From Haematobia irritans (Eukaryota > Arthropoda > Insecta > Diptera > Muscidae), in the NCBI RefSeq assembly GCF_050003625.1, contig NC_134397.1:147807526-147871525 (forward strand): 64,000 nucleotides of DNA, written 5' to 3'. The translations under genes and the position numbers were made by a program. The notes beneath the pieces are model-generated. The model saw only the letters and a list, made by a program, of their open reading frames with translations, had not been told where the DNA came from and searched no databases. Positions 1 to 64,000 of the stretch are shown one piece after another; the first letter of the stretch is position 1, and each line of letters begins with the position of its first letter.

Positions 1-470
1 CCACAAGCCAAATCTGGGGATCGGTTTATATGGGGGCTATATATAATTAAGGACCGATGTGGACCAATTTTTGCATGGTTGTTAGAGACCATAGACCAAC
101 ACCATATACCAAATTTCAGCCGGATCGGATGAAATATGCTTCTGTTAGAGGCTCCACAAGCCAAATCTGAGGGTCCCTTTATATGGGGGCTATACGTAAA
201 AATGGACCGATATGACCCATTTTCAATACCATCCGACCTACATCGATAGCAACTACTTGTGCCAAGTTTCAAGTCGATAGCTTGTTTCGTTCGGAAGTTA
301 GCGTGATTTCAACAGACGGATGGACGGACGGACGGACATGCTTAGATCGACTCAGAATTTCACCACGACCCAGAATATATATACTTTATGGGGTCTTAAA
401 GCAATATTTCGATGTGTTACAAACGGAATGACAAAGTTAATATACCCCCATCCTATGATGGAGGGTATAA
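1..470 (+). mobile_element. Helitron-related mini-me/DINE-like element, 3' part (5' end outside window)
   Basis: The element opens with 153-bp-type repeats containing a tatatgggggctata motif. A GACGGACG microsatellite follows at about 312-340, then the mini-me-type core with cagaatatatatacttta near 370-390. It ends in a hairpin whose arms are tatacccccatc and gatggagggtata (about 450-470). Known mini-me elements of Diptera have exactly this order of a GTCY tract and a conserved core containing a TA tract. The repeats belong to the same subfamily as those at 3,304-3,925 on the other strand. The left end is cut by the window. Confidence 0.75.
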
Positions 471-1036
471 AAAAACCAATTCATGCACTGAAATGTACCA
501 AATGAAGCAAAGTTTTATTCAAAATACTATAGATTTAAAATTTGCAGAAAACAAAAAGAAAATTCCCGCTTCCATGCTCACAAAATGTCAAATCGGTAGA
601 TTGGACTATATGCACCCTCAATTCGCCTCTGTAACATATACTCCTAAACATATTCCACTTCAAGCATATATATTTTCAAAATTTTTTTTCAAACGAAACA
701 TTGTTTGTACTGTGCAAAACATAATATGTTTCACCTGAGGATATATTTTGCATATATTTGTAGTTTATTTGAATATTGCACCCCATAGCAAAATAATCGA
801 TATACAAACAAAAAATTGTCGCTTGTTAGATTGAACCAGCGTTTTTTTATTTTTTCATTCATACTAATAAAGAACATCTCAGGAAGTAGTTAGAATGTCA
901 TGCCGTGGTGTCATATTATGTGGCTGAGTGTGCTAAGGAGTTCTGTTATGGTGCTAACAGACCCAGGTACAACCCCGGTGGAAGCGTAGAAGTTTTTCAA
1001 TTTGTAACAATTAGATAAGAAAATAAAAGTGTAACA
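471..1036. other. Intergenic AT-rich DNA, no recognised feature
   Basis: No gene is supported. The 108-residue open frame beginning at 412 starts inside the mobile element tail and has AT-driven composition with no recognisable motif. Around 905-985 there is a short more GC-balanced stretch that may be another repeat fragment. Confidence 0.5.
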
Positions 1037-1442
1037 AACAAGTATATACAGCAGTAAGTTCGGCCGGGCCGAATCTTAAATACCCACCACCATGAACCAG
1101 ATATTAGGGTTTCCTTTGAAATTTCAGGAGGGCTAGAGGACTTGAGGACACTTCCCGAAGATAAATTTAAAGATTTCACCTATGAGGACTATATCAGATT
1201 CTGGATTTATAAGAACCATTTTTGCTTGAGTTTTAGAGGAATCATTAACATCTCTTGTAAGTGTGCAAGAAAAATATAAAATAACGTCTTGATTTGAAAT
1301 CTTAAATCTGTAGAAGTAAAATCTGTAAATTTTACATTGAGTTTCAAACAATTTTCATGATCAGTATTTACAATTTCTGGCAAATCAGATAAAAACTACG
1401 GTTTCTAGAAACCCAAGGAGTTTAATCGGGAGATCGTTCTGA

Positions 1443-2600
1443 TGGGGGCTATACTAAAATATGGACCGATACTCACCGCTTTCGGCACACCTCTTTATGA
1501 CCCGAAAATACCTATAGATTTCCAATTTCAGGCAAATAGGATAAAAACTTCGGATTCTAGAAGCCCAAGAAGTAAAATCGGGAAATCGGTCTATATGGGG
1601 GCTATACAAAAATATGGACCGATACTCACCATTTTCGGCACACCTCTTTATGGTCCCAAAATACCTCTAGATTTCCAATTTCAGACAAATTGGATAAAAA
1701 CTACGGTTTCTATAAACCCAAGACCCCAAATCGGGAGGTCGTTTTATATGGGGACCATAAGCGTAGGAAGGCCTCTGGGGAGGGGGCTTAGACCCCCCAG
1801 AAAAATTTTAGCCCCCCACCAGAATTTGAAAACCTATTTACGATTTTACATTTTTCTAAAAATTAAACAAGTATATACACAGCAGAAAGTTCCGCTAAAG
1901 ATTTTCATGCACAATCGAATTACTTTGGTTGTGGTAGCAGTTGCCGATGGCAATGTTTTTAATCTGGTATTTATAAAATAAATCTGTGATTGAACTTTTG
2001 ATTTAGTTGAATAACTAAAGTTCCTTTATTATTTTGTTTAGTCTGGTTTAGTCAATTTAATTTAAAAAATAGTAATTGATACTATTTGGGGGCTACACCA
2101 AAATATGGACCGATACTCACCATTCTCGGCACACCTCTTTATGGTCCTAAAATACCTCTAGATTTCCAATTTCAGACAAATTGGATAAAAACTACGGTTT
2201 CTATAAGCCCAAGACCCCAAATCGGGAGATCGCTCTATATGGGGGCTATACCAAAATATGGACGGATACTCACAATTTTTGGCACACGTATTTGTGGTCC
2301 TACAATACCTCTAGATTTCCAATTTCGCGCAAATTGGATGAAAACTACTGTTTCTATAAGCGAAAGACCCCAAATTGGGAGGTCGGTTTATATGGGGGCT
2401 ATACCAAAACATGGACCGACACTCACCATTTTTGGCACACCTCTTCAAGGTCCCAAAATATCTCTAGATTTTCAATTGCGCGCAAATTGGATGAAAACTA
2501 CGGTTTCTATAAGCGAAAGACCCCAAATCGGGAGGTCGGTTTATATGGGGGCTATACCAAAACATGGCCCGATACAGCCCATCTTCGAACTTGACCTGCG
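1443..2600 (+). repeat. Internal 153-bp tandem repeats (subfamily 1)
   Basis: The motif tgggg(g/a)cta occurs at 1,443, 1,596 and 1,749, and after the insertion at 2,087, 2,240, 2,393 and 2,546. Each uninterrupted step is exactly 153 bp. The plus strand stays open in one frame, giving repeated peptides of the form YMGAIPKYGPI. The frame is a consequence of a period divisible by three. No protein family is recognised. Confidence 0.85.
1756..2086. mobile_element. Insertion sharing the left end of the 15,553 DNA element
   Basis: The stretch starts cataagcgtaggaaggcctc and matches the left 330 bp of the element at 15,553-15,885 almost base for base, including a run of C after ttagcccccc. It breaks the 153-bp phase of the host repeat. 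The right half of the relative is absent, so this is either a deletion derivative or a truncated copy. Flanking atggggac and ttgggggc are only an imperfect target duplication. Confidence 0.65.
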
Positions 2601-2675
2601 CGCAGACAAAGGACGATTCTGTGCCAAATTTCAGGACGATAGCTCCATTATTGAATGCTGTAGCGTGATTACAAC

Positions 2676-2724
2676 AGACAGCCAGACAGACAGACAGACA
2701 GACAGACAGACGGACAGACGGACA
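2676..2724. repeat. GTCY-type microsatellite (CAGA/CGGA)n
   Basis: A run of cagacagacagacaga followed by cggacagacggac lies directly before the conserved core. The same position in the element carries the microsatellite in every related copy in the window (for example 312-340, 20,995-21,026, 31,192-31,230). Confidence 0.9.
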
Positions 2725-2862
2725 TGCTTATATCGTCTTAGAATTTCTCCCTGATCAAGAATATATATACTTTATATAGTCGGAAATCGATATTTCGATG
2801 CGTTACAAACGGAATGACAAACTTATTATACCCCGTCACCATTCTATGGTGGTGGGTATAAA

Positions 2863-3303
2863 AATACTGATAAAAATAAAAATTAAAATTGGAAAAAAAT
2901 GTTTTTTTTTTTTATTTCTTCATCCAAATGAACTTCCAAGGCACAACTTCTAAAGCAATGCAAAGGATCCAAAAATGGGATACTTCCGTCGTATGACAAA
3001 ACCATGTAAAATTCATTGGAGATTTTCCGAGATCGCACTACTTCCGAATTACAAATTTGGGGATCCAATCTACTTTTTTAGAAGGTCTTTTTTCACAAAA
3101 AAATTTCTAAAACACGGTGTTTAAGTTCAAATTAGTATGGTTAAAATTTATTCGTTATATGGGGACTTAAAATATTGTAAAATGACAATTTCCCTCTCTG
3201 TAGAAAATGTACACTAAACTCTGAATGCAGCCCTGTGCTTTCAGCACAATTCGATACATTTTTCTAACCAGTCGCGCCATTACCGTCTTTCGACGTCTAA
3301 GCT
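2863..3303. other. Intergenic AT-rich DNA, no recognised feature
   Basis: Poly-T at about 2,900-2,915 and short open frames only. No gene, RNA or terminal-repeat structure could be supported here. Confidence 0.5.
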
Positions 3304-3925
3304 TTGTTATCTAACAACCATGCAGAAATTGGTCCATATCGGTCCATAATTACATATAGCCCCCATATAAACCGATCCCCCGATTTGGCTTGCGGAGCCT
3401 CTAAGAAAACCAAATTTCATCCGATCCGGCTGAAATTTGGTACATGGTGTTAGTATATGGTCTCTAACAACCACGCAAAAATTGGTCCACATCGGTCCAT
3501 AATTATATATACCCTCCATATAAACCGATCACCCGATTTGGCTTGCGGACCCTCTAAGAGAAGCAAATTTCATCCGATCCGGCTAAAATTTGGTACATGG
3601 TGTTGGTATATGTTCTCGAATAACCATGCAAAAATTGGTCCACTTCGTCCCATAATTATATATTACCCCCATATAAACCGATACCCAGATTTGACCTCCG
3701 GAGCCTTTTAGAGGAGCAAAATTCATCCGATCGGATTGAAATTTGTTACGTGATGTTAGTATGTTGTCTCTAACAACCACGCCAAAATTGGTCCATATCG
3801 GTCCATAATTATATATAGCCCCCATATAAGCCGATCCCCAGATTTGAACTCCGGAGCCTCTTAGAGGAGCAAAATTCATCAGATCCGGCTGAAATTTGGT
3901 ACGTGGTGTTAGCATATGATATCGA
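3304..3925 (-). repeat. 153-bp tandem repeats (subfamily 3), minus strand
   Basis: Four units start with acca(t/c)gc(a/c)(g/a)aaattgg at about 3,317, 3,470, 3,623 and 3,777, so the period is again about 153 bp. On the minus strand each unit contains atatgggggctat. The sequence is an inverted copy of the repeats at 1-290. It has no ends of its own and is an internal fragment of the Helitron-related family. Confidence 0.8.
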
Positions 3926-3937
3926 TTCATAATCATG

Positions 3938-4426
3938 GTTGCCACTCGAGCCAAAAAAAGTCTACCAAAATGTTATTTTTATAGAAAACATTGTCAAAAT
4001 GTTATTTCTATAGAAAATTTTGTCAAAACTTTATTTCTATAGAAACACTTGTCAAAATTTTATTTTTATAGAAAATTTTGTCGAAATTTTATTTCTATAT
4101 TTTTGGTTTTAGTCCAGCTCAAGGTCATTAATGAAAAACTCAAGATGTTTTTTATTTGAGTTTTACATTATTGAAGACAATATTTCGATTTGGCATCGTC
4201 AATCTTCATAGAAATTTTTTTCAAAATTTTATTTCTATAGAAAATTTTGTCAAAATTTTATTTCTATAGAAAATTTTGTCAAAACTTTATTTCTATAGAA
4301 AATTTTGTCAAAATTTTATTTTTATAGAATTTTTTTTCCAAATTTTACTTCTATAGAAAATGTTGTCAAAATTTTATTTTGTCAAAATTTTATTTTGTCA
4401 AAATTTTATTTCTATAGAAACTTAAA
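3938..4426. repeat. About 30-bp palindromic tandem repeats (TTTCTATAGAAA type)
   Basis: After a short head, ggttgccactcgagcc, the sequence repeats a unit of tttctatagaaaa plus ttttgtcaaaatttta about 12 times, with a diverged spacer at 4,090-4,205. The unit contains the perfect palindrome tttctatagaaa. Similar arrays lie at 6,355-6,960 and 28,985-29,180, both near a gttgccac head, so this is probably a dispersed element with an internal minisatellite. There are no unique spacers, so it is not a CRISPR array. Confidence 0.75.
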
Positions 4427-4439
4427 ACTTAATTAGATA

Positions 4440-4640
4440 CGTATTTTATCGGCCTTTTTTAGTTTAATATATATCACGTATGGACTATATGGTATATATT
4501 ACGGTGTTAGGAAGTTTTAAGATACCGTGCAAGTAATTCGATTGTGGATGACAGTCTTCAGTAGAATTTTCTACGCAATCCATGGTGGAGGGTACATAAG
4601 CTTCGGCCTGGTCGAACTTACGGCTGTATATACCTGTTTT
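4440..4640 (-). mobile_element. Helitron-related element, 5' end fragment
   Basis: Read on the minus strand it begins ggtatatacagccgtaagtt, then a ggccgaagc palindrome region and taccctccaccatgga. This is the 5' terminal block seen at 1,037-1,100. The rest of the element is missing. Confidence 0.65.
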
Positions 4641-4745
4641 TGTTTTTTTCGTATTGTATGCTTTTATTGTTTGTATGGATTAAATATTTGCCATATATTT
4701 TTTAATAATATTATGTTCCGCCGCAGGGCCTTAGCCGATTTAGTT

Positions 4746-5062
4746 TAGGTTAGGTATAGTGGCAGCCCGATATTTCAGAGTCACTTAGAGTATTCAGTCC
4801 ATTGTGATACCACAATGGTTAACATCTCTCTTATAACTGAGTGCTTCCCGATTCTATGTTAAGCTCAATGACAAGGGACCTCCTTTTTTATAGCCGAGTC
4901 CGAACTGCACATTGCAGTGAAACCATTTAGAGAAGCTTTGAAACACTCAGAAATGTCACCAGCATTACTGAGGTTGGATAATCCACCGCTGAAAAACTTT
5001 TTGGTGTTTGGTCGAAACTTGGTTTGAACCCACGACCCTGTATATGCACCACGGCGGCTCCC
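4746..5062 (-). mobile_element. tRNA-derived SINE, near full length
   Basis: On the minus strand the element starts gggagccgccgtggtgca, then gtcgtgggttcaaaccaa (degenerate B box), and ends in gggctgccac and ataacctaaccta. The A-box part of the tRNA-like head is deleted: compared with the copy at 36,606, about 20 bp between gtgca and tatac are missing. The 3' tail of about 75 bp is shared with the LINE at 49,378. This copy could not be expected to have a normal pol III promoter. Confidence 0.85.
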
Positions 5063-5890
5063 GATTACCCGATTTAAACTTTAAGCTTTAGGGATTTTGT
5101 AGAAGTCTAAAAACTTTATTGCATGACAAACCACTCGGAGGTCACTTGTCATTGAACTGAATATAGAATAGAGCAGCACTCAATGATAATAAAGAAATTC
5201 ATCACCTGTGATATTATAATGCTCCAGATAGTTGATTATTTGGTGTTAAACATCAATCTATTCTAGAGTTCCTCCTCGATATATGTATGTAATAGAATCT
5301 CTTAACGTCAATATTTGGTGTCAAATGTCTAGCCTATGTATATGAGACGAGGCCAATCATAATGTCTAAGATCACTTATAGTTTGTCATTGGTGGGCCTT
5401 AGTGTATCTATTCGTTCTCAGATTCTATGCCCCTTTTAATTGTTGCTCGTCACAGTTTATAACCATTGTCCCTAAGGCCACAAGCACAACTGTGGCCAAT
5501 GTGTATCTGCAAATGGGTACAGTGAAGTGAAGTGAACTCAATGTTTGAATTGCGGCAAACTAAAAGTGTTAAAATTATTACAGTCCCCCAGGCCATTAGT
5601 GCGCGTAGTGGTGTGACCTTTAACGCACGAACATCACAGACACTCACCCACCACCAGCGTTGTGTGTGGTAATATTAGCATAATAATAGAGCAAATGCAG
5701 GTTATAGCCATGTAAAAAGTCGGTTAGTGAATATTGCGTGTAACGCATGGGTGCATTCAACAAGACCATGTTTTACGAGCCTATCCGTCCAAATGTCCAA
5801 AACAGACAAATGCATTGATGTACGATGGGGGTATGGTAATTTGAGGAATATATTCAGCGAACTGCAGAAACTCATTATGTATTTGTGCCA
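5063..5890. other. Unassigned intergenic DNA
   Basis: The first 50 bp contain gggattttgtagaagt, a remnant of the Helitron-related family. The remainder is less AT-rich than its surroundings and may be true host intergenic sequence. Open frames of 60-72 residues occur on both strands over each other, with no motif and no codon pattern that supports a gene. Confidence 0.45.
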
Positions 5891-6960
5891 CGACTGCCAC
5901 AGTAAGTAGAATTCTACCACAAATGGTAGATGTTCTACTGTTTGGTAGATTGGTAGGATTCTTGACGTTTTGGTAGACTTTGCAAAATATGATGAGCCGA
6001 TTAAATTTTCAATGTTAACGACACAAAAGCAAGAGAACTAAGTAAGAAAAATATGCTGCAAAGCCTCTTGAATAGTTTCAAATAAGTTTTCTTTTTATTT
6101 TGTTCATTTTTGTTGTCTTAAGGTGTGTTTTACTAAAAGCTTCCTTATAAAATGAAGACCGCCTAAAGGCGGGCTTGGGCATTAGAGGATTCACATGAAA
6201 GAACATTTTGTTTGACTTGTCTTTAATAATTCCAAAAATTAACGAAATCGTGTTTAAATTTGTTGACTTGAAACGTTAAAAAATTGGACATGTTTTTCGA
6301 TAACAACAGGCTGTTTTTTACTTGAACATAGCATAATTTGTACTTGCAGCCTACCTCTGTAGAAATACAATTTTGATAAAATTTCTATAGAAATAAAATT
6401 TTGACAAAATTTTCTATAGAAATAAAATTTTGCAAAAACTTTTCTATCGAAACAAAATTTTGACAAAATTTTCCATATAAATAAAATTTTGATAAAATTT
6501 TCTGTAGGAATAAAATTTTAACAAAATATTCTATATAAGTAATATTTTGACAACATTTTCTTAAGAAATAAAATTTTAGCAAAATTTTTATATATAAAGA
6601 AATTTTGACAAAATTTTCTGTAGAAATGAAATTTTCCATAGAAATAAGATTTTTACAAAACTTTCTATAGAAATAAAATTTTGACAAAAATTTCCAAGGA
6701 AATAATTTAGTTCTGTAGAAAATTTTATCAACATCTTATTTCTATAGAAAATTTTATCAACATTTTATTTCTATAGAAAATTTTGTTAAAATTTTATTTC
6801 TATAGAAAATTTTGTCAAAATTTTATTTCTTTGGAAATTTTTGTCAAAATTTTCTATAGAAATAAAATTTTAACAAAATTTTCTATAGAAATAAAATGTT
6901 GATAAAATTTTCTATAGAAATAAGATGTTGATAAAATTTTCTACAGAACTAAATTTTCTA
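5891..6960. repeat. Repeat element with 30-bp palindromic units in both orientations
   Basis: A head near 5,893-5,990 has several gtagaattctacc / ggtagat segments. A piece at 6,110-6,350 is related to the MITE at 10,731-11,385. From 6,355 to about 6,700 the unit reads ttttctatagaaataaaa, from about 6,715 to 6,840 it is inverted (ttatttctatagaaaa), and it inverts again to 6,960. The change of orientation makes the region able to fold back on itself. Confidence 0.7.
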
Positions 6961-6966
6961 TAGGAA

Positions 6967-7082
6967 TTAACATGGAATCGGGTAGCACTCAGTGATAAGA
7001 GAGAAGTTCACCACTGTGGTATCACAATGGACTGAATAGTCTAAGTAAGCCTGATACATCGGGCTGCCACATAACCTAACCT
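6967..7082 (+). mobile_element. tRNA-derived SINE, 3' fragment
   Basis: It begins ttaacatggaatcgggtagc and ends with catcgggctgccacataa and cctaacct. This is the 3' third of the SINE seen complete at 4,746, in the opposite orientation. The tRNA-like head is absent, as expected for a 5'-truncated retroposed copy. Confidence 0.85.
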
Positions 7083-8144
7083 ACTTTTAGCCGAAATCAA
7101 TAAATTTGAACATATTTTATTAGCCCTAAATTTAGAATATACTCTCGTATGTGAGACTATAATGATATTGTATGAAATTAGTAATTCACACACTATCTGT
7201 GTAACTATGACGATGACCTCTCTAAATGTTATAATTTAACCTAATAATAATAGATGTAATGGAATATTTCAAATAAGTCATTGTTGTTAAAATGTTCATT
7301 CGTTTAATGTTGTTGCTGCTGCTGATGCTTTTTCATCTATGACGACAACATTATAATTATTTTGGAAAATATATTCCTCCCCAATTGTTGCAGTTGTTGT
7401 AGATTTTATTGGCATTTGTTTTGATACTAGGGACATAAGGTGCCCTCACACATAAAATAAAATTACATGAAAAACTCCAATTATACCTTATATTTATTGC
7501 AGATTAGGAAGAGGGAACTATTGTAAGGTGGGACATCATATTATTATTATTAAGCACACTATTAAAAATTGTCCACCATTTAAAGTGGCGGGATCACATT
7601 ATTCCGGTCACTCCAAGAGTAGGTGGTCGCCATTTAATCATCATTTCCATGTCATTGCCTTTGACTCGCAAATACTACAAAGGTTTGCAAGGCTCGACTA
7701 CACAGAAAAAATATCACCAAAAGATTTCCAATTAAAAAGTTGAAAAATTTTTCAATTAATAAATTAATTAATAAATTAACTTAAATTAATCAAAATAGAA
7801 ACACAAAGATAATTATGTCAATGATTGAAATTTTTTAATTTAAAAAATACTTCATACAATTGACATTTTAATTAAACTCGGAAGACTTAAAAATTTACTT
7901 CAAACAATATATTTTAAATCAAACTAAAAACACTAACCCCCATTTTCATGAAGCTCCGTTAGTGCTACGTCAGCTAACGAAATTTTAAACCGTACTATGG
8001 ACATATCTGTCATCTTGCCTATATATTTCATATGACAGTTAGGAACTTAACCGCTGAAATTTTTTCAGTAAAACTTAACCGGGTCACTTGATAATATATA
8101 GCATTTTAGGGGGTTTGATGACAAATCTTTTCCCAAGCAAATCA
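7083..8144. other. Unassigned intergenic DNA with AT-rich dispersed repeat
   Basis: 7,083-7,740 has no repeat signature I recognise and includes short trinucleotide runs (gttgttgctgctgctg near 7,308). 7,740-7,925 consists of attaat/aattaa motifs of the dispersed AT-rich repeat also seen at 12,440. No gene is supported. Confidence 0.5.
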
Positions 8145-8407
8145 GTTCAACCAGTACGCTTCCCGAAGAAAAAATTTAAACATTCTACCTATGAAGACCA
8201 GATCAGATTCTGGATTTATGAGAACCAATTTTATTTGAGTTTTTGAGAAATCATAAACATATCGTGTATATGATGAAATAACGCCTTGATTTGAAATCTT
8301 AAATATGTAGATTTTTCCCGCCATTATTTAAATGAATACGATGAGTAAAATCTGGAAATTTTGCTTTCAGTTTCAAGCAATTTTCATGATCAGTGCGCCT
8401 GCCATAC

Positions 8408-8612
8408 CCTGAAAGAAGTGTTTTCTGAGGAACGAAATTTAATACAAGCAAAGTTTTCTTTTGACATAAATTTTATAGACAATCGTTGAATCGCTTATCA
8501 AAAATTCGGATTAGTTTGCTCTAAACGAAAATACTTTATACGAAAGGGGAATTTCGTTTGTCTAAAGTTTCATTCCGGAGGAAAATATTTTTTCTTTGGG
8601 TGTACCCTCAAG
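8408..8612. mobile_element. Small MITE-like insertion with imperfect terminal inverted repeats
   Basis: The left end, ccctgaaagaagtgttttct then gaggaacgaaat, is an imperfect inverse of the right end, tttcattccggaggaaaat then ttttctttgggtgta. It lies between two parts of the Helitron-related element. A clear target duplication was not found. Confidence 0.5.
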
Positions 8613-8866
8613 AAGTTAAATCGGTCTATATCGATGCCATGCCAAATGGACCGTGAGGGTCTAAAATTGCAGTATATTTAAATTTCTGTACAAATCGAAT
8701 AAAAACTACGGTTTCTAGAAGCCCAAGGAGTTAAATCTGGAGATCAGTCTATGTGGAGGCTATATTAAAACATGGGTCGACACACACCATATTCGGCTGA
8801 CGTATCGTGTTTGTGGTCAGCCGGATTCCAAAAGTCCTAGAAATAAATTCAGGAGTTAGGTCTATA

Positions 8867-9830
8867 TGGGGGCTATACCAAAACATGGAACAGTACGCAC
8901 CACCTCTTAATGTTTCTCAAATTTCTCTAGAATTCTACTTTCAGACGAATTGGGCGAAAACTACGAATTCTAGAAGCTTAACAGATTCTAGAAGCCCAAG
9001 AAATAAAGACGGGAGATCAGTCTATATGGGGGCTACACCAAAATATGAACCAATAGGCACCATTTGCGACACACATACTTGTGATCTTAAAATACCTCTA
9101 GATTTTCAATTTCAAACAAATCGACCAGAAAATATAGTCTCTAGACGCCCAAGAAGTAAAATCGAGAAGTCGGTCTATATGGGGGTTATATATCTATATG
9201 GACCGATACACCTCAATTTCGGCACACATATTTGGGGTCCCAAAATACCTCTAGATTTCCAATTTCAGGCAAATCGGGTTATAAATACAGTTTATAGAAG
9301 CCCAAGAATAAAAATCGGGAGATCGGTCTATATGGCGACTATACCAAAACATGAACAGATACGGACCATTTGCGACACACCTCTTAATGGTCCTAAACTA
9401 CCTCTAGATTTTCAATTTCAGGCACATCGGATAGAAAATACAGTTTCTAGACGCCCAAAAAGCAAAATCGGGAGATTGGTCTATATGGGGGCTATACCAA
9501 ACCATCGACCGATACGGACCATTTACGACACAGCTCTTTTTGGTCTCAAGATACCTATAGATTTCCAATTTCAGGTAAATCGGACAATAAATACAGATTC
9601 TAGAAGCCCAAGAAGCAAATTCGGGAGATCGGTCTATATGGGGGCTATACCAAAACATGGACCGATACGGACCATTTTTGGCACACCTTTTTATGGTCCT
9701 CAAGTACCTCTAGATTTTCAATTTCAGGCAAATTGGATAAAAACTACGGTTTTTTTATGCCCAAGACCCCAAATCGGAAAATCGGTTTATATGGGAACTA
9801 TATCAAAACTTGGACCGATATAGCCCATCT
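8867..9830 (+). repeat. 153-bp tandem repeats with a continuous 338-codon open frame
   Basis: The aligned motif position falls at 8,867, 9,027, 9,180, 9,333, 9,486, 9,639 and 9,792: one step of 160 and five steps of exactly 153 bp. The plus strand is open from 8,807 to 9,823, encoding about six 51-residue repeats with conserved sPRsKIGRSVYMGaI and kiPLDFQFQ blocks. I do not call this a gene. It has no promoter or family match, the frame passes through a known repeat type, and the same frame is interrupted in other copies. Confidence 0.85.
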
Positions 9831-10071
9831 TCGAACTTGACTTGCCTGCAAACAAAAAAACGAGTCTGTGCCAAATTTCAGGACGATAGCTCCATTATGG
9901 AAGGCTGTAGCGTGATTACAACAGACAGACGGACATGCTTATATCGTCTTTGAATTTCTCACTGATAAAGAGTATATACTTTATATAGTCGGAAATCGAC
10001 ATTTCGATGTGTTACACACGGAATGACAAACTTATTATACCCCCATCATCATTCTATGGTGGTGGGTACAA

Positions 10072-10730
10072 AAGTAATTGAAATTTGCTAATGAAATCAA
10101 TAAATTTTTTAATCAAGTATTTTTTATACCCAATTAAAACTGTGATTGATACTATCAATTTCGCGATTGAAGATATTTCAATTAAAAAATAATTGGATCA
10201 ATTAATTCCGTTAAATTTAATATTTCTTCTGGGTATTTCTAATATTTCTTCTGGGTATGTATACTAAAAGATTTTTCTGAAAGATAGAGTTAGACCAATT
10301 GGGTCGATTCGTGGATTGAGTCAAAAGAGGAGTCGTTTTTTGTCGTGGTATCTGTATGTTGCAAGGAAGATGGGAAAATATAGAGGCTAACGATAGAATA
10401 TATTTCGAATAATCAATTGCTGCATTTTTTCACACTAAATAATCAAACAGTTTATCTTTGCGGCGATTGTCAGTTGAGTTGTGGCTATTTTGACATACGA
10501 GACATCTGCTCCGAGGTACCATTCTCGTGTGTGTCCGTTGCACAAACCATTTTCTCTTACGGTTACTTGTCTCTTCGATACAGACATGTCTAAGATATTG
10601 GATCAGTATTTCAAAAAGTGTCTTTCTTGACAGACACAAGCTATTATGTTTGGCTGAAAACGTAAGATTTATTATTTATTACGCCATTGAGTAAGCAATA
10701 GGAAGGGTGCATATTCTGACAAGTGTTCAC
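10072..10730. other. AT-rich dispersed repeat and unassigned DNA
   Basis: 10,075-10,235 is the dispersed repeat with gtgattgatactatcaatt and ttggatcaattaatt. A short duplication of tatttcttctgggtat lies at 10,223-10,257. 10,260-10,730 shows no recognisable element or gene. Confidence 0.5.
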
Positions 10731-11385
10731 TAAAAAAAATATTGTAGTGAGGTCAAAGATTTCATGTCTTTAAAATACGAATACAACTTTTGCTTAGCAT
10801 AGAAGACGCATTCCTCTAAAATAAAGTTATTTTCCTTGTCCAAAAGTCGATAAACTTTTCAATGAAGTCGTATTTTCCTTATAATTAAGTGATTTGATTA
10901 AAAAATGGGTATCTTAACATGAAAGAAAAAATTTATAGGCTAAGGTCAACTTGACTTTAATAATTCAGAAAAATTCTTTAAATTTAATGAAATTGTCTTT
11001 AAATTTGTTGTCTTTTTGCATCTTGACTACAAAGCAAAAAATCGTTCAAGTATAGGACATGTTTTTCAAAACTTTATTTTAAAGAAGTTTTTTACTTCAA
11101 ACATAGCATAATTTCTACTGGAAGTCGAGTCTTAATTTGGAAAATAAAGTTGCCGTTAACTCGTTTTTAAAGAACTTTGATAGCATATGAAGAAAAAAAG
11201 CTGAGAAAGTGAAAAATTAAAATTTGCTTCCTAGAAGCAAGTACACAAAACCTAAATTTAAAAGAGAATTGTGTCTTAAAAGTATCCTTACTTGTATTCT
11301 CCGCTTCTTAGGCTCGGAATCAATACCAAATTTTTTAAAGTAAAGACAAAATCTTTGGAACCGAGTATGCTTTTTTTTCAGTGTA
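10731..11385. mobile_element. MITE with imperfect terminal inverted repeats
   Basis: The left end (cactaaaaaaaatattgt, then aaagatttcatgtcttta) pairs with the inverse of the right end (taaagacaaaatcttt, then gcttttttttcagtg). Related copies without both ends lie at 6,110-6,350 and at 35,029-35,420, sharing ttccttgtccaaaag and cttataattaagtgatt. No coding capacity is evident. Confidence 0.6.
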
Positions 11386-12439
11386 CGAATTATATTACCG
11401 ATTTGACCCAGCGCACTCTTCTTAGACACCACTCTGTGGGTAGTAATATCTTTTACAGTCAGAAAGTTATTTTCCTTTATATTCTGTTGTGACCTTTTCC
11501 TTTTGTAGCTACGAGCAATTCCGCCACAAATTCAGTTTTCTACACTCAAAAAAAAAAAAAGTTTCCTCTTAGGAGCCAAAGATGCGATTTCTATTAGCGA
11601 CCTAAATGGCTTTAATTCTAGGTTCAATAAAATTACAATTAGAATATGGATGCCATTTATAGAATTTTCATTCTCTTTTCGCGGTATATTCATAAAGCTA
11701 TTCTTACAAATAGTTTACAAATCCAAATTATAACGGATACTTCAAAATAAAACAATAAAAAAAATTAAATAAAATCCTCAAAATAAGCCTTAGCCTATAT
11801 TTGAAGCGTTTTTATCGTAAATCTAAAGCTACAATATTTCAATTAATTTAAGAACGATTTCTTAAAATAAGAAATGTATTTCTTTACTTTAAGGAAAATT
11901 TGCCTTAGATCGGTGCAATCCCCACTAATAGAGGAAGCGTGTTCAGTACACTCTCAATACGTATTGAGAGCGTAAAGGATTATTCGTACCAAATACGACC
12001 ATTTTCAATTGATTCTTCATACTTTAATTGCGCAACCAGTACATGTTTGGCTGTATGTGTTACAGAAGTACGTTTGTTTTTTTTTTAGGGTGCATGAGGC
12101 ACCCTAATTTCCATCCATGTACAGCAATGTATGGGATTTAGTAAGCTCTTTTGTCGTGTCATGTTTAGACATATTGACGATAATAATGTCATCGATGTCA
12201 TTGTCATTGATTTTAGTATTGTGTCTGGAGTGTCTGTCTATTTTTTTGGTTTGGAGTGTCGCATAATCATGGCTTAGATATTTTGCACACATTTTTGCAA
12301 TTTTAATTAGTAAGTCTAAAGTCGGGCAGAGCCCACCTATATTATACTCTCCATCACTTGCAGACGAACATTTTTGATACCATCTTAAATCCTTTAAATT
12401 TGTTGGAAGCTATATAAAGGTTTACATTTCCATACACAC
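11386..12439. other. Unassigned DNA with one perfect 20-bp palindrome
   Basis: A-run-led sequence at 11,545-11,900 may be another MITE (acactcaaaaaaaa start), but the partner end was not located. 11,951-11,970 is the perfect palindrome ctctcaatacgtattgagag. A 5' fragment of the Helitron-related family (aagtctaaagtcgggcagag) is at 12,313-12,360. No gene is supported. Confidence 0.5.
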
Positions 12440-12725
12440 AAAGAATTTTTTTCTGATTCAATCGCGAAATTAATTGGTCCAATAAATTTTTTAATTGAAA
12501 TGTCTTCAATCACATAAATGATAATATCAATTAAAAAACTAATTGACAGTCAATTAAAAAATTAATTGACTGTCAAAAAAAATTAATTGATACTATTAAT
12601 TTGAGTGATTGATTTTTATTTCAATTAAAAAATTGTTGAATCAATTAAATTTTTAATTGAATATTTTTTAAAACTCAATTAAGATTTTAATTGGAAAAAT
12701 TTTCGTGAAAATTTTTTCTGTGTAC
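12440..12725. repeat. AT-rich dispersed repeat (aattaattg type)
   Basis: The stretch is made of caattaaaaaattaattga blocks and a tail of aaattttcgtgaaaattt, flanked by acacacaaagaatttttt and tttttctgtgtacacaca. The flanks form a rough inverted pair, so it may be a foldback element. Shorter relatives are at 7,740, 10,080, 19,930, 23,676, 25,831 and 27,155. Confidence 0.6.
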
Positions 12726-12828
12726 ACACATTTAAATCTGAACCGATTTTGAAAAAAATTTTAAACTTCTAAAAAAACTCTAGACTTTGAATTTAAACCC
12801 TGGTATGAAGCAAAATGTTTGTAAAAAC

Positions 12829-14255
12829 AAGTAAGGAAAGTCTAAAGTCGGTACGATTAAGGCGGTTAGGATACATGATTTGTATAGCCTTCACCACTAC
12901 TGTGGTACAGGGTATAATAAGTTTGTGCATTTGTATGTAACGCCAAGAAAGAAAAGTCTGAGACCCATCGTTTAGTATACCGATCGTCCTACAGTTAAAT
13001 TGTGAGTCGATTTAGCGATGTCCGACCTGGCATTGGGTCGTTTTTTGGAACAAAGACAATCGCTATTGATTTTGGCAAAAATCGGTTCAGATTTGGATAT
13101 AGCTGTCATATATATTAATCCCCGATCTGGTCATAATTGGCGTGCTTATCAACCGATGTTCTTCAAATTCCGTACATCCGAATATTTTATGAGTCGCGAA
13201 AAACTTGCACAATATCAGCCAAATCGGTTCAGATTTAGATATAGCTTCCATATATATCTTTCGTCCGATTTAGCCTCATATGACCACAGAGGCCAAAGTT
13301 TACTACCGATCTTCGTAAAATTTTGCACAGATGGTCGAATTGACAGTCTACCAATGCTTGGTAAATTTGATTGAAATCGGTTCAAATTTAGATATAGCTC
13401 CCATATATATCTTTCGTCCGATTTGAACTTCTATGGCCACAAAAGCCAGAGTTTTGCCGTGATTTGCTTTAAATTTTGCACAAGGGGTACGTTTAATAGT
13501 ATCGTTAAATGTGTTAAATATAGCTCACATATATATCTTTCGCCCGATTTGGACTTATATGGTCTCAAAAGCCAGAGTTTTGCCCTGACTTACTTCAAAT
13601 TTTGCACAAGCGGTACTTTTAACGATACTATTGTATGTGCCAAATATGGTCAAAATCGATTCAGATTTAGATATAGCACCCATATATATCTTTCGTCCGA
13701 CTTGAACTTATATGGCCTCAAAATCCAGGGTTTTGCCGTGATTTGCTTCAAATATCGCACAAGGAGTAGGTTTAGTAGTATCGGTAATTGTGCCAAATTT
13801 GGTTGAAATCGGTTCAGATTTAGATATGGCTCCCATATATATCTTCCGTCGGATTTGCACTCATATGACCAGGGGGCCAAAGTTATGCTCCCATTTACGT
13901 GAAATTTCGCATAGATAGCAGAATTATTATTCTAACTATACATGTCAAATTTAGTCAAAATCGGTTCAGATTATATATAGCTCCCATATATACGTACACC
14001 AGAGTTGGGGAAATATGGTAGACTGTTATACATTTTAGACTCATTTTCAATGGAAGTTTCCTCCAATTAACTGGATAGCGTTAGCCCATTTAAATTTTAA
14101 TTCTAGAGATTTTGTAGAAGTAAAAAAATTGTCTTCTTTATATAGCTTCCAGGAAATGTGAAGTAGTTGAGATGGTAACACAAATTTTGGCCTACATAGG
14201 GGTGAAGGGTATAATATAGTCGGCCCCGCCCGACTTTAGACTTTAGTTAATTGTT
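12829..14255 (-). mobile_element. Helitron-related element (subfamily 2), minus strand
   Basis: Read on the minus strand it starts with aagtctaaagtcgggcgggg at about 14,247 and carries 153-bp repeats (spacings 153 and 153 between 13,529, 13,682 and 13,835; one step of 116). It ends with ggcgttacatacaaatgc and a hairpin at taccctgtaccac near 12,900. It is an inverted, closely similar partner of 20,004-21,905. At its low-coordinate end a second, plus-strand 5' block (caagtaaggaaagtctaaag, 12,831) abuts it, giving a head-to-tail-inverted arrangement. Confidence 0.75.
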
Positions 14256-15050
14256 TTATCTAGATTTGTGCTATATCCTCACACACACGATTTGAAGTTT
14301 TCATCAAAGCCAAAACCCGTCATTTAGTCCAAGTAAAACACTTGCAGAGTCATTTGAATAAAGGTTACCTTGAAAATAAGAAATTCAAAGTTTTGCATAA
14401 AGGATATTGTACACTCACATTCGTGCATATTTATATTCACTTGTATATGGAATACGTCAAAAAATTATTTTCATATGGAAATTCCTGAATAATTTACGCT
14501 ATCGTTTTAAACCGTAGCGTATAGAGAACTATGTAAAAAAAATGTGCATGAGTTCAACTGGAGAAGAAAAAATTGATACAAATTTCTTTTAAACATCGCG
14601 TGCGTTTTTTTCATATTTGGAAATAAACATCCAAAGGACATTCATGCCTCTTTTGCATATTGTTCACTGCACGTGGATATCTATATTCAAACATATAGGT
14701 TAATAGGGTGAAGCGAAATCATTAACGATACATTGTAATGTAGTTCATGTCAAATGAGGAAATATCAGTAAAATTGAGTCAACGACAGTTTTTTTTATTG
14801 ATGTCACTAAAACTGTTAATTACGACAATGAAAACTTTCGTTGTATATACGAATTATTTTCGTTAAATCAATTGCCGATGCTTATATACTGGCGTTTGCA
14901 TCCAGGAACGTTATATTTAAGAAAATGTAATGCCACGTATATAATATGTTCTAACATATAACAGTCCGAAACATGTTGTACTAGTTTATGAACATTAAAA
15001 GCTTGTACATAAAAATAATGTGCTAAAAATTTGAGTTACAAACATATATG
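14256..15050. other. Unassigned intergenic DNA
   Basis: This stretch shows no terminal repeats, tandem structure or open frame of note. Its composition is more even than the elements around it, and it may be host intergenic sequence. Confidence 0.45.
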
Positions 15051-15085
15051 TTAGGTTAGGTGGCAGCCCGATGTATCAGGCTCAC

Positions 15086-15494
15086 CAAAGATAATTGAGA
15101 AGAAGATGCAGTCTTTTCATAGCAAAACTGAAGCACCAGAGGACTCTGCCAACAAAATATCATAAAGTTTACGTCGACGTGTCTCTCAAATGTACTGCCG
15201 TTTGCGTCGGAAAATATCATAACATTAGCGTTTTTCATAAATTTCTGAATAAAAACCCACAAAAGCAATACCAAAACGATTGTAGAAAATTAAAATAAAA
15301 CGTATGTGTATTTTAAAGCGAATATTCATTATGGTTTTATGTGAATATATCCGTTTTAAATTTATTCCTGGGCAGAGCTGCTTTGGAAAAATTGACAAAT
15401 AAAACAATTTTTTCTCATAGCCCTCTACACCTTGACATTTGTTTTCTCTTTATAAGAGCACAATGCTTAATCTTGTTATACTCAATTATCTTTG
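15086..15494. mobile_element. 409-bp MITE with 14-bp perfect terminal inverted repeats
   Basis: The ends are caaagataattgag and ctcaattatctttg, an exact inverse. The flanks are ggctcac on both sides (15,079-15,085 and 15,495-15,501), a 7-bp duplication of SINE sequence. CANNG-type ends are typical of hAT elements, but those normally make 8-bp duplications. Here the eighth base differs, so the superfamily is uncertain. A 67-codon open frame inside has no recognisable domain. Confidence 0.8.
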
Positions 15495-16583
15495 GGCTCA
15501 CTTAGACTATTCAGTTCATTGTGATACTACATTGGTGAACTTCTCTCTTATCCATAAGCGTAGGAAGGCCTCTGGGGAGGGGGCTTAGACCCCCCAGAAA
15601 AATTTTAGCCCCCCCCCCCAGAATTTGAAAACCTATTTACCATTTTACATTTTTCTAAAAATGAAACAAGTATATGCAACTGCACAAAGTACCGCTAAGG
15701 ACTTTCATGCACAATCGAATTACTTTGGTTGTGGTAGTAGTTGCCGATGGCAATGTTTGAAATCTGATATTTATAAAATAAATCTGTGGTTGAACTTTTG
15801 ATTCAGTTGAATAACTAAAGCTCCTTTATTATTTTGTTTAGTCTGGTTTTGTCAATTTAATTAAAAAAATAGAAATTGATACTATTCTTTCATAAATTAA
15901 TATCTTAATAATGCTGCAAAAAAGCATAGCCAAAAAGAAGTGAAAATGTTCTTCTTGGGTCCGGAAGTGGTGCAAAATTGGCGGAGAAGCGATTAATGTA
16001 ATATGAAATTGTCAAAGAACGAATGTCCACCGTTTCAACAGCCGTTGCAATGAATTTGCATCACTTCTTAAGTTGTGATCCAAATTCAGTGTTTTGAATG
16101 TGAATTAAAAAATTTTGTTATATTTTCCCAAATAATTAATTTTTATATTTTTTATGATTTTTAATGCATTCTAACGCTTGTTTGAAACGTTCTATAAAAA
16201 TTTAGCATTTTTGTGCCAAAATTTGAATAATATGTACCATTTTATTTATCCTTACTTAAAAAAAAAAAATAAAAAATTACGCATTAAAATATGAAAAAAA
16301 TGAAGTAAAAAAACTTCCTGTGTAGTTAAAATAATTAACTTCTTCGTGAGGACATTTTTGGAAGTGCTTTTAAAGTTGTGCCTTTAGAACAACTCCCAAT
16401 TTTTTGCTGGGAAAAGTGTGGAACTACTTTTAGTTGCTTTATTATAAATTAGGTTAGGTTAAAGTGGCAGCCCGATTAAATTTCAGGCTCACTTAGACTA
16501 TTCAGTCCATTGTGATACCACATTTAACTAAAAGTACCTATTACATATGGGCACTTCTAGTCTTAACCACTGAACCTTCTCTA

Positions 16584-17408
16584 TTATTTACTTTTGTGGA
16601 ACCAACCAGATTGCTCCAAAAACATTAACAAACTGCTTAAGTTAACGTTTTCCAGGTCAGCCAGTAATCTAAAGCTATATGCTCCTAAAATTCGCTTACG
16701 CCTTACACAAAAAGCAGGACACTCACACAAGAGGTGTTTAATTGATTCCTTTTCCTCCACGTCATGACAGCTTATACAATAGTCATTATACTTCGCACCT
16801 ATAGTTTTTGCAAATTCGCCTATCAGGCAGCGACCCGTTATAGCAGATATTAGGAGTGCTATCTGACGCCTTGAGAACACTAGCATATCTAGTGTGCGGT
16901 TTAAGTTTAAATGGGGCCATATTTGCTTGGTGTCGTTACAACCCTTGCAATTTTCCCATCGAATATTGGCCATCATAACAGCCTTCTCACGCAGTAAGAG
17001 CTTGCAGGTGGCCAGAGGCATACCAACAAATTCTAGTTCCCCTGGAATATGTAAGGTAGTTCCTAGCCTTGCTAACACATCTGCTTCACAGTTCCCCGGT
17101 ATGTTCCTATGACCAGGCACCCATATTAGGTGAATATTGTACTGCTCAGTCATCTCGTTGAGAGATTTGCGGCAGTCTATGGCCGTTTTTGAGTTAAGGA
17201 ACACAGAGTCCAAGGATTTTATTGCAGGTTGACTGTCTGAGTATATATTAATGACAATATTTGTTGGAACATTACTTCTCAGCCTATTCACCACCTCTCT
17301 TATTGCCAATATTTCAGCCTGAAAAACACTACAGTGATTAGGTAATCTTTTCGCTATTCGAATTTCCAGATCTTTAGAATATACTCCGAACCCCACTTGT
17401 CCATTCAA
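16584..17408 (-). pseudogene. LINE ORF2 fragment: RNase H domain and C-terminal cysteine motif
   Basis: The 274-residue frame begins just downstream of the first RNase H aspartate block (the longer copy has FYTDGSKLNGQVGFGVYS). It keeps FQAEILAIREVV, IYSDSQPAI and WVPGHRNIPGNCEAD, which hold the remaining catalytic acidic and histidine positions of the RNase H fold. It ends with a CxxC...HxxC-like cluster (CISCH...HLLCECPAF) as in other LINEs of this type. A 10-bp deletion near 17,457-17,462, relative to the copy at 50,385-50,394, shifts the frame against the upstream reverse transcriptase. The piece is therefore part of a dead ORF2. Confidence 0.9.
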
Positions 17409-17431
17409 TTTGGAGCCATCAGTATAGAAAT

Positions 17432-18409
17432 CTATATATCTTTTATTCCCCGGGGTCTGTGCTCACTGTTGGGAATTAGAGTTTCAAACTTTTTGTCGAA
17501 AAGTGGTTTTGCCAGGGTGTAATCCACTACGTTAGGCACATGTGGCATTACTTTGAGGACCGAACTATGACCGTACATTTTTTCCGACCACAGCGATAGC
17601 TCGCGCAACCGCACAGCCGTTGTTGCAGGTGACTGTTTGGCCAAAATGTCTAAAGGCAATAGATGTAGCATGACATTAAGGGAGTCTGTTCCTGTCTTAC
17701 TAAATGCGCCTGAGATACATAAGCTCGCCATACGCTGAACTTTATCTAAACAAGTCGGTTTCTGAAGTGCCGGCCACCAGACTACAACACCATATAGCAT
17801 TATAGGTCTAACCACTGCCGTGTATAGCCAATGCACAATTTTTGGTCTTAGTCCCCACTTTTTCCCTATTGCCTTTTTGCACGAGTACAAAGCTACCGTG
17901 GCTTTTCTCGCCCTCTCTTCAATATTAAGCCTAAAATTCAGCTTCCTGTCCAAAATAACGCCAAGGTATTTTGCACACTCACCAAAGGGAATTTCAGTAC
18001 CCCCTAAGGAAATGGGCCTAACCGTGGGAGTTTTGCGATCTTTGCAGTACATGACTATTTCTATCTTTGCTGGATTTACACCAAGACCATTATCTTTCGC
18101 CCATTTCTCAGTCATCCGGAGAGCTCTCTGTATAATATCTCTGATTGTGGATGGGAATTTTCCCCTGACTGCTAGTGGCACATCATCTGCGTATGCCACC
18201 ACTTTTATCCTTTCTTTTTCTAGATAAACCAGAAGGTTGTTTATAGCAACATTCCAAAGAAGAGGTGATAGAACTCCTCCTTGGGGAATGCCTCTGTTCA
18301 CATACCTTTGTATGTTTGCTTGCCCTGGTGTGGCTGAAATACGTCTCTTCATTAGAAGTTCGTCTAACAGCCTAAGTATACCTGGATCAACATTCAGAGT
18401 TGTCAGTCC
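17432..18409 (-). pseudogene. LINE ORF2 fragment: reverse transcriptase palm/thumb
   Basis: The open frame (306 residues from 18,352) contains RGIPQGGVLSPLLWNVAINN and the catalytic VVAYADD, the standard motifs of the reverse transcriptase palm. The thumb region with LGVILDRKLNF and TAVVRPIMLYGVVVWWPAL follows. The endonuclease and the fingers are missing because the LINE copy is 5'-truncated. In this copy YADDV is followed by P where the longer copy has A, one of few visible differences. It is not functional on its own. Confidence 0.92.
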
Positions 18410-18820
18410 ATTATAAATTAATTATCGAGTTATTTTGATGCCTATATTGTTATTCATTTTTATGAAATAAGACATTAATTGAACCTATAAGTTCAGTCTA
18501 TAAATTTTCAGCTAGGGGGCTATAGCCCCCCCTAGGAAAATTGTCTAGCTACGCTAATGCTCTTATCACTGAGTACTGCCCGATTCCATGTTAAGCTCAA
18601 TGACAAGGGACCTCCTTTTTATAGCTGAGTCCGAACGGCGTTCCACATTGCGGTGAAACCACTTAGAGAAGCTTTGAAACCCTCAGAAATGTCACCAGCA
18701 TTACAGAAGTGGGATAATCCACCGCTGAAAACTTTTTGGTGTTCGGTCGAAGCAGGAATCGAACCCACGATCTTGTGTATGCAAAGCGGGCATGCTAACC
18801 ATTGAACCACGGTGGCTCCC

Positions 18821-19637
18821 TACAAATATATAAATTTTACACCGAAACATATAAAAACTGTATTTTTCCTCCGTGTGGATCGTCCAATAAAGGGAACAGA
18901 TGAGTATTCCAAGCATTTTGGACAACATGAGAAATAACATGTTCAGAATTAAACCTCAAGAATTGTCACTAAACGCATATAAAGGAATAAGGACCATGGA
19001 GATGATCGAATAGATAACTAAAACATTATGGGGAAACCCATGAAAGAAGCAGAGAACTACTGAATGAAAATATACCGAAAACGCCAACTTCGACGGATAA
19101 CCATATGACTATGAGAGCAATACCAAGAGGATAGAAATAATATTTGGCAACAGGATAGAAATGACAAGGCGATTTTTCAGCTCGATAACGTTCGGTCTTC
19201 TTCCACCCGTCGTATGCCCCGACATTACTCCTTCTGATAACCACTTGTTCCGATCGATGACGCATTAGCTGACTGATCTACATTTTCGTTCGATCGATTC
19301 GGGAATTGAATCAAAACATGAGCCGTTTTTGGTTGGAAAAGTATTGGCCAGCGATTAAAATATACTTCGATTGATCTGCCTGCTATAATTTCTTGTTTGT
19401 TTTCAAACAATAAATACCGGCTGAGTTAAAAGAATTGACTCTAAATGGACTACTGTATAACAATAAGGCCGGTGAGGATGAATACTTTCACGGATAGGCG
19501 CAAAAGTTGTAGCAGTCATAAAAAGACGAAAGAGCCAATAATTTGATGACACAATCTGGAATGGGCTCGGGAGCACTGATTCGAAGGAATATTTTTGTAG
19601 AAACAAATTTTTCATGATTAGTAGAAAGTACTTACTG
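18821..19637. other. Unassigned intergenic DNA
   Basis: No terminal repeats, tandem units or protein family signal were found. Several 60-82 residue frames overlap on the minus strand without motif. It may be host intergenic sequence. Confidence 0.45.
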
Positions 19638-19925
19638 GCCTCGCGTACCATATTTCAACGGGATCGGATGAAATGTGCTCACCCAAGAGGTTCTGTACGC
19701 CACATTTGAGGATCGATTTATATGAGTCTATATCTGAAGCCCATTTAACATACAATACCATCTGACCTACATCAATAACAACTACTTGTGCAAAGTTTCC
19801 AGTTGATAGCTTGTTTCGTTCGGAATTTAGCGTAATTTCATCAGACGGAAGGACATCGCTAGATCGACATTCGATACACCTTAATTAACACCAATATTTC
19901 GATGAATTACAAATGGAAATAATAA
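19638..19925 (+). mobile_element. Helitron-related element, diverged 3' fragment (subfamily 3)
   Basis: It matches 90-430 of the window in order: gatcggatgaaat, catttgaggatcgatttatatg, ctacttgtgcaaagtttc, agacggaaggacat and atttcgatgaattacaaatg. It is older than the other copies, judging by the number of mismatches and the shortened microsatellite. Confidence 0.7.
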
Positions 19926-20003
19926 TAAAAAATATAATTGATTAAAAAATAATTGGCACTTACCATTAATTTTTTAATTTGTTTCAATTATAAATTTAAA
20001 CAA

Positions 20004-21905
20004 GTAAGTAAAGTCTAAAGTCGGGCGAGGCCGACTATATTATACCCTTCACCCCTATGTAGGCCAAAATTTGTGTTACCGTCTCAACTACTTCACATTT
20101 GCTGGAAACTGTATAAAGGAGACAATTTTTTTACTTCTACAAAATCTCTAGAATTAAAATTTAAATCGGCTAACGCTATCCAGTTAATTGGAGGAAACTT
20201 CCATTGAAAATGGGTCTAAAATGTGTAACAGTCTACCATATTTCCCCAACTCTGGTGTACGTATATATGGGAGCTATATATAATCTGAACCGATTTTGAC
20301 TAAATTTGACATGTATAGTTAGAATAATAATTCTGCTATCTATGCGAAATTTCACGTAAATGGGAGTATAACTTTGGCCCCCTGGTCATATGAGTGCAAG
20401 TCGGACGGAAGATATATATGGGAGCCATATCTAAATCTGAACCGATTTCAACCAAATTTGGCACAATTACCGATACTACTAAACCTACTCCTTGTGCGAA
20501 ATTTGAAGTACGTCAGGGCAAAACTCTGGCTTTTGAGACCATATGAGTCCAAATCGGGTCATATGAGTCCAAATCGGGCGAAAGATATATATGTGAGCTT
20601 TATCTAAATTTGAACCGATTTCAACCAAATTTACAAGTAGACTGTCAATTCTAATCTCTGTGCAAAATTTCACGAAGATCACGATAGTAAACTTTGGCCT
20701 CTGTGGTCATATGAGTCTAAATCGGACGAAAGATATAGGGAGCTATATCTAAATCTGAACCGATTTGGATGATATTTTGCAAGATTTTCTAGATTCATAA
20801 AATATTTGGATGTACGGTATTTCAAGAAAATCGGTTGATAAACACGCTAACTATGACCAAATCGGGGATAAATATATATGGCAGCTATATCTAAATCTGA
20901 ACTGATTTTTTCCAAAACCAATAGCGATTGTTTCTGTCCCAAGAAACGGCCCTATGCCGTGCTGTACTTTGTGCACAAAATTACATATACAGACAGACGG
21001 ACGGACAGACAGACAGACGGACATCGCTAAATCGACTCAGAATTTAATTCTAAGCCGATCGGTATACTAAAAGATGGGTCTATGACCACTATTTCTTGGC
21101 GTTACATACACTGTTAGAAAAATATGTTTTTCATATGTTCCGATATAAACAAAATGTGTTTGGGGCACAATTTTTAAACACAATATATTTAAGTGCAAAC
21201 ATGTAATGTTCCTAAACTAACACAAAATGTTTGGGACACATATGTTAATATGTTAGAATATATTATATTTGGGGCATGAATGTTTCATAAAAATAGTATG
21301 TGTGAATGTAAACATATATAAATTTACAAATTTCGAGTAAACATATATATGTTGTGATACTTTATTCAGAGAGCGAAGAGAGAGAGAGAGAGAGAGTATA
21401 GAGAAAGAAATAGAGATGGAAACCGGGAGGGTTGAATAAAAAGATATCAACATAACACAGCGAAAGAATGAAATGAGAGCAATTTCTGTGAAACCGCCAA
21501 AAACTTAATATGCTTAAGTCTAAATATTATTTAATTTGAATATTAGAATGAGTATTCGGAATAAAGAGAATAGACATTCGGAACCAAGAGAATAGAAAAA
21601 AACAGTATATTTGTATTACAGAAAAAGATTCGAAGAACTCCAAAATTTCGTGGAAGTGAAAATTATGTGAGGGAATGAGCACAATATTCTTTGAGGAATT
21701 CTTCCAAGCATATACTATTTTTGGACTCAATATGCTTCCAAACATATAATATGTTCACATAAAACAAACATATTAATGTTTCGGCAGTATCCAATAATAT
21801 ATGTGCTTCCTGCAAAATATGTTTGGAACATATGTTAAAGAAGCGATATTTTTTGAGGGTGTACAAATGCACAAACTTATTATACCCTGTACCACAGCAC
21901 TATGG
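20004..21905 (+). mobile_element. Helitron-related element (subfamily 2), split by a TA-flanked element
   Basis: It starts acaagtaagtaaagtctaaa then gtcgggcgaggccgac and tataccc, and carries about five repeats built on atatatgggagctatatcta. A CGGACAGA microsatellite follows (20,995-21,026), then gccgatcggtatactaaaag and cttggcgttacata. It resumes after the insertion at 21,862 with caaatgcacaaacttattat and the beginning of the terminal hairpin. It is the inverted partner of 12,829-14,255. Confidence 0.8.
21109..21861. mobile_element. 753-bp TA-flanked non-autonomous element (deleted form)
   Basis: It begins cactgttagaaaaatatg and ends attttttgagggtg, with TA on both sides (21,107-21,108 and 21,862-21,863). 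Removing it restores gttacatacaaatgcac, the sequence present uninterrupted (minus strand) near 12,930. The interior is rich in aacatatg motifs and has a GA microsatellite at 21,378-21,398. Two longer relatives are at 36,838 and 39,560. TA duplication suggests Tc1/mariner-type mobilisation, but the ends share only a short inverse match. Confidence 0.8.
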
Positions 21906-22299
21906 GCGGAAATTGAAAATTTGCGGCAAAAATTATTTACAATCAATCTATTATCGCCAAACAAGGTATATCGATATATTTTATCAAAATCAAATGTTAC
22001 CAACAAAAAGGCAGTCAATCCCCCTTATTCCAGGTGCGTTACTATGCAGGGGTCGAAATTGTAATTCCACTTGGAATACTATAGAATATACTCTTAGATA
22101 GAGTTTAATATATAAGTGCTTATTTTTCTTTATTAAGAAAGCGCCTTATCCCCAGAACTTGATGTAAATAGTATAAACCAATTGTCATTTTATTAAATTA
22201 ATTTTATTAATTAAAATTAAACAAATATTAACCATCAAAATCACATTCTTCGGTATCAAACTCTAATTCCGTCCCTCTGTGTTTGTTGTTCGCAGGATT
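21906..22299. other. Unassigned repeat-like DNA
   Basis: A segment at about 21,897-21,925 (actatgggcggaaatt) has an inverted relative near 23,130-23,147 (gatttccgcccatagtg). The rest is AT-rich without structure I can name. Confidence 0.4.
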
Positions 22300-22630
22300 C
22301 CGGTGGCAATTATTAACCGATTTTGATAAAATTTGGTACAACATGTTTTCTTGGTCAAGGGACAAACACGGTTGAATTTGGAAAAAAAGTGGATCAAATT
22401 TACATATAGCCCCCATATATATGTATCGGCCGATTTCGACAAATTAGACCATACTGCGCTTATTTACCACCCGATTGTCTTCAAATTTAACACAAAGTAA
22501 TTTTTTTATAGTACCCTTAAAGTGTGCAAAATTTCATCAAATTCGGTTCAGATTTAGATATATCTACCATATATATGTATCGCCCGATTTTCCCAAATTT
22601 GACTATAAAACCCTTACATTTATTTTAGTA
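22300..22630 (-). mobile_element. Helitron-related element, old internal fragment
   Basis: Two diverged units with catatatatgtatcg(g/c)cc on the plus strand are about 150 bp apart (near 22,412 and 22,569). On the minus strand this is the atatatgggagctat-type repeat. The ends are missing. Confidence 0.6.
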
Positions 22631-23669
22631 TGGGCAAGTTTGGGCAGACAAACTTTACAGCACGTAAAAGTATACTTCCTCACGAACAATAATAAGCAAA
22701 AATTTTCTATAACAATTGTTAACATTTCTAGTTCTATTCCTCCCAAATATACGTATGTGTTACAATTTTCACATATAAACCGCACTTTTGAATCCATAAA
22801 TTCAAGTTCAAAAACAAAAATATTTTGTAAAGTCTTTACAACATTTTGAACTACTAAACCTCCTCTTAGAATCTACATTTAAAAGTTTTCTTTATTCACT
22901 TTTATTGCGAAAAAAATTAAGCACGAAATTTTTCAGTTTTTGTTCGCCTTGATTAAACGCGATTGGCATAAATTTAGTAAACATTGGCAGCCTTTTTCTC
23001 CTGAACAGGGTTGCCAAGTTTTAAATTAACTTTCGATTTTTACTATCCAAGATGTTCTATAGTAATTTCAATTGGAATATCCAATAATTTTTCATTTTGA
23101 AAATTTGACTTTTTGCCGCTGTTTTGCGATTTCCGCCCATAGTGCACAGTAGTGCGCAAAATCCATGCCGCAGTAGTAGAAGATATCGCGAGAACGGATG
23201 CCACACATAATGAAAAATTAGCTAAGCCATTGAAATCATAAAAGGAAAGTGCCTCGAAAGTGGCCACTTACTGAATTTGCATTTCTTCGATGAGAAGCCA
23301 TTCCAAATTGAGCAGTTTGTGTACAATCAAAATGATCGAGTTTACTTGCCAAAAGGGCAGATGTAAATGTACACTAGATAGGGTCACGGCCTAAAGGAAA
23401 AAAAAAGTTGATGCGGTCACCCCCCAGTTTTGTAGCATATTCGAAGACAATTTCAGAACACCAAAACTTTTTTTTTGTGCACCCTACGACCCCCCGAAAT
23501 ACAATTTATTGTTCTGTGTCGTCATTTGAAGTCCGATCGAAAAGAAACGCATATCGTTGTTCGTGGTTGATCAGGGCCTATATTTCGTGCATTGGTTATT
23601 TTTGACTCCGACGTCAAATTTGATTTTTAATTTTTTTATTTCGCTTCTTACACCCCTATGATGCCCATT
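22631..23669. other. Unassigned intergenic DNA
   Basis: A hAT-like single end, cagggttgccaag, sits at about 23,005 without a partner. Poly-A and poly-T runs and a CCCCCC stretch occur near 23,418 and 23,495. Open frames up to 124 residues have no domain. No gene is supported. Confidence 0.4.
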
Positions 23670-24141
23670 TCTGATGAAATCAATTAATTTTTTAATCAAG
23701 TATTTTTTATGCCCAATTAAAGCTGTTATTGATAATATCGTTTTCGTGATTGAAGACAGTTCAATAAAAAATTAATTGGATCAATCAATTTCGTGATTGC
23801 TAAGACGATTAGGGCAACTTTAGCTTTCTATATTCGGTCGGGGAGGGGAACCTCCTTTTTCCCCCGAGTTTTTTTTTAAGTGCAGTGAAAAAAACTAAAA
23901 TTCTTGCTAATGAAATCAATTAATTTTTTAATAAAGTATTTTTTATGCCCAATTAAAGCTGTTATTGATAATATCGTTTTCGTGATTGAAGACAGTTCAA
24001 TAAAAAATTAATTGGATCAATCAATTTCGTGATTGCTTAGACGATTAGGGCAACTTTAGCTTTCTATATTTGGTCGGGGAGGTGAACCTTCTTTTTCCCC
24101 CGATTTTTTTTAAGTACAGTGAAAAAAACTAAAATTCTTTG
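23670..24141. repeat. Tandem duplication of a 236-bp segment
   Basis: gaaatcaattaattttttaa begins at 23,676 and again at 23,912, and both copies run through gattagggcaactttagctt to cagtgaaaaaaactaaaatt. Only scattered differences are visible (for example tattcggtcgg versus tatttggtcgg). The left part of each unit is the dispersed AT-rich repeat. Confidence 0.9.
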
Positions 24142-24761
24142 ATATACTTGGTATTTACGGAGAACATCCTATTGTGCATTTGCTGTTGCTACTGTTATTA
24201 TTTTTTCGAGTTGGTTCTGCTTCAGTTTTTTTCATAGCTCTCTGTTAATAGTTCAAGGTAACACACATAAAGTTTTGTTATATGGATGTAAATTCACCAT
24301 CACCATCGTCTTCGTCATCATCATTTCATTGCACTCCATTCCATTCCAGCTGAGTTCAAATAGTTAGTGGGTCTATAGGTCGTAATTTCGTTGACTGAAC
24401 ACTAGACTGACTGATGGTCTGTTCGTTTTTGGTTGGTTGCTATGGTGTAGATGACTGGTGGGCATGTGCCGGTGTAAAAGTGCATGTACTCTACTAAGAA
24501 ACAAATGCAAATGCGAAAGAAAAACTATGACTGATGGTGGGAAATAGAATTGTGGGCTTAAAATCTCATTAGCATATTTGTATAGAGAAAAAAAAGCATT
24601 TTTAATTGTCAGTATTTTTACCGGAGGAATTACTTTGGTGGAAATGTAGTCAGTTAAGCTTGCTCATTAATTTATCTTGTGGTTATCAATAATATCCTTT
24701 AGATTTTACACTCTGAAAATAGAGAGATTGAGAGAGAGAGCGAGAGAAAATTCAAAGTACG
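24142..24761. other. Unassigned, possibly host intergenic DNA
   Basis: The sequence has mixed composition with short runs such as caccatcaccatcg and a GA run at 24,722-24,745. No transposon ends or genes were recognised. Confidence 0.45.
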
Positions 24762-24932
24762 TTAGGTAAAATGGCAGACTAATTTGTTTCAGGCTCACTT
24801 AGACTATTCAGTCCATTGTGATACCACAATAACTAAAATTACCTATTACATATAAGCACTTATAGTTTCTACCGCCGAACCCACCCGATTGTTTTGCTCT
24901 GTTGTACCAACCAGTTTGTTTCAAAAACATAA
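24762..24932 (-). mobile_element. RNase H LINE, short diverged 3' fragment
   Basis: It matches the LINE 3' end at 49,378-49,550 in order: taggtaaaatggcag, ttcaggctcacttagactat, tcagtccattgtgatacca, cctattacatat and ccaaccag. It covers only the 3' untranslated region and the last codons. It is more diverged than the two other copies and is probably an older insertion. Confidence 0.75.
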
Positions 24933-25636
24933 GCCTTTACTGGGCAAATAGTTAACTATATCGGTGAATAGGTGATTCGAGACCTGGCCCAGCTTGGAAA
25001 CATAGACTGGAAACAAATTAGGGAATTTTTTAGAGACACAGAATTCATGGAATAAAAGATGGATACAATAGAAAGAAGACGCTAGAGCGTACAACAAGCC
25101 GAATACTGGAATAAGCGTATGCTAGACGTCATGAGCCAGGGAAGCCTGAATCCTCTTTTTAACCTGACCTAACTACAAGGTCTGAAGAGAAGAAATTCTC
25201 AGTTACTTCACCGCCAGAATCATTCTTATTGGAAACGTTTACCAATAGGAAAACAGACACAAACATACAAGATTCGGCTTTATCGTTCTACTTGCTGTTC
25301 GCACAACACTGCTAATATCACGGTAACGAGCAATGGTACAAGAAATAAATATTTATTTACTTTTATATGCTGGAGGATCAAAATGATTTTGTAAGTTTGT
25401 AAACAATAAAATTAATTCTCATTGGATTAAATTTTTCAGCTGTTAGACGAGCGGATTAGAAATGATAACAACCTGAAGGTGATTTCAATATTTATTAGTC
25501 AATATTTATTAACATTGGCGGTTGGTATTTAAGAATCGGTGCTGTCGAAACAATCTTTTGTATATTTCAGTGTTGGACAGCCCTAGTGTTTCAATCCCTC
25601 AACTGAGAGCTCTATCGTATAGCCTTACAATCAATC
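24933..25636. other. Unassigned DNA
   Basis: No gene, terminal repeat or tandem structure could be supported. Confidence 0.4.
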
Positions 25637-25823
25637 AATGAATTAACTTCAACTCTTGACGATGAATCTCCATCAAGGACCAGTGATTATCTATTATATG
25701 GAGAATTCAACAGAGGTCGTATTTCACTCCAAGACGAATGTCGTTAAGGTCGTCCGAAAACCCGGTAATCATTGATGGTGTGCGCCAACTGATATTGCAA
25801 GATCGTGAGATTGCGACAACCTT
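25637..25823 (+). pseudogene. Degenerate mariner transposase fragment (not Himar1-like)
   Basis: Translated directly the fragment reads NELTSTLDDESPSR...YGEFNRGRISLQDE, then after a stop GRPKT, and in a shifted frame DGVRQLILQDREI. This is the N-terminal DNA-binding and linker region of mariner transposases, and the wording differs from the Himar1-like copies elsewhere in the window. It has an internal stop, a frameshift and no catalytic domain. The recognition comes from family knowledge; no alignment was run. Confidence 0.65.
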
Positions 25824-25830
25824 ATACAGA

Positions 25831-26060
25831 AAAAAATTTCGCGAAAATTTTTCCAATTAAAGTCTTAATTGAGTTAAACAAAAAAAAAAAAATATTCAAT
25901 TAAAAATGTACTTGATTCAACAATTCTTTTAATTGCAACAAACACAAATATTAATAGTATCAATTAATTTCTTAATTGGATCAATAAATGTTTTCATTGA
26001 CTTTCAATTAATTTTTTAAGTGATGCTATAATTTCTATGATTGAAGACATTTCAATTAAA
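25831..26060. repeat. AT-rich dispersed repeat
   Basis: Starts acagaaaaaaatttcgcgaa and continues with caattaatttcttaattgga and gattgaagacatttcaatta. It is the same family as 12,440-12,725. Confidence 0.6.
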
Positions 26061-26061
26061 A

Positions 26062-26960
26062 AGCAAGTGAGTAAAGTGGAAAGTCGGACGGGGCCGACTA
26101 TATCATACTCTAAACCACCCCTACTGAATTAGTAAACATAAGCATTTGTTGAGTATCACTGGTATAGCTATGGGAGATAAACCACGTTTCCAAATTACCC
26201 CATAACATTGAGGGGTACATGTTTCCGGGAGCTCAATCTGAACAGAAATGTCTGATATTAGGAGCTATAGTTGATGTTGCACCTACAGAGTTAGTATGCC
26301 ACTAATATAGAGTCCAATATTAAATAAGAGGAAATCGCTCAATTAATGAGGGTAATAAATCCAAATTCGTGAAACTTGGACAATATTATTATGTAGTTAA
26401 GAGATACATTTAAGTATAAATAAGATCGGCTAATACATAAAAATTTGAAACTTGCGTAGCGTTGGTTAATAAATAAGAGTATTATGGCCAAATTTACGAA
26501 AATCGAGCGATATATATATATATGGGAGCTATATCTAAATCTGAACCGATTTGGATGATATTAGGTTGATATGCAGGTTAGGTTGATATAGCAGGAGATT
26601 ACTTTGTGCTGAATTTGAGAAAGATCGGTTTATAAATAAGGCTATGATGACCAAACTTTGCAAAATCGGGCGATACATATATATGGGAGCTATATTTAAA
26701 TCTGGCTCTATTTTATTTCACACTTGTCGAACTCGACATGCCTGCCAAAAATTCAGATCATTTGTTTCTACTGCTGTATTGGCTAAATATTGTATCTTTA
26801 TCAAGAGTACATATAGGGTCAAAAATCGATATTTTAATATGTTAAAAATGGACAATACAATTCACATTCTAGTAAAACCTATTTTTTATATCACCGTGAA
26901 ATTTCATGCATATAAATACACTTTGGATAGCCTGAAATCCAGGACTTCGTTGTTCGGTTA
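26062..26960 (+). mobile_element. Helitron-related element (subfamily 4), 3' end missing
   Basis: The 5' end reads gcaagtgagtaaagtggaaa then gtcggacggggccgac and tatcatac, a diverged version of the subfamily 2 start. Units with atatatgggagctatat occur near 26,515 and 26,680. No GTCY tract, core or terminal hairpin follows. Confidence 0.65.
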
Positions 26961-28072
26961 AAAACTCTAATCTATCTAATTTGTCAAATATTTCTTTAGT
27001 TACAAATATAGGAATTTTTCAAGTTTTGTTTCGCTGGAGTCGGAGTCGAGTAAAATTTCTACGACTCCGTTTCCGACTCCGCCGAAATCTTCAGACTCAG
27101 ACTCCATGACTCCGACTCTGGCTCCGACTCCACAGCCCTGGTTTAGGGTATAAATAACTGGATCAATTAATTTCGTGATTGAATCAGAAAAACAAAATGT
27201 TTTGTGTGAAGAATAGTATATAAAAGTTGCCAACTTATTTATCCCAATTGAGTTCAATGCCTTGACATATTCAGCACACCATTTGCTAGTTGTTTAAGTT
27301 TTATCAATCTCTACTTTAAATACATAACAAGTTTCATTCAGATTTTATTGTTGACACGGTGAGCACTATTTTAATTATAGGCCACATATTTGATATGCCG
27401 CTACAAGCAGAGTTCAATCTTAATTTTTTTTTTATCCAGCTCAATGAACGTGCCTCCATTTGTCGTCATAACACATTTAAAATCACAATTTCCACGATGC
27501 TTATTTAGTTTTTATCCAGTTGCGTAGCTCATTTTATGATATTTTTATCTTTTTTCTCGTGGCACTGGTCTCATTTTCCCCTTTCCCTTTCGTTCATTTG
27601 AACTTTTGCTTTTTTCCGTTGAAGTGTGTTAATTATAGTTGTTTGTTGTTTACTTTTTTCTACAAGACACAATTGCGTCATATGCTATTTATTGCAAGAA
27701 ACGTAGGGAGTTTTAGGAAAGTAAAATTTGGTACACACATTGACTTTAAGTATCATTGAAAATAAGGCAGTATACAAACTCATTAAAATCTTGGTAATAC
27801 GTTAAGGTTTTCGTGGACATTACAGGGACATTTACACAAGCTCATCCGAGATCATAATAACGGGTTTCCTACTTTACTTTTTGGCCAAAATATAAAGGGG
27901 CGAACTCCTATCATGATGAGATGGAGTTTAATCTCTCATTTATACAGATATGTGGCACTAGCAGAAAGGCTATGAAATAGTAGTCTGAGTCCAAAGCGTA
28001 CAAGTTTTACTCGACTCCGACTTGGTCTAAAACAAAATTTCGAAAACCCTTCACACTTACTAACTAAAACAA
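26961..28072. other. Unassigned DNA with a GACTCC-rich transposon end
   Basis: 27,028-27,139 consists of gactccga/ggagtcgg motifs ending ctccacagccctg, which resembles the terminus (CAGGGCTGTGGAGTCGG read inversely) of a widespread hAT-like family. Its partner end was not found. The rest, including a T-rich stretch at 27,425-27,660, has no supported feature. Confidence 0.45.
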
Positions 28073-28770
28073 AACAAGAATATACAACCGAGAGTTCGGC
28101 CGTGCCGATTCTTCAATACTCACTACTATGGAACGCACACATAAATTTACGTTGAAAGCACTTCCTTCGGTTATAAATGTATCTATGAAATGAAAGAAAT
28201 TCCCAAAATTTAGGACTTTTTTGATTACGATATAAATTCCTAAAATATTTTAAGAAATTAAACCCCCGAAAATTCAATAAATCCCTGAAGTCTGAAATAA
28301 AATATATTTCGAATGTTTTGGGGAATTATTTCGTAAAAACAATAATAAACAAGTAAATAAAGTAGAAAGTCGGACGGGGTCGATAATATCATACCCTAAA
28401 TCTCTTCTACTAAAATAGTAAGCATAAACATTTGTGGGGTATCATTGGTATATGGTAGTCTTGGGCGATAAACCGCATTTACATATTTAAGACCATTACG
28501 GGGTACATGTTTATGGAAGTTTTATCACAATCTGAACATAAATGTCTGTCATATTAGGAGCTACAGTTGATTTTGCATCTAGAGAGTTAGTATGCCAATA
28601 ATATTGGTTTCATTATTAAACAAATATGTAAAGTAGAAAGTCCACCACCCTTACTGTATTAGTAATCATAAGCATTTGTGGGGTAAAATTGATATAGGTC
28701 TGGGAGATAAACCGCCGTTGCATATTTAAGAAAATTAAGGGGGCTTTGTCTCAATCCGACTATAGCTCAT
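28073..28770 (+). mobile_element. Three successive 5' fragments of Helitron-related elements
   Basis: Fragment one (28,073) starts aacaagaatatacaaccgag then gttcggccgtgccg, like the start at 1,037. Fragment two (28,346) starts caagtaaataaagtagaaag then cggacggggtcg, like 26,062. Fragment three begins near 28,624 with atgtaaagtagaaagtccac and repeats gcatttgtggggta. The stacking of 5' ends without 3' ends suggests nested or tandem insertion followed by deletion. Confidence 0.65.
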
Positions 28771-28773
28771 AGT

Positions 28774-29200
28774 CAGTGTTGCCAGGGAAAATCTTCGGTT
28801 TACCCTACAAGGACAAAAAAAGTTCCCTACTTTCCCATACATTCCGAACAATTTTCCCTACAATATTTTTCGTTAAATTTAAACAAATTTTACAAAACAA
28901 AATGGTTCTAAGTACTTTATTATATTAAAACATGAAAATGCAACGTATGTTATATAACCTAGAATATAAATTTGTATTACCACCACGGTTGCCACAGTGT
29001 TTAGAATTCTATCAAAAATAGTATTTTTTTTTGTTAAATCTCTATAGAAATCAATTTTGGCAAAAGTTCCTATAAACAATTTTTTTTTGAGAAATTTTTC
29101 TATAGAAATAAAATTTTGATAATAAATTCTTTAGAAATAACATTTTGAAAAAAAAATTTATAGAAATAATATTTTGAAGCAAAAAATACTTCAGCAGTAA
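28774..29200. repeat. hAT-like single end and 30-bp palindromic repeats
   Basis: A cagtgttgccaggg end lies at 28,774, with no matching inverse found. From about 28,985 a ggttgccacagtg head is followed by ttctatagaaataaaatttt units, the family of 3,938 and 6,355. Confidence 0.5.
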
Positions 29201-29240
29201 GAGTTTAGTTGCGCTTTTTGATATACAATAAAGTAGGCAG

Positions 29241-29345
29241 TGCATCTACACTGCATGAGTCTGTGCAATAACGTAAACGAGAAATCAAACTGGTTTATGA
29301 TCATTCGTTTACGTTATTGCAACCAATTCATGCAGTATAGATGCA
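29241..29345. repeat. Foldback: 40-bp near-perfect inverted arms, 24-nt loop
   Basis: The left arm, 29,241-29,280, begins tgcatctacactgcatga and ends gcaataacgtaaacga. The right arm, 29,305-29,345, is its inverse, with one substitution in the outer block and a few mismatches in the middle. A transcript would form a long hairpin. It could be a minimal MITE, a hairpin-RNA locus or a microRNA-like precursor; nothing in the sequence decides between them. Confidence 0.85.
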
Positions 29346-29576
29346 TAAAAGGTAGCGCTGTTTTTATTCACGCCAACAATGCTATACTCAAGATTATATA
29401 TCACTTCTGAGCAATATTTTTATTAAAATGAGCAATTATCGTGATATCACCCACAAAAATCAACGATGATTCGGTTGTTTTGTATGCAGTTGGTACTACC
29501 TCTCTCCCTTACCATCCTGCTGAAATAGTGCTCCATTTTTTGCTGGGTATTTAGTACTATAGAAAATTAGAGTAAG

Positions 29577-29815
<239 letters not shown>

Positions 29816-30043
29816 TTCTAATTCATTTCTGGCATTCTGCAAAAATTACTAATGCCATTACACTTTTAGTGGTTTAAAAACTTTAAATCAGAAAAAAATC
29901 TATTTCCATTTTTTCTCCCATCGGGAAATAAGTAACTTAAAAGAAAATTTACGTTTTCGACTTTACTGATATTATATTTTCTAGTAAAAAAATCAAATAA
30001 GATTAATTTGGATCAAGGATTTTTCCACACTTGCTTAGTTCAA

Positions 30044-31364
30044 AACAAGTAAGGAAAGTCTAAAGTCGGGCGGGGCCGACTATATTATACCCTGCACCAC
30101 TTTGTAGATCTAAATTTTCGATACCATATCACATCCGTCAAATGTGTTGGGGGCTACATAAAAAAGTTTGTCCCAAATACATACATTTAAATATCACTCG
30201 TTCTGGAGAGAATTTGATTGACTTCTACAAAATCTATAGACTCAAAATTTAAGTCGGCTAATGCACTAGGGTGGAACACATTGTAAGTAAAAAAATATGG
30301 GAAACGTTTAAATCTGAAGCAATTTTAAGGAAACTTCTAAAAAGTTTCTTTATGATTTATCGCTCGATATATATGTATTAGAAGTTTAGGAAATTAGAGT
30401 CATTTTTACAACTTTTCGACTAAGCAGTGGCATATATATGGGAGCTATATCTAAATCTGAACCGATTTCAACCAAATTTGGCACGCATAGCAACAATGCT
30501 AATTCTACTCCCTGTGCAAAATTTCAACTAAATCGGAGTTAAAAATTGGCCTCTGTGGTCATATGAGTGTAAATCGGGCGAAAGCAATATATTGGAGCTA
30601 TATCTAACTCTGAACCGATTTCAACCAAATTTTGCACGCATAGCTACAATGCTAATTCTACTCCCTGTGCAAAATTTCAACTAATTCGGAGCAAAAAATT
30701 AGCCTCTGTGGTCATATGAGTGTAAATCGGGCGAAAGCTATATATGGGAGCTATATCCAAATCTGAACCGATTTCAACCAAATTTGGCACGCATAGCTAC
30801 ACTGCTAATTCTACTCCCTGTGCAAAATTTCAACCAAATTTGGTTAAAACTCTGGCTTCTGGGACCGTATTAGTCCATATCGGGCGAAAGATATATATGG
30901 GAGCTATATCTAAATCTGAACCGATTTCAATAAAATTTGGCACACTTGACTATAGTACTAATTGTTCTTCTTGTGCAAAATTTTAAGCAAATTAGGATAA
31001 AACTCTGGCTTCTGGGGCCATATAAGTCCATATCGGGCGAAATATATATATGGGAGCTATATCTAAATCTGAACCGATTTCTTCCAAAATCAATAGGGAT
31101 CTATTCTGAGCCAAAACACATACTTGTGCCAAATTTGAAGTCGATTGGACTAAAACTGCGACCTAGACTTTGATTACAAAAATGTGTTCACGGACAGACG
31201 GACAGACGGACAGACGGACAGACGGACATCGCTATATCGACTCAAGAGCCCACCCTGAGCATTTTTGCCAAAGACACCACGTGTCTATCTCGTCTCCTTC
31301 TGGGTGTTGCAAACATATGCACTAACTTATAATACCCTGTTCCACAGTGTGGAGCAGGGTATAA
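30044..31364 (+). mobile_element. Helitron-related element (subfamily 2), complete
   Basis: The 5' end is acaagtaaggaaagtctaaa then gtcgggcggggccgac and ttataccctgcaccac. The 3' end is a hairpin, ataccctgttccacagtg then tggagcagggtata, so the subterminal blocks are inverse to each other. Five 153-bp units have aligned positions at 30,439, 30,592, 30,745, 30,898 and 31,051, every step exactly 153. A GACGGACA microsatellite is at 31,192-31,230. No proteins are encoded. Confidence 0.85.
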
Positions 31365-32517
31365 CAAGTAAAGTCTAAAGTCGGACGGGGCCGACTCTAT
31401 TATACCCTGCACCACCTTGTGGATCCACATTTTCGATACCATATCAAATCCGTCCAATGTGTTGGGTTATATATATAATTGTTTATGCCTCCATATACAT
31501 ATGTTTATACATATATTTAAATCTAACTTTAAATAGACTTTAAATTTAAGTCGGCTAATGCCCTGGGGTGGAACACAATGTTAGTAAAACATATGGGAAA
31601 CATTTAAATCTGAACCCATTTGAGGCAGCTTCGCAAAAGTGTATTTATGATTTATCGGCCGATAGATATGTATTAGAAATAGTGGAAAATTTGAGTCATT
31701 TTTACAAGTTTTCGACTTAGCAGTGGCGATTTTATAAGGTAAATTTGGGTATTTTGGTAATTTTTGCCCTAATCGATAAAACATATATATGGGAACTATA
31801 TAGAAATCTTAACCGATTTAAACCAAATTTGACATGCCTACTTAGTATGTTAATTATACTCCCTGTGCAAAATTTCACGTAAATCGGACTACAACTTTGA
31901 CCTCTTTGGTCATATGACTAAAAATCGAGCGAAAGATATATATGGGAACTATATCTAAATCTGAACCGATTTCAATAAAATTTATCACACTTTACTACAC
32001 TACTAATTGTACTCCTAGTGCAAAATTTCAACCAAATTGGGCTAAAACTCTATCTTTTGAGTCCATATCGGGCGAAAGATATATATGGGAGCTATATCTA
32101 AATCTGAACCGATTTCAATCAAATTTTGCAAACTTGATTACACGACCAAGTGTTATGTTTGTGCAAAATTTCAAGTAAATCAGGGTAAAACCCTGGCTTC
32201 TCGGTCCATATAAGTGCATATCGGGCAAAAGATATATATATGGGAGCTATATCTAAATCTGAACCGATTTCTTCCAAAATCAATAGGGTTCTATTCTGAC
32301 CCAAAACAAAAACTTGTGCCAACTTTGAAGTCGATTGGACTAAAACTGCCACCTAGACGTTGATCACAAAAATGTGTTCACAGTCAGACGGACAGACGGG
32401 ACCCATCCTGAGCAATATTGCCAAAGACACCATATGTCTATCTCGTCTCCTTCTGGGTGTTGCAAACATATCCACTAACTTATAATACCCTGTTCCACAG
32501 TGTGGCGCAGGGTATAA
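31364..32517 (+). mobile_element. Helitron-related element (subfamily 2), directly adjoining tandem copy
   Basis: It begins acaagtaaagtctaaagtcg immediately after the final hairpin of the previous element and ends with its own hairpin (cctgttccacagtgtggcgc then agggtata). Repeat units recur with aatctgaaccgatttcaa, and the GTCY tract is reduced to cagacggacagacgg. Two complete elements head to tail without spacer are consistent with rolling-circle read-through. Confidence 0.85.
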
Positions 32518-33599
32518 ATAGTTCAGTACCACGACAAACATTCCATTTGAGTATTATTGTGAAGAGATTTATTTTGAATAAAATTGCGTGCCATTTGTTA
32601 AGACTAAATTTCAATGTTAATACAGATTTTAACATTAAAAATTAATAGAAAATTAAATTTTGTTTGTTAACTCCCCTACACTAAAAAAAGTGAACTCTCT
32701 ATTTCACTAAAGCCAATTTAACTTTATTTTAGTTCATGAAATTATTATGTTAATAATTTTTTGCGTACGTTAGTTAAATTAACTAAAAACCGGAAAACAT
32801 TATACACAAATTAAGCATAAATATGTACTAAATTCGTATTTCTCACAAAATAGTTCATTATTTCTTTAAATTTTTAACAAAATAATTTTTCTACAAATGC
32901 GTCTATCACGAACTTCGTATGTCACTAAAGACATTCTTGCAATTTTGAACTCCATTTTTTTCCTTCAAACTACAAAATTCTCTTTAACAAGTGAAAAAGA
33001 ATGATTATGTCTAATACATTTTCTTGAATTTGTCGAAAAATATTTACTTATTTTTGTGATATCGGCGTGGTGCCAGCGTTTGTAATACTGTTTAGTTAAA
33101 GTTTTCTAAAAATATTCAAAATTTTCTAAAATTAATCAAAAGTTTTCTTCCTGGTGGGTTCACGGGTTTTTCAGAGTATTTCAATTAAATTTGTTAGTTT
33201 TAAATTCGCTTACAAAGATTACCGTAATATCGTAATGGTTTCCGTTGTTCTAGTACGCGATCGATATCTTTTCTAAAACGAAGCCTAACATAGAATCACA
33301 TACATTTCCGACCCAAACTATTCATTAATTTCAAGAAAATCGTGATTTTGAGTCTGGAGATTTTGTTTCTTCCCACATGAACTTGTCTGTTTGCAAAATT
33401 TTGTAAAGATGCATGTTCAGTTTTGCAGTAAACAAATAAATTTGTTAAAGTCTTTATCCTTAAATTTAAAATATTTACTCAAAATTATTGTAGCATGTAA
33501 ACTGATATCGGTTCAAAACTGTATACACAAAAGGTACTAAATCATTCGCGGGGGTACTACGGTTGAAAAAGTATTGAAAAAAGTACTATATGTTAGTAA
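32518..33599. other. Unassigned AT-rich DNA
   Basis: A possible MITE start (cactaaaaaaagtgaactct) is at 32,679. No partner end was identified and no gene is supported. Confidence 0.4.
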
Positions 33600-33905
33600 T
33601 GCATTTTCCATCCCAGTCGCTCACCGTTCGTATTCATCGACAGTGGGGCCAAAATAAATGCCGATCTTATCGGGAAAATGTCCTAAAACAACATTTGCCC
33701 TGGGCAGACAAACATTTTGGCCTTAGACCATAGACATACCAATAGGACTCAGCCTATAGCGAGAGGATGTCCCTCGCTTCATTGCTGAGATCCTGAGATG
33801 GACAGACGGACGGACGTACACCAAAGAACTAGATCAATTCAGGAGGTGATTCTGAGTCGATAGGTATATATTTTATAGGGTCTAAAATCATTATTTCTGG
33901 TAGTC
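33600..33905 (+). mobile_element. Helitron-related element, 3' fragment
   Basis: It contains gatggacagacggacggacg, ctagatcaattcagg, ctgagtcgataggtatatat and tatagggtctaaaatc in the order of the 3' part of the family. The repeats and the terminal hairpin are missing. Confidence 0.65.
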
Positions 33906-34537
33906 AAATTTTTTGGCACTACACAAATGAAAAATATAACGCTTTACTTAATTGCATTGCATATCAACCACCCTGTATAACAGGTTGGATGATAAGTCCC
34001 CGGTCTAACAAATAAAAACACATTTTGTTTTTTGTCAAAATTCGTTTTTATTATTCAACATAGTTCCCTTCAAGATCGATACAACGATTATAACGACCTT
34101 CCAATTTTTTGATACCATTTTGGTAGTACTCCTTCGGTTTTGCCTCAAAATAGGCCTTACTTTCGGCGATTACAGCCAAATTTTTTCCCTGCGAGCATCC
34201 TATTGAGGTCTGAGAACAAGAAAAAGTCGCTGGGGGCCAGATCTGGAGAATACGGTGGGTGGGGAAGCAATTCGAAGCCCAATTCATGTATTTTTGCCAT
34301 CGTTCTCAATGACTTGTGGCACGGTGCGTTGTCTTGGTGGAACAACACTTTTTTCTTCTTCATATGGGGCCGTTTTGCCGCGATTTCGACCTTCAAACGC
34401 TCCAATAATAGTCACTGTTGATGGGTTTTCCCTTCTCAAGAGGCCATTATTTTGCCAGCGGACTTTTGAGTCTTTCCACGCTTCGGAGACGGTTCACCGG
34501 TCGCTGTCCACTCAGCCGACTGTCGATTGGACACAGG

Positions 34538-35904
34538 CAGCGTTGCCAATTTAGCTTTTTTCCCGCTAGATTTGGCTTTTTTTTGAAGACGTTTAGCGGG
34601 AAAAAATGCATTTAGCTTTTTTTCTAGCTTTTTTTCATGACCCTTTTAGCTATTTTTGGCTTTTTTTATTTTCGACATGTTTCTATTGAAATATGGATAA
34701 ATCGGCGTTTTTATCTAAGCCTTGCTGCAAGTATAAGGGTTTCCACATATTTCAAAGCTCAGTTGAAACATTAATAATGAGCCCAGCCTTTATGCGCGCA
34801 TTTTTGTAGCAAATACACCTTGTTGTAAAGTTTTTTCATTATATACATAAAAGTTATCGTAAACTTTAAATCTACTATTACCATACAAATTTGTTAGATA
34901 AACTGTTAGTAAATTATTGGGAATATTATCATTTGACTCGTTTATCCTTTTTATGTTATTATAATATTCTAAAGTTATTACGATATTACTAAATTAAAAT
35001 AGTAGATGTGAATAGCTTTGTGCACTGAAAAAATATTGTCGTCTCCTTAAAATACGAACGCGAATTTTGGTTATAATAGCATTTGTGAATTTCTTTTATA
35101 TAAACTGTTTTCCTTGTCCAAAAGACGATAAAGTCGTTTTGTCCTTATAATTAAGTGATTCAACTTAAAAATGGGTATGTTTTCATGAAAGAAGGAAGAA
35201 TTAATGAAATAGTCTTTAAATGTGAGGAGTTTTTGCATCTTAACCACAAACCAAAATAGCGTTCAAAAATAGAAGATGTTTTTCAACACTTTATTTTAAA
35301 AACGTATATATACAATAATTTCTACTTGAAGTCGAGTCTGAATTTGGAAATTTAAGTTGGCGTTAGCACGTTTTTAAAGCACTTTGATAGCTCATGAAGA
35401 AAAGGAAAATGTTTTTACTGGGAAATGTAAACTATAGGTATTTTCTACAATTTAAATAAAAATAATGTATTTCGAATTTTTCACAATTTCAAATCCAAAC
35501 TAAAATTTTATTTAAAAAAATGACAAATCATTTTTTTACCAAATCATTTAATATTTTAAAATAACAAGTAAATAAAATAGAGGTGTTGGGAAGGTAGCTC
35601 CCACAAAACGAAGGACTTCCAGTAAAAAAATTGTGATAGTAATCAAAATGTATCGAATACGCAAACAGAGCTAATATGCCTTTGATATTGTTACAGTCTC
35701 ACAGAAGTGGAATTAAAATGAAAATAATATGCATTGTAAATGAAATAAAGCCTTTAAGTTTGTTAAATTTCAATCAAAAATGTGACTTTTGATACAAAAA
35801 AATTTAGCTTTTTTTCTAGCTATTTTTTAGCATTTTTTAGCTTTTTTTAGCTATTTTTTTGGGCAAATCTAGCGGTTTTTGGTGAAACAATTCTGGCAAC
35901 GCTG
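34538..35904. mobile_element. 1,367-bp hAT-type non-autonomous element
   Basis: The ends are cagcgttgcca and tggcaacgctg, an exact 11-bp inverse, flanked by the 8-bp duplication gacacagg (34,530-34,537 and 35,905-35,912). The other mariner copy has the site once (as gactcagg), which verifies the boundaries. Near both ends tagctttttt motifs are repeated. CANNG ends and 8-bp duplications are the hAT signature. No transposase is encoded. Confidence 0.93.
35029..35420. mobile_element. MITE fragment related to 10,731-11,385, inside the hAT element
   Basis: It shares cactgaaaaaatattgt, ttccttgtccaaaag, tccttataattaagtgatt and cttgaagtcgagtct in the same order. The right terminal repeat is absent. 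It is a third level of nesting: mariner, hAT element, MITE. Confidence 0.6.
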
Positions 35905-37340
35905 GACACAGGAGTGTAGTGATGGAGCCATGTTTCATCCATTGTCACATATTGACGGAAAAACTCGGGTATGTTACGAGTTAACAGCTGCAAACACCGT
36001 TTAGAATCATCAACACGTTGTTGTTTTTGTCAAATGTGAGCTCGCGCGGCACCCATTTTGCACAGAGCTTCCGCATATCCAAATATGGATGAATGATATG
36101 ACCAACACGTTCCTTTGATATCTTTAAGGCCTCTGCTATCTCGATCAACTTCGTTTGATGTTTTTGTCGGTAACCACCTCTTTCGGGCGTCCACTGCGTT
36201 CACCGTCCTCCGTGCTCATTTCACCAGGCTTGAATTTTGCATACCAATCAATTATTGTTGATTTCCCTGGGACAGAGTCCGGAATCTCATTATCAAGCTA
36301 AGTTTTTGCTTCCATCGTATTTTCCATTTTTTTTTTCACAATAACAAAAGTTGCTTCACAAAAGACGCTCTATCTCACAAACTAATTGACTTACAGACGT
36401 CAAATTTTGACACGAAACTAACTGACTTACAGACGTCAAATTTTGACACGAATCATTTGAAGGTTGGTACTATATAAAAATAATATGCATTTAATACTAG
36501 CGACACCATCTATCAGACCGGGGCCAACCTGTTATTTATCATACACAAAGACAACTTTGATATACCTGAAATTTTCCAGACAGAATGGATTTTATGGTTT
36601 CACATGGGAGCCACCGTGGTGCAATGGTTAGGCTGCCGCCTTGCATACACAAGGTCGTGGGTTCGATTCCTGTTTCGACCGAACACCAAAACAGTTTCTC
36701 AGCGGTGGATTTTTTTTATTATTCATATATGGAGTAATCCTTACATACTAACAATGCTATACTACAATATTTACAAATGGTATCTTATTCCTAAGTATTT
36801 AATAATAGTGTAATATTTCTTTTTATACACTGTTAGAAAAATATGTTTTTCATATGCTCCGATATAAACAAAATGTGTTTCGGGCACAATTTTAAAACAC
36901 AATATATTTAAGTGCGAACATGTAATGTTCCTAAACTAACACTAAATGTTTGGGACATCTATGTTAATATGTTAGAATATATTATGTTTGGGGCATGAAT
37001 GTTTCATAAAAATCATATGTGTGAATGCAAACATATATAAATTTACAAATTTCGACTAAACATACATATGTTGTGATATTTTATTCAAAGCGACAGAGAG
37101 AGTATAGAGAAAGAAATAGAGATGGAAACCGGGAGCGTTGACGAAAGATATCAACATAACACAGCAAAAGAATCAAAAGAGAACAATTTCTGTGAAACCG
37201 CTTGTATCTTGTTTCGGAAAAATGTTTTATGATAAGGCCAAAAATTTGATATGCTTAAGTCTAAATATTATTTAATTTGAATAAAGAGAATAGACATTCG
37301 TAACCAAGAGAATAGGCATTTGAAAAACAAACAGCATATG

Positions 37341-38165
37341 CAGGGCTGCCAATTTTGCCGATTTATCGGCATTTTGACGATTTTTTACTCACAAAATGGA
37401 CAACTCCGATTTTTTTCCGATTTTAACGATATTAGACACATAGTTTATGGAGTTTAAGTTTTTTACATTTTTAAGAAATTTTTGAAAATATTAAAATAAA
37501 TTTGAAAAATGTTGGGAAAAAATTCGGAAACAGAACGTGGAGTACTTTGGCTTTTCGAGTTTTGTCAAAATTCGTAATCATGATTCTTCCAAACTCCACA
37601 GCAAACGTAGACATTTTTAAGCAAAAAACTAAAATTAGATGATAGCTGGAGAATAATTCATTGGATGGAATATTCTGTTTAAAAAACAACATAAAATGAA
37701 ATAACTCAAATTGTTTTAATACCAAAATTGATAATGATTTACACAGAATGTGCAATAGAAACTTTTACTTATTATTATTATTATGATAAAATTCTAGTAC
37801 GGTATAAAAAATAACCACCATAAAAATCACCTATTTTGGAAAACATGGGACTTTTTCTTTAGTTTCAAAATATATAATTAAAAATGTTACTCAATTAATA
37901 ACAATATTTTAGAAAAATAGATTTTTTATACAAAATTACGAAATATTTTTGTTTAACAAAAAATGATTTTTATGGTAATGTTATTTGTATACAAAACTGA
38001 TTTCTATATTTACTTTGTTTTTAGTTTACCCAAAAAATACGTTTAATTATTTTAATATAATTTATATTGCCGATTTTTTGACGATTTTTAAAATGCAAGT
38101 GCCGTTTATGACGATTTTTATCGAAAAAAGTGACGATTTTTCTTGAAATTTTATTGGCAGCCCTG
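37341..38165. mobile_element. 825-bp hAT-type non-autonomous element
   Basis: The ends are cagggctgccaat and attggcagccctg, a perfect 13-bp inverse, flanked by agcatatg on both sides (37,333-37,340 and 38,166-38,173). Subterminal gacgatttttt motifs recur near both ends. The single agcatatg context is expected from the related elements. It encodes no transposase. Confidence 0.93.
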
Positions 38166-38862
38166 AGCATATGTTTTCGCCTTGAGAGCAGCATTTTATG
38201 TATGTGTGGACAGTGTTTTGTTTATCATTTTGGCATTATAGGCACAATTTTTTTTTGGTTCGTTAAAAGAAATCAGGGGTCTTCATAAAAATAACGAAAG
38301 GGCACTATACTCTTTTTAGAGTTGGGACAGTAAAATGAAATAAGGAGGAAATAGTGCAAAATTACACAGTAAAATGTATAAAAACAAAGTTTAGTTCCTC
38401 TTTATTAATAAGTAGTCCACGAGGAGTTGACGGACACCTTCAAATATAAAAGCGGGCATTAAATTCGAGTTTACAGCTAAAACAATTTAAAAAGTTTATT
38501 TTCTTTAAAATGAATTATTAAAGAAAAATAAAAGGCATTTTAGAGCGATGGTGTTAAATGCTAGTTAAAAACTGTTCACGCCTAAATAAATTTATGTTTA
38601 TATTATAAAATTATTTATGTATGTTTATACTCGACTCCACGTTCTTCTTTTGTTAGAGTTTTTGAATTCCTTCCAAATTTTAAAGTTTTGTACCAAAAAC
38701 AGTTTTTGTTGTTATTTTTACAATAAAAAATAATATTTTATCCCAAAATCAGTCAATTTTGTTTATATCAAGCACTGTTACTGAGTATAAATCTTTAAGT
38801 TTCGAAGTTTCATTATAAAAATTTAATATAGTATAAATATACATGTGTAAATAAAAAAAAGT

Positions 38863-38937
38863 GTTCGGTCGGAGCAGGAATTGAACCCACGACCCTTTGC
38901 ATGCAAGGCAGACATGCTAACCACTGCTCCACGTGGC
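38863..38937 (-). other. tRNA-like segment (SINE-head type)
   Basis: On the minus strand it reads gccacgtggagcagtggtta then gcatgtctgccttgcatg and a perfect B box, gggttcaattcc. It matches the SINE head but no SINE body follows. The acceptor arms do not pair as in a tRNA, so I do not call a tRNA gene. It could act as a pol III promoter. Confidence 0.7.
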
Positions 38938-39052
38938 AAACAAATGTATGTTTCTATTAAATAGTGTTATGTTTGCATGGGCTCGTGGGCGCTGCAAACT
39001 ATGCTATATAAATGTAACTTATAACGATAATTATCTAATGGTGACTATAACA

Positions 39053-39125
39053 GCTACGTAGCCCAGTGGATAGTGTGTTGGCTTACAAACTGTATGGTCC
39101 TCGGTTCGATTCTCCGTGCAGGCGA
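39053..39125 (+). other. tRNA-like segment, second type
   Basis: gctacgtagcccagtggata holds an A-box match (tagcccagtgg), and ggttcgattct about 45 bp on is a B-box match. The 5' and 3' seven bases do not form an acceptor stem. It faces away from the segment at 38,863. It also occurs at 40,599. Confidence 0.65.
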
Positions 39126-40408
39126 AAGGTAAAATTTAAAAAATTTATAAAAGTGAATAATTTCTTCAACATTATTTGTATTACAGAAAAAGGTACCAAG
39201 AACTAAAAAATTTCGTGGAAGTGAAAATTACGAGTATGTTAGGGAATGAGCACAATCGTGTTTGGGAAAAATTCTTCCAAGCATATAATATTTTTGGCTC
39301 AAAATGCTTCCAAACATATAATATGCTCACATAAAACAAACATATTAATGTTTCGGCAGTATCCAATAATATATGTGCTTCCTGCAAAATATGTTTGGAA
39401 CATATGTTAAAGAAGCGATTTTTTGTGTATATTTATCTTCTGAAAGATCAAAATATTTATAGTAATTATTAAACTCACCACATAGTCGAACAGGTTCGTT
39501 ATTTTCAAAGTTTGTGCGAAAATACTGAATGCGAAGCAGTTCAAAATTACGAGTAGGTACACTGTTAGAAAAATATGTTTTTCATATGTTCCGATATAAA
39601 CAAAATGTGTTTCGGGCACAATTTTTAAACACAATATATTTAAGTGCAAACATGTAATGTTCTCAAACTAACACTAAATGTTTGGAACACATATGTTAAT
39701 ATGTTAGAATATATTATGTTTGGGGCATGCATGTTTCATAAAAATAATATGTGTGAATGTAAACATATACAAATTTACAAATTTCGAGTAAACATATATA
39801 TGTTTACAATTTCTGTGAAACGGTTGTATGTTGTTTCGGAAAACTGCTCTATGATAAGGCCAAAAATATGATATGCTTAAGTCTAAATATTATTTAATTT
39901 GAATTTAATTTGAGTATTCGGAGTAAAGAGCATAGAGATTTGAAAAAAAAAACCTCATGTGTTTTCGCCTTGAGAGGAGAATTTTATGTATGTGTGGACA
40001 AGTGTTTTGTTTATCATTTTGACATTATGGACACACATTTTTTAAAAATGAAATTAAGTACAAAACACGATAAGTTTTAAAGGCATTTAAAATGTTGTTA
40101 AATGCTAGTAAAAAACGGTTCATGCCTAAATAAATTTATGTGTACATTATAAAATTATTTATTTATGTTTATACTCTTCTTTTGTTAGAGTTTTTGATTT
40201 TCTTCCAAAATTTCAAACTTTTATACCAAAAACAGTTTTTTGTTATAAAATTGTTATTTTTGCAAAAAAAAAATAATATTTTATTCAAAAGCCATTTCGT
40301 TTATATCAAGCACTGTTTCTGACTGTAAATCTTTAATAACCCACATTTCGAAGTTTCATTATAAAAATTTAATATAGTATAAATGTCTAAATAACAAAAA
40401 AAAAATTG

Positions 40409-40483
40409 GTTCGGTCGGAGCAGGAATTGAACCCACGACCCTTTGCATGCAAGGCAGACATGCTAACCACTGCTCCACGTGGC
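40409..40483 (-). other. tRNA-like segment (SINE-head type)
   Basis: It is the counterpart of 38,863-38,937, with the same B box (ggttcaattcc on the minus strand) and only minor differences. Its conservation in both long elements shows it belongs to the element rather than being a chance insertion. Confidence 0.7.
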
Positions 40484-40598
40484 CAACAAATGTATGTTTC
40501 TTTTAAATAATGTTATGTTTGCATGGGCTCGTGGGCGCTGCAAACTATGCTATATAAATGTAACTTATAACGACAATTGTCTACTGGTGACTATAACT

Positions 40599-40671
40599 GC
40601 TACGTAGCCCAGTGGATAGTGTGTTGGCTTACAAACTGTATGGTCCTCGGTTCGATTCTCCGTCCAGGCGA
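40599..40671 (+). other. tRNA-like segment, second type
   Basis: It is the counterpart of 39,053-39,125, with A box tagcccagtgg and B box ggttcgattct intact. Confidence 0.65.
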
Positions 40672-41214
40672 AAGGTAAATTTTAAAAAATTTATAAAATT
40701 GAATAATTTCTTCAACATTATTTGTATTACAGAAAAAGGTACCAAGAACTAAAAATTTCGTGGAAGTGAAAATTATGTTAGGGAATGAGCACAATCTTCT
40801 TTGGGGAAAATTCTTCCAAGCATATAATATTTTTGGACTCAAAATGCTTCCAAACATATAATATGTTCACATAAATCAAACATATTAATGTTTCGGCAGT
40901 ATCCAATAATATATGTGCTTCCTGCAAAATATGTTTGGAACATATGTTAGAGAAGCGATTTTTTTTGAGGGTGTATTGACGGTATATTGAATGAGATACT
41001 GTTAAAAAGGAACTCAGATTTAAATCTACCGTTAATAAAATCAACCATAAAACAGATATTCAGCATAGTACGTCTACTTTTCAGTGTGGGCAATTTGACA
41101 AGAGAAAGTCTTTCCTTGTAAGATGGCATGGTTTGAGGAGTCCAGTTGTTCCGACGTAAAAAAAACAGTAGAAATTGCTTTTGTAGATTGCAGATTCAAC
41201 ACGGTTGCCGCACG

Positions 41215-41456
41215 CAGAGAAGGAATATGTTCACCTCAAACATGTTTTTAGATCAAAATGTTATTTTTATATGGTGACCATGTAACATGTTTGTCACTAA
41301 AATGTTATTTTCTCGTCAAATATAACCTGCTTGCCGAAATCAGATACATGATTTCCGAGAAAATAACATGGTTGCGAAAACCACGTTACGTGGTCACCAC
41401 CCAAAAATAACATTTTGATCTAAAAACATGTTTGAGGTGAACATATTCCTTCTCTG
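41215..41456. mobile_element. 242-bp MITE with terminal inverted repeats of about 60 bp
   Basis: The left arm starts cagagaaggaatatgttcac, and the right arm is its inverse, ending gtgaacatattccttctctg. The arms continue through tagatcaaaatgttattttt. The middle has a further ggtgaccatgtaacatg/aaccacgttacgtggtcacc inverse pair, so almost the whole element can fold. It interrupts the jockey-like reverse transcriptase frame. A target duplication is not clear. Confidence 0.85.
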
Positions 41457-41899
41457 GTGCGTGTATTTGATACTGTGGGTCCCATATTACAGATCCATAT
41501 TCAAGGATTGGACGCACAAGTGAAGTGTACAAATTCCTTGTTACAAATGGGTCAGAAAACTCCTTACACCAGCGTTTGACAAATCCAAGTGATCCATATG
41601 ATTTATTGACGGTCATAGATATGTGAGATCTAAAATCTATGTTAGTTTCCGATCTAACAGTATTCCGAGATCCTTAAAGGATTCAACAGTTTCAAGCATC
41701 TCACCACAGTAATGCTGGTGACATTTCTGAGTATTTCAAAGCTTCTCTAAGTGGTTCCACTGCAATGTGGACTCGGACTCGGCTATAAAAGGGAGGTTCC
41801 TTGTCATTGAGCTTAAGAGAGAAGTTCACAACTGTGGTATCACAATGGACTGAATAGTCTAAGTGAGCCTGAGACATCGGGCTGCCACCTAATATAACC

Positions 41900-43147
41900 A
41901 TGGTCTAACAATATGTACAAATATGATACAAATTGGCTCAAAGTTATATGCAGAATGATATGGCGAATAATAAAATTGGCCCTGCTCCTCTTTGAATTTC
42001 CATTGGGGTTTTTGTTTTATTACTTTCTGTTCTAAGAAAACTTTTACCTTGCCCCACGCCTTGAACTCATATAGGTTATACAATGGCACGCTTCTTCTGT
42101 TCCATGGAAATGTCATGCATTGCTCATGGCATGAATTATGTCTGGTCGCCCCTATTGTCGTTGAATGTTGTGATTGACAGGCTCAATGCTATAGAGACTT
42201 GATGTTGGTGTGTCGGTAAGATTTAGAGTTTAATTTTTTCTCCCACCAATCCATAAAGAGGGAAATGAGGGTTATAAGAAAATGTTAGGCCTGAATGCTT
42301 GCGAATGAAACCACATCACAATAACAACAATCAAGCAAACGCAAGGCAATAGCAACAGCCATAACACGCAAATACGTTAAGTATATATATTTTCAATTAT
42401 GCAGAAAATTTCAAATATCCAAAGATGTTTAAAAAACGGCTATTATTTTGCTAAAATTATCTAAACTTGAATTGAATGTTTCATTGACCCAAAAAATTTA
42501 TTATTTTACTGACTTTATTTTGGGCTCTTATTAAGACAATAATGGTTATGATTGATGCTTTTGATGGCCTACAAGAATACTACAATGTTGGGCTTTTCGG
42601 TCAAGATTATCACCAAGAGGTTTGGTAGAATGAATTTGACATTTGGATTACATTATGATTTTCACTGAGGCGAGTTATATGGGTCACATTTTGTTGAATA
42701 ACAAGGAAGCTCTGAGTCATACTGAAAAAAGTTATTATACTCTGACCGCTATTGTAATTTAGGGTGCAATAATACCGCAGAGCGAAAAAGAACTTAATTT
42801 GTAATCAAATCATACAAGACAAACGCCTGAACACATTAAAATTTTGTAAGCGAAAAATTTAATTAGCTGCTATTCTCGATCACTTCCAACAAATCACAAA
42901 TTTCAACAAAATATTGAATTAATCGGAATTTTTTTGCCCGCCTCTTCTAAAGCGTATCTAAGTATAAAGTAGAAATATTTTATTGAAGGGAAATAAAATG
43001 AATTGGCAAAAATCAAAAATTCGTTTACAAAATCGCAATTTTCATATGTAAGATCAGTTTTGCTCGAAATGGGACTTAATTTGTAATCAGTCCCACCAAA
43101 TCCACAATTCCAACCACATCCTGGAAATGTCGATAAAACAGGAGAAC
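41900..43147. other. Unassigned, possibly host intergenic DNA
   Basis: 42,000-42,400 has more balanced composition, with caacaataacaacaatcaag-like runs typical of fly intergenic DNA. The rest is AT-rich. No gene is supported on either strand. Confidence 0.45.
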
Positions 43148-43585
43148 AGTGGTTCTGTTGATGAAGAGCTGAAAATCGTTTTAAAGTTACTTGGGACGCT
43201 GAATCCAAATCTGCACATGTTTTTTAGCTCTGTTTTTCGAGATATACCGTTATGTTCAAAATTAAGGCACTTCCGCTACATATACTGGAATAACTTTAAA
43301 ACACTTCAACATATTATATTAAAAAAAATATCAGAAAATCGCTTTTAACATTCTGTTTGAGCCGTCTTTACATTGTTTTTCAATTTTCCAAGTAGTTTTA
43401 GAGATATCATTCAAGTTTTGAAAAAAATTGATATTTTTAACAAAAAAATGTGTTTTTTAAAATACCTAAAAAAAGCCCAGTTTTGTTCCAGAAACAGTTA
43501 GTTACATATATTTGGAATAAATGAGCTTTATTTCATTACAATCGGTGCACAACTTTTGATTTTGTTCACGATTTACTGAATTGAT
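43148..43585 (+). repeat. Satellite-edge repeat, left copy (inverted relative at 45,245-45,700)
   Basis: Block A (ggttctgttgatgaagag to caaatctgcaca) is followed by block B (cacttccgctacatatactg to gatttactgaattga). Both have inverted relatives on the other side of the mariner. They contain tttagagatatc-like phrases that also occur in the satellite monomer. No coding potential is recognised. Confidence 0.7.
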
Positions 43586-43616
43586 ACAGATCGCGATTTC
43601 CGTACAAAAAGAAGTA

Positions 43617-44820
43617 ACAGGTTGGCTGATAAGTCCCCGGTCTGACGTCTGGCGTCGCTAGTATTAAATGCATATTATTTTTATATAGTACCAACCTTCA
43701 AATGATTCGTTTCAAAATTTGACGTCTGTAAGTCAATTAGTTTGTGAGATAGAGTGTCTTTTGTGAAGCAACTTTTGTTATTGTGAAAAAAATTGAAAAA
43801 AAAGGAATTTCGTGTTTTGATAAAATACTGTTTTTTGAAGGGAAAAAATACGGTGGAAGCAAAAACTTGGCTTGATAATGAGTTTCCGGACTCTGTCCCA
43901 GGGAACTCAATAATAATTTATTGGTATGTAAACGCAGTGGACGCCCGAAAAAGGTGGTTACCGACGAAAACATCAAGTTGATCGAGATAACAGAGACCTT
44001 AAAGGTATCAAAGGAACGTGTTGGTCATATCATTCATCATATCATATCATTCATCATGCAAAATGGGTGCCGCGGAGCTCACATTTGACCAAAAACAACA
44101 ACGTGTTGATGATTCTGAGCGGTGTTTGCAGCTGTTAACTCGTAATACACCCGAGTTTTTCCGTCGGTATGTGACAATGGATGAAACATGGCTCCATCAC
44201 TACACTCCTGAGTCCAATCGACAGTCGGCTGAGTGGACAGCGACCGGTGAACCGTCTCCGAAGCGTGGAAAGACTCAAAAGTCCGCTGGCAAAATAATGG
44301 CCTCTGTTTTTTGGGATGCGCATGGAATAATTTTTATCGATTACCTTGAGAAGGGAAAAACAATCAACAGTCACTACTATATGGCGTTATTGGAGCGTTT
44401 GAAGGTCGAAATCGCGGCAAAACGGCCCCATATGAAGAAGAAAAAAGTGTTGTTCCACCAAGACAACGCACCGTGCCACAAGTCATTGAGAACGATGGCA
44501 AAAATTCATGAATTGGGCTTCGAATTGATTCCCCACCCACTTTATTCTCCAGATCTGGCCCCCAGCGACTTTTTCTTGTTCTCAGACCTCAAAGGAATAC
44601 TCGCAGGGAAAAAATTTGGCTGCAATGAAGAGGTGATCGCCGAAACTGAGGCCTATTTTAAGCAAAACCGAAGGAGTACTACCTAAGTGCTATCAAAAAA
44701 TTGGAAGGTCGTTATAATCGTTGTATCGCTCATAAAGGGAACTATGTTGAATAATAAAAACGAATTTTGACAAAAAATGTGTTTTTCTTTGTAAGACCGG
44801 GGACTTATAAGCCAACCTGT
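43617..44820 (+). mobile_element. Himar1-like mariner with intact terminal repeats
   Basis: The 5' terminal repeat starts acaggttggctgataagtcc and the 3' end is its inverse, ggacttataagccaacctgt with one difference. TA flanks it at 43,615-43,616 and 44,821-44,822. At 1,204 bp it is shorter than an intact irritans-type mariner because of a deletion in the DNA-binding region. With both ends intact it could in principle be moved by a transposase from elsewhere. Confidence 0.95.
43793..44754 (+). pseudogene. Himar1-like mariner transposase, broken
   Basis: The start codon has become TTG (43,793). The frame reads KEFRVLIKYCFLKGKNTVEA, the N-terminal helix-turn-helix of irritans mariners, to about codon 45. 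A deletion of roughly 70-80 bp with frame changes then removes part of the linker and second helix-turn-helix. A second open stretch, 44,018-44,686, carries the WVPREL-linker equivalent region and catalytic domain with all three aspartates (VTMDETWLHH, VLFHQDNAPCH, SPDLAPSDFFLF, D,D34D spacing). A last frameshift after EAYFKQN spoils the C-terminus, which ends at 44,754. It is not functional, though the catalytic core is well preserved. Confidence 0.93.
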
Positions 44821-44822
44821 TA

Positions 44823-45109
44823 TATGGAGACTATATCAAACCCTGGACCGATATAGCCCATCTTCGAACTTGACCTGCCTGCAGACAAAAGACGAGTTTG
44901 TGCAAATTTCAGCACGATTGCTTCATTATTGAAGACTGTAGCGTGATTACAACAGAATGACAGACAAACGGACATGGTTATATCGTCTTAGAATTTCTCC
45001 GTGATCAAGAATACATATACTTTATATAGTCGATATTTCGATGTGTTACAAACGGATGACAAACTTATTATACCGCCATCACCATTCTATGGCGGTGGGC
45101 ATAAAAATC
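44823..45109 (+). mobile_element. Helitron-related element, 3' fragment (subfamily 1)
   Basis: It starts within a repeat unit (tatggagactatatcaaa) and runs through cccatcttcgaacttgacct, a short GTCY tract, tgatcaagaatacatatact and the terminal hairpin (ttataccgccatcacc / ggcggtgggcata). It adjoins the mariner directly. The left part must have been lost before or during that insertion. Confidence 0.8.
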
Positions 45110-45244
45110 CAAAACTGCCAAACAATATTCCCTTTAAGCGTTGCTAACATTGTTTTAAAATTTTCGAAGTCGTTTAGGAGATATCGTCTTTTGGATCATA
45201 CTCCTCTTATCTCATCGCTGTTACTTAACCAGTCGAGCTGGTAG

Positions 45245-45700
45245 AAAAAACCAAGTGCAGATTTGGAATCAGCGAATCAAATAACCTTAAAAACAATATA
45301 CAGTTTTAAATCAACAGAACCATAAAAACTAACTTATTACATACAAACACTTACCCATTTATATCAATTCAGTAAATCGTGAACAAAATCAAAAGTTGTG
45401 AACCGATTCTAATCAAATAAAGCCAGTTTTATTGGAAATATATTTAACTAAATGTTTCTGGAACAAAACTGTGATTTTTGCCTCATGTTTATTTTTTAGG
45501 AATTTTTGAAGAATAAAAAAAAATTGTTAAAAATTTCAATTTTTTTTTTCAAAACTAGAACGATATCTGTAGAACTACTTGGACATTTGAAAAACAATGT
45601 AAAAATGCCTTAGAGAAAATATTGTTGGGGATTTTCTTGTATTTTTTAAATTTAATATGTCGAACAGTTTTCAAGTTATTCCAACATATATAGCGGAAGT
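45245..45700 (-). repeat. Satellite-edge repeat, right copy, merging into the satellite
   Basis: On the minus strand it shows block B (cttccgctatatatgttgga to gatttactgaattga), then block A (ggttctgttgattt to caaatctgcac). The block order is permuted relative to 43,148-43,585, as expected from two windows on an older tandem repeat. At 45,701 it passes without break into the first 125-bp satellite monomer. Confidence 0.7.
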
Positions 45701-48700
45701 GTCCTTTTCGCTCTGGGACGCTTAGTTTAGGAGATATGGACAAAAGAAGTTTCTCGTATAAAAATTTAATTTTTTTTAGGTTTTGGGTGGATTTTTCCAT
45801 TTTTTTTGGGGGTGGTCACGAATTAAAGTCCTTTTCGCTCTAGGACGCGTATTTAAGGAGATATAAGCAAAAAAAAATTTCATATAAAAATTTAATTTTT
45901 TTTAGATTTTGGGTGGATTTTTCAATTTCCTGGGGGTTTTTCATATAAAAATTACAATTTGTTAGGTTTTGGGTGGATTTTTCAATTTTCTGGGGGTGGT
46001 CACGAACTAAAGTCCTTTTCGCTCTAGGACGCGTATTTAAGGAGATATGGGCCAAAGAAGTTTTAAATTTTTTTATGTTTTGGGTGGATATTTCAATTTT
46101 CTGGGGGTGGTCACATATTAAAGTCCTTTTCGCTCTAGGACGCTTAGTTTAGGAGATATGGGCAAAAGAAATTTTTCATATAAAATTTCAATTTTTTTTG
46201 GTTTTGGGTGGATTTTTCAATTTTTTTGGGGTGGTCACGAATGAAAGACCTTTTCGCTCTAGGACGCTTAGTTTAGGAGATATGGGCAAAAGAAGGTTTT
46301 CATATACAAATTTAATTTTTTTTTAGGTTTTGGGTGAATTTTTAAATTTTTGGGGGTGGTCACGAATTAAAGTCCTTTTCGCTCTAGGACGCTTAGTTTA
46401 GGAGATATGGGCAAAATATGTTTTTCATATAAAAATATCAAATTTTTTTATGCTTTGGGTGGATTTTTCTCTAGGACGCTTAGTGGTCACGAATTAAAGT
46501 CCTTTTTGCTCTAGGATGCTTAGTTTAGCAGATATGGGCAAAAGAAGCTTTTCATATAAAAATTTCATTTTTTTATGATTTGTGTGGATTTTTCAATTTT
46601 TTGGGGGTGGTCACGAATTAAAGTCCTTTTCGCTCTAGGACGCTTAGTGTAGGAGATATTGGCAAAAGAAGTTTTTCATATAACAATTTCATTTTTTTTT
46701 TTGGATTTGTGTGGATTTTTCAATTTTTTGGGGTGGTCACGAATTAAAGTCCTTTTCGCTCTAGGACGCTTAGTTTAGGAGATATGGGCAAAATAAGTTT
46801 TTCATTTAACAATTTAATTTTTTTAGGTTTTGGGTGGATTTTTCAATTTTTTGGGGGGTGGTCACGAATTAAAGTCCTTTTCGCTCTAGATCGCTTAGTT
46901 TAGGAGATATGGGCAAAAGAAGTTTTTCATATAAAAATTTCAATTTTTTAGGGTTTGGGTGGATTTTTCAATTTTTTGGGGTGGTCACGAATTAAAGTCC
47001 TTTTCGCTCTAGGACGCTTAGTTTAGGAGATATGGGCAAAATAAGTTTTTCATTTAACAATTTAATTTTTTTTAGGTTTTGGGTGGATTTTTCAATTTTT
47101 TGGGGGGTGGTCACGAATTAAAGTCCTTTTCGCTCTAGATCGCTTAGTTTAGGAGATATGGGCAAAAGAAGTTTTTCATATAAAAATTTCAATTTTTTAG
47201 GGTTTGGGTGGATTTTTAAATTTGTTGGGGGTGGTCACGAATTAAAGTCCTTTTCGCTCTAGGACGCTTAGTGTAGGAGATATTGGCAAAAGAAGTTTTT
47301 CATATAAAAATTTAAATTTTTTTAGGTCTTGGGTGGATTTTTAAATTTTTTGGTGGTGGTCACGAATTAAAGTCCTTTTCGCTCTAGGACGCTTAGTTTA
47401 GGAGATATGGGCAAAAGAAGTTTTTCATATAAAATTTTCAATTTTTTTAGGTTGTGGGTGGATTTTTCAATTTTTTGGGGTGGTCACGAATTAAAGTCCT
47501 TTTCGCTTTAGATCGCTTAGTTTAGCAGATATGGACAAAAGATGTTTTTCATATAAAAATTTCAATTTTTTAGGTTTTGGGTGGATTTTTCAATTTTTTG
47601 GGGGTGGTCACAAAATAAAGTCCTTTTCGCTCTACGACGCTTAGTTTAGGAGATATGGGCAAAAGAAGTTTTTCATATAAAAATTTCAATTTTTTTAGGT
47701 TTTGGGTGGATTTTTCAATTTGTTTTGGGTGGTTATGAATTAAAGTCCTTTTCGCTATAGGACACTTAGTTTAGGAGATATGGGCAAAAGAAGTTTTTCA
47801 TATAAAAAATTTAATTTTTTTTTGGTTTTGGGTGGATTTTTCAATTTTTTGGGGTGGTCACGAATTAAAGTCCTTTTCGCTCTAGGACGCTTAGTTTAGG
47901 AGATATGGGCAAAAGAAGTTTTTATATAAAAAATTATTTTTTTTTAGGTTTTAGGTGGATTTTGCAATTTTTTGGGGTGGTCACGAATTAAAGTCCTTTT
48001 CGCTCTAGGACGCTTAGTTTAGGAGATATGGGCAAAAGAAGTTTTTCATATAAAAATTTAAACTTTTTTAGGTTTTTGGGTGGATTTTTCAATTTTTTGG
48101 GTGGTCACGAATAAAAGTCCTTTTTGCTCTAGGACGCTTAGTTTAGGAGATATGGGCGCAAGAAGTTTTTCATATAAAAATTTAAATTTTTTAGGTTTTG
48201 GGCGGATTTTTCAATTTTTTGGGGGTGGACAAAATAAAGTCCTTTTCGCTCTAGGACGCTTAGTTTAGGAGATATGGGCACAAGAAGTTTTTCATATAAA
48301 AATTTCAATTTTTTAGGGTTTGGGTGGATTTTTAAATTTGTTGGGGGTGGTCACGAATTAAAGTCCTTTTCGCTCTAGGACGCTTATTGTAGGAGATATT
48401 GGCAAAAAAAGTTTTTCGTATAAAAATTTAATTTTTTTTAGGTTTTGGGTGGATTTTTCAATTTGTTTTGGGTGGTTATGAATTAAAGTCCCTTTCGCTC
48501 TAGGACACTTAGTTTAGGAGATATGGGCAAAAGAAGTTTTTCATATAAAAAATTCAATTTTTTTAGGTTTTGGGTGGATTTTTCATTTTTTTGTGTTGGT
48601 CACGAATTAAAGTCCTTTTCGCTCTAGGATGCTTAGTTTAGGAGATATGGGCAAAAGAAGTTTTTCATATAAAAATTTAAATTTTTTTAGGTTTTAGGTG

Positions 48701-49377
48701 GATTTTTCAATTTTTTGGGGGTGGTCATGAATTAAAGTCCTTTTCGCTCTAGGACGCATATTTAAGGAGATATGGGCAAAAGAAGTTTTTCATATACAAA
48801 TTTCAATTTTTTTAGGTTTTGGGTGGATTTTTCAATTTTTTTGGGATGGTCACGAATTAAAGTCCTTTTCGCTCTAGGACGCATATTTAAGGAGATATGG
48901 GCAAAAGAATTTTTTCATATAAAAATTTCAATTTTTTTACGTTTTTGGTGGATTTTTCAATTTTTTGGGGGTGGTCACGAATTAAAGTCCTTTTCGCTCT
49001 AGGACGCATATTTAAGGAGATATGGGCAAAAGAAGTTTTTCATATAAAAATTTCAATTTTATTAAGTTTTTGGTGAATTTTTCAATTTTTTGGGGGTGGT
49101 CACGAATTAAAGTCCTTTTCGCTCTAGGACGCTTAGTTTAGGAGATATGGGCAAAAGAAGTTTTTCATATAAAAATTTCAATTTTTTAGGTTTTGGGTGA
49201 ATTTTTCAATTTTTTGGGGGTGGTCACGAATTAAAGTCCTTTTCGCTCTAGGACGCATATTTAAGGAGATATGGGCAAAAGAAGTTTTTCATATAAAAAT
49301 TTCAATTTTTTTAGGTTTTGGGTGAATTTTTCAATATTTTGGGGGTGGTCACGAATTAAAGTCCTTTTCGCTCTAGG
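45701..49377. repeat. 125-bp satellite array, left block (about 29 monomers)
   Basis: The monomer contains cttttcgctctaggacgc, ttaggagatatgggcaaaag, tttttcatataaaaattt, ggttttgggtggatttttca and ggggtggtcacgaattaaag. Monomers here are more variable than in the right block, with length changes and the truncated form at about 46,465-46,490, where the end of a monomer is replaced by tttctctaggacgcttagtg. The short frames over it are artefacts. The LINE insertion ends this block. Confidence 0.95.
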
Positions 49378-49507
49378 TTAGGTTAAAGTGGCAGCCCGAT
49401 TAAATTTCAGGCTCACTTAGACTATTCAGTCCATTGTGATACCACATTTAACTAAAAGTACCTATTACATATGGGCACTTCTAGTCTTAACCACTGAACC
49501 TTCTCTA

Positions 49508-52123
49508 TTATTTACTTTTGTGGAACCAACCAGATTGCTCCAAAAACATTAACAAACTGCTTAAGTTAACGTTTTTCAGGTCAGCCAGTAATCTAAAGCT
49601 ATATGCTCCTAAAATTCGCTTACGCCTTACACAAAAAGCAGGACACTCACACAAGAGGTGTTTAATTGATTCCTTTTCCTCCACGTCATGACAGCTTATA
49701 CAATAGTCATTATACTTCGCACCTATAGTTTTTGCAAATTCGCCTATCAGGCAGCGACCCGTTATAGCAGATATTAGGAGTGCTATCTGACGCCTTGAGA
49801 ACACTAGCATATCTAGTGTGCGGTTTAAGTTTAAATGGGGCCATATTTGCTTGGTGTCGTTACAACCCTTGCAATTTTCCCATCGAATATTGGCCATCAT
49901 AACAGCCTTCTCACGCAGTAAGAGCTTGCAGGTGGCCAGAGGCATACCAACAAATTCTAGTTCCCCTGGAATATGTAAGGTAGTTCCTAGCCTTGCTAAC
50001 ACATCTGCTTCACAGTTCCCCGGTATGTTCCTATGACCAGGCACCCATATTAGGTGAATATTGTACTGCTCAGCCATCTCGTTGAGAGATTTGCGGCAGT
50101 CTATGGCCGTTTTTGAGTTAAGGAATACAGAGTCCAAGGATTTTATTGCAGGTTGACTGTCTGAGTATATATTAATGCCAATATTTGTTGGAACATTACT
50201 TCTCAGCCAATTCACCACCTCTCTTATTGCCAATATTTCAGCCTGAAAAACACTACAGTGATTAGGTAATCTTTTCGCTATTCGAATTTCCAGATCTTTA
50301 GAATATACTCCGAACCCCACTTGTCCATTCAATTTGGAGCCATCAGTATAGAAATCTATATATCTTTTATTCCCCGGGGTCTGTGTACACCACGCCTCAC
50401 TGTTGGGAATTAGAGTTTCAAACTTTTTGTCGAAAAGTGGTTTTGCCAGGGTGTAATCCACTACGTTAGGCACATCTGGCATTACTTTGAGGACCGAACT
50501 ATGACCGTACATTTTTTCCGACCACAGCGATAGCTCGCGCAACCGCACAGCCGTTGTTGCAGCTGACTGTTTGGCCAAAATGTCTAAAGGCAATAGATGT
50601 AGCATGACATTAAGGGAGTCTGTTCCTGTCTTACTAAATGCGCCTGAGATACATAAGCTCGCCATACGCTGAACTTTATCTAAACAAGTCGGTTTCTGAA
50701 GTGCCGGCCACCAGACTACAACACCATATAGCATTATAGGTCTAACCACTGCCGTGTATAGCCAATGTACAATTTTTGGTCTTAGTCCCCACTTTTTCCC
50801 TATTGCCTTTTTGCACGAGTACAAAGCTACCGTGGCTTTTCTCGCCCTCTCTTCAATATTAAGCCTAAAATTCAGCTTTCTGTCCAAAATAACGCCAAGG
50901 TATTTTGCACACTCACCAAAGGGAATTTCAGTACCCCCTAAGGAAATGGGCCTAACCGTGGGAGTTTTGCGATCTTTGCAGTACATGACTATTTCTGTCT
51001 TTGCTGGATTTACACCAAGACCATTATCTTTCGCCCATTTCTCAGTCATCCGGAGAGCTCTCTGTATAATATATCTGATTGTGGATGGGAATTTTCCCCT
51101 GACTGCTAGCGCCACATCATCTGCGTATGCCACCACTTTTATCCTTTCTTTTTCTAGAGAAACCAGAAGGTTGTTTATAGCAACATTCCAAAGAAGAGGT
51201 GATAGAACTCCTCCTTGGGGAGTGCCTCTGTTCACATACCTTTGTATGTTTGCTTGCCCTAGTGTGGCTGAAATACGTCTCTTTATTAGAAGTTCGTCTA
51301 ACAGCCTAAGTATACCTGGATCAACATTCAGAGTTGTCAGTCCATTTAATATCGAGCTCGGATGGACATTATTGAACGCCCCTTCGATGTCTAGAAACGC
51401 CACGATTGTGTATTCTTTGACAGATAGTGAGCTTTCAATAAAGCTGACCAGTTCATGCAATGCGGTCTCAGTAGACCTGCCCTTCGAGTATGCATGCTGT
51501 CGTTTCGAGAGCAAACTTGAATCCACGCTAGTTCTAAGATACATGTCTATCATCCTCTCCAGGGTCTTAAGTAGGAATGAGGATAAGCTGATAGGTCGGA
51601 AATCCTTCGCACTCGAGTGAGAGGCTTTTCCTGCTTTAGGTATGAAGACGACTTTTGTTTCCGTCCACTTTTCTGGAATATATGCTAAGTTTACACATTG
51701 TTTATATATCACCGTCAACAAGGGGATAATTCTTTCAACCACTGCCTGTAACTCCGCCGGAGTAATTCCATCAGGTCCGGGGGATTTGAATGGTCCAAAG
51801 CTATTTAAAGCCCATTTTATTCTAGATTCCGACACAATTTCCTCGATAGGAAATGATCGCCGAGCCTCTGTTACACTGCCGGAACATGGTTCAACCGTCT
51901 GATTTCCAGGGAAGTGTGTGTCCAAAAGTACCTCCAACGTCTCCTCACTGGACGTTGTCCAATTTCCCTCCGATGTTTTAATGAAACCTGGAGCGGTGTT
52001 AGTGGATGCTAGTACTTTCCGTAGTCTGGAAGCCTCTGACGTATTCTCAATACTGCTACAGTAATCATCCCAAGAGTTTTGTTGAGACCTTCTCAGTTCT
52101 CGTTTATATTCTCTCAGATTCAT
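49508..52123 (-). pseudogene. LINE ORF2: reverse transcriptase, RNase H and C-terminal cysteine motif (N-terminus detached)
   Basis: The 871-residue open frame copies element RNA at a nicked target. Reverse transcriptase motifs appear in order: FGPFKSPGPDGITPAELQA (about residue 110), KDFRPISLSSFLLKTLERMI (about 180), GRSTETALHELVSFIE, AFLDIEGAFNNV (first catalytic aspartate, about 245), GTPQGGVLSPLLWN (about 305) and AYADDVALAV (catalytic YADD, about 335). RNase H follows from about 590: FYTDGSKLNGQVGFGVYS, FQAEILAIREVV, IYSDSQPAI and WVPGHRNIPGNCEAD, with the acidic set intact. The end has CISCH...HLLCECPAF. The first ATG at 52,123 is not the true start: the endonuclease lies upstream in another frame, separated by at least two frameshifts between 52,125 and 52,235. 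The domain set therefore looks intact while the full ORF2 is broken. Confidence 0.93.
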
Positions 52124-52202
52124 CTTGTAAGTGTCCCAATCCTCCGGAGCTCTTGTGGAATTGCTTTGTTAAAGAGCTTCCTGCAGGATTTCCTCATATT
52201 AC

Positions 52203-53108
52203 TTAACTCCGTAGTCCACCATGGCGGCCGATTTTTCCCCTTGGCTTTCCTCTAGGGCAAGCAGCTTTCAGTGAAATGTTGAAGGCCTTCGTAATCCGCT
52301 CCACTGCGTGTTCGATATCTTGCACAGTGCTCATATTTGTCTCCGGCATTTCCGGTATCATCAAATTGAACGATTCCCTATACCTATTCCAATCAGCTTT
52401 CCTAACATTTGGCGGAAATATGGTCTTTGAAGTACGAACACCCAATCTGAAACTGATGTAGCGATGATCTGAGAAGCTATGTTCCCTCAAAACTTGCCAC
52501 TCAGATATCTTATCATTCAGTTCCGGAGAGGTCAACGTTACGTCCAAAACCTCTTGTCTGTTCCTGGTGACGAAGGTTGGTGCATCTCCCTTATTGCAAA
52601 CTACCAGGTTAGTACGCAAAATAAACTCTATTAGCGACTCTCCCCTTGCATTAGTATCACTACTTCCCCAAATACTATGATGTGCATTTGCATCGCATCC
52701 CATAATGAGTTTTGTCTTTGTTTTTAGTGACTCCTCAACTAAGGTCTTAACGGCACAGGGTGGCATATCCCTATCATGTCCCATGTAGACCGAAGATACC
52801 CAATATTTGCATGTGGATATCTCTAGACTGGCTACGACAGTGTCTGCATTGCTCAATGAAGGAAGCAGAAACAAGTTTAGTTCGTTTTTAGCAATTATAC
52901 ATGCTCGATTTATATCGTTACCGGTATTATGCAAAAGTTTGAAACCCGGAGTGCTTAATTCGCAGATCTTGTTCTTATATATGTATGGTTCTTGAATAAG
53001 AACTATATCTATGTCTCCTTTCATCAGGAGAACTTTTAAGGCAGCACTAGCGGCCTTACAATGGTGAAGATTTATCTGGAGGAACCGTAGAACCATCCAA
53101 ATTTTCAA
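52203..53108 (-). pseudogene. LINE ORF2: AP-type endonuclease domain
   Basis: The 301-residue frame starts with LRFLQINLHHCKAA and contains the expected order of apurinic endonuclease-like motifs: IVLIQEPYI with the catalytic glutamate, a VSSVYMGHDRD stretch, LIMGCDANAHHSIWGSSDTN, LDVTLTS and HSFSDHRYISF with the terminal SDH. This domain nicks the target to prime reverse transcription. The frame ends prematurely after GKIGRHGGLRS. In another frame the sequence continues PPWWTTELSNMRKSCRKLF, the usual connection to the reverse transcriptase. A frameshift has thus separated the domain from the reverse transcriptase. Its start overlaps the end of ORF1 by 53 bp. Confidence 0.92.
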
Positions 53109-54250
53109 CCACCGTCACATCAGCCGCTTCAATTGAGTCATCAAGGGCTTCCTCTTCACAGATCTCGGTGACTCTCGCAACAATCCGCGGTTCAGCTTTG
53201 GTGAGGCTTGAGCCTGTAGAAACTTCCCGCATATGATTTTCGCCATAGTCTGCAGGTTTTATGTCTCCTTCGTCTTCGCTAGAAGATTTTTTCACTGCTG
53301 ACTCTACCGGAGGCTTGTCCGTTTCGGTATCCTTTGGCTGATCGCTTTTGTATACCTTCATATGGATATCATGAAAGCCATAACTTACGCGTCCTTGGGT
53401 CTGGGCTAGATGTGGCAGCGACTCTATGTTTAATATAAACACCGCATGTCGTCTTGGTCCATCCACTTCATCCAAACGACCAACCTTCTAATCGGCGGTT
53501 GGAAGATCTGGGTTACATTATTTTAGTCTCTCTAGTATTGACTCAGGATCAGGAGGGTTTGCCGGTATCCATGCATGTGCTCTAGGTTTAGCCGGTATGT
53601 CTTTTTTATCGACTAACTCCAAAGCGGCTCCTTCCCAAACTTCACCAATTAGCATCAATGCAGCTTTAAAGCAATCCATAGACCTCTGGTCTGCAAAAGC
53701 TATTAACTTATATCGTCCTTGATACCATCCAGCATCTTGCTGTCGAGGACTTGGTCCGGGAAACTTTTTTCGCACCTCTGAGTAGACACCAGACATCGCG
53801 TTCTCAATTTCCCCCCATTTTTGGCTTGGAATCATACCGTCCAAGGCTGTCTTTTGCAACTGAGGCAAACGATCTTTGATCCCGTTTAGAGGATGGTAGC
53901 TCATCCGGTGATCGTTCCCCTTTTCCAGCTTCAAGAATTCCTTGAGCCCATTTTAAGGAATCGCTTTGCTTAGCCGACAACGTGCTTGGGTCGACTGATC
54001 CTAATTTCTTTAGGATAAACAAAGCATTTCTTCGTTCCTTGAATCTCTTTCGAGAGGGATTGCCTCCTTTTGATGTCGTCACCTTAGACAAGGTTCTACT
54101 TGCCAAAGTGTCACCGCCAGTCGACCCGTCTACAGGTCGACTAATTGGGCCTGACTCTTGGTCGCTGCCCAAATTTATAACTTCAGTCGTTACCCGTCCA
54201 CTGGGCCCTGAAGTTAGCAACCCAGTGGATGACTTTGAATTTCGCTGCAT
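53056..54250 (-). pseudogene. LINE ORF1, broken into three frames
   Basis: The first part (54,250 to 53,804, 148 residues) is rich in S, T, G and K. The second (53,934 to 53,518) has MSGVYSEVRKKFPGPSPRQQ, WYQGRYKLIAFADQRSMDCF and ALELVDKKDIPAKPRAHAWI. The third (53,475 to 53,056) has EVDGPRRHAVFILNIESLPH followed by an acidic tail. The middle and third parts resemble the ORF1-type domain found in many insect proteins annotated DUF4780; this is recalled, not searched. ORF1 proteins of LINEs bind element RNA. A frameshift near 53,850-53,930 and a stop plus frameshift between 53,475 and 53,520 break it. Confidence 0.75.
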
Positions 54251-54334
54251 GGTGGTTTATTATTTCCACCACACGTGAAATTCGTAATAAGTACTTATTA
54301 CGATGAAATACTCCGCTATTAGAAAACACGTCCG

Positions 54335-57300
54335 TTTCGCTCTAGGACGCATATTTAAGGAGATATGGGCAAAAGAAGTTTTTCATATAAAAATTTCAAT
54401 TTTTTTAGGTTTTGGGTGAATTTTTCAATTTTTTGGGGGTGGTCACGAATTAAAGTCCTTTTCGCTCTAGGACGCATATTTAAGGAGATATGGGCAAAAG
54501 AAGTTTTTCATATAAAAATTTCAATTTTTTTAGGTTTTGGGTGGATTTTTAAATTTTTTGGGGGTGGTCACGAATTATAGTTCTTTTCGCTCTAGGACGC
54601 ATATTTAAGGAGATATGGGCAAAAGAAGTTTTTCATATAAAAATTTCAATTTTTTTAGGTTTTGGGTGGATTTTTCAATTTTTTGGGGGTGGTCACGAAT
54701 TAAAGTCCTTTTCGCTCTAGGACGCATATTTAAGGAGATATGGGCAAAAGAAGTTTTTCATATAAAAATTTCAATTTTTTTAGGTTTTGGGTGGATTTTT
54801 CAATTTTTTGTGGGTGGTCACGAATTAAAGTCCTTTTAGCTCTAGGACGCATATTTAAGGAGATATGGGCAAAAGAAGTTTTTCATATAAAAATTTCAAT
54901 TTTTTTACGTTTTTGGTGGATTTTTCAATTTTTTGGGGGTGGTCACGAATTAAAGTCCTTTTCGCTCTAGGACGCATATTTAAGGAGATATGGGCAAAAG
55001 AAGTTTTTCATATAAAAATTTCAATTTTTTTACGTTTTTGGTGGATTTTTCAATTTTTTGTGGGTGATCACGAATTAAAGTCCTTTTCGCTCTAGGACGC
55101 TTAGTTTAGGAGATATGGGCAAAAGAAGTTTTTCATATAAAAATTTCAATTTTTTTAGGTTTTGGGTGGATTTTTCAATTTTTTGGGGGTGGTCACGAAT
55201 TAAAGTCCTTTTCGCTCTAGGACGCTTAGTTTAGGAGATATGGGCAAAAGAAGTTTTCCATATAAAAATTTCAATTTTTTTAGGTTTAGGGTGGATTTGT
55301 CAAATTTTTGGGGGTGGTCACGAATTAAAGTCCTTTTCGCTCTAGGACGCTTAGTTTAGGAGATATGAGCAAAAGATGTATTTCATATAAAAATTTCAAT
55401 TTTTTTAGGTTTGGGGTGAATTTGTCAAATTTTTGGGGGTGGTCACATATTAAAGTCTTTTTCGCTCTAGGACGCTTAGTTTAGGAGATATGGGCAAAAG
55501 AAATTTTTCATATAAAATTTCAATTTTTTTAGGTTATGAGTGGATTTTTCAATTATTTTGGGGTGGTCACGAATGAAAGACATTTCCCTCTAGGACGCTT
55601 AGTTTAGGAGATATGGGCAAAAGAAGGTTTTCATATACAAATTTAATTTTTTTTTAGGTTTTGGGTGAATTTTTAAATTTTTTTGGGGTGGTCACGAATT
55701 AAAGTCCTTTTCGCTCTAGGACGCTTAGTTTAGGAGATATGGGCAAAATATGTTTTTCATATAAAAATATCAAATTTTTTTATGCTTTGGGTGGATTTTT
55801 CTCTAGGACGCTTAGTGGTCGCGAATTAAAGCCCTTTTCGCTCTAGGACGCGTAGTTTAGGAGATATGGGCAAAATAAGTTTTTCATATAAAAATATCAA
55901 ATTTTTTATGTTTTGGGTGGATTTTTCTCTAGGACGCTTAGTGGTCACGAATTAAAGTCCTTATTGCTCTAGGATGCTTAGTTTAGGAGATATGGGCAAA
56001 AGAAGTTTTTCATATAAAAATTTCATTTTTTTAGGATTTGTGTGGATTTTTTAATTTTTTATGGGTGGTCACGAATTAAAGTTCTTTTCGCTCTAGGACG
56101 CTTAGTGTAGGAGATATTGGCAAAATAAGTTTTTCATATAACAATTTCATTTTTTTTTTTTGGATTTGTGTGGATTTTTCAATTTTTTGGGGTGGTCACG
56201 AATTAAAGTCCTTTTCGCTCTAGAACGCTTAGTTTAGGAGATATGGGCAAAATAAGTTTTTCATTTAACAATTTAATTTTTTTTAGGTTTTGGGTGGATT
56301 TTTCAATTTTTTGGGGGTGGTCACAAAATAAAGTCCTTTTCGCTCTACGACGCTTAGTTTAGGAGATATGGGCAAAAGAAGTTTTTCATATAAAAATTTC
56401 AATTTTTTTAGATTTTGGGTGGATTTTTCAATTTGTTTTGGGTGGTTATGAATTAAAGTCCTTTTCGCTATAGGACACTTAGTTTAGGAGATATGGGCAA
56501 AAGAAGTTTTTCATATAAAAAATTCAATTTTTTTTGGTTTTGGGTGGATTTTTCAATTTTTTGGGGTGGTCACGAATTAAAGTCCTTTTCGCTCTAGGAC
56601 GCTTAGTTTAGGAGATATGGGCAAAAGAAGTTTTTCATATAAAAAATTCAATTTTTTTAGGTTTTAGGTGGATTTTTCAATTTTTTGGGGTGGTCACGAA
56701 TTAAAGTCCTTTTCGCTCTAGGACGCTTAGTTTAGGAGATATGGGCAAAAGAAGTTTTTCATATAAAAATTTAAACTTTTTTAGGTCTTTGGGTGGATTT
56801 TTCAATTTTTTGGGTGGTCACGAATAAAAGTCCTTTTTGCTCTAGGACGCTTAGTTTAGGAGATATGGGCAAAAGAAGTTTTTCATATAAAAATTTTAAT
56901 TTTTTTAGGTTTTAGGTGGATTTTTCAATTTTTTGGGGGTGGTCACGAATTAAAGTCCTTTTCGCTCTAGGACGCATATTTAAGGAGATATGGGCAAAAG
57001 AAGTTTCTCATATACAAATTTCAATTTTTTTAGGTTTTGGGTGGATTTTTCAATTTTTTTGGGGTGGTCACGAATTAAAGTCCTTTTCGCTCTAGGACGC
57101 ATATTTAAGGAGATATGGGCAAAAGAAGTTTTTCATATAAAAATTTCAATGTTTTTAGGTTTTGGGTGGATTTTTCAATTTTTTGGGGGTGGTCACGAAT
57201 TAAAGTCCTTTTCGCTCTAGGACGCATATTTAAGGAGATATGGGCAAAAGAAGTTTTTCATATAAAAATTTCAATTTTTTTAAGTTTTGGGTGAATTTTT

Positions 57301-60300
57301 CAATTTTTTTGGGGTGGTCACGAATTAAAGTCCTTTTCGCTCTAGGACGCATATTTAAGGAGATATGGGCAAAAGAAGTTTTTCATATAAAAATTTCAAT
57401 GTTTTTAGGTTTTGGGTGGATTTTTCAATTTTTTGGGGGTGGTCACGAATTAAAGTCCTTTTCGCTCTAGGACGCATATTTAAGGAGATATGGGCAAAAG
57501 AAGTTTTTCATATACAAATTTCAATTTTTTTAGGTTTTGGGTGAATTTTTCAATTTTTTGGGGGTGGTCACGAATTAAAGTCCTTTTCGCTCTAGGACGC
57601 ATATTTAAGGAGATATTGGCAAAAAAAGTTTTTCGTATAAAAATTAAAATTTTTTTAGGTTTTGGGTGGTTATGAATTAAAGTCCCTTTCGCTCTAGGAC
57701 ACTTAGTTTAGGAGATATGGGCAAAAGAAGTTTTTCATATAAAAATATTAATTTTTTTAGGTTTTAGGTGGATTTTTCAATTTTTTGGGGGTGGTCACGA
57801 ATTAAAGTCCTTTTCGCTCTAGGACGCATATTTAAGGAGATATGGGCAAAAGAAGTTTTTCATATACAAATTTCAATTTTTTTAGGTTTTAGGTGGATTT
57901 TTCAATTTTTTTGGGGTGGTCACGAATTAAAGTCCTTTTCGCTCTAGGACGCTTAGTTTAGGAGATATGGGCAAAAGAAGTTTTTCATATAAAAATTTTA
58001 ATTTTTTTAGGTTTTAGGTGGATTTTTCAATTTTTTGGGGGTGGTCACGAATTAAAGTCCTTTTCGCTCTAGGACGCATATTTAAGGAGATATGGGTAAA
58101 AGAAGTTTTTCATATACAAATTTCAATTTTTTTAGGTTTTGGGTGGATTTTTCAATTTTTTTGGGGTGGTCACGAATTAAAGTCCTTTTCGCTCTAGGAC
58201 GCATATTTAAGGAGATATGGGCAAAAGAAGTTTTTCATATAAAAATTTCAATTTTTTTAGGACACTTAGTGTTGGTCACGAATTAAAGTCCTTTTCGCTC
58301 TAGGACGCTTAGTTTAGGAGATATGGGCAAAAGAAGTTTTTCATATAAAAATTTTAATTTTTTTAGGTTTTAGGTGGATTTTTCAATTTTTTGGGGGTGG
58401 TCACGAATTAAAGTCCTTTTCGCTCTAGGACGCATATTTAAGGAGATATGGGCAAAAGAAGTTTTTCATATACAAATTTCAATTTTTTTAGGTTTTGGGT
58501 GGATTTTTCAATTTTTTTGGGGTGGTCACGAATTAAAGTCCTTTTCGCTCTAGGACGCATATTTAAGGAGATATGGGCAAAAGAAGTTTTTCATATAAAA
58601 ATTTCAATGTTTTTAGGTTTTGGGTGGATTTTTCAATTTTTTGGGGGTGGTCACGAATTAAAGTCCTTTTCGCTCTAGGACGCATATTTAAGGAGATATG
58701 GGCAAAAGAAGTTTTTCATATAAAAATTTCAATTTTTTAGGTTTTGGGTGGATTTTTCAATTTCTTGGGGGTGGACAAAATAAAGTCCTTTTCGCTCTAG
58801 GACGCTTAGTTTAGGAGATATGGGCACAAGAAGTTCTTCATATAAAAATTTCAATTTTTTAGGGTTTGGGTGGATTTTTAAATTTGTTGGTGGTGGTCAC
58901 GAATTAAAGACCTTTTCGCTCTAGGACGCATATTTAAGGAGATATTGGCAAAAAAAGTTTTTCGTATAAAAATTTAAATTTTTTTAGGTTTTGGGTGGAT
59001 TTTTCAATTTGTTTTGGGTGGTTATGAATTAAAGTCCCTTTCGCTCTAGGACACTTAGGTTAGGAGATATGGGCAAAAGAAGTTTTTCATATAAAAAATT
59101 AAATTATTTTAGGTTTTGGGTGGATTTTTCAATTTTTTGTGTTGGTCACGAATTAAAGTCCTTTTCACTCTAGGACGCTTAGTTTAGGAGATATGGGCAA
59201 AAGAAGTTTTTCATATAAAAATTTTAATTTTTTTAGGTTTTAGGTGGATTTTTAAATTTTTTGGGGGTGGTCACGAATTAAAGTCCTTTTCGCTCTAGGA
59301 CGCATATTTAAGGAGATATGGGCAAAAGAAGTTTTTCATATAAAAATTTCAATTTTTTTAAGTTTTGGGTGAATTTTTCAATTTTTTGGGGGTGGTCACT
59401 AATTAAAGTCCTTTTCGCTCTAGGACGCTTAGTTTAGGAGATATGGGCAAAAGAAGTTTTTCATATAAAAATTTCAATTTTTTAGGTTTTGGGTGAATTT
59501 TTCAATTTTTTTGGGGTGGCCACGAATTAAAGTCCTTTTCGCTCTAGGACGCATATTTAAGGAGATATGGGCAAAAGAAGTTTTTCATATAAAAATTTCA
59601 ATTTTTTTAGGTTTTGGGTGAATTTTTCAATTTTTTGGGGGTGGTCACGAATTAAAGTCCTTTTCGCTCTAGGACGCATATTTAAGGAGATATGGGCAAA
59701 AGAAGTTTTTCATATAAAAATTTCAATTTTTTTAGGTTTTGGGTGAATTTTTCAATTTTTTGGGGGTGGTCACGAATTAAAGTCCTTTTCGCTCTAGGAC
59801 GCATATTTAAGGAGATATGGGCACAAGAAGTTTTTCATATAAAAATTTTAATTTTTTTAGGTTTTGGGTGGATTTTTCAATTTTTTGGGGGTGGTCACGA
59901 ATTAAAGTCCTTTTCGCTCTAGGACGCATATTTAAGGAGATATGGGCAAAAGAAGTTTTTCATATAAAAATTTCAATTTTTTTAAGTTTTGGGTGAATTT
60001 TTCAATTTTTTGGGGGTGGTCACGAATTAAAGTCCTTTTCGCTCTAGGACGCTTAGTTTAGGAGATATGGGCAAAAGAAGTTTTTCATATAAAAATTTCA
60101 TTTTTTTAGGTTTTGGGTGAATTTTTAAATTTTTTGGGGGTGGTCACGAATTAAAGTCCTTTTCGCTCTAGGACGCATATTTAAGGAGATATGGGCAAAA
60201 GAAGTTTTGCATATAAAAATTTCAATTATTTTAGGTTTTGGGTGAATTTTTCAATTTTTTGGGGGTGGTCACGAAGTAAAGTCCTTTTCGCTCTAGGACG

Positions 60301-63300
60301 CATATTTAAGGAGATATTAGCAAAAGAAGTTTTTCATATAAAAATTTCAATTTTTTTAGGTTTTGGGTGAATTTTTCAATTTTTTGGGGGTGGTCACGAA
60401 TTAAAGTCCTTTTCGCTCTAGGACGCATATTTAAGGAGATATGGGCAAAAGAAGTTTTTCATATAAAAATTTCAATTTTTTTAGGTTTTGGGTGGATTTT
60501 TCAATTTTTTGGGGGTGGTCACGAATTAAAGTCCTTTTCGCTCTAGGACGCATATTTAAGGAGACATGGACAAAAGAAGTTTTTCATATAAAAATTTCAA
60601 TTTTTTTAGGTTTTGGGTGGATTTTTCAATTTTTTGGGGGTGGTCACGAATTAAAGTCCTTTTCGCTCTAGGACGCATATTTAAGGAGATATGGGCAAAA
60701 GAAGTTTTTCATATAAAAATTTCAATTTTTTTAAGTTTTGGGTGAATTTTTCAATTTTTTGGGGGTGGTCACTAATTAAAGTCCTTTTCGCTCTAGGACG
60801 CTTAGTTTAAGAGATATGGGCAAAAGAAGTTTTTCATATAAAAATTTCAATTTTTTAGGTTTTGGGTGAATTTTTCAATTTTTTTGGGGTGGCCACGAAT
60901 TAAAGTCATTTTCGCTCTAGGACGCATATTTAAGGAGATATGGGCAAAAGAAGTTTTTCATATAAAAATTTCAATTTTTTTAGGTTTTGGGTGAATTTTT
61001 CAATTTTTTGGGGGTGGTCACGAATTAAAGTCCTTTTCGCTCTAGGACGCATATTTAAGGAGATATGGGCAAAAGAAGTTTTTCATATAAAAATTTCAAT
61101 TTTTTTAGGTTTTGGGTGAATTTTTCAATTTTTTGGGGGTGGTCACGAATTAAAGTCCTTTTCGCTCTAGGACGCATATTTAAGGAGATATGGGCAAAAG
61201 AAGTTTTTCATATAAAAATTTTAATTTTTTTAGGTTTTGGGTGGATTTTTCAATTTTTTGGGGGTGGTCACGAATTAAAGTCCTTTTCGCTCTAGGACGC
61301 ATATTTAAGGAGATATGGGCAAAAGAAGTTTTTCATATAAAAATTTCAATTTTTTTAGGTTTTGGGTGAATTTTTCAATTTTTTGGGGGTGGTCACGAAT
61401 TAAAGTCCTTTTCGCTCTAGGACGCTTAGTTTAGGAGATATGGGCAAAAGAAGTTTTTCATATAAAAATTTCATTTTTTTAGGTTTTGGGTGAATTTTTC
61501 AATTTTTTGGGGGTTGTCACGAATTAAAGTCCTTTTCGCTCTAGGACGCATATTTAAGGAGATATGGGCAAAAGAAGTTTTGCATATAAAAATTTCAATT
61601 ATTTTAGGTTTTGGGTGAATTTTTCAATTTTTTGGGGGTGGTCACGAAGTAAAGTCCTTTTCGCTCTAGGACGCATATTTAAGGAGATATGGGCAAAAGA
61701 AGTTTTTCATATAAAAATTTCAATTTTTTTAGGTTTTGGGTGAATTTTTCAATTTTTTGGGGGTGGTCACGAATTAAAGTCCTTTTCGCTCTAGGACGCA
61801 TATTTAAGGAGATATGGGCAAAAGAAGTTTTTCATATAAAAATTTCAATTTTTTTAGGTTTTGGGTGGATTTTTCAATTTTTTGGGGGTGGTCACGAATT
61901 AAAGTCCTTTTCGCTCTAGGACGCATATTTAAGGAGACATGGACAAAAGAAGTTTTTCATATAAAAATTTCAATTTTTTTAGGTTTTGGGTGGATTTTTC
62001 AATTTTTTGGGGGTGGTCACGAATTAAAGTCCTTTTCGCTCTAGGACGCATATTTAAGGAGATATGGGCAAAAGAAGTTTTTCATATAAAAATTTCAATC
62101 TTTTTAGGTTTTGGGTGGATTTTTCAATTTTTTGTGGGTGGTCACGAATTAAAGTCCTTTTCGCTCTAGGACGCATATTTAAGGAGATATGGGCAAAAGA
62201 AGTTTTTCATATAAAAATTTAAATTTTTTTACGTTTTTGGTGGATTTTTCAATTTTTTGGGGTGGGCACGAATTAAAGTCCTTTTCGCTCTAGGACGCAT
62301 ATTTAAGGAGATATGGGCAAAAGAAGTTTTTCATATAAAAATTTAAATTTTTTTAGGTTTTGGGTGGATTTTTCAATTTTTTGGGGGTGGTCACGAATTA
62401 AAGTCCTTTTCGCTCTAGGACGCTTAGTTTAGGAGATATGGGCAAAAGAAGTTTTTCGTATAAAAATTTCAATTTTTTTTAGGTTTTGGGTGGATTTTTC
62501 AATTTTTGGGGGGTGGTCACGAATTAAAGTCCTTTTTAAGGAGATATGGGCAAAAGAAGTTTTTCATATAAAAATTTCAATTTTTTTAGGTTTTGGGTGA
62601 ATTTTTTCAATTTTTTGGGGGTGGCCACGAATTAAAGTCCTTTTCGCTCTAGGACGCATATTTAAGGAGATATGGGCAAAAGAAGTTTTTCATACAAAAA
62701 TTTCAATTTTTTTAGGTTTTGGGTGGATTTTTCAATTTTTTGTGGTGGTCACGAATTAAAGTCCTTTTTGCTCTAGGACGCATATTTAAGGAGATATGGG
62801 CAAAAGAAGTTTTTCATATAAAAATTTCAATTATTTTAGGTTTTGGGTGAATTTTTCAATTTTTTGGGGGTGGTCACGAATTAAAGTCCTTTTCGCTCTA
62901 GGACGCTTAGTTTAGGAGATATGGGCAAAAGAAGTTTTTCATATAAAAATTTCAATTTTTTTGGTTTTGGGTGGATTTTTCAATTTTTTGGGGGTGGTCA
63001 CGAATTAAAGTCCTTTTCGCTCTAGGACGCATATTTAAGGAGATATGGGCAAAAGAAGTTTTTCATATAAAAATTTCAATTTTTTAGGTTTTGGGTGGAT
63101 TTTTCAATTTCTTGGGGGTGGACAAAATAAAGTCCTTTTCGCTCTAGGACGCTTAGTTTAGGAGATATGGGCACAAGAAGTTCTTCATATAAAAATTTCA
63201 ATTTTTTAGGGTTTGGGTGGATTTTTAAATTTGTTGGTGGTGGTCACGAATTAAAGACCTTTTCGCTCTAGGACGCATATTTAAGGAGATATTGGCAAAA

Positions 63301-64000
63301 AAAGTTTTTCGTATAAAAATTTAAATTTTTTTAGGTTTTGGGTGGATTTTTCAATTTGTTTTGGGTGGTTATGAATTAAAGTCCCTTTCGCTCTAGGACA
63401 CTTAGGTTAGGAGATATGGGCAAAAGAAGTTTTTCATATAAAAAATTAAATTTTTTTAGGTTTTGGGTGGATTTTTCAATTTTTTGTGTTGGTCACGAAT
63501 TAAAGTCCTTTTCACTCTAGGACGCTTAGTTTAGGAGATATGGGCAAAAGAAGTTTTTCATATAAAAATTTTAATTTTTTTAGGTTTTAGGTGGATTTTT
63601 AAATTTTTTGGGGGTGGTCACGAATTAAAGTCCTTTTCGCTCTAGGACGCATATTTAAGGAGATATGGGCAAAAGAAGTTTTTCATATAAAAATTTCAAT
63701 TTTTTTAAGTTTTGGGTGAATTTTTCAATTTTTTGGGGGTGGTCACTAATTAAAGTCCTTTTCGCTCTAGGACGCTTAGTTTAGGAGATATGGGCAAAAG
63801 AAGTTTTTCATATAAAAATTTCAATTTTTTAGGTTTTGGGTGAATTTTTCAATTTTTTTGGGGTGGCCACGAATTAAAGTCCTTTTCGCTCTAGGACGCA
63901 TATTTAAGGAGATATGGGCAAAAGAAGTTTTTCATATAAAAATTTCAATTTTTTTAGGTTTTGGGTGAATTTTTCAATTTTTTGGGGGTGGTCACGAATT
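54335..64000. repeat. 125-bp satellite array, right block (about 77 monomers, continues beyond window)
   Basis: Neighbouring monomers align with a 125-bp shift (for example ggagatatgggcaaaagaag at about 61,683, 61,808 and 62,058, with a variant at 61,933). Two monomer types alternate irregularly: one with gacgcatatttaaggagata and one with gacgcttagtttaggagata. The minus strand is T-poor and A-rich over the same intervals. Repeated 61-76-codon frames starting MGKRSFSY are by-products, because 125 is not a multiple of three and each frame closes within two monomers. Confidence 0.96.
59275..62040. repeat. Higher-order satellite repeat: two tandem 11-monomer blocks of 1,373 bp
   Basis: Private variants recur at a constant shift of 1,373 bp: cactaattaaag at 59,397 and 60,770, ttttgcatataaaa at 60,206 and 61,579, and gagacatggacaaaag at 60,561 and 61,934. 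1,373 is 11 monomers of about 125 bp. Outside these limits the variants no longer match, so only two copies are present here. Confidence 0.88.

Follow-up and report, generated by a model that had tools for sequence, protein, structure and literature searches.

The 64,000-nt stretch of Haematobia irritans DNA analysed here (contig NC_134397.1, hereafter the window) contains a LINE and several copies of a SINE with a tRNA-like head, and a sequence-only reading had proposed that the two end in nearly the same 3′ tail and form a mobilisation pair. This raises the questions of whether the tail is common to both families, and whether it indicates that the SINE is copied by the LINE enzyme. The features assigned to the LINE, of which the window holds one nearly full-length copy (A) and two shorter ones (B and C), are as follows.

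49376..54334, minus strand: LINE copy A, almost complete, within an array of 125-bp tandem repeats
49374..49448, minus strand: 3′ tail of LINE A shared with the SINE, comprising a predicted RNA three-way junction and (TAACC)n repeats
49508..52123, minus strand: reverse transcriptase (RT) and RNase H open frame of LINE A (RVT_1, E 1e-38; RNase_H, E 1e-12)
52203..53108, minus strand: endonuclease frame of LINE A (Exo_endo_phos_2, E 3e-24)
53518..54250, minus strand: ORF1 region of LINE A, two overlapping frames, including frame 53518-53934
49366..49377, no strand: target-site duplication of LINE A, 3′ side, TTTCGCTCTAGG on the plus strand, partly overlapping the tail repeat
54335..54346, no strand: target-site duplication of LINE A, 5′ side, 12 bp
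16452..18409, minus strand: LINE copy B, 5′-truncated, 98.6% identical to A, with the same tail and the duplication TAATTTATAAT
24758..24930, minus strand: LINE copy C, diverged (81%), with the same tail

Endonuclease, RT and RNase H domains occur together in LINE A, as is required of an RNase H-bearing non-LTR retrotransposon, and we take this layout and the RT motifs to resemble those of the LOA clade (Drosophila LOA and Bilbo, mosquito Lian). Thirteen aligned protein relatives were 41–56% identical to the LINE, and identities ranged from 37 to 60% among the 120 relatives listed of 1800 with E ≤ 0.001; the annotated ones include sequences from Drosophila, Musca, Bactrocera, Calliphora, a hoverfly, an ant and a moth, and most are unnamed contigs. 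The frames of LINE A are broken in ORF1 and also between the endonuclease and the RT, and a DUF4780-like stretch in frame 53518-53934 scored 23.6 bits, just below the Pfam cut-off of 24.5. All ten other copies for which the 5′ edge was fetched have approximately 18 additional bases at this end (TCAACCGTCGAACTGAACG..., with the first base differing in one copy), so LINE A is very slightly truncated. Its ends can be placed exactly because the insertion lies within the 125-bp tandem array. This satellite-like array covers at least 13 kb (45,701-49,365 and 54,335-64,000), is broken by LINE A and extends beyond the right end of the window. On the plus strand, the region 44,060-44,760 resembles, by eye, a mariner-type transposase gene.

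The SINE is represented in the window by five insertions (S1–S5), one of which is split into three parts.

4746..5062, minus strand: SINE S1, older subfamily, with tail
6967..7083, plus strand: SINE S2, 5′-truncated, with tail
18561..18820, minus strand: first part of SINE S3, tRNA-like head and body
15495..15552, minus strand: middle part of SINE S3, start of the tail
15047..15085, minus strand: tail end of SINE S3
41698..41899, plus strand: SINE S4, 5′-truncated, with an internal deletion and the tail
5137..5232, plus strand: SINE S5, remnant of an old SINE body in which no tail can be recognised

The copy that the sequence-only reading placed at 15,051 is not a separate SINE; it is the end of S3, whose parts lie at 18,820-18,561, 15,552-15,495 and 15,085-15,047. 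Two nested DNA transposons interrupt S3, and LINE copy B lies in the larger one. The transposon-like inserts occupy 15,553-18,559 and 15,086-15,494 (minus strand) and have apparent duplications of GATAAGAG (8 bp) and GTGAGCC (7 bp), which gives an order of insertion in which the SINE was followed by the transposon-like inserts, and these by LINE B within the larger insert.

The head of the SINE consensus contains TGGTGCAATGG and GGTTCGATTCC, which we take to be the A and B boxes of a Pol III-type element. Against the Rfam tRNA model the head scored 17.4 bits (cut-off 29, E 0.59), and ARAGORN detected no tRNA in the SINE. Three tRNA-like heads resembling that of the SINE, with a T-run replacing the rest of the element, are located at 36,606-36,711, 38,861-38,937 and 40,409-40,483, and the sequence beside the latter two recurs elsewhere, including at an insert carried by a LINE copy on C2. 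SINE copies in the fetched loci L001–L030 show many internal deletions at consensus positions ~205–275, at a frequency that is biased by the query itself carrying such a deletion; the breakpoints between GTCATTGAGCTT and GAAGTTCACCA differ, and the deletions therefore reflect repeated events. At L014:1380-1760 a SINE has, by eye, LINE ORF2-like flanks on both sides, with about 200 bp of LINE missing between them. SINE S4 adjoins a fragment of another non-LTR RT (41,467-41,684, minus strand), which is 32% identical to the LINE ORF2.

The 3′ tail of LINE A (49,374-49,448, minus strand, about 75 nt, with the final two bases common to the tail and the target duplication) matches the SINE tail at approximately 91%. 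Alignment of LINE positions 4885–4959 with positions 276–346 of the SINE consensus gave 90.7% identity over 75 nt (E 3e-24), and the local alignment score of the two tails was 114, compared with a shuffle maximum of 26. The similarity ends sharply upstream of the tail, and the SINE body is unrelated to the LINE: the last kilobase of the LINE scored 22 against the SINE body, which is at background level (shuffle mean 19.6, maximum 29), and a BLAST comparison of the SINE body with the rest of the LINE gave no match with E < 2.5. A 36-base core of the tail, allowing up to three mismatches, matched seven sites in the window, three in LINE copies (49,410, 16,486 and 24,792) and four in SINEs (4,778, 7,016, 15,495 and 41,834), with a mean of 0.00 matches over 100 shuffles. 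Chance similarity of the tails is ruled out by this count and by the alignment score, both compared with shuffles.

The central claim of the sequence-only reading, namely a LINE 3′ end nearly the same as the SINE tail next to an otherwise unrelated SINE, is thus borne out, and the three LINE 3′ strings that it quoted are present at 49,381-49,444 on the plus strand. Its statement that every SINE has this tail applies to the four SINEs that have a 3′ end, since the older piece at 5,137-5,232 lacks a recognisable tail, and its localisation of the LINE tail was right for the 49,378 region but overlooked the LINE tails at 16,450 and 24,758.

The shared segment is predicted to fold into an RNA three-way junction followed by single-stranded (UAACC)n, and the predicted structure coincides with the shared tail. 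It would consist of a closing stem (GUGGUA/UGCCAC), a hairpin 1 (UCAC..UGGACU-GAAU-AGUCUA.GUGA), in which the strands AUCACAAUGGAC...GUCUAAGUG are conserved, and a hairpin 2 (GCCUGA/UCGGGC). The LINE A tail has a predicted folding energy of −22.4 kcal/mol (z −3.5), and z was −2.5 or lower in 9/12 tails folded, including S2 (z −2.5), in which the base of hairpin 1 is missing; the tails of the old copies LINE C, S1 and L041 are not clearly distinct from shuffles. Across 11 sequences 94.5% of the cells pair, compared with at most 48.6% when the partners were slid, and two pairs have changed on both sides, a number that is modest evidence alone as it was reached in 12/500 shuffles; such pair counts are only weakly informative because the stems barely vary within the family. 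In the copies seen, the hairpin-2 loop is longer in the LINE (AAATTTAATC) than in the SINE (ATACATC), corresponding to a 3-nt indel, and the bases before AACC are TTT in the LINE and CT or AT in the SINEs. The older SINE subfamily (S1, L041, L019 and L029) has TGAAAT or a similar sequence together with CACTATACC, and is somewhat nearer to the LINE.

A second LINE family ends in the same predicted junction. Locus L034 holds the end of this element, whose ORF2 is 36% identical to that of the window LINE over 318 aa, and whose frame ends about 85 bases before GAGGGATCACAATGGACCTATACTGGTCTAAGTGGGCATCAATATAAAACATTGATGTCACCCTC, followed by (AACCT)n. The tail has a z of −5.3 and keeps the AUCACAAUGGAC and GUCUAAGUG strands, with GAGGG/CCCUC as its closing stem, a C-G instead of a U-A pair at the tip of hairpin 1, and a different, longer hairpin 2. 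A covariance model built from the first LINE and the SINE only found this tail in 280 kb with 23.4 bits (E 6e-4), which was not a blind test because the tail, known from one copy, had been noticed by eye before the model was built. As the second family ends in the same junction, the tail is most likely a LINE feature that the SINE has borrowed.

The tail extends beyond a handful of copies in the 1.17-Gb genome; restriction to so few would have refuted the proposed pairing. Among the best 40 of 122 candidate matches to the LINE 3′ end, 38 traverse the tail and the other two end inside it, a count that is partly circular since the query included the tail. The SINE query held the tail as well, and with it 40 of 41 match rows reached the tail and all full-length SINE matches in the fetched loci (23/23) ran through it. 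The least biased sample consisted of 20 stretches of 10 kb taken at even steps along chromosome C1 (200 kb), and contained 12 matches to the SINE body and 4 to the LINE body, the latter with a stricter cut-off. Scaled from these 12 matches, the genome would hold approximately 70,000 SINE copies of any age (Poisson range approximately 36,000–123,000). The tail was found by search in five of the 12 sampled bodies, and a sixth (L040) has a diverged tail that is visible by eye only and was missed by the model; one further body is cut by the end of its stretch. This less biased sample, with the tail on five or six of the 12 bodies, likewise argues against confinement to a few copies. In the remaining five no tail was present within 260 nt downstream; two of these represent one local duplication, and one, which is 98% identical to the consensus, looks by eye to be interrupted by an insertion. 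No recurrent alternative tail was found among the five beyond the duplicated pair, and a second SINE family with another tail was rejected on this basis. One sampled match (L031) consists of two overlapping SINEs that were merged, and at L031:9400-9717 a piece of SINE tail apparently lies inside an older SINE with its own diverged tail.

Both families include young copies. Substitution divergence from the SINE consensus is 0.9–4.3% in 23 of 25 copies, most of which were chosen by similarity to S4, and the old copies S1 and L041 are 9% and 12% diverged; the best 40 of 1529 candidate LINE 5′ ends are all at least 99% identical over 300 bases. The LINE 3′ ends go down to 92% identity, which made the 5′ ends look younger, and we considered whether 3′ ends had been swapped between elements, an explanation that was set aside since one of these 5′-matched copies (C5:48991321), probed at three points, is collinear with the tail at 99%. 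That copy is absent from the list of 122 3′ candidates, and the search skips common words. Searches outside the fly were uninformative: an exact 24-mer and a gapped tail pattern had no matches in viral contigs or in contigs of prokaryote genomes, a 23-mer of the SINE body had none in viral contigs, and SINE copy S1 had no match in phages or plasmids, collections in which absence says little.

Flanking repeats were searched at 53 SINE or LINE 3′ ends in the fetched loci (44 SINE, 9 LINE). Exact duplications of at least 10 bp were detected at 15/44 SINE and 4/9 LINE 3′ ends, compared with 77/3000 mispaired flanks, and we think that flanks consisting of TAACC repeats account for many of these 77 matches. 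One SINE case was discarded as it was not anchored at the tail. With ambiguous bases assigned to the tail, the duplications are 9–16 bp long for the SINE (n = 14) and 10–15 bp for the LINE (n = 4); they start with TA in 10/14 and 4/4 cases, mostly directly after ...AACC, and are preceded by a T in 9/14 and 3/4. A repeat of at least 7 bp was absent at 27/44 SINE and 4/9 LINE 3′ ends, many of which are fragments or decayed. Ten 5′-complete LINE copies were also probed at the expected position of the 3′ end, which was reached in three, while three of the probes landed, shifted, within ORF2 and the other four hit unrelated sequence. Among the three ends reached, one has a 12-bp duplication (TAGGCATACACT) after AACC, another an 8-bp repeat (CTTGTTTC) after ACCTA, and in the third AACC is joined to TATATG, with no repeat found. 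Some LINE insertions contain little beyond the tail (L030, L034, L042, L044 and L020), two of them with perfect duplications (L034 and L030). The two families are alike both in duplication length and in their terminal (TAACC)n repeats, as the sequence-only reading had predicted for a pair, with 1–7 units at 29 SINE ends and 1–4 units at 10 LINE ends, ranges that overlap.

Taken together, the shared tail and insertion signature point to a stringent-type LINE/SINE pair of a known kind, in which the SINE would be copied in trans by the LINE enzyme, and we consider this the probable explanation (roughly 0.87). The tail would most likely have passed from the LINE to the SINE. We propose that the protein of the LINE, which combines endonuclease, RT and RNase H, recognises a folded three-way junction in the 3′-terminal part of the LINE transcript, and that it would bind this junction on either LINE or SINE RNA. 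A nick in the target would leave a 3′ end ...TA able to pair with the UA of the repeats, reverse transcription would be primed there, and the new copy would join ...AACC to a target starting with TA, with slippage on the (UAACC)n repeats during reverse transcription accounting for their variable number. The SINE would be a Pol III-type element, with a tRNA-like head and its own body, that took the module from the LINE and is borrowing its enzyme. The scheme builds on what has been established for stringent-type LINEs (PMC4176376, PMC3747384): the folded 3′ tail is bound by the LINE protein, SINEs with that tail rely on the LINE, and terminal repeats have been tied to template slippage.

The most serious alternative is that the SINE is served by another subfamily or a sister family of the same LINE clade with the same type of tail, the window LINE being a relative of the true partner. 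An unseen subfamily could be a closer donor, because the SINE and LINE tails in the copies seen differ by the 3-nt loop indel and in the bases that precede the repeats, and the junction itself also occurs in a second LINE family. However, of the two LINE families seen, the window LINE is by far the closer to the SINE tail (~91%, whereas the second LINE was matched by the structure model only, at 23 bits), and it has young copies, as does the SINE, so we regard this alternative as unlikely, with an appreciable chance nonetheless. Much less probable is a shared tail that is merely a relic of former use of the LINE, the present SINE copies being dead or made by other machinery; some copies are indeed old (S1 and L041), but young SINEs retain the tail, the (TAACC)n end and duplications starting with TA, and near-identical LINE copies exist. 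That the LINE tail was instead derived from the SINE, by insertion into the LINE 3′ end or by recombination, with the pairing secondary, is the least credible explanation, for although the SINE seems the commoner element in the C1 sample (with the stricter LINE cut-off), the LINE 3′ UTR directly adjoins the tail without any SINE body in 6/6 copies (A, B, C, L027, L046 and C5:48991321), which rules out simple SINE insertion, the second LINE family carries the junction in a sequence of its own, and LINE insertions reduced to the tail alone (L034, L030) have clean duplications.

The mosquito elements Feilai, Twin and SINE200 are presumably comparable with the present SINE as short retroelements of Diptera, a comparison made by name, and we know of no LINE-matched tail of the present kind on them. 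No earlier description of this LINE/SINE pair was found in the literature searched, which lay mostly outside subscription journals and Repbase. The proposed pairing resembles that of the eel UnaL2 and its SINEs and the zebrafish ZfL2-1 and ZfL2-2, which likewise have a folded 3′ tail shared between LINE and SINE and followed by short tandem repeats (PMC4176376). In those L2-clade elements the structure is a tested single stem-loop that is read mainly via its loop (PMC4176376), whereas the H. irritans tail, known so far from sequence, combines a predicted three-way junction with TAACC repeats and belongs to a LINE with RNase H. Among insects, the SINEs HaSE1 and PxSE5 have tails matching a LINE of the same genome, HaRTE1.1 and PxLINE1, respectively (PMC3272025 and PMC8010984); compared by description, these are lepidopteran elements, with an RTE-type partner in the case of HaSE1 and a 5S rRNA-derived SINE in the case of PxSE5. 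According to dipteran surveys, Drosophila has no SINEs and the blow fly Phormia hardly any, while other dipterans are rich in them, Culex for example having more than ten thousand copies (PMC5084420); in most dipterans they account for less than 1% of the transposable element content (PMC6327564). The Phormia authors noted that lineage-specific SINEs could escape detection (PMC5084420). Library-based repeat annotation may overlook SINEs such as the one described here, which we estimate at tens of thousands of copies in a fly genome that also contains a LINE, present in many young copies, with the same 3′ end. Together with the natural SINE variants, the two versions of the LINE tail also offer material for testing which features of its RNA 3′ end such a LINE enzyme recognises.

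It is possible, although we hold this only tentatively, that one entire lineage of RNase H LINEs in flies is stringent-type and recognises one branched RNA element, with the junction and the AUCACAAUGGAC/GUCUAAGUG strands kept, outer stems that change yet still pair, and CCTAA ends, and that the abundant SINE of this genome exploits the module; these ends might then be a relic of past telomere-type targeting. The terminal CCTAA repeats, of which up to seven units occur at one SINE end, are identical in sequence to the arthropod telomere repeat TTAGG read on the other strand, a repeat that is not known from flies. Two insertions were seen next to existing repeats or ends: at L012:1391-1413 a SINE has inserted straight into the terminal TAACC repeats of a pre-existing SINE, and at L020:1057-1085 a LINE tail directly follows a '...GATGCCACATTAACCTAACCTAACC' end of unknown origin. 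Insertion into existing TAACC tails may perhaps reflect a preference for such tails.
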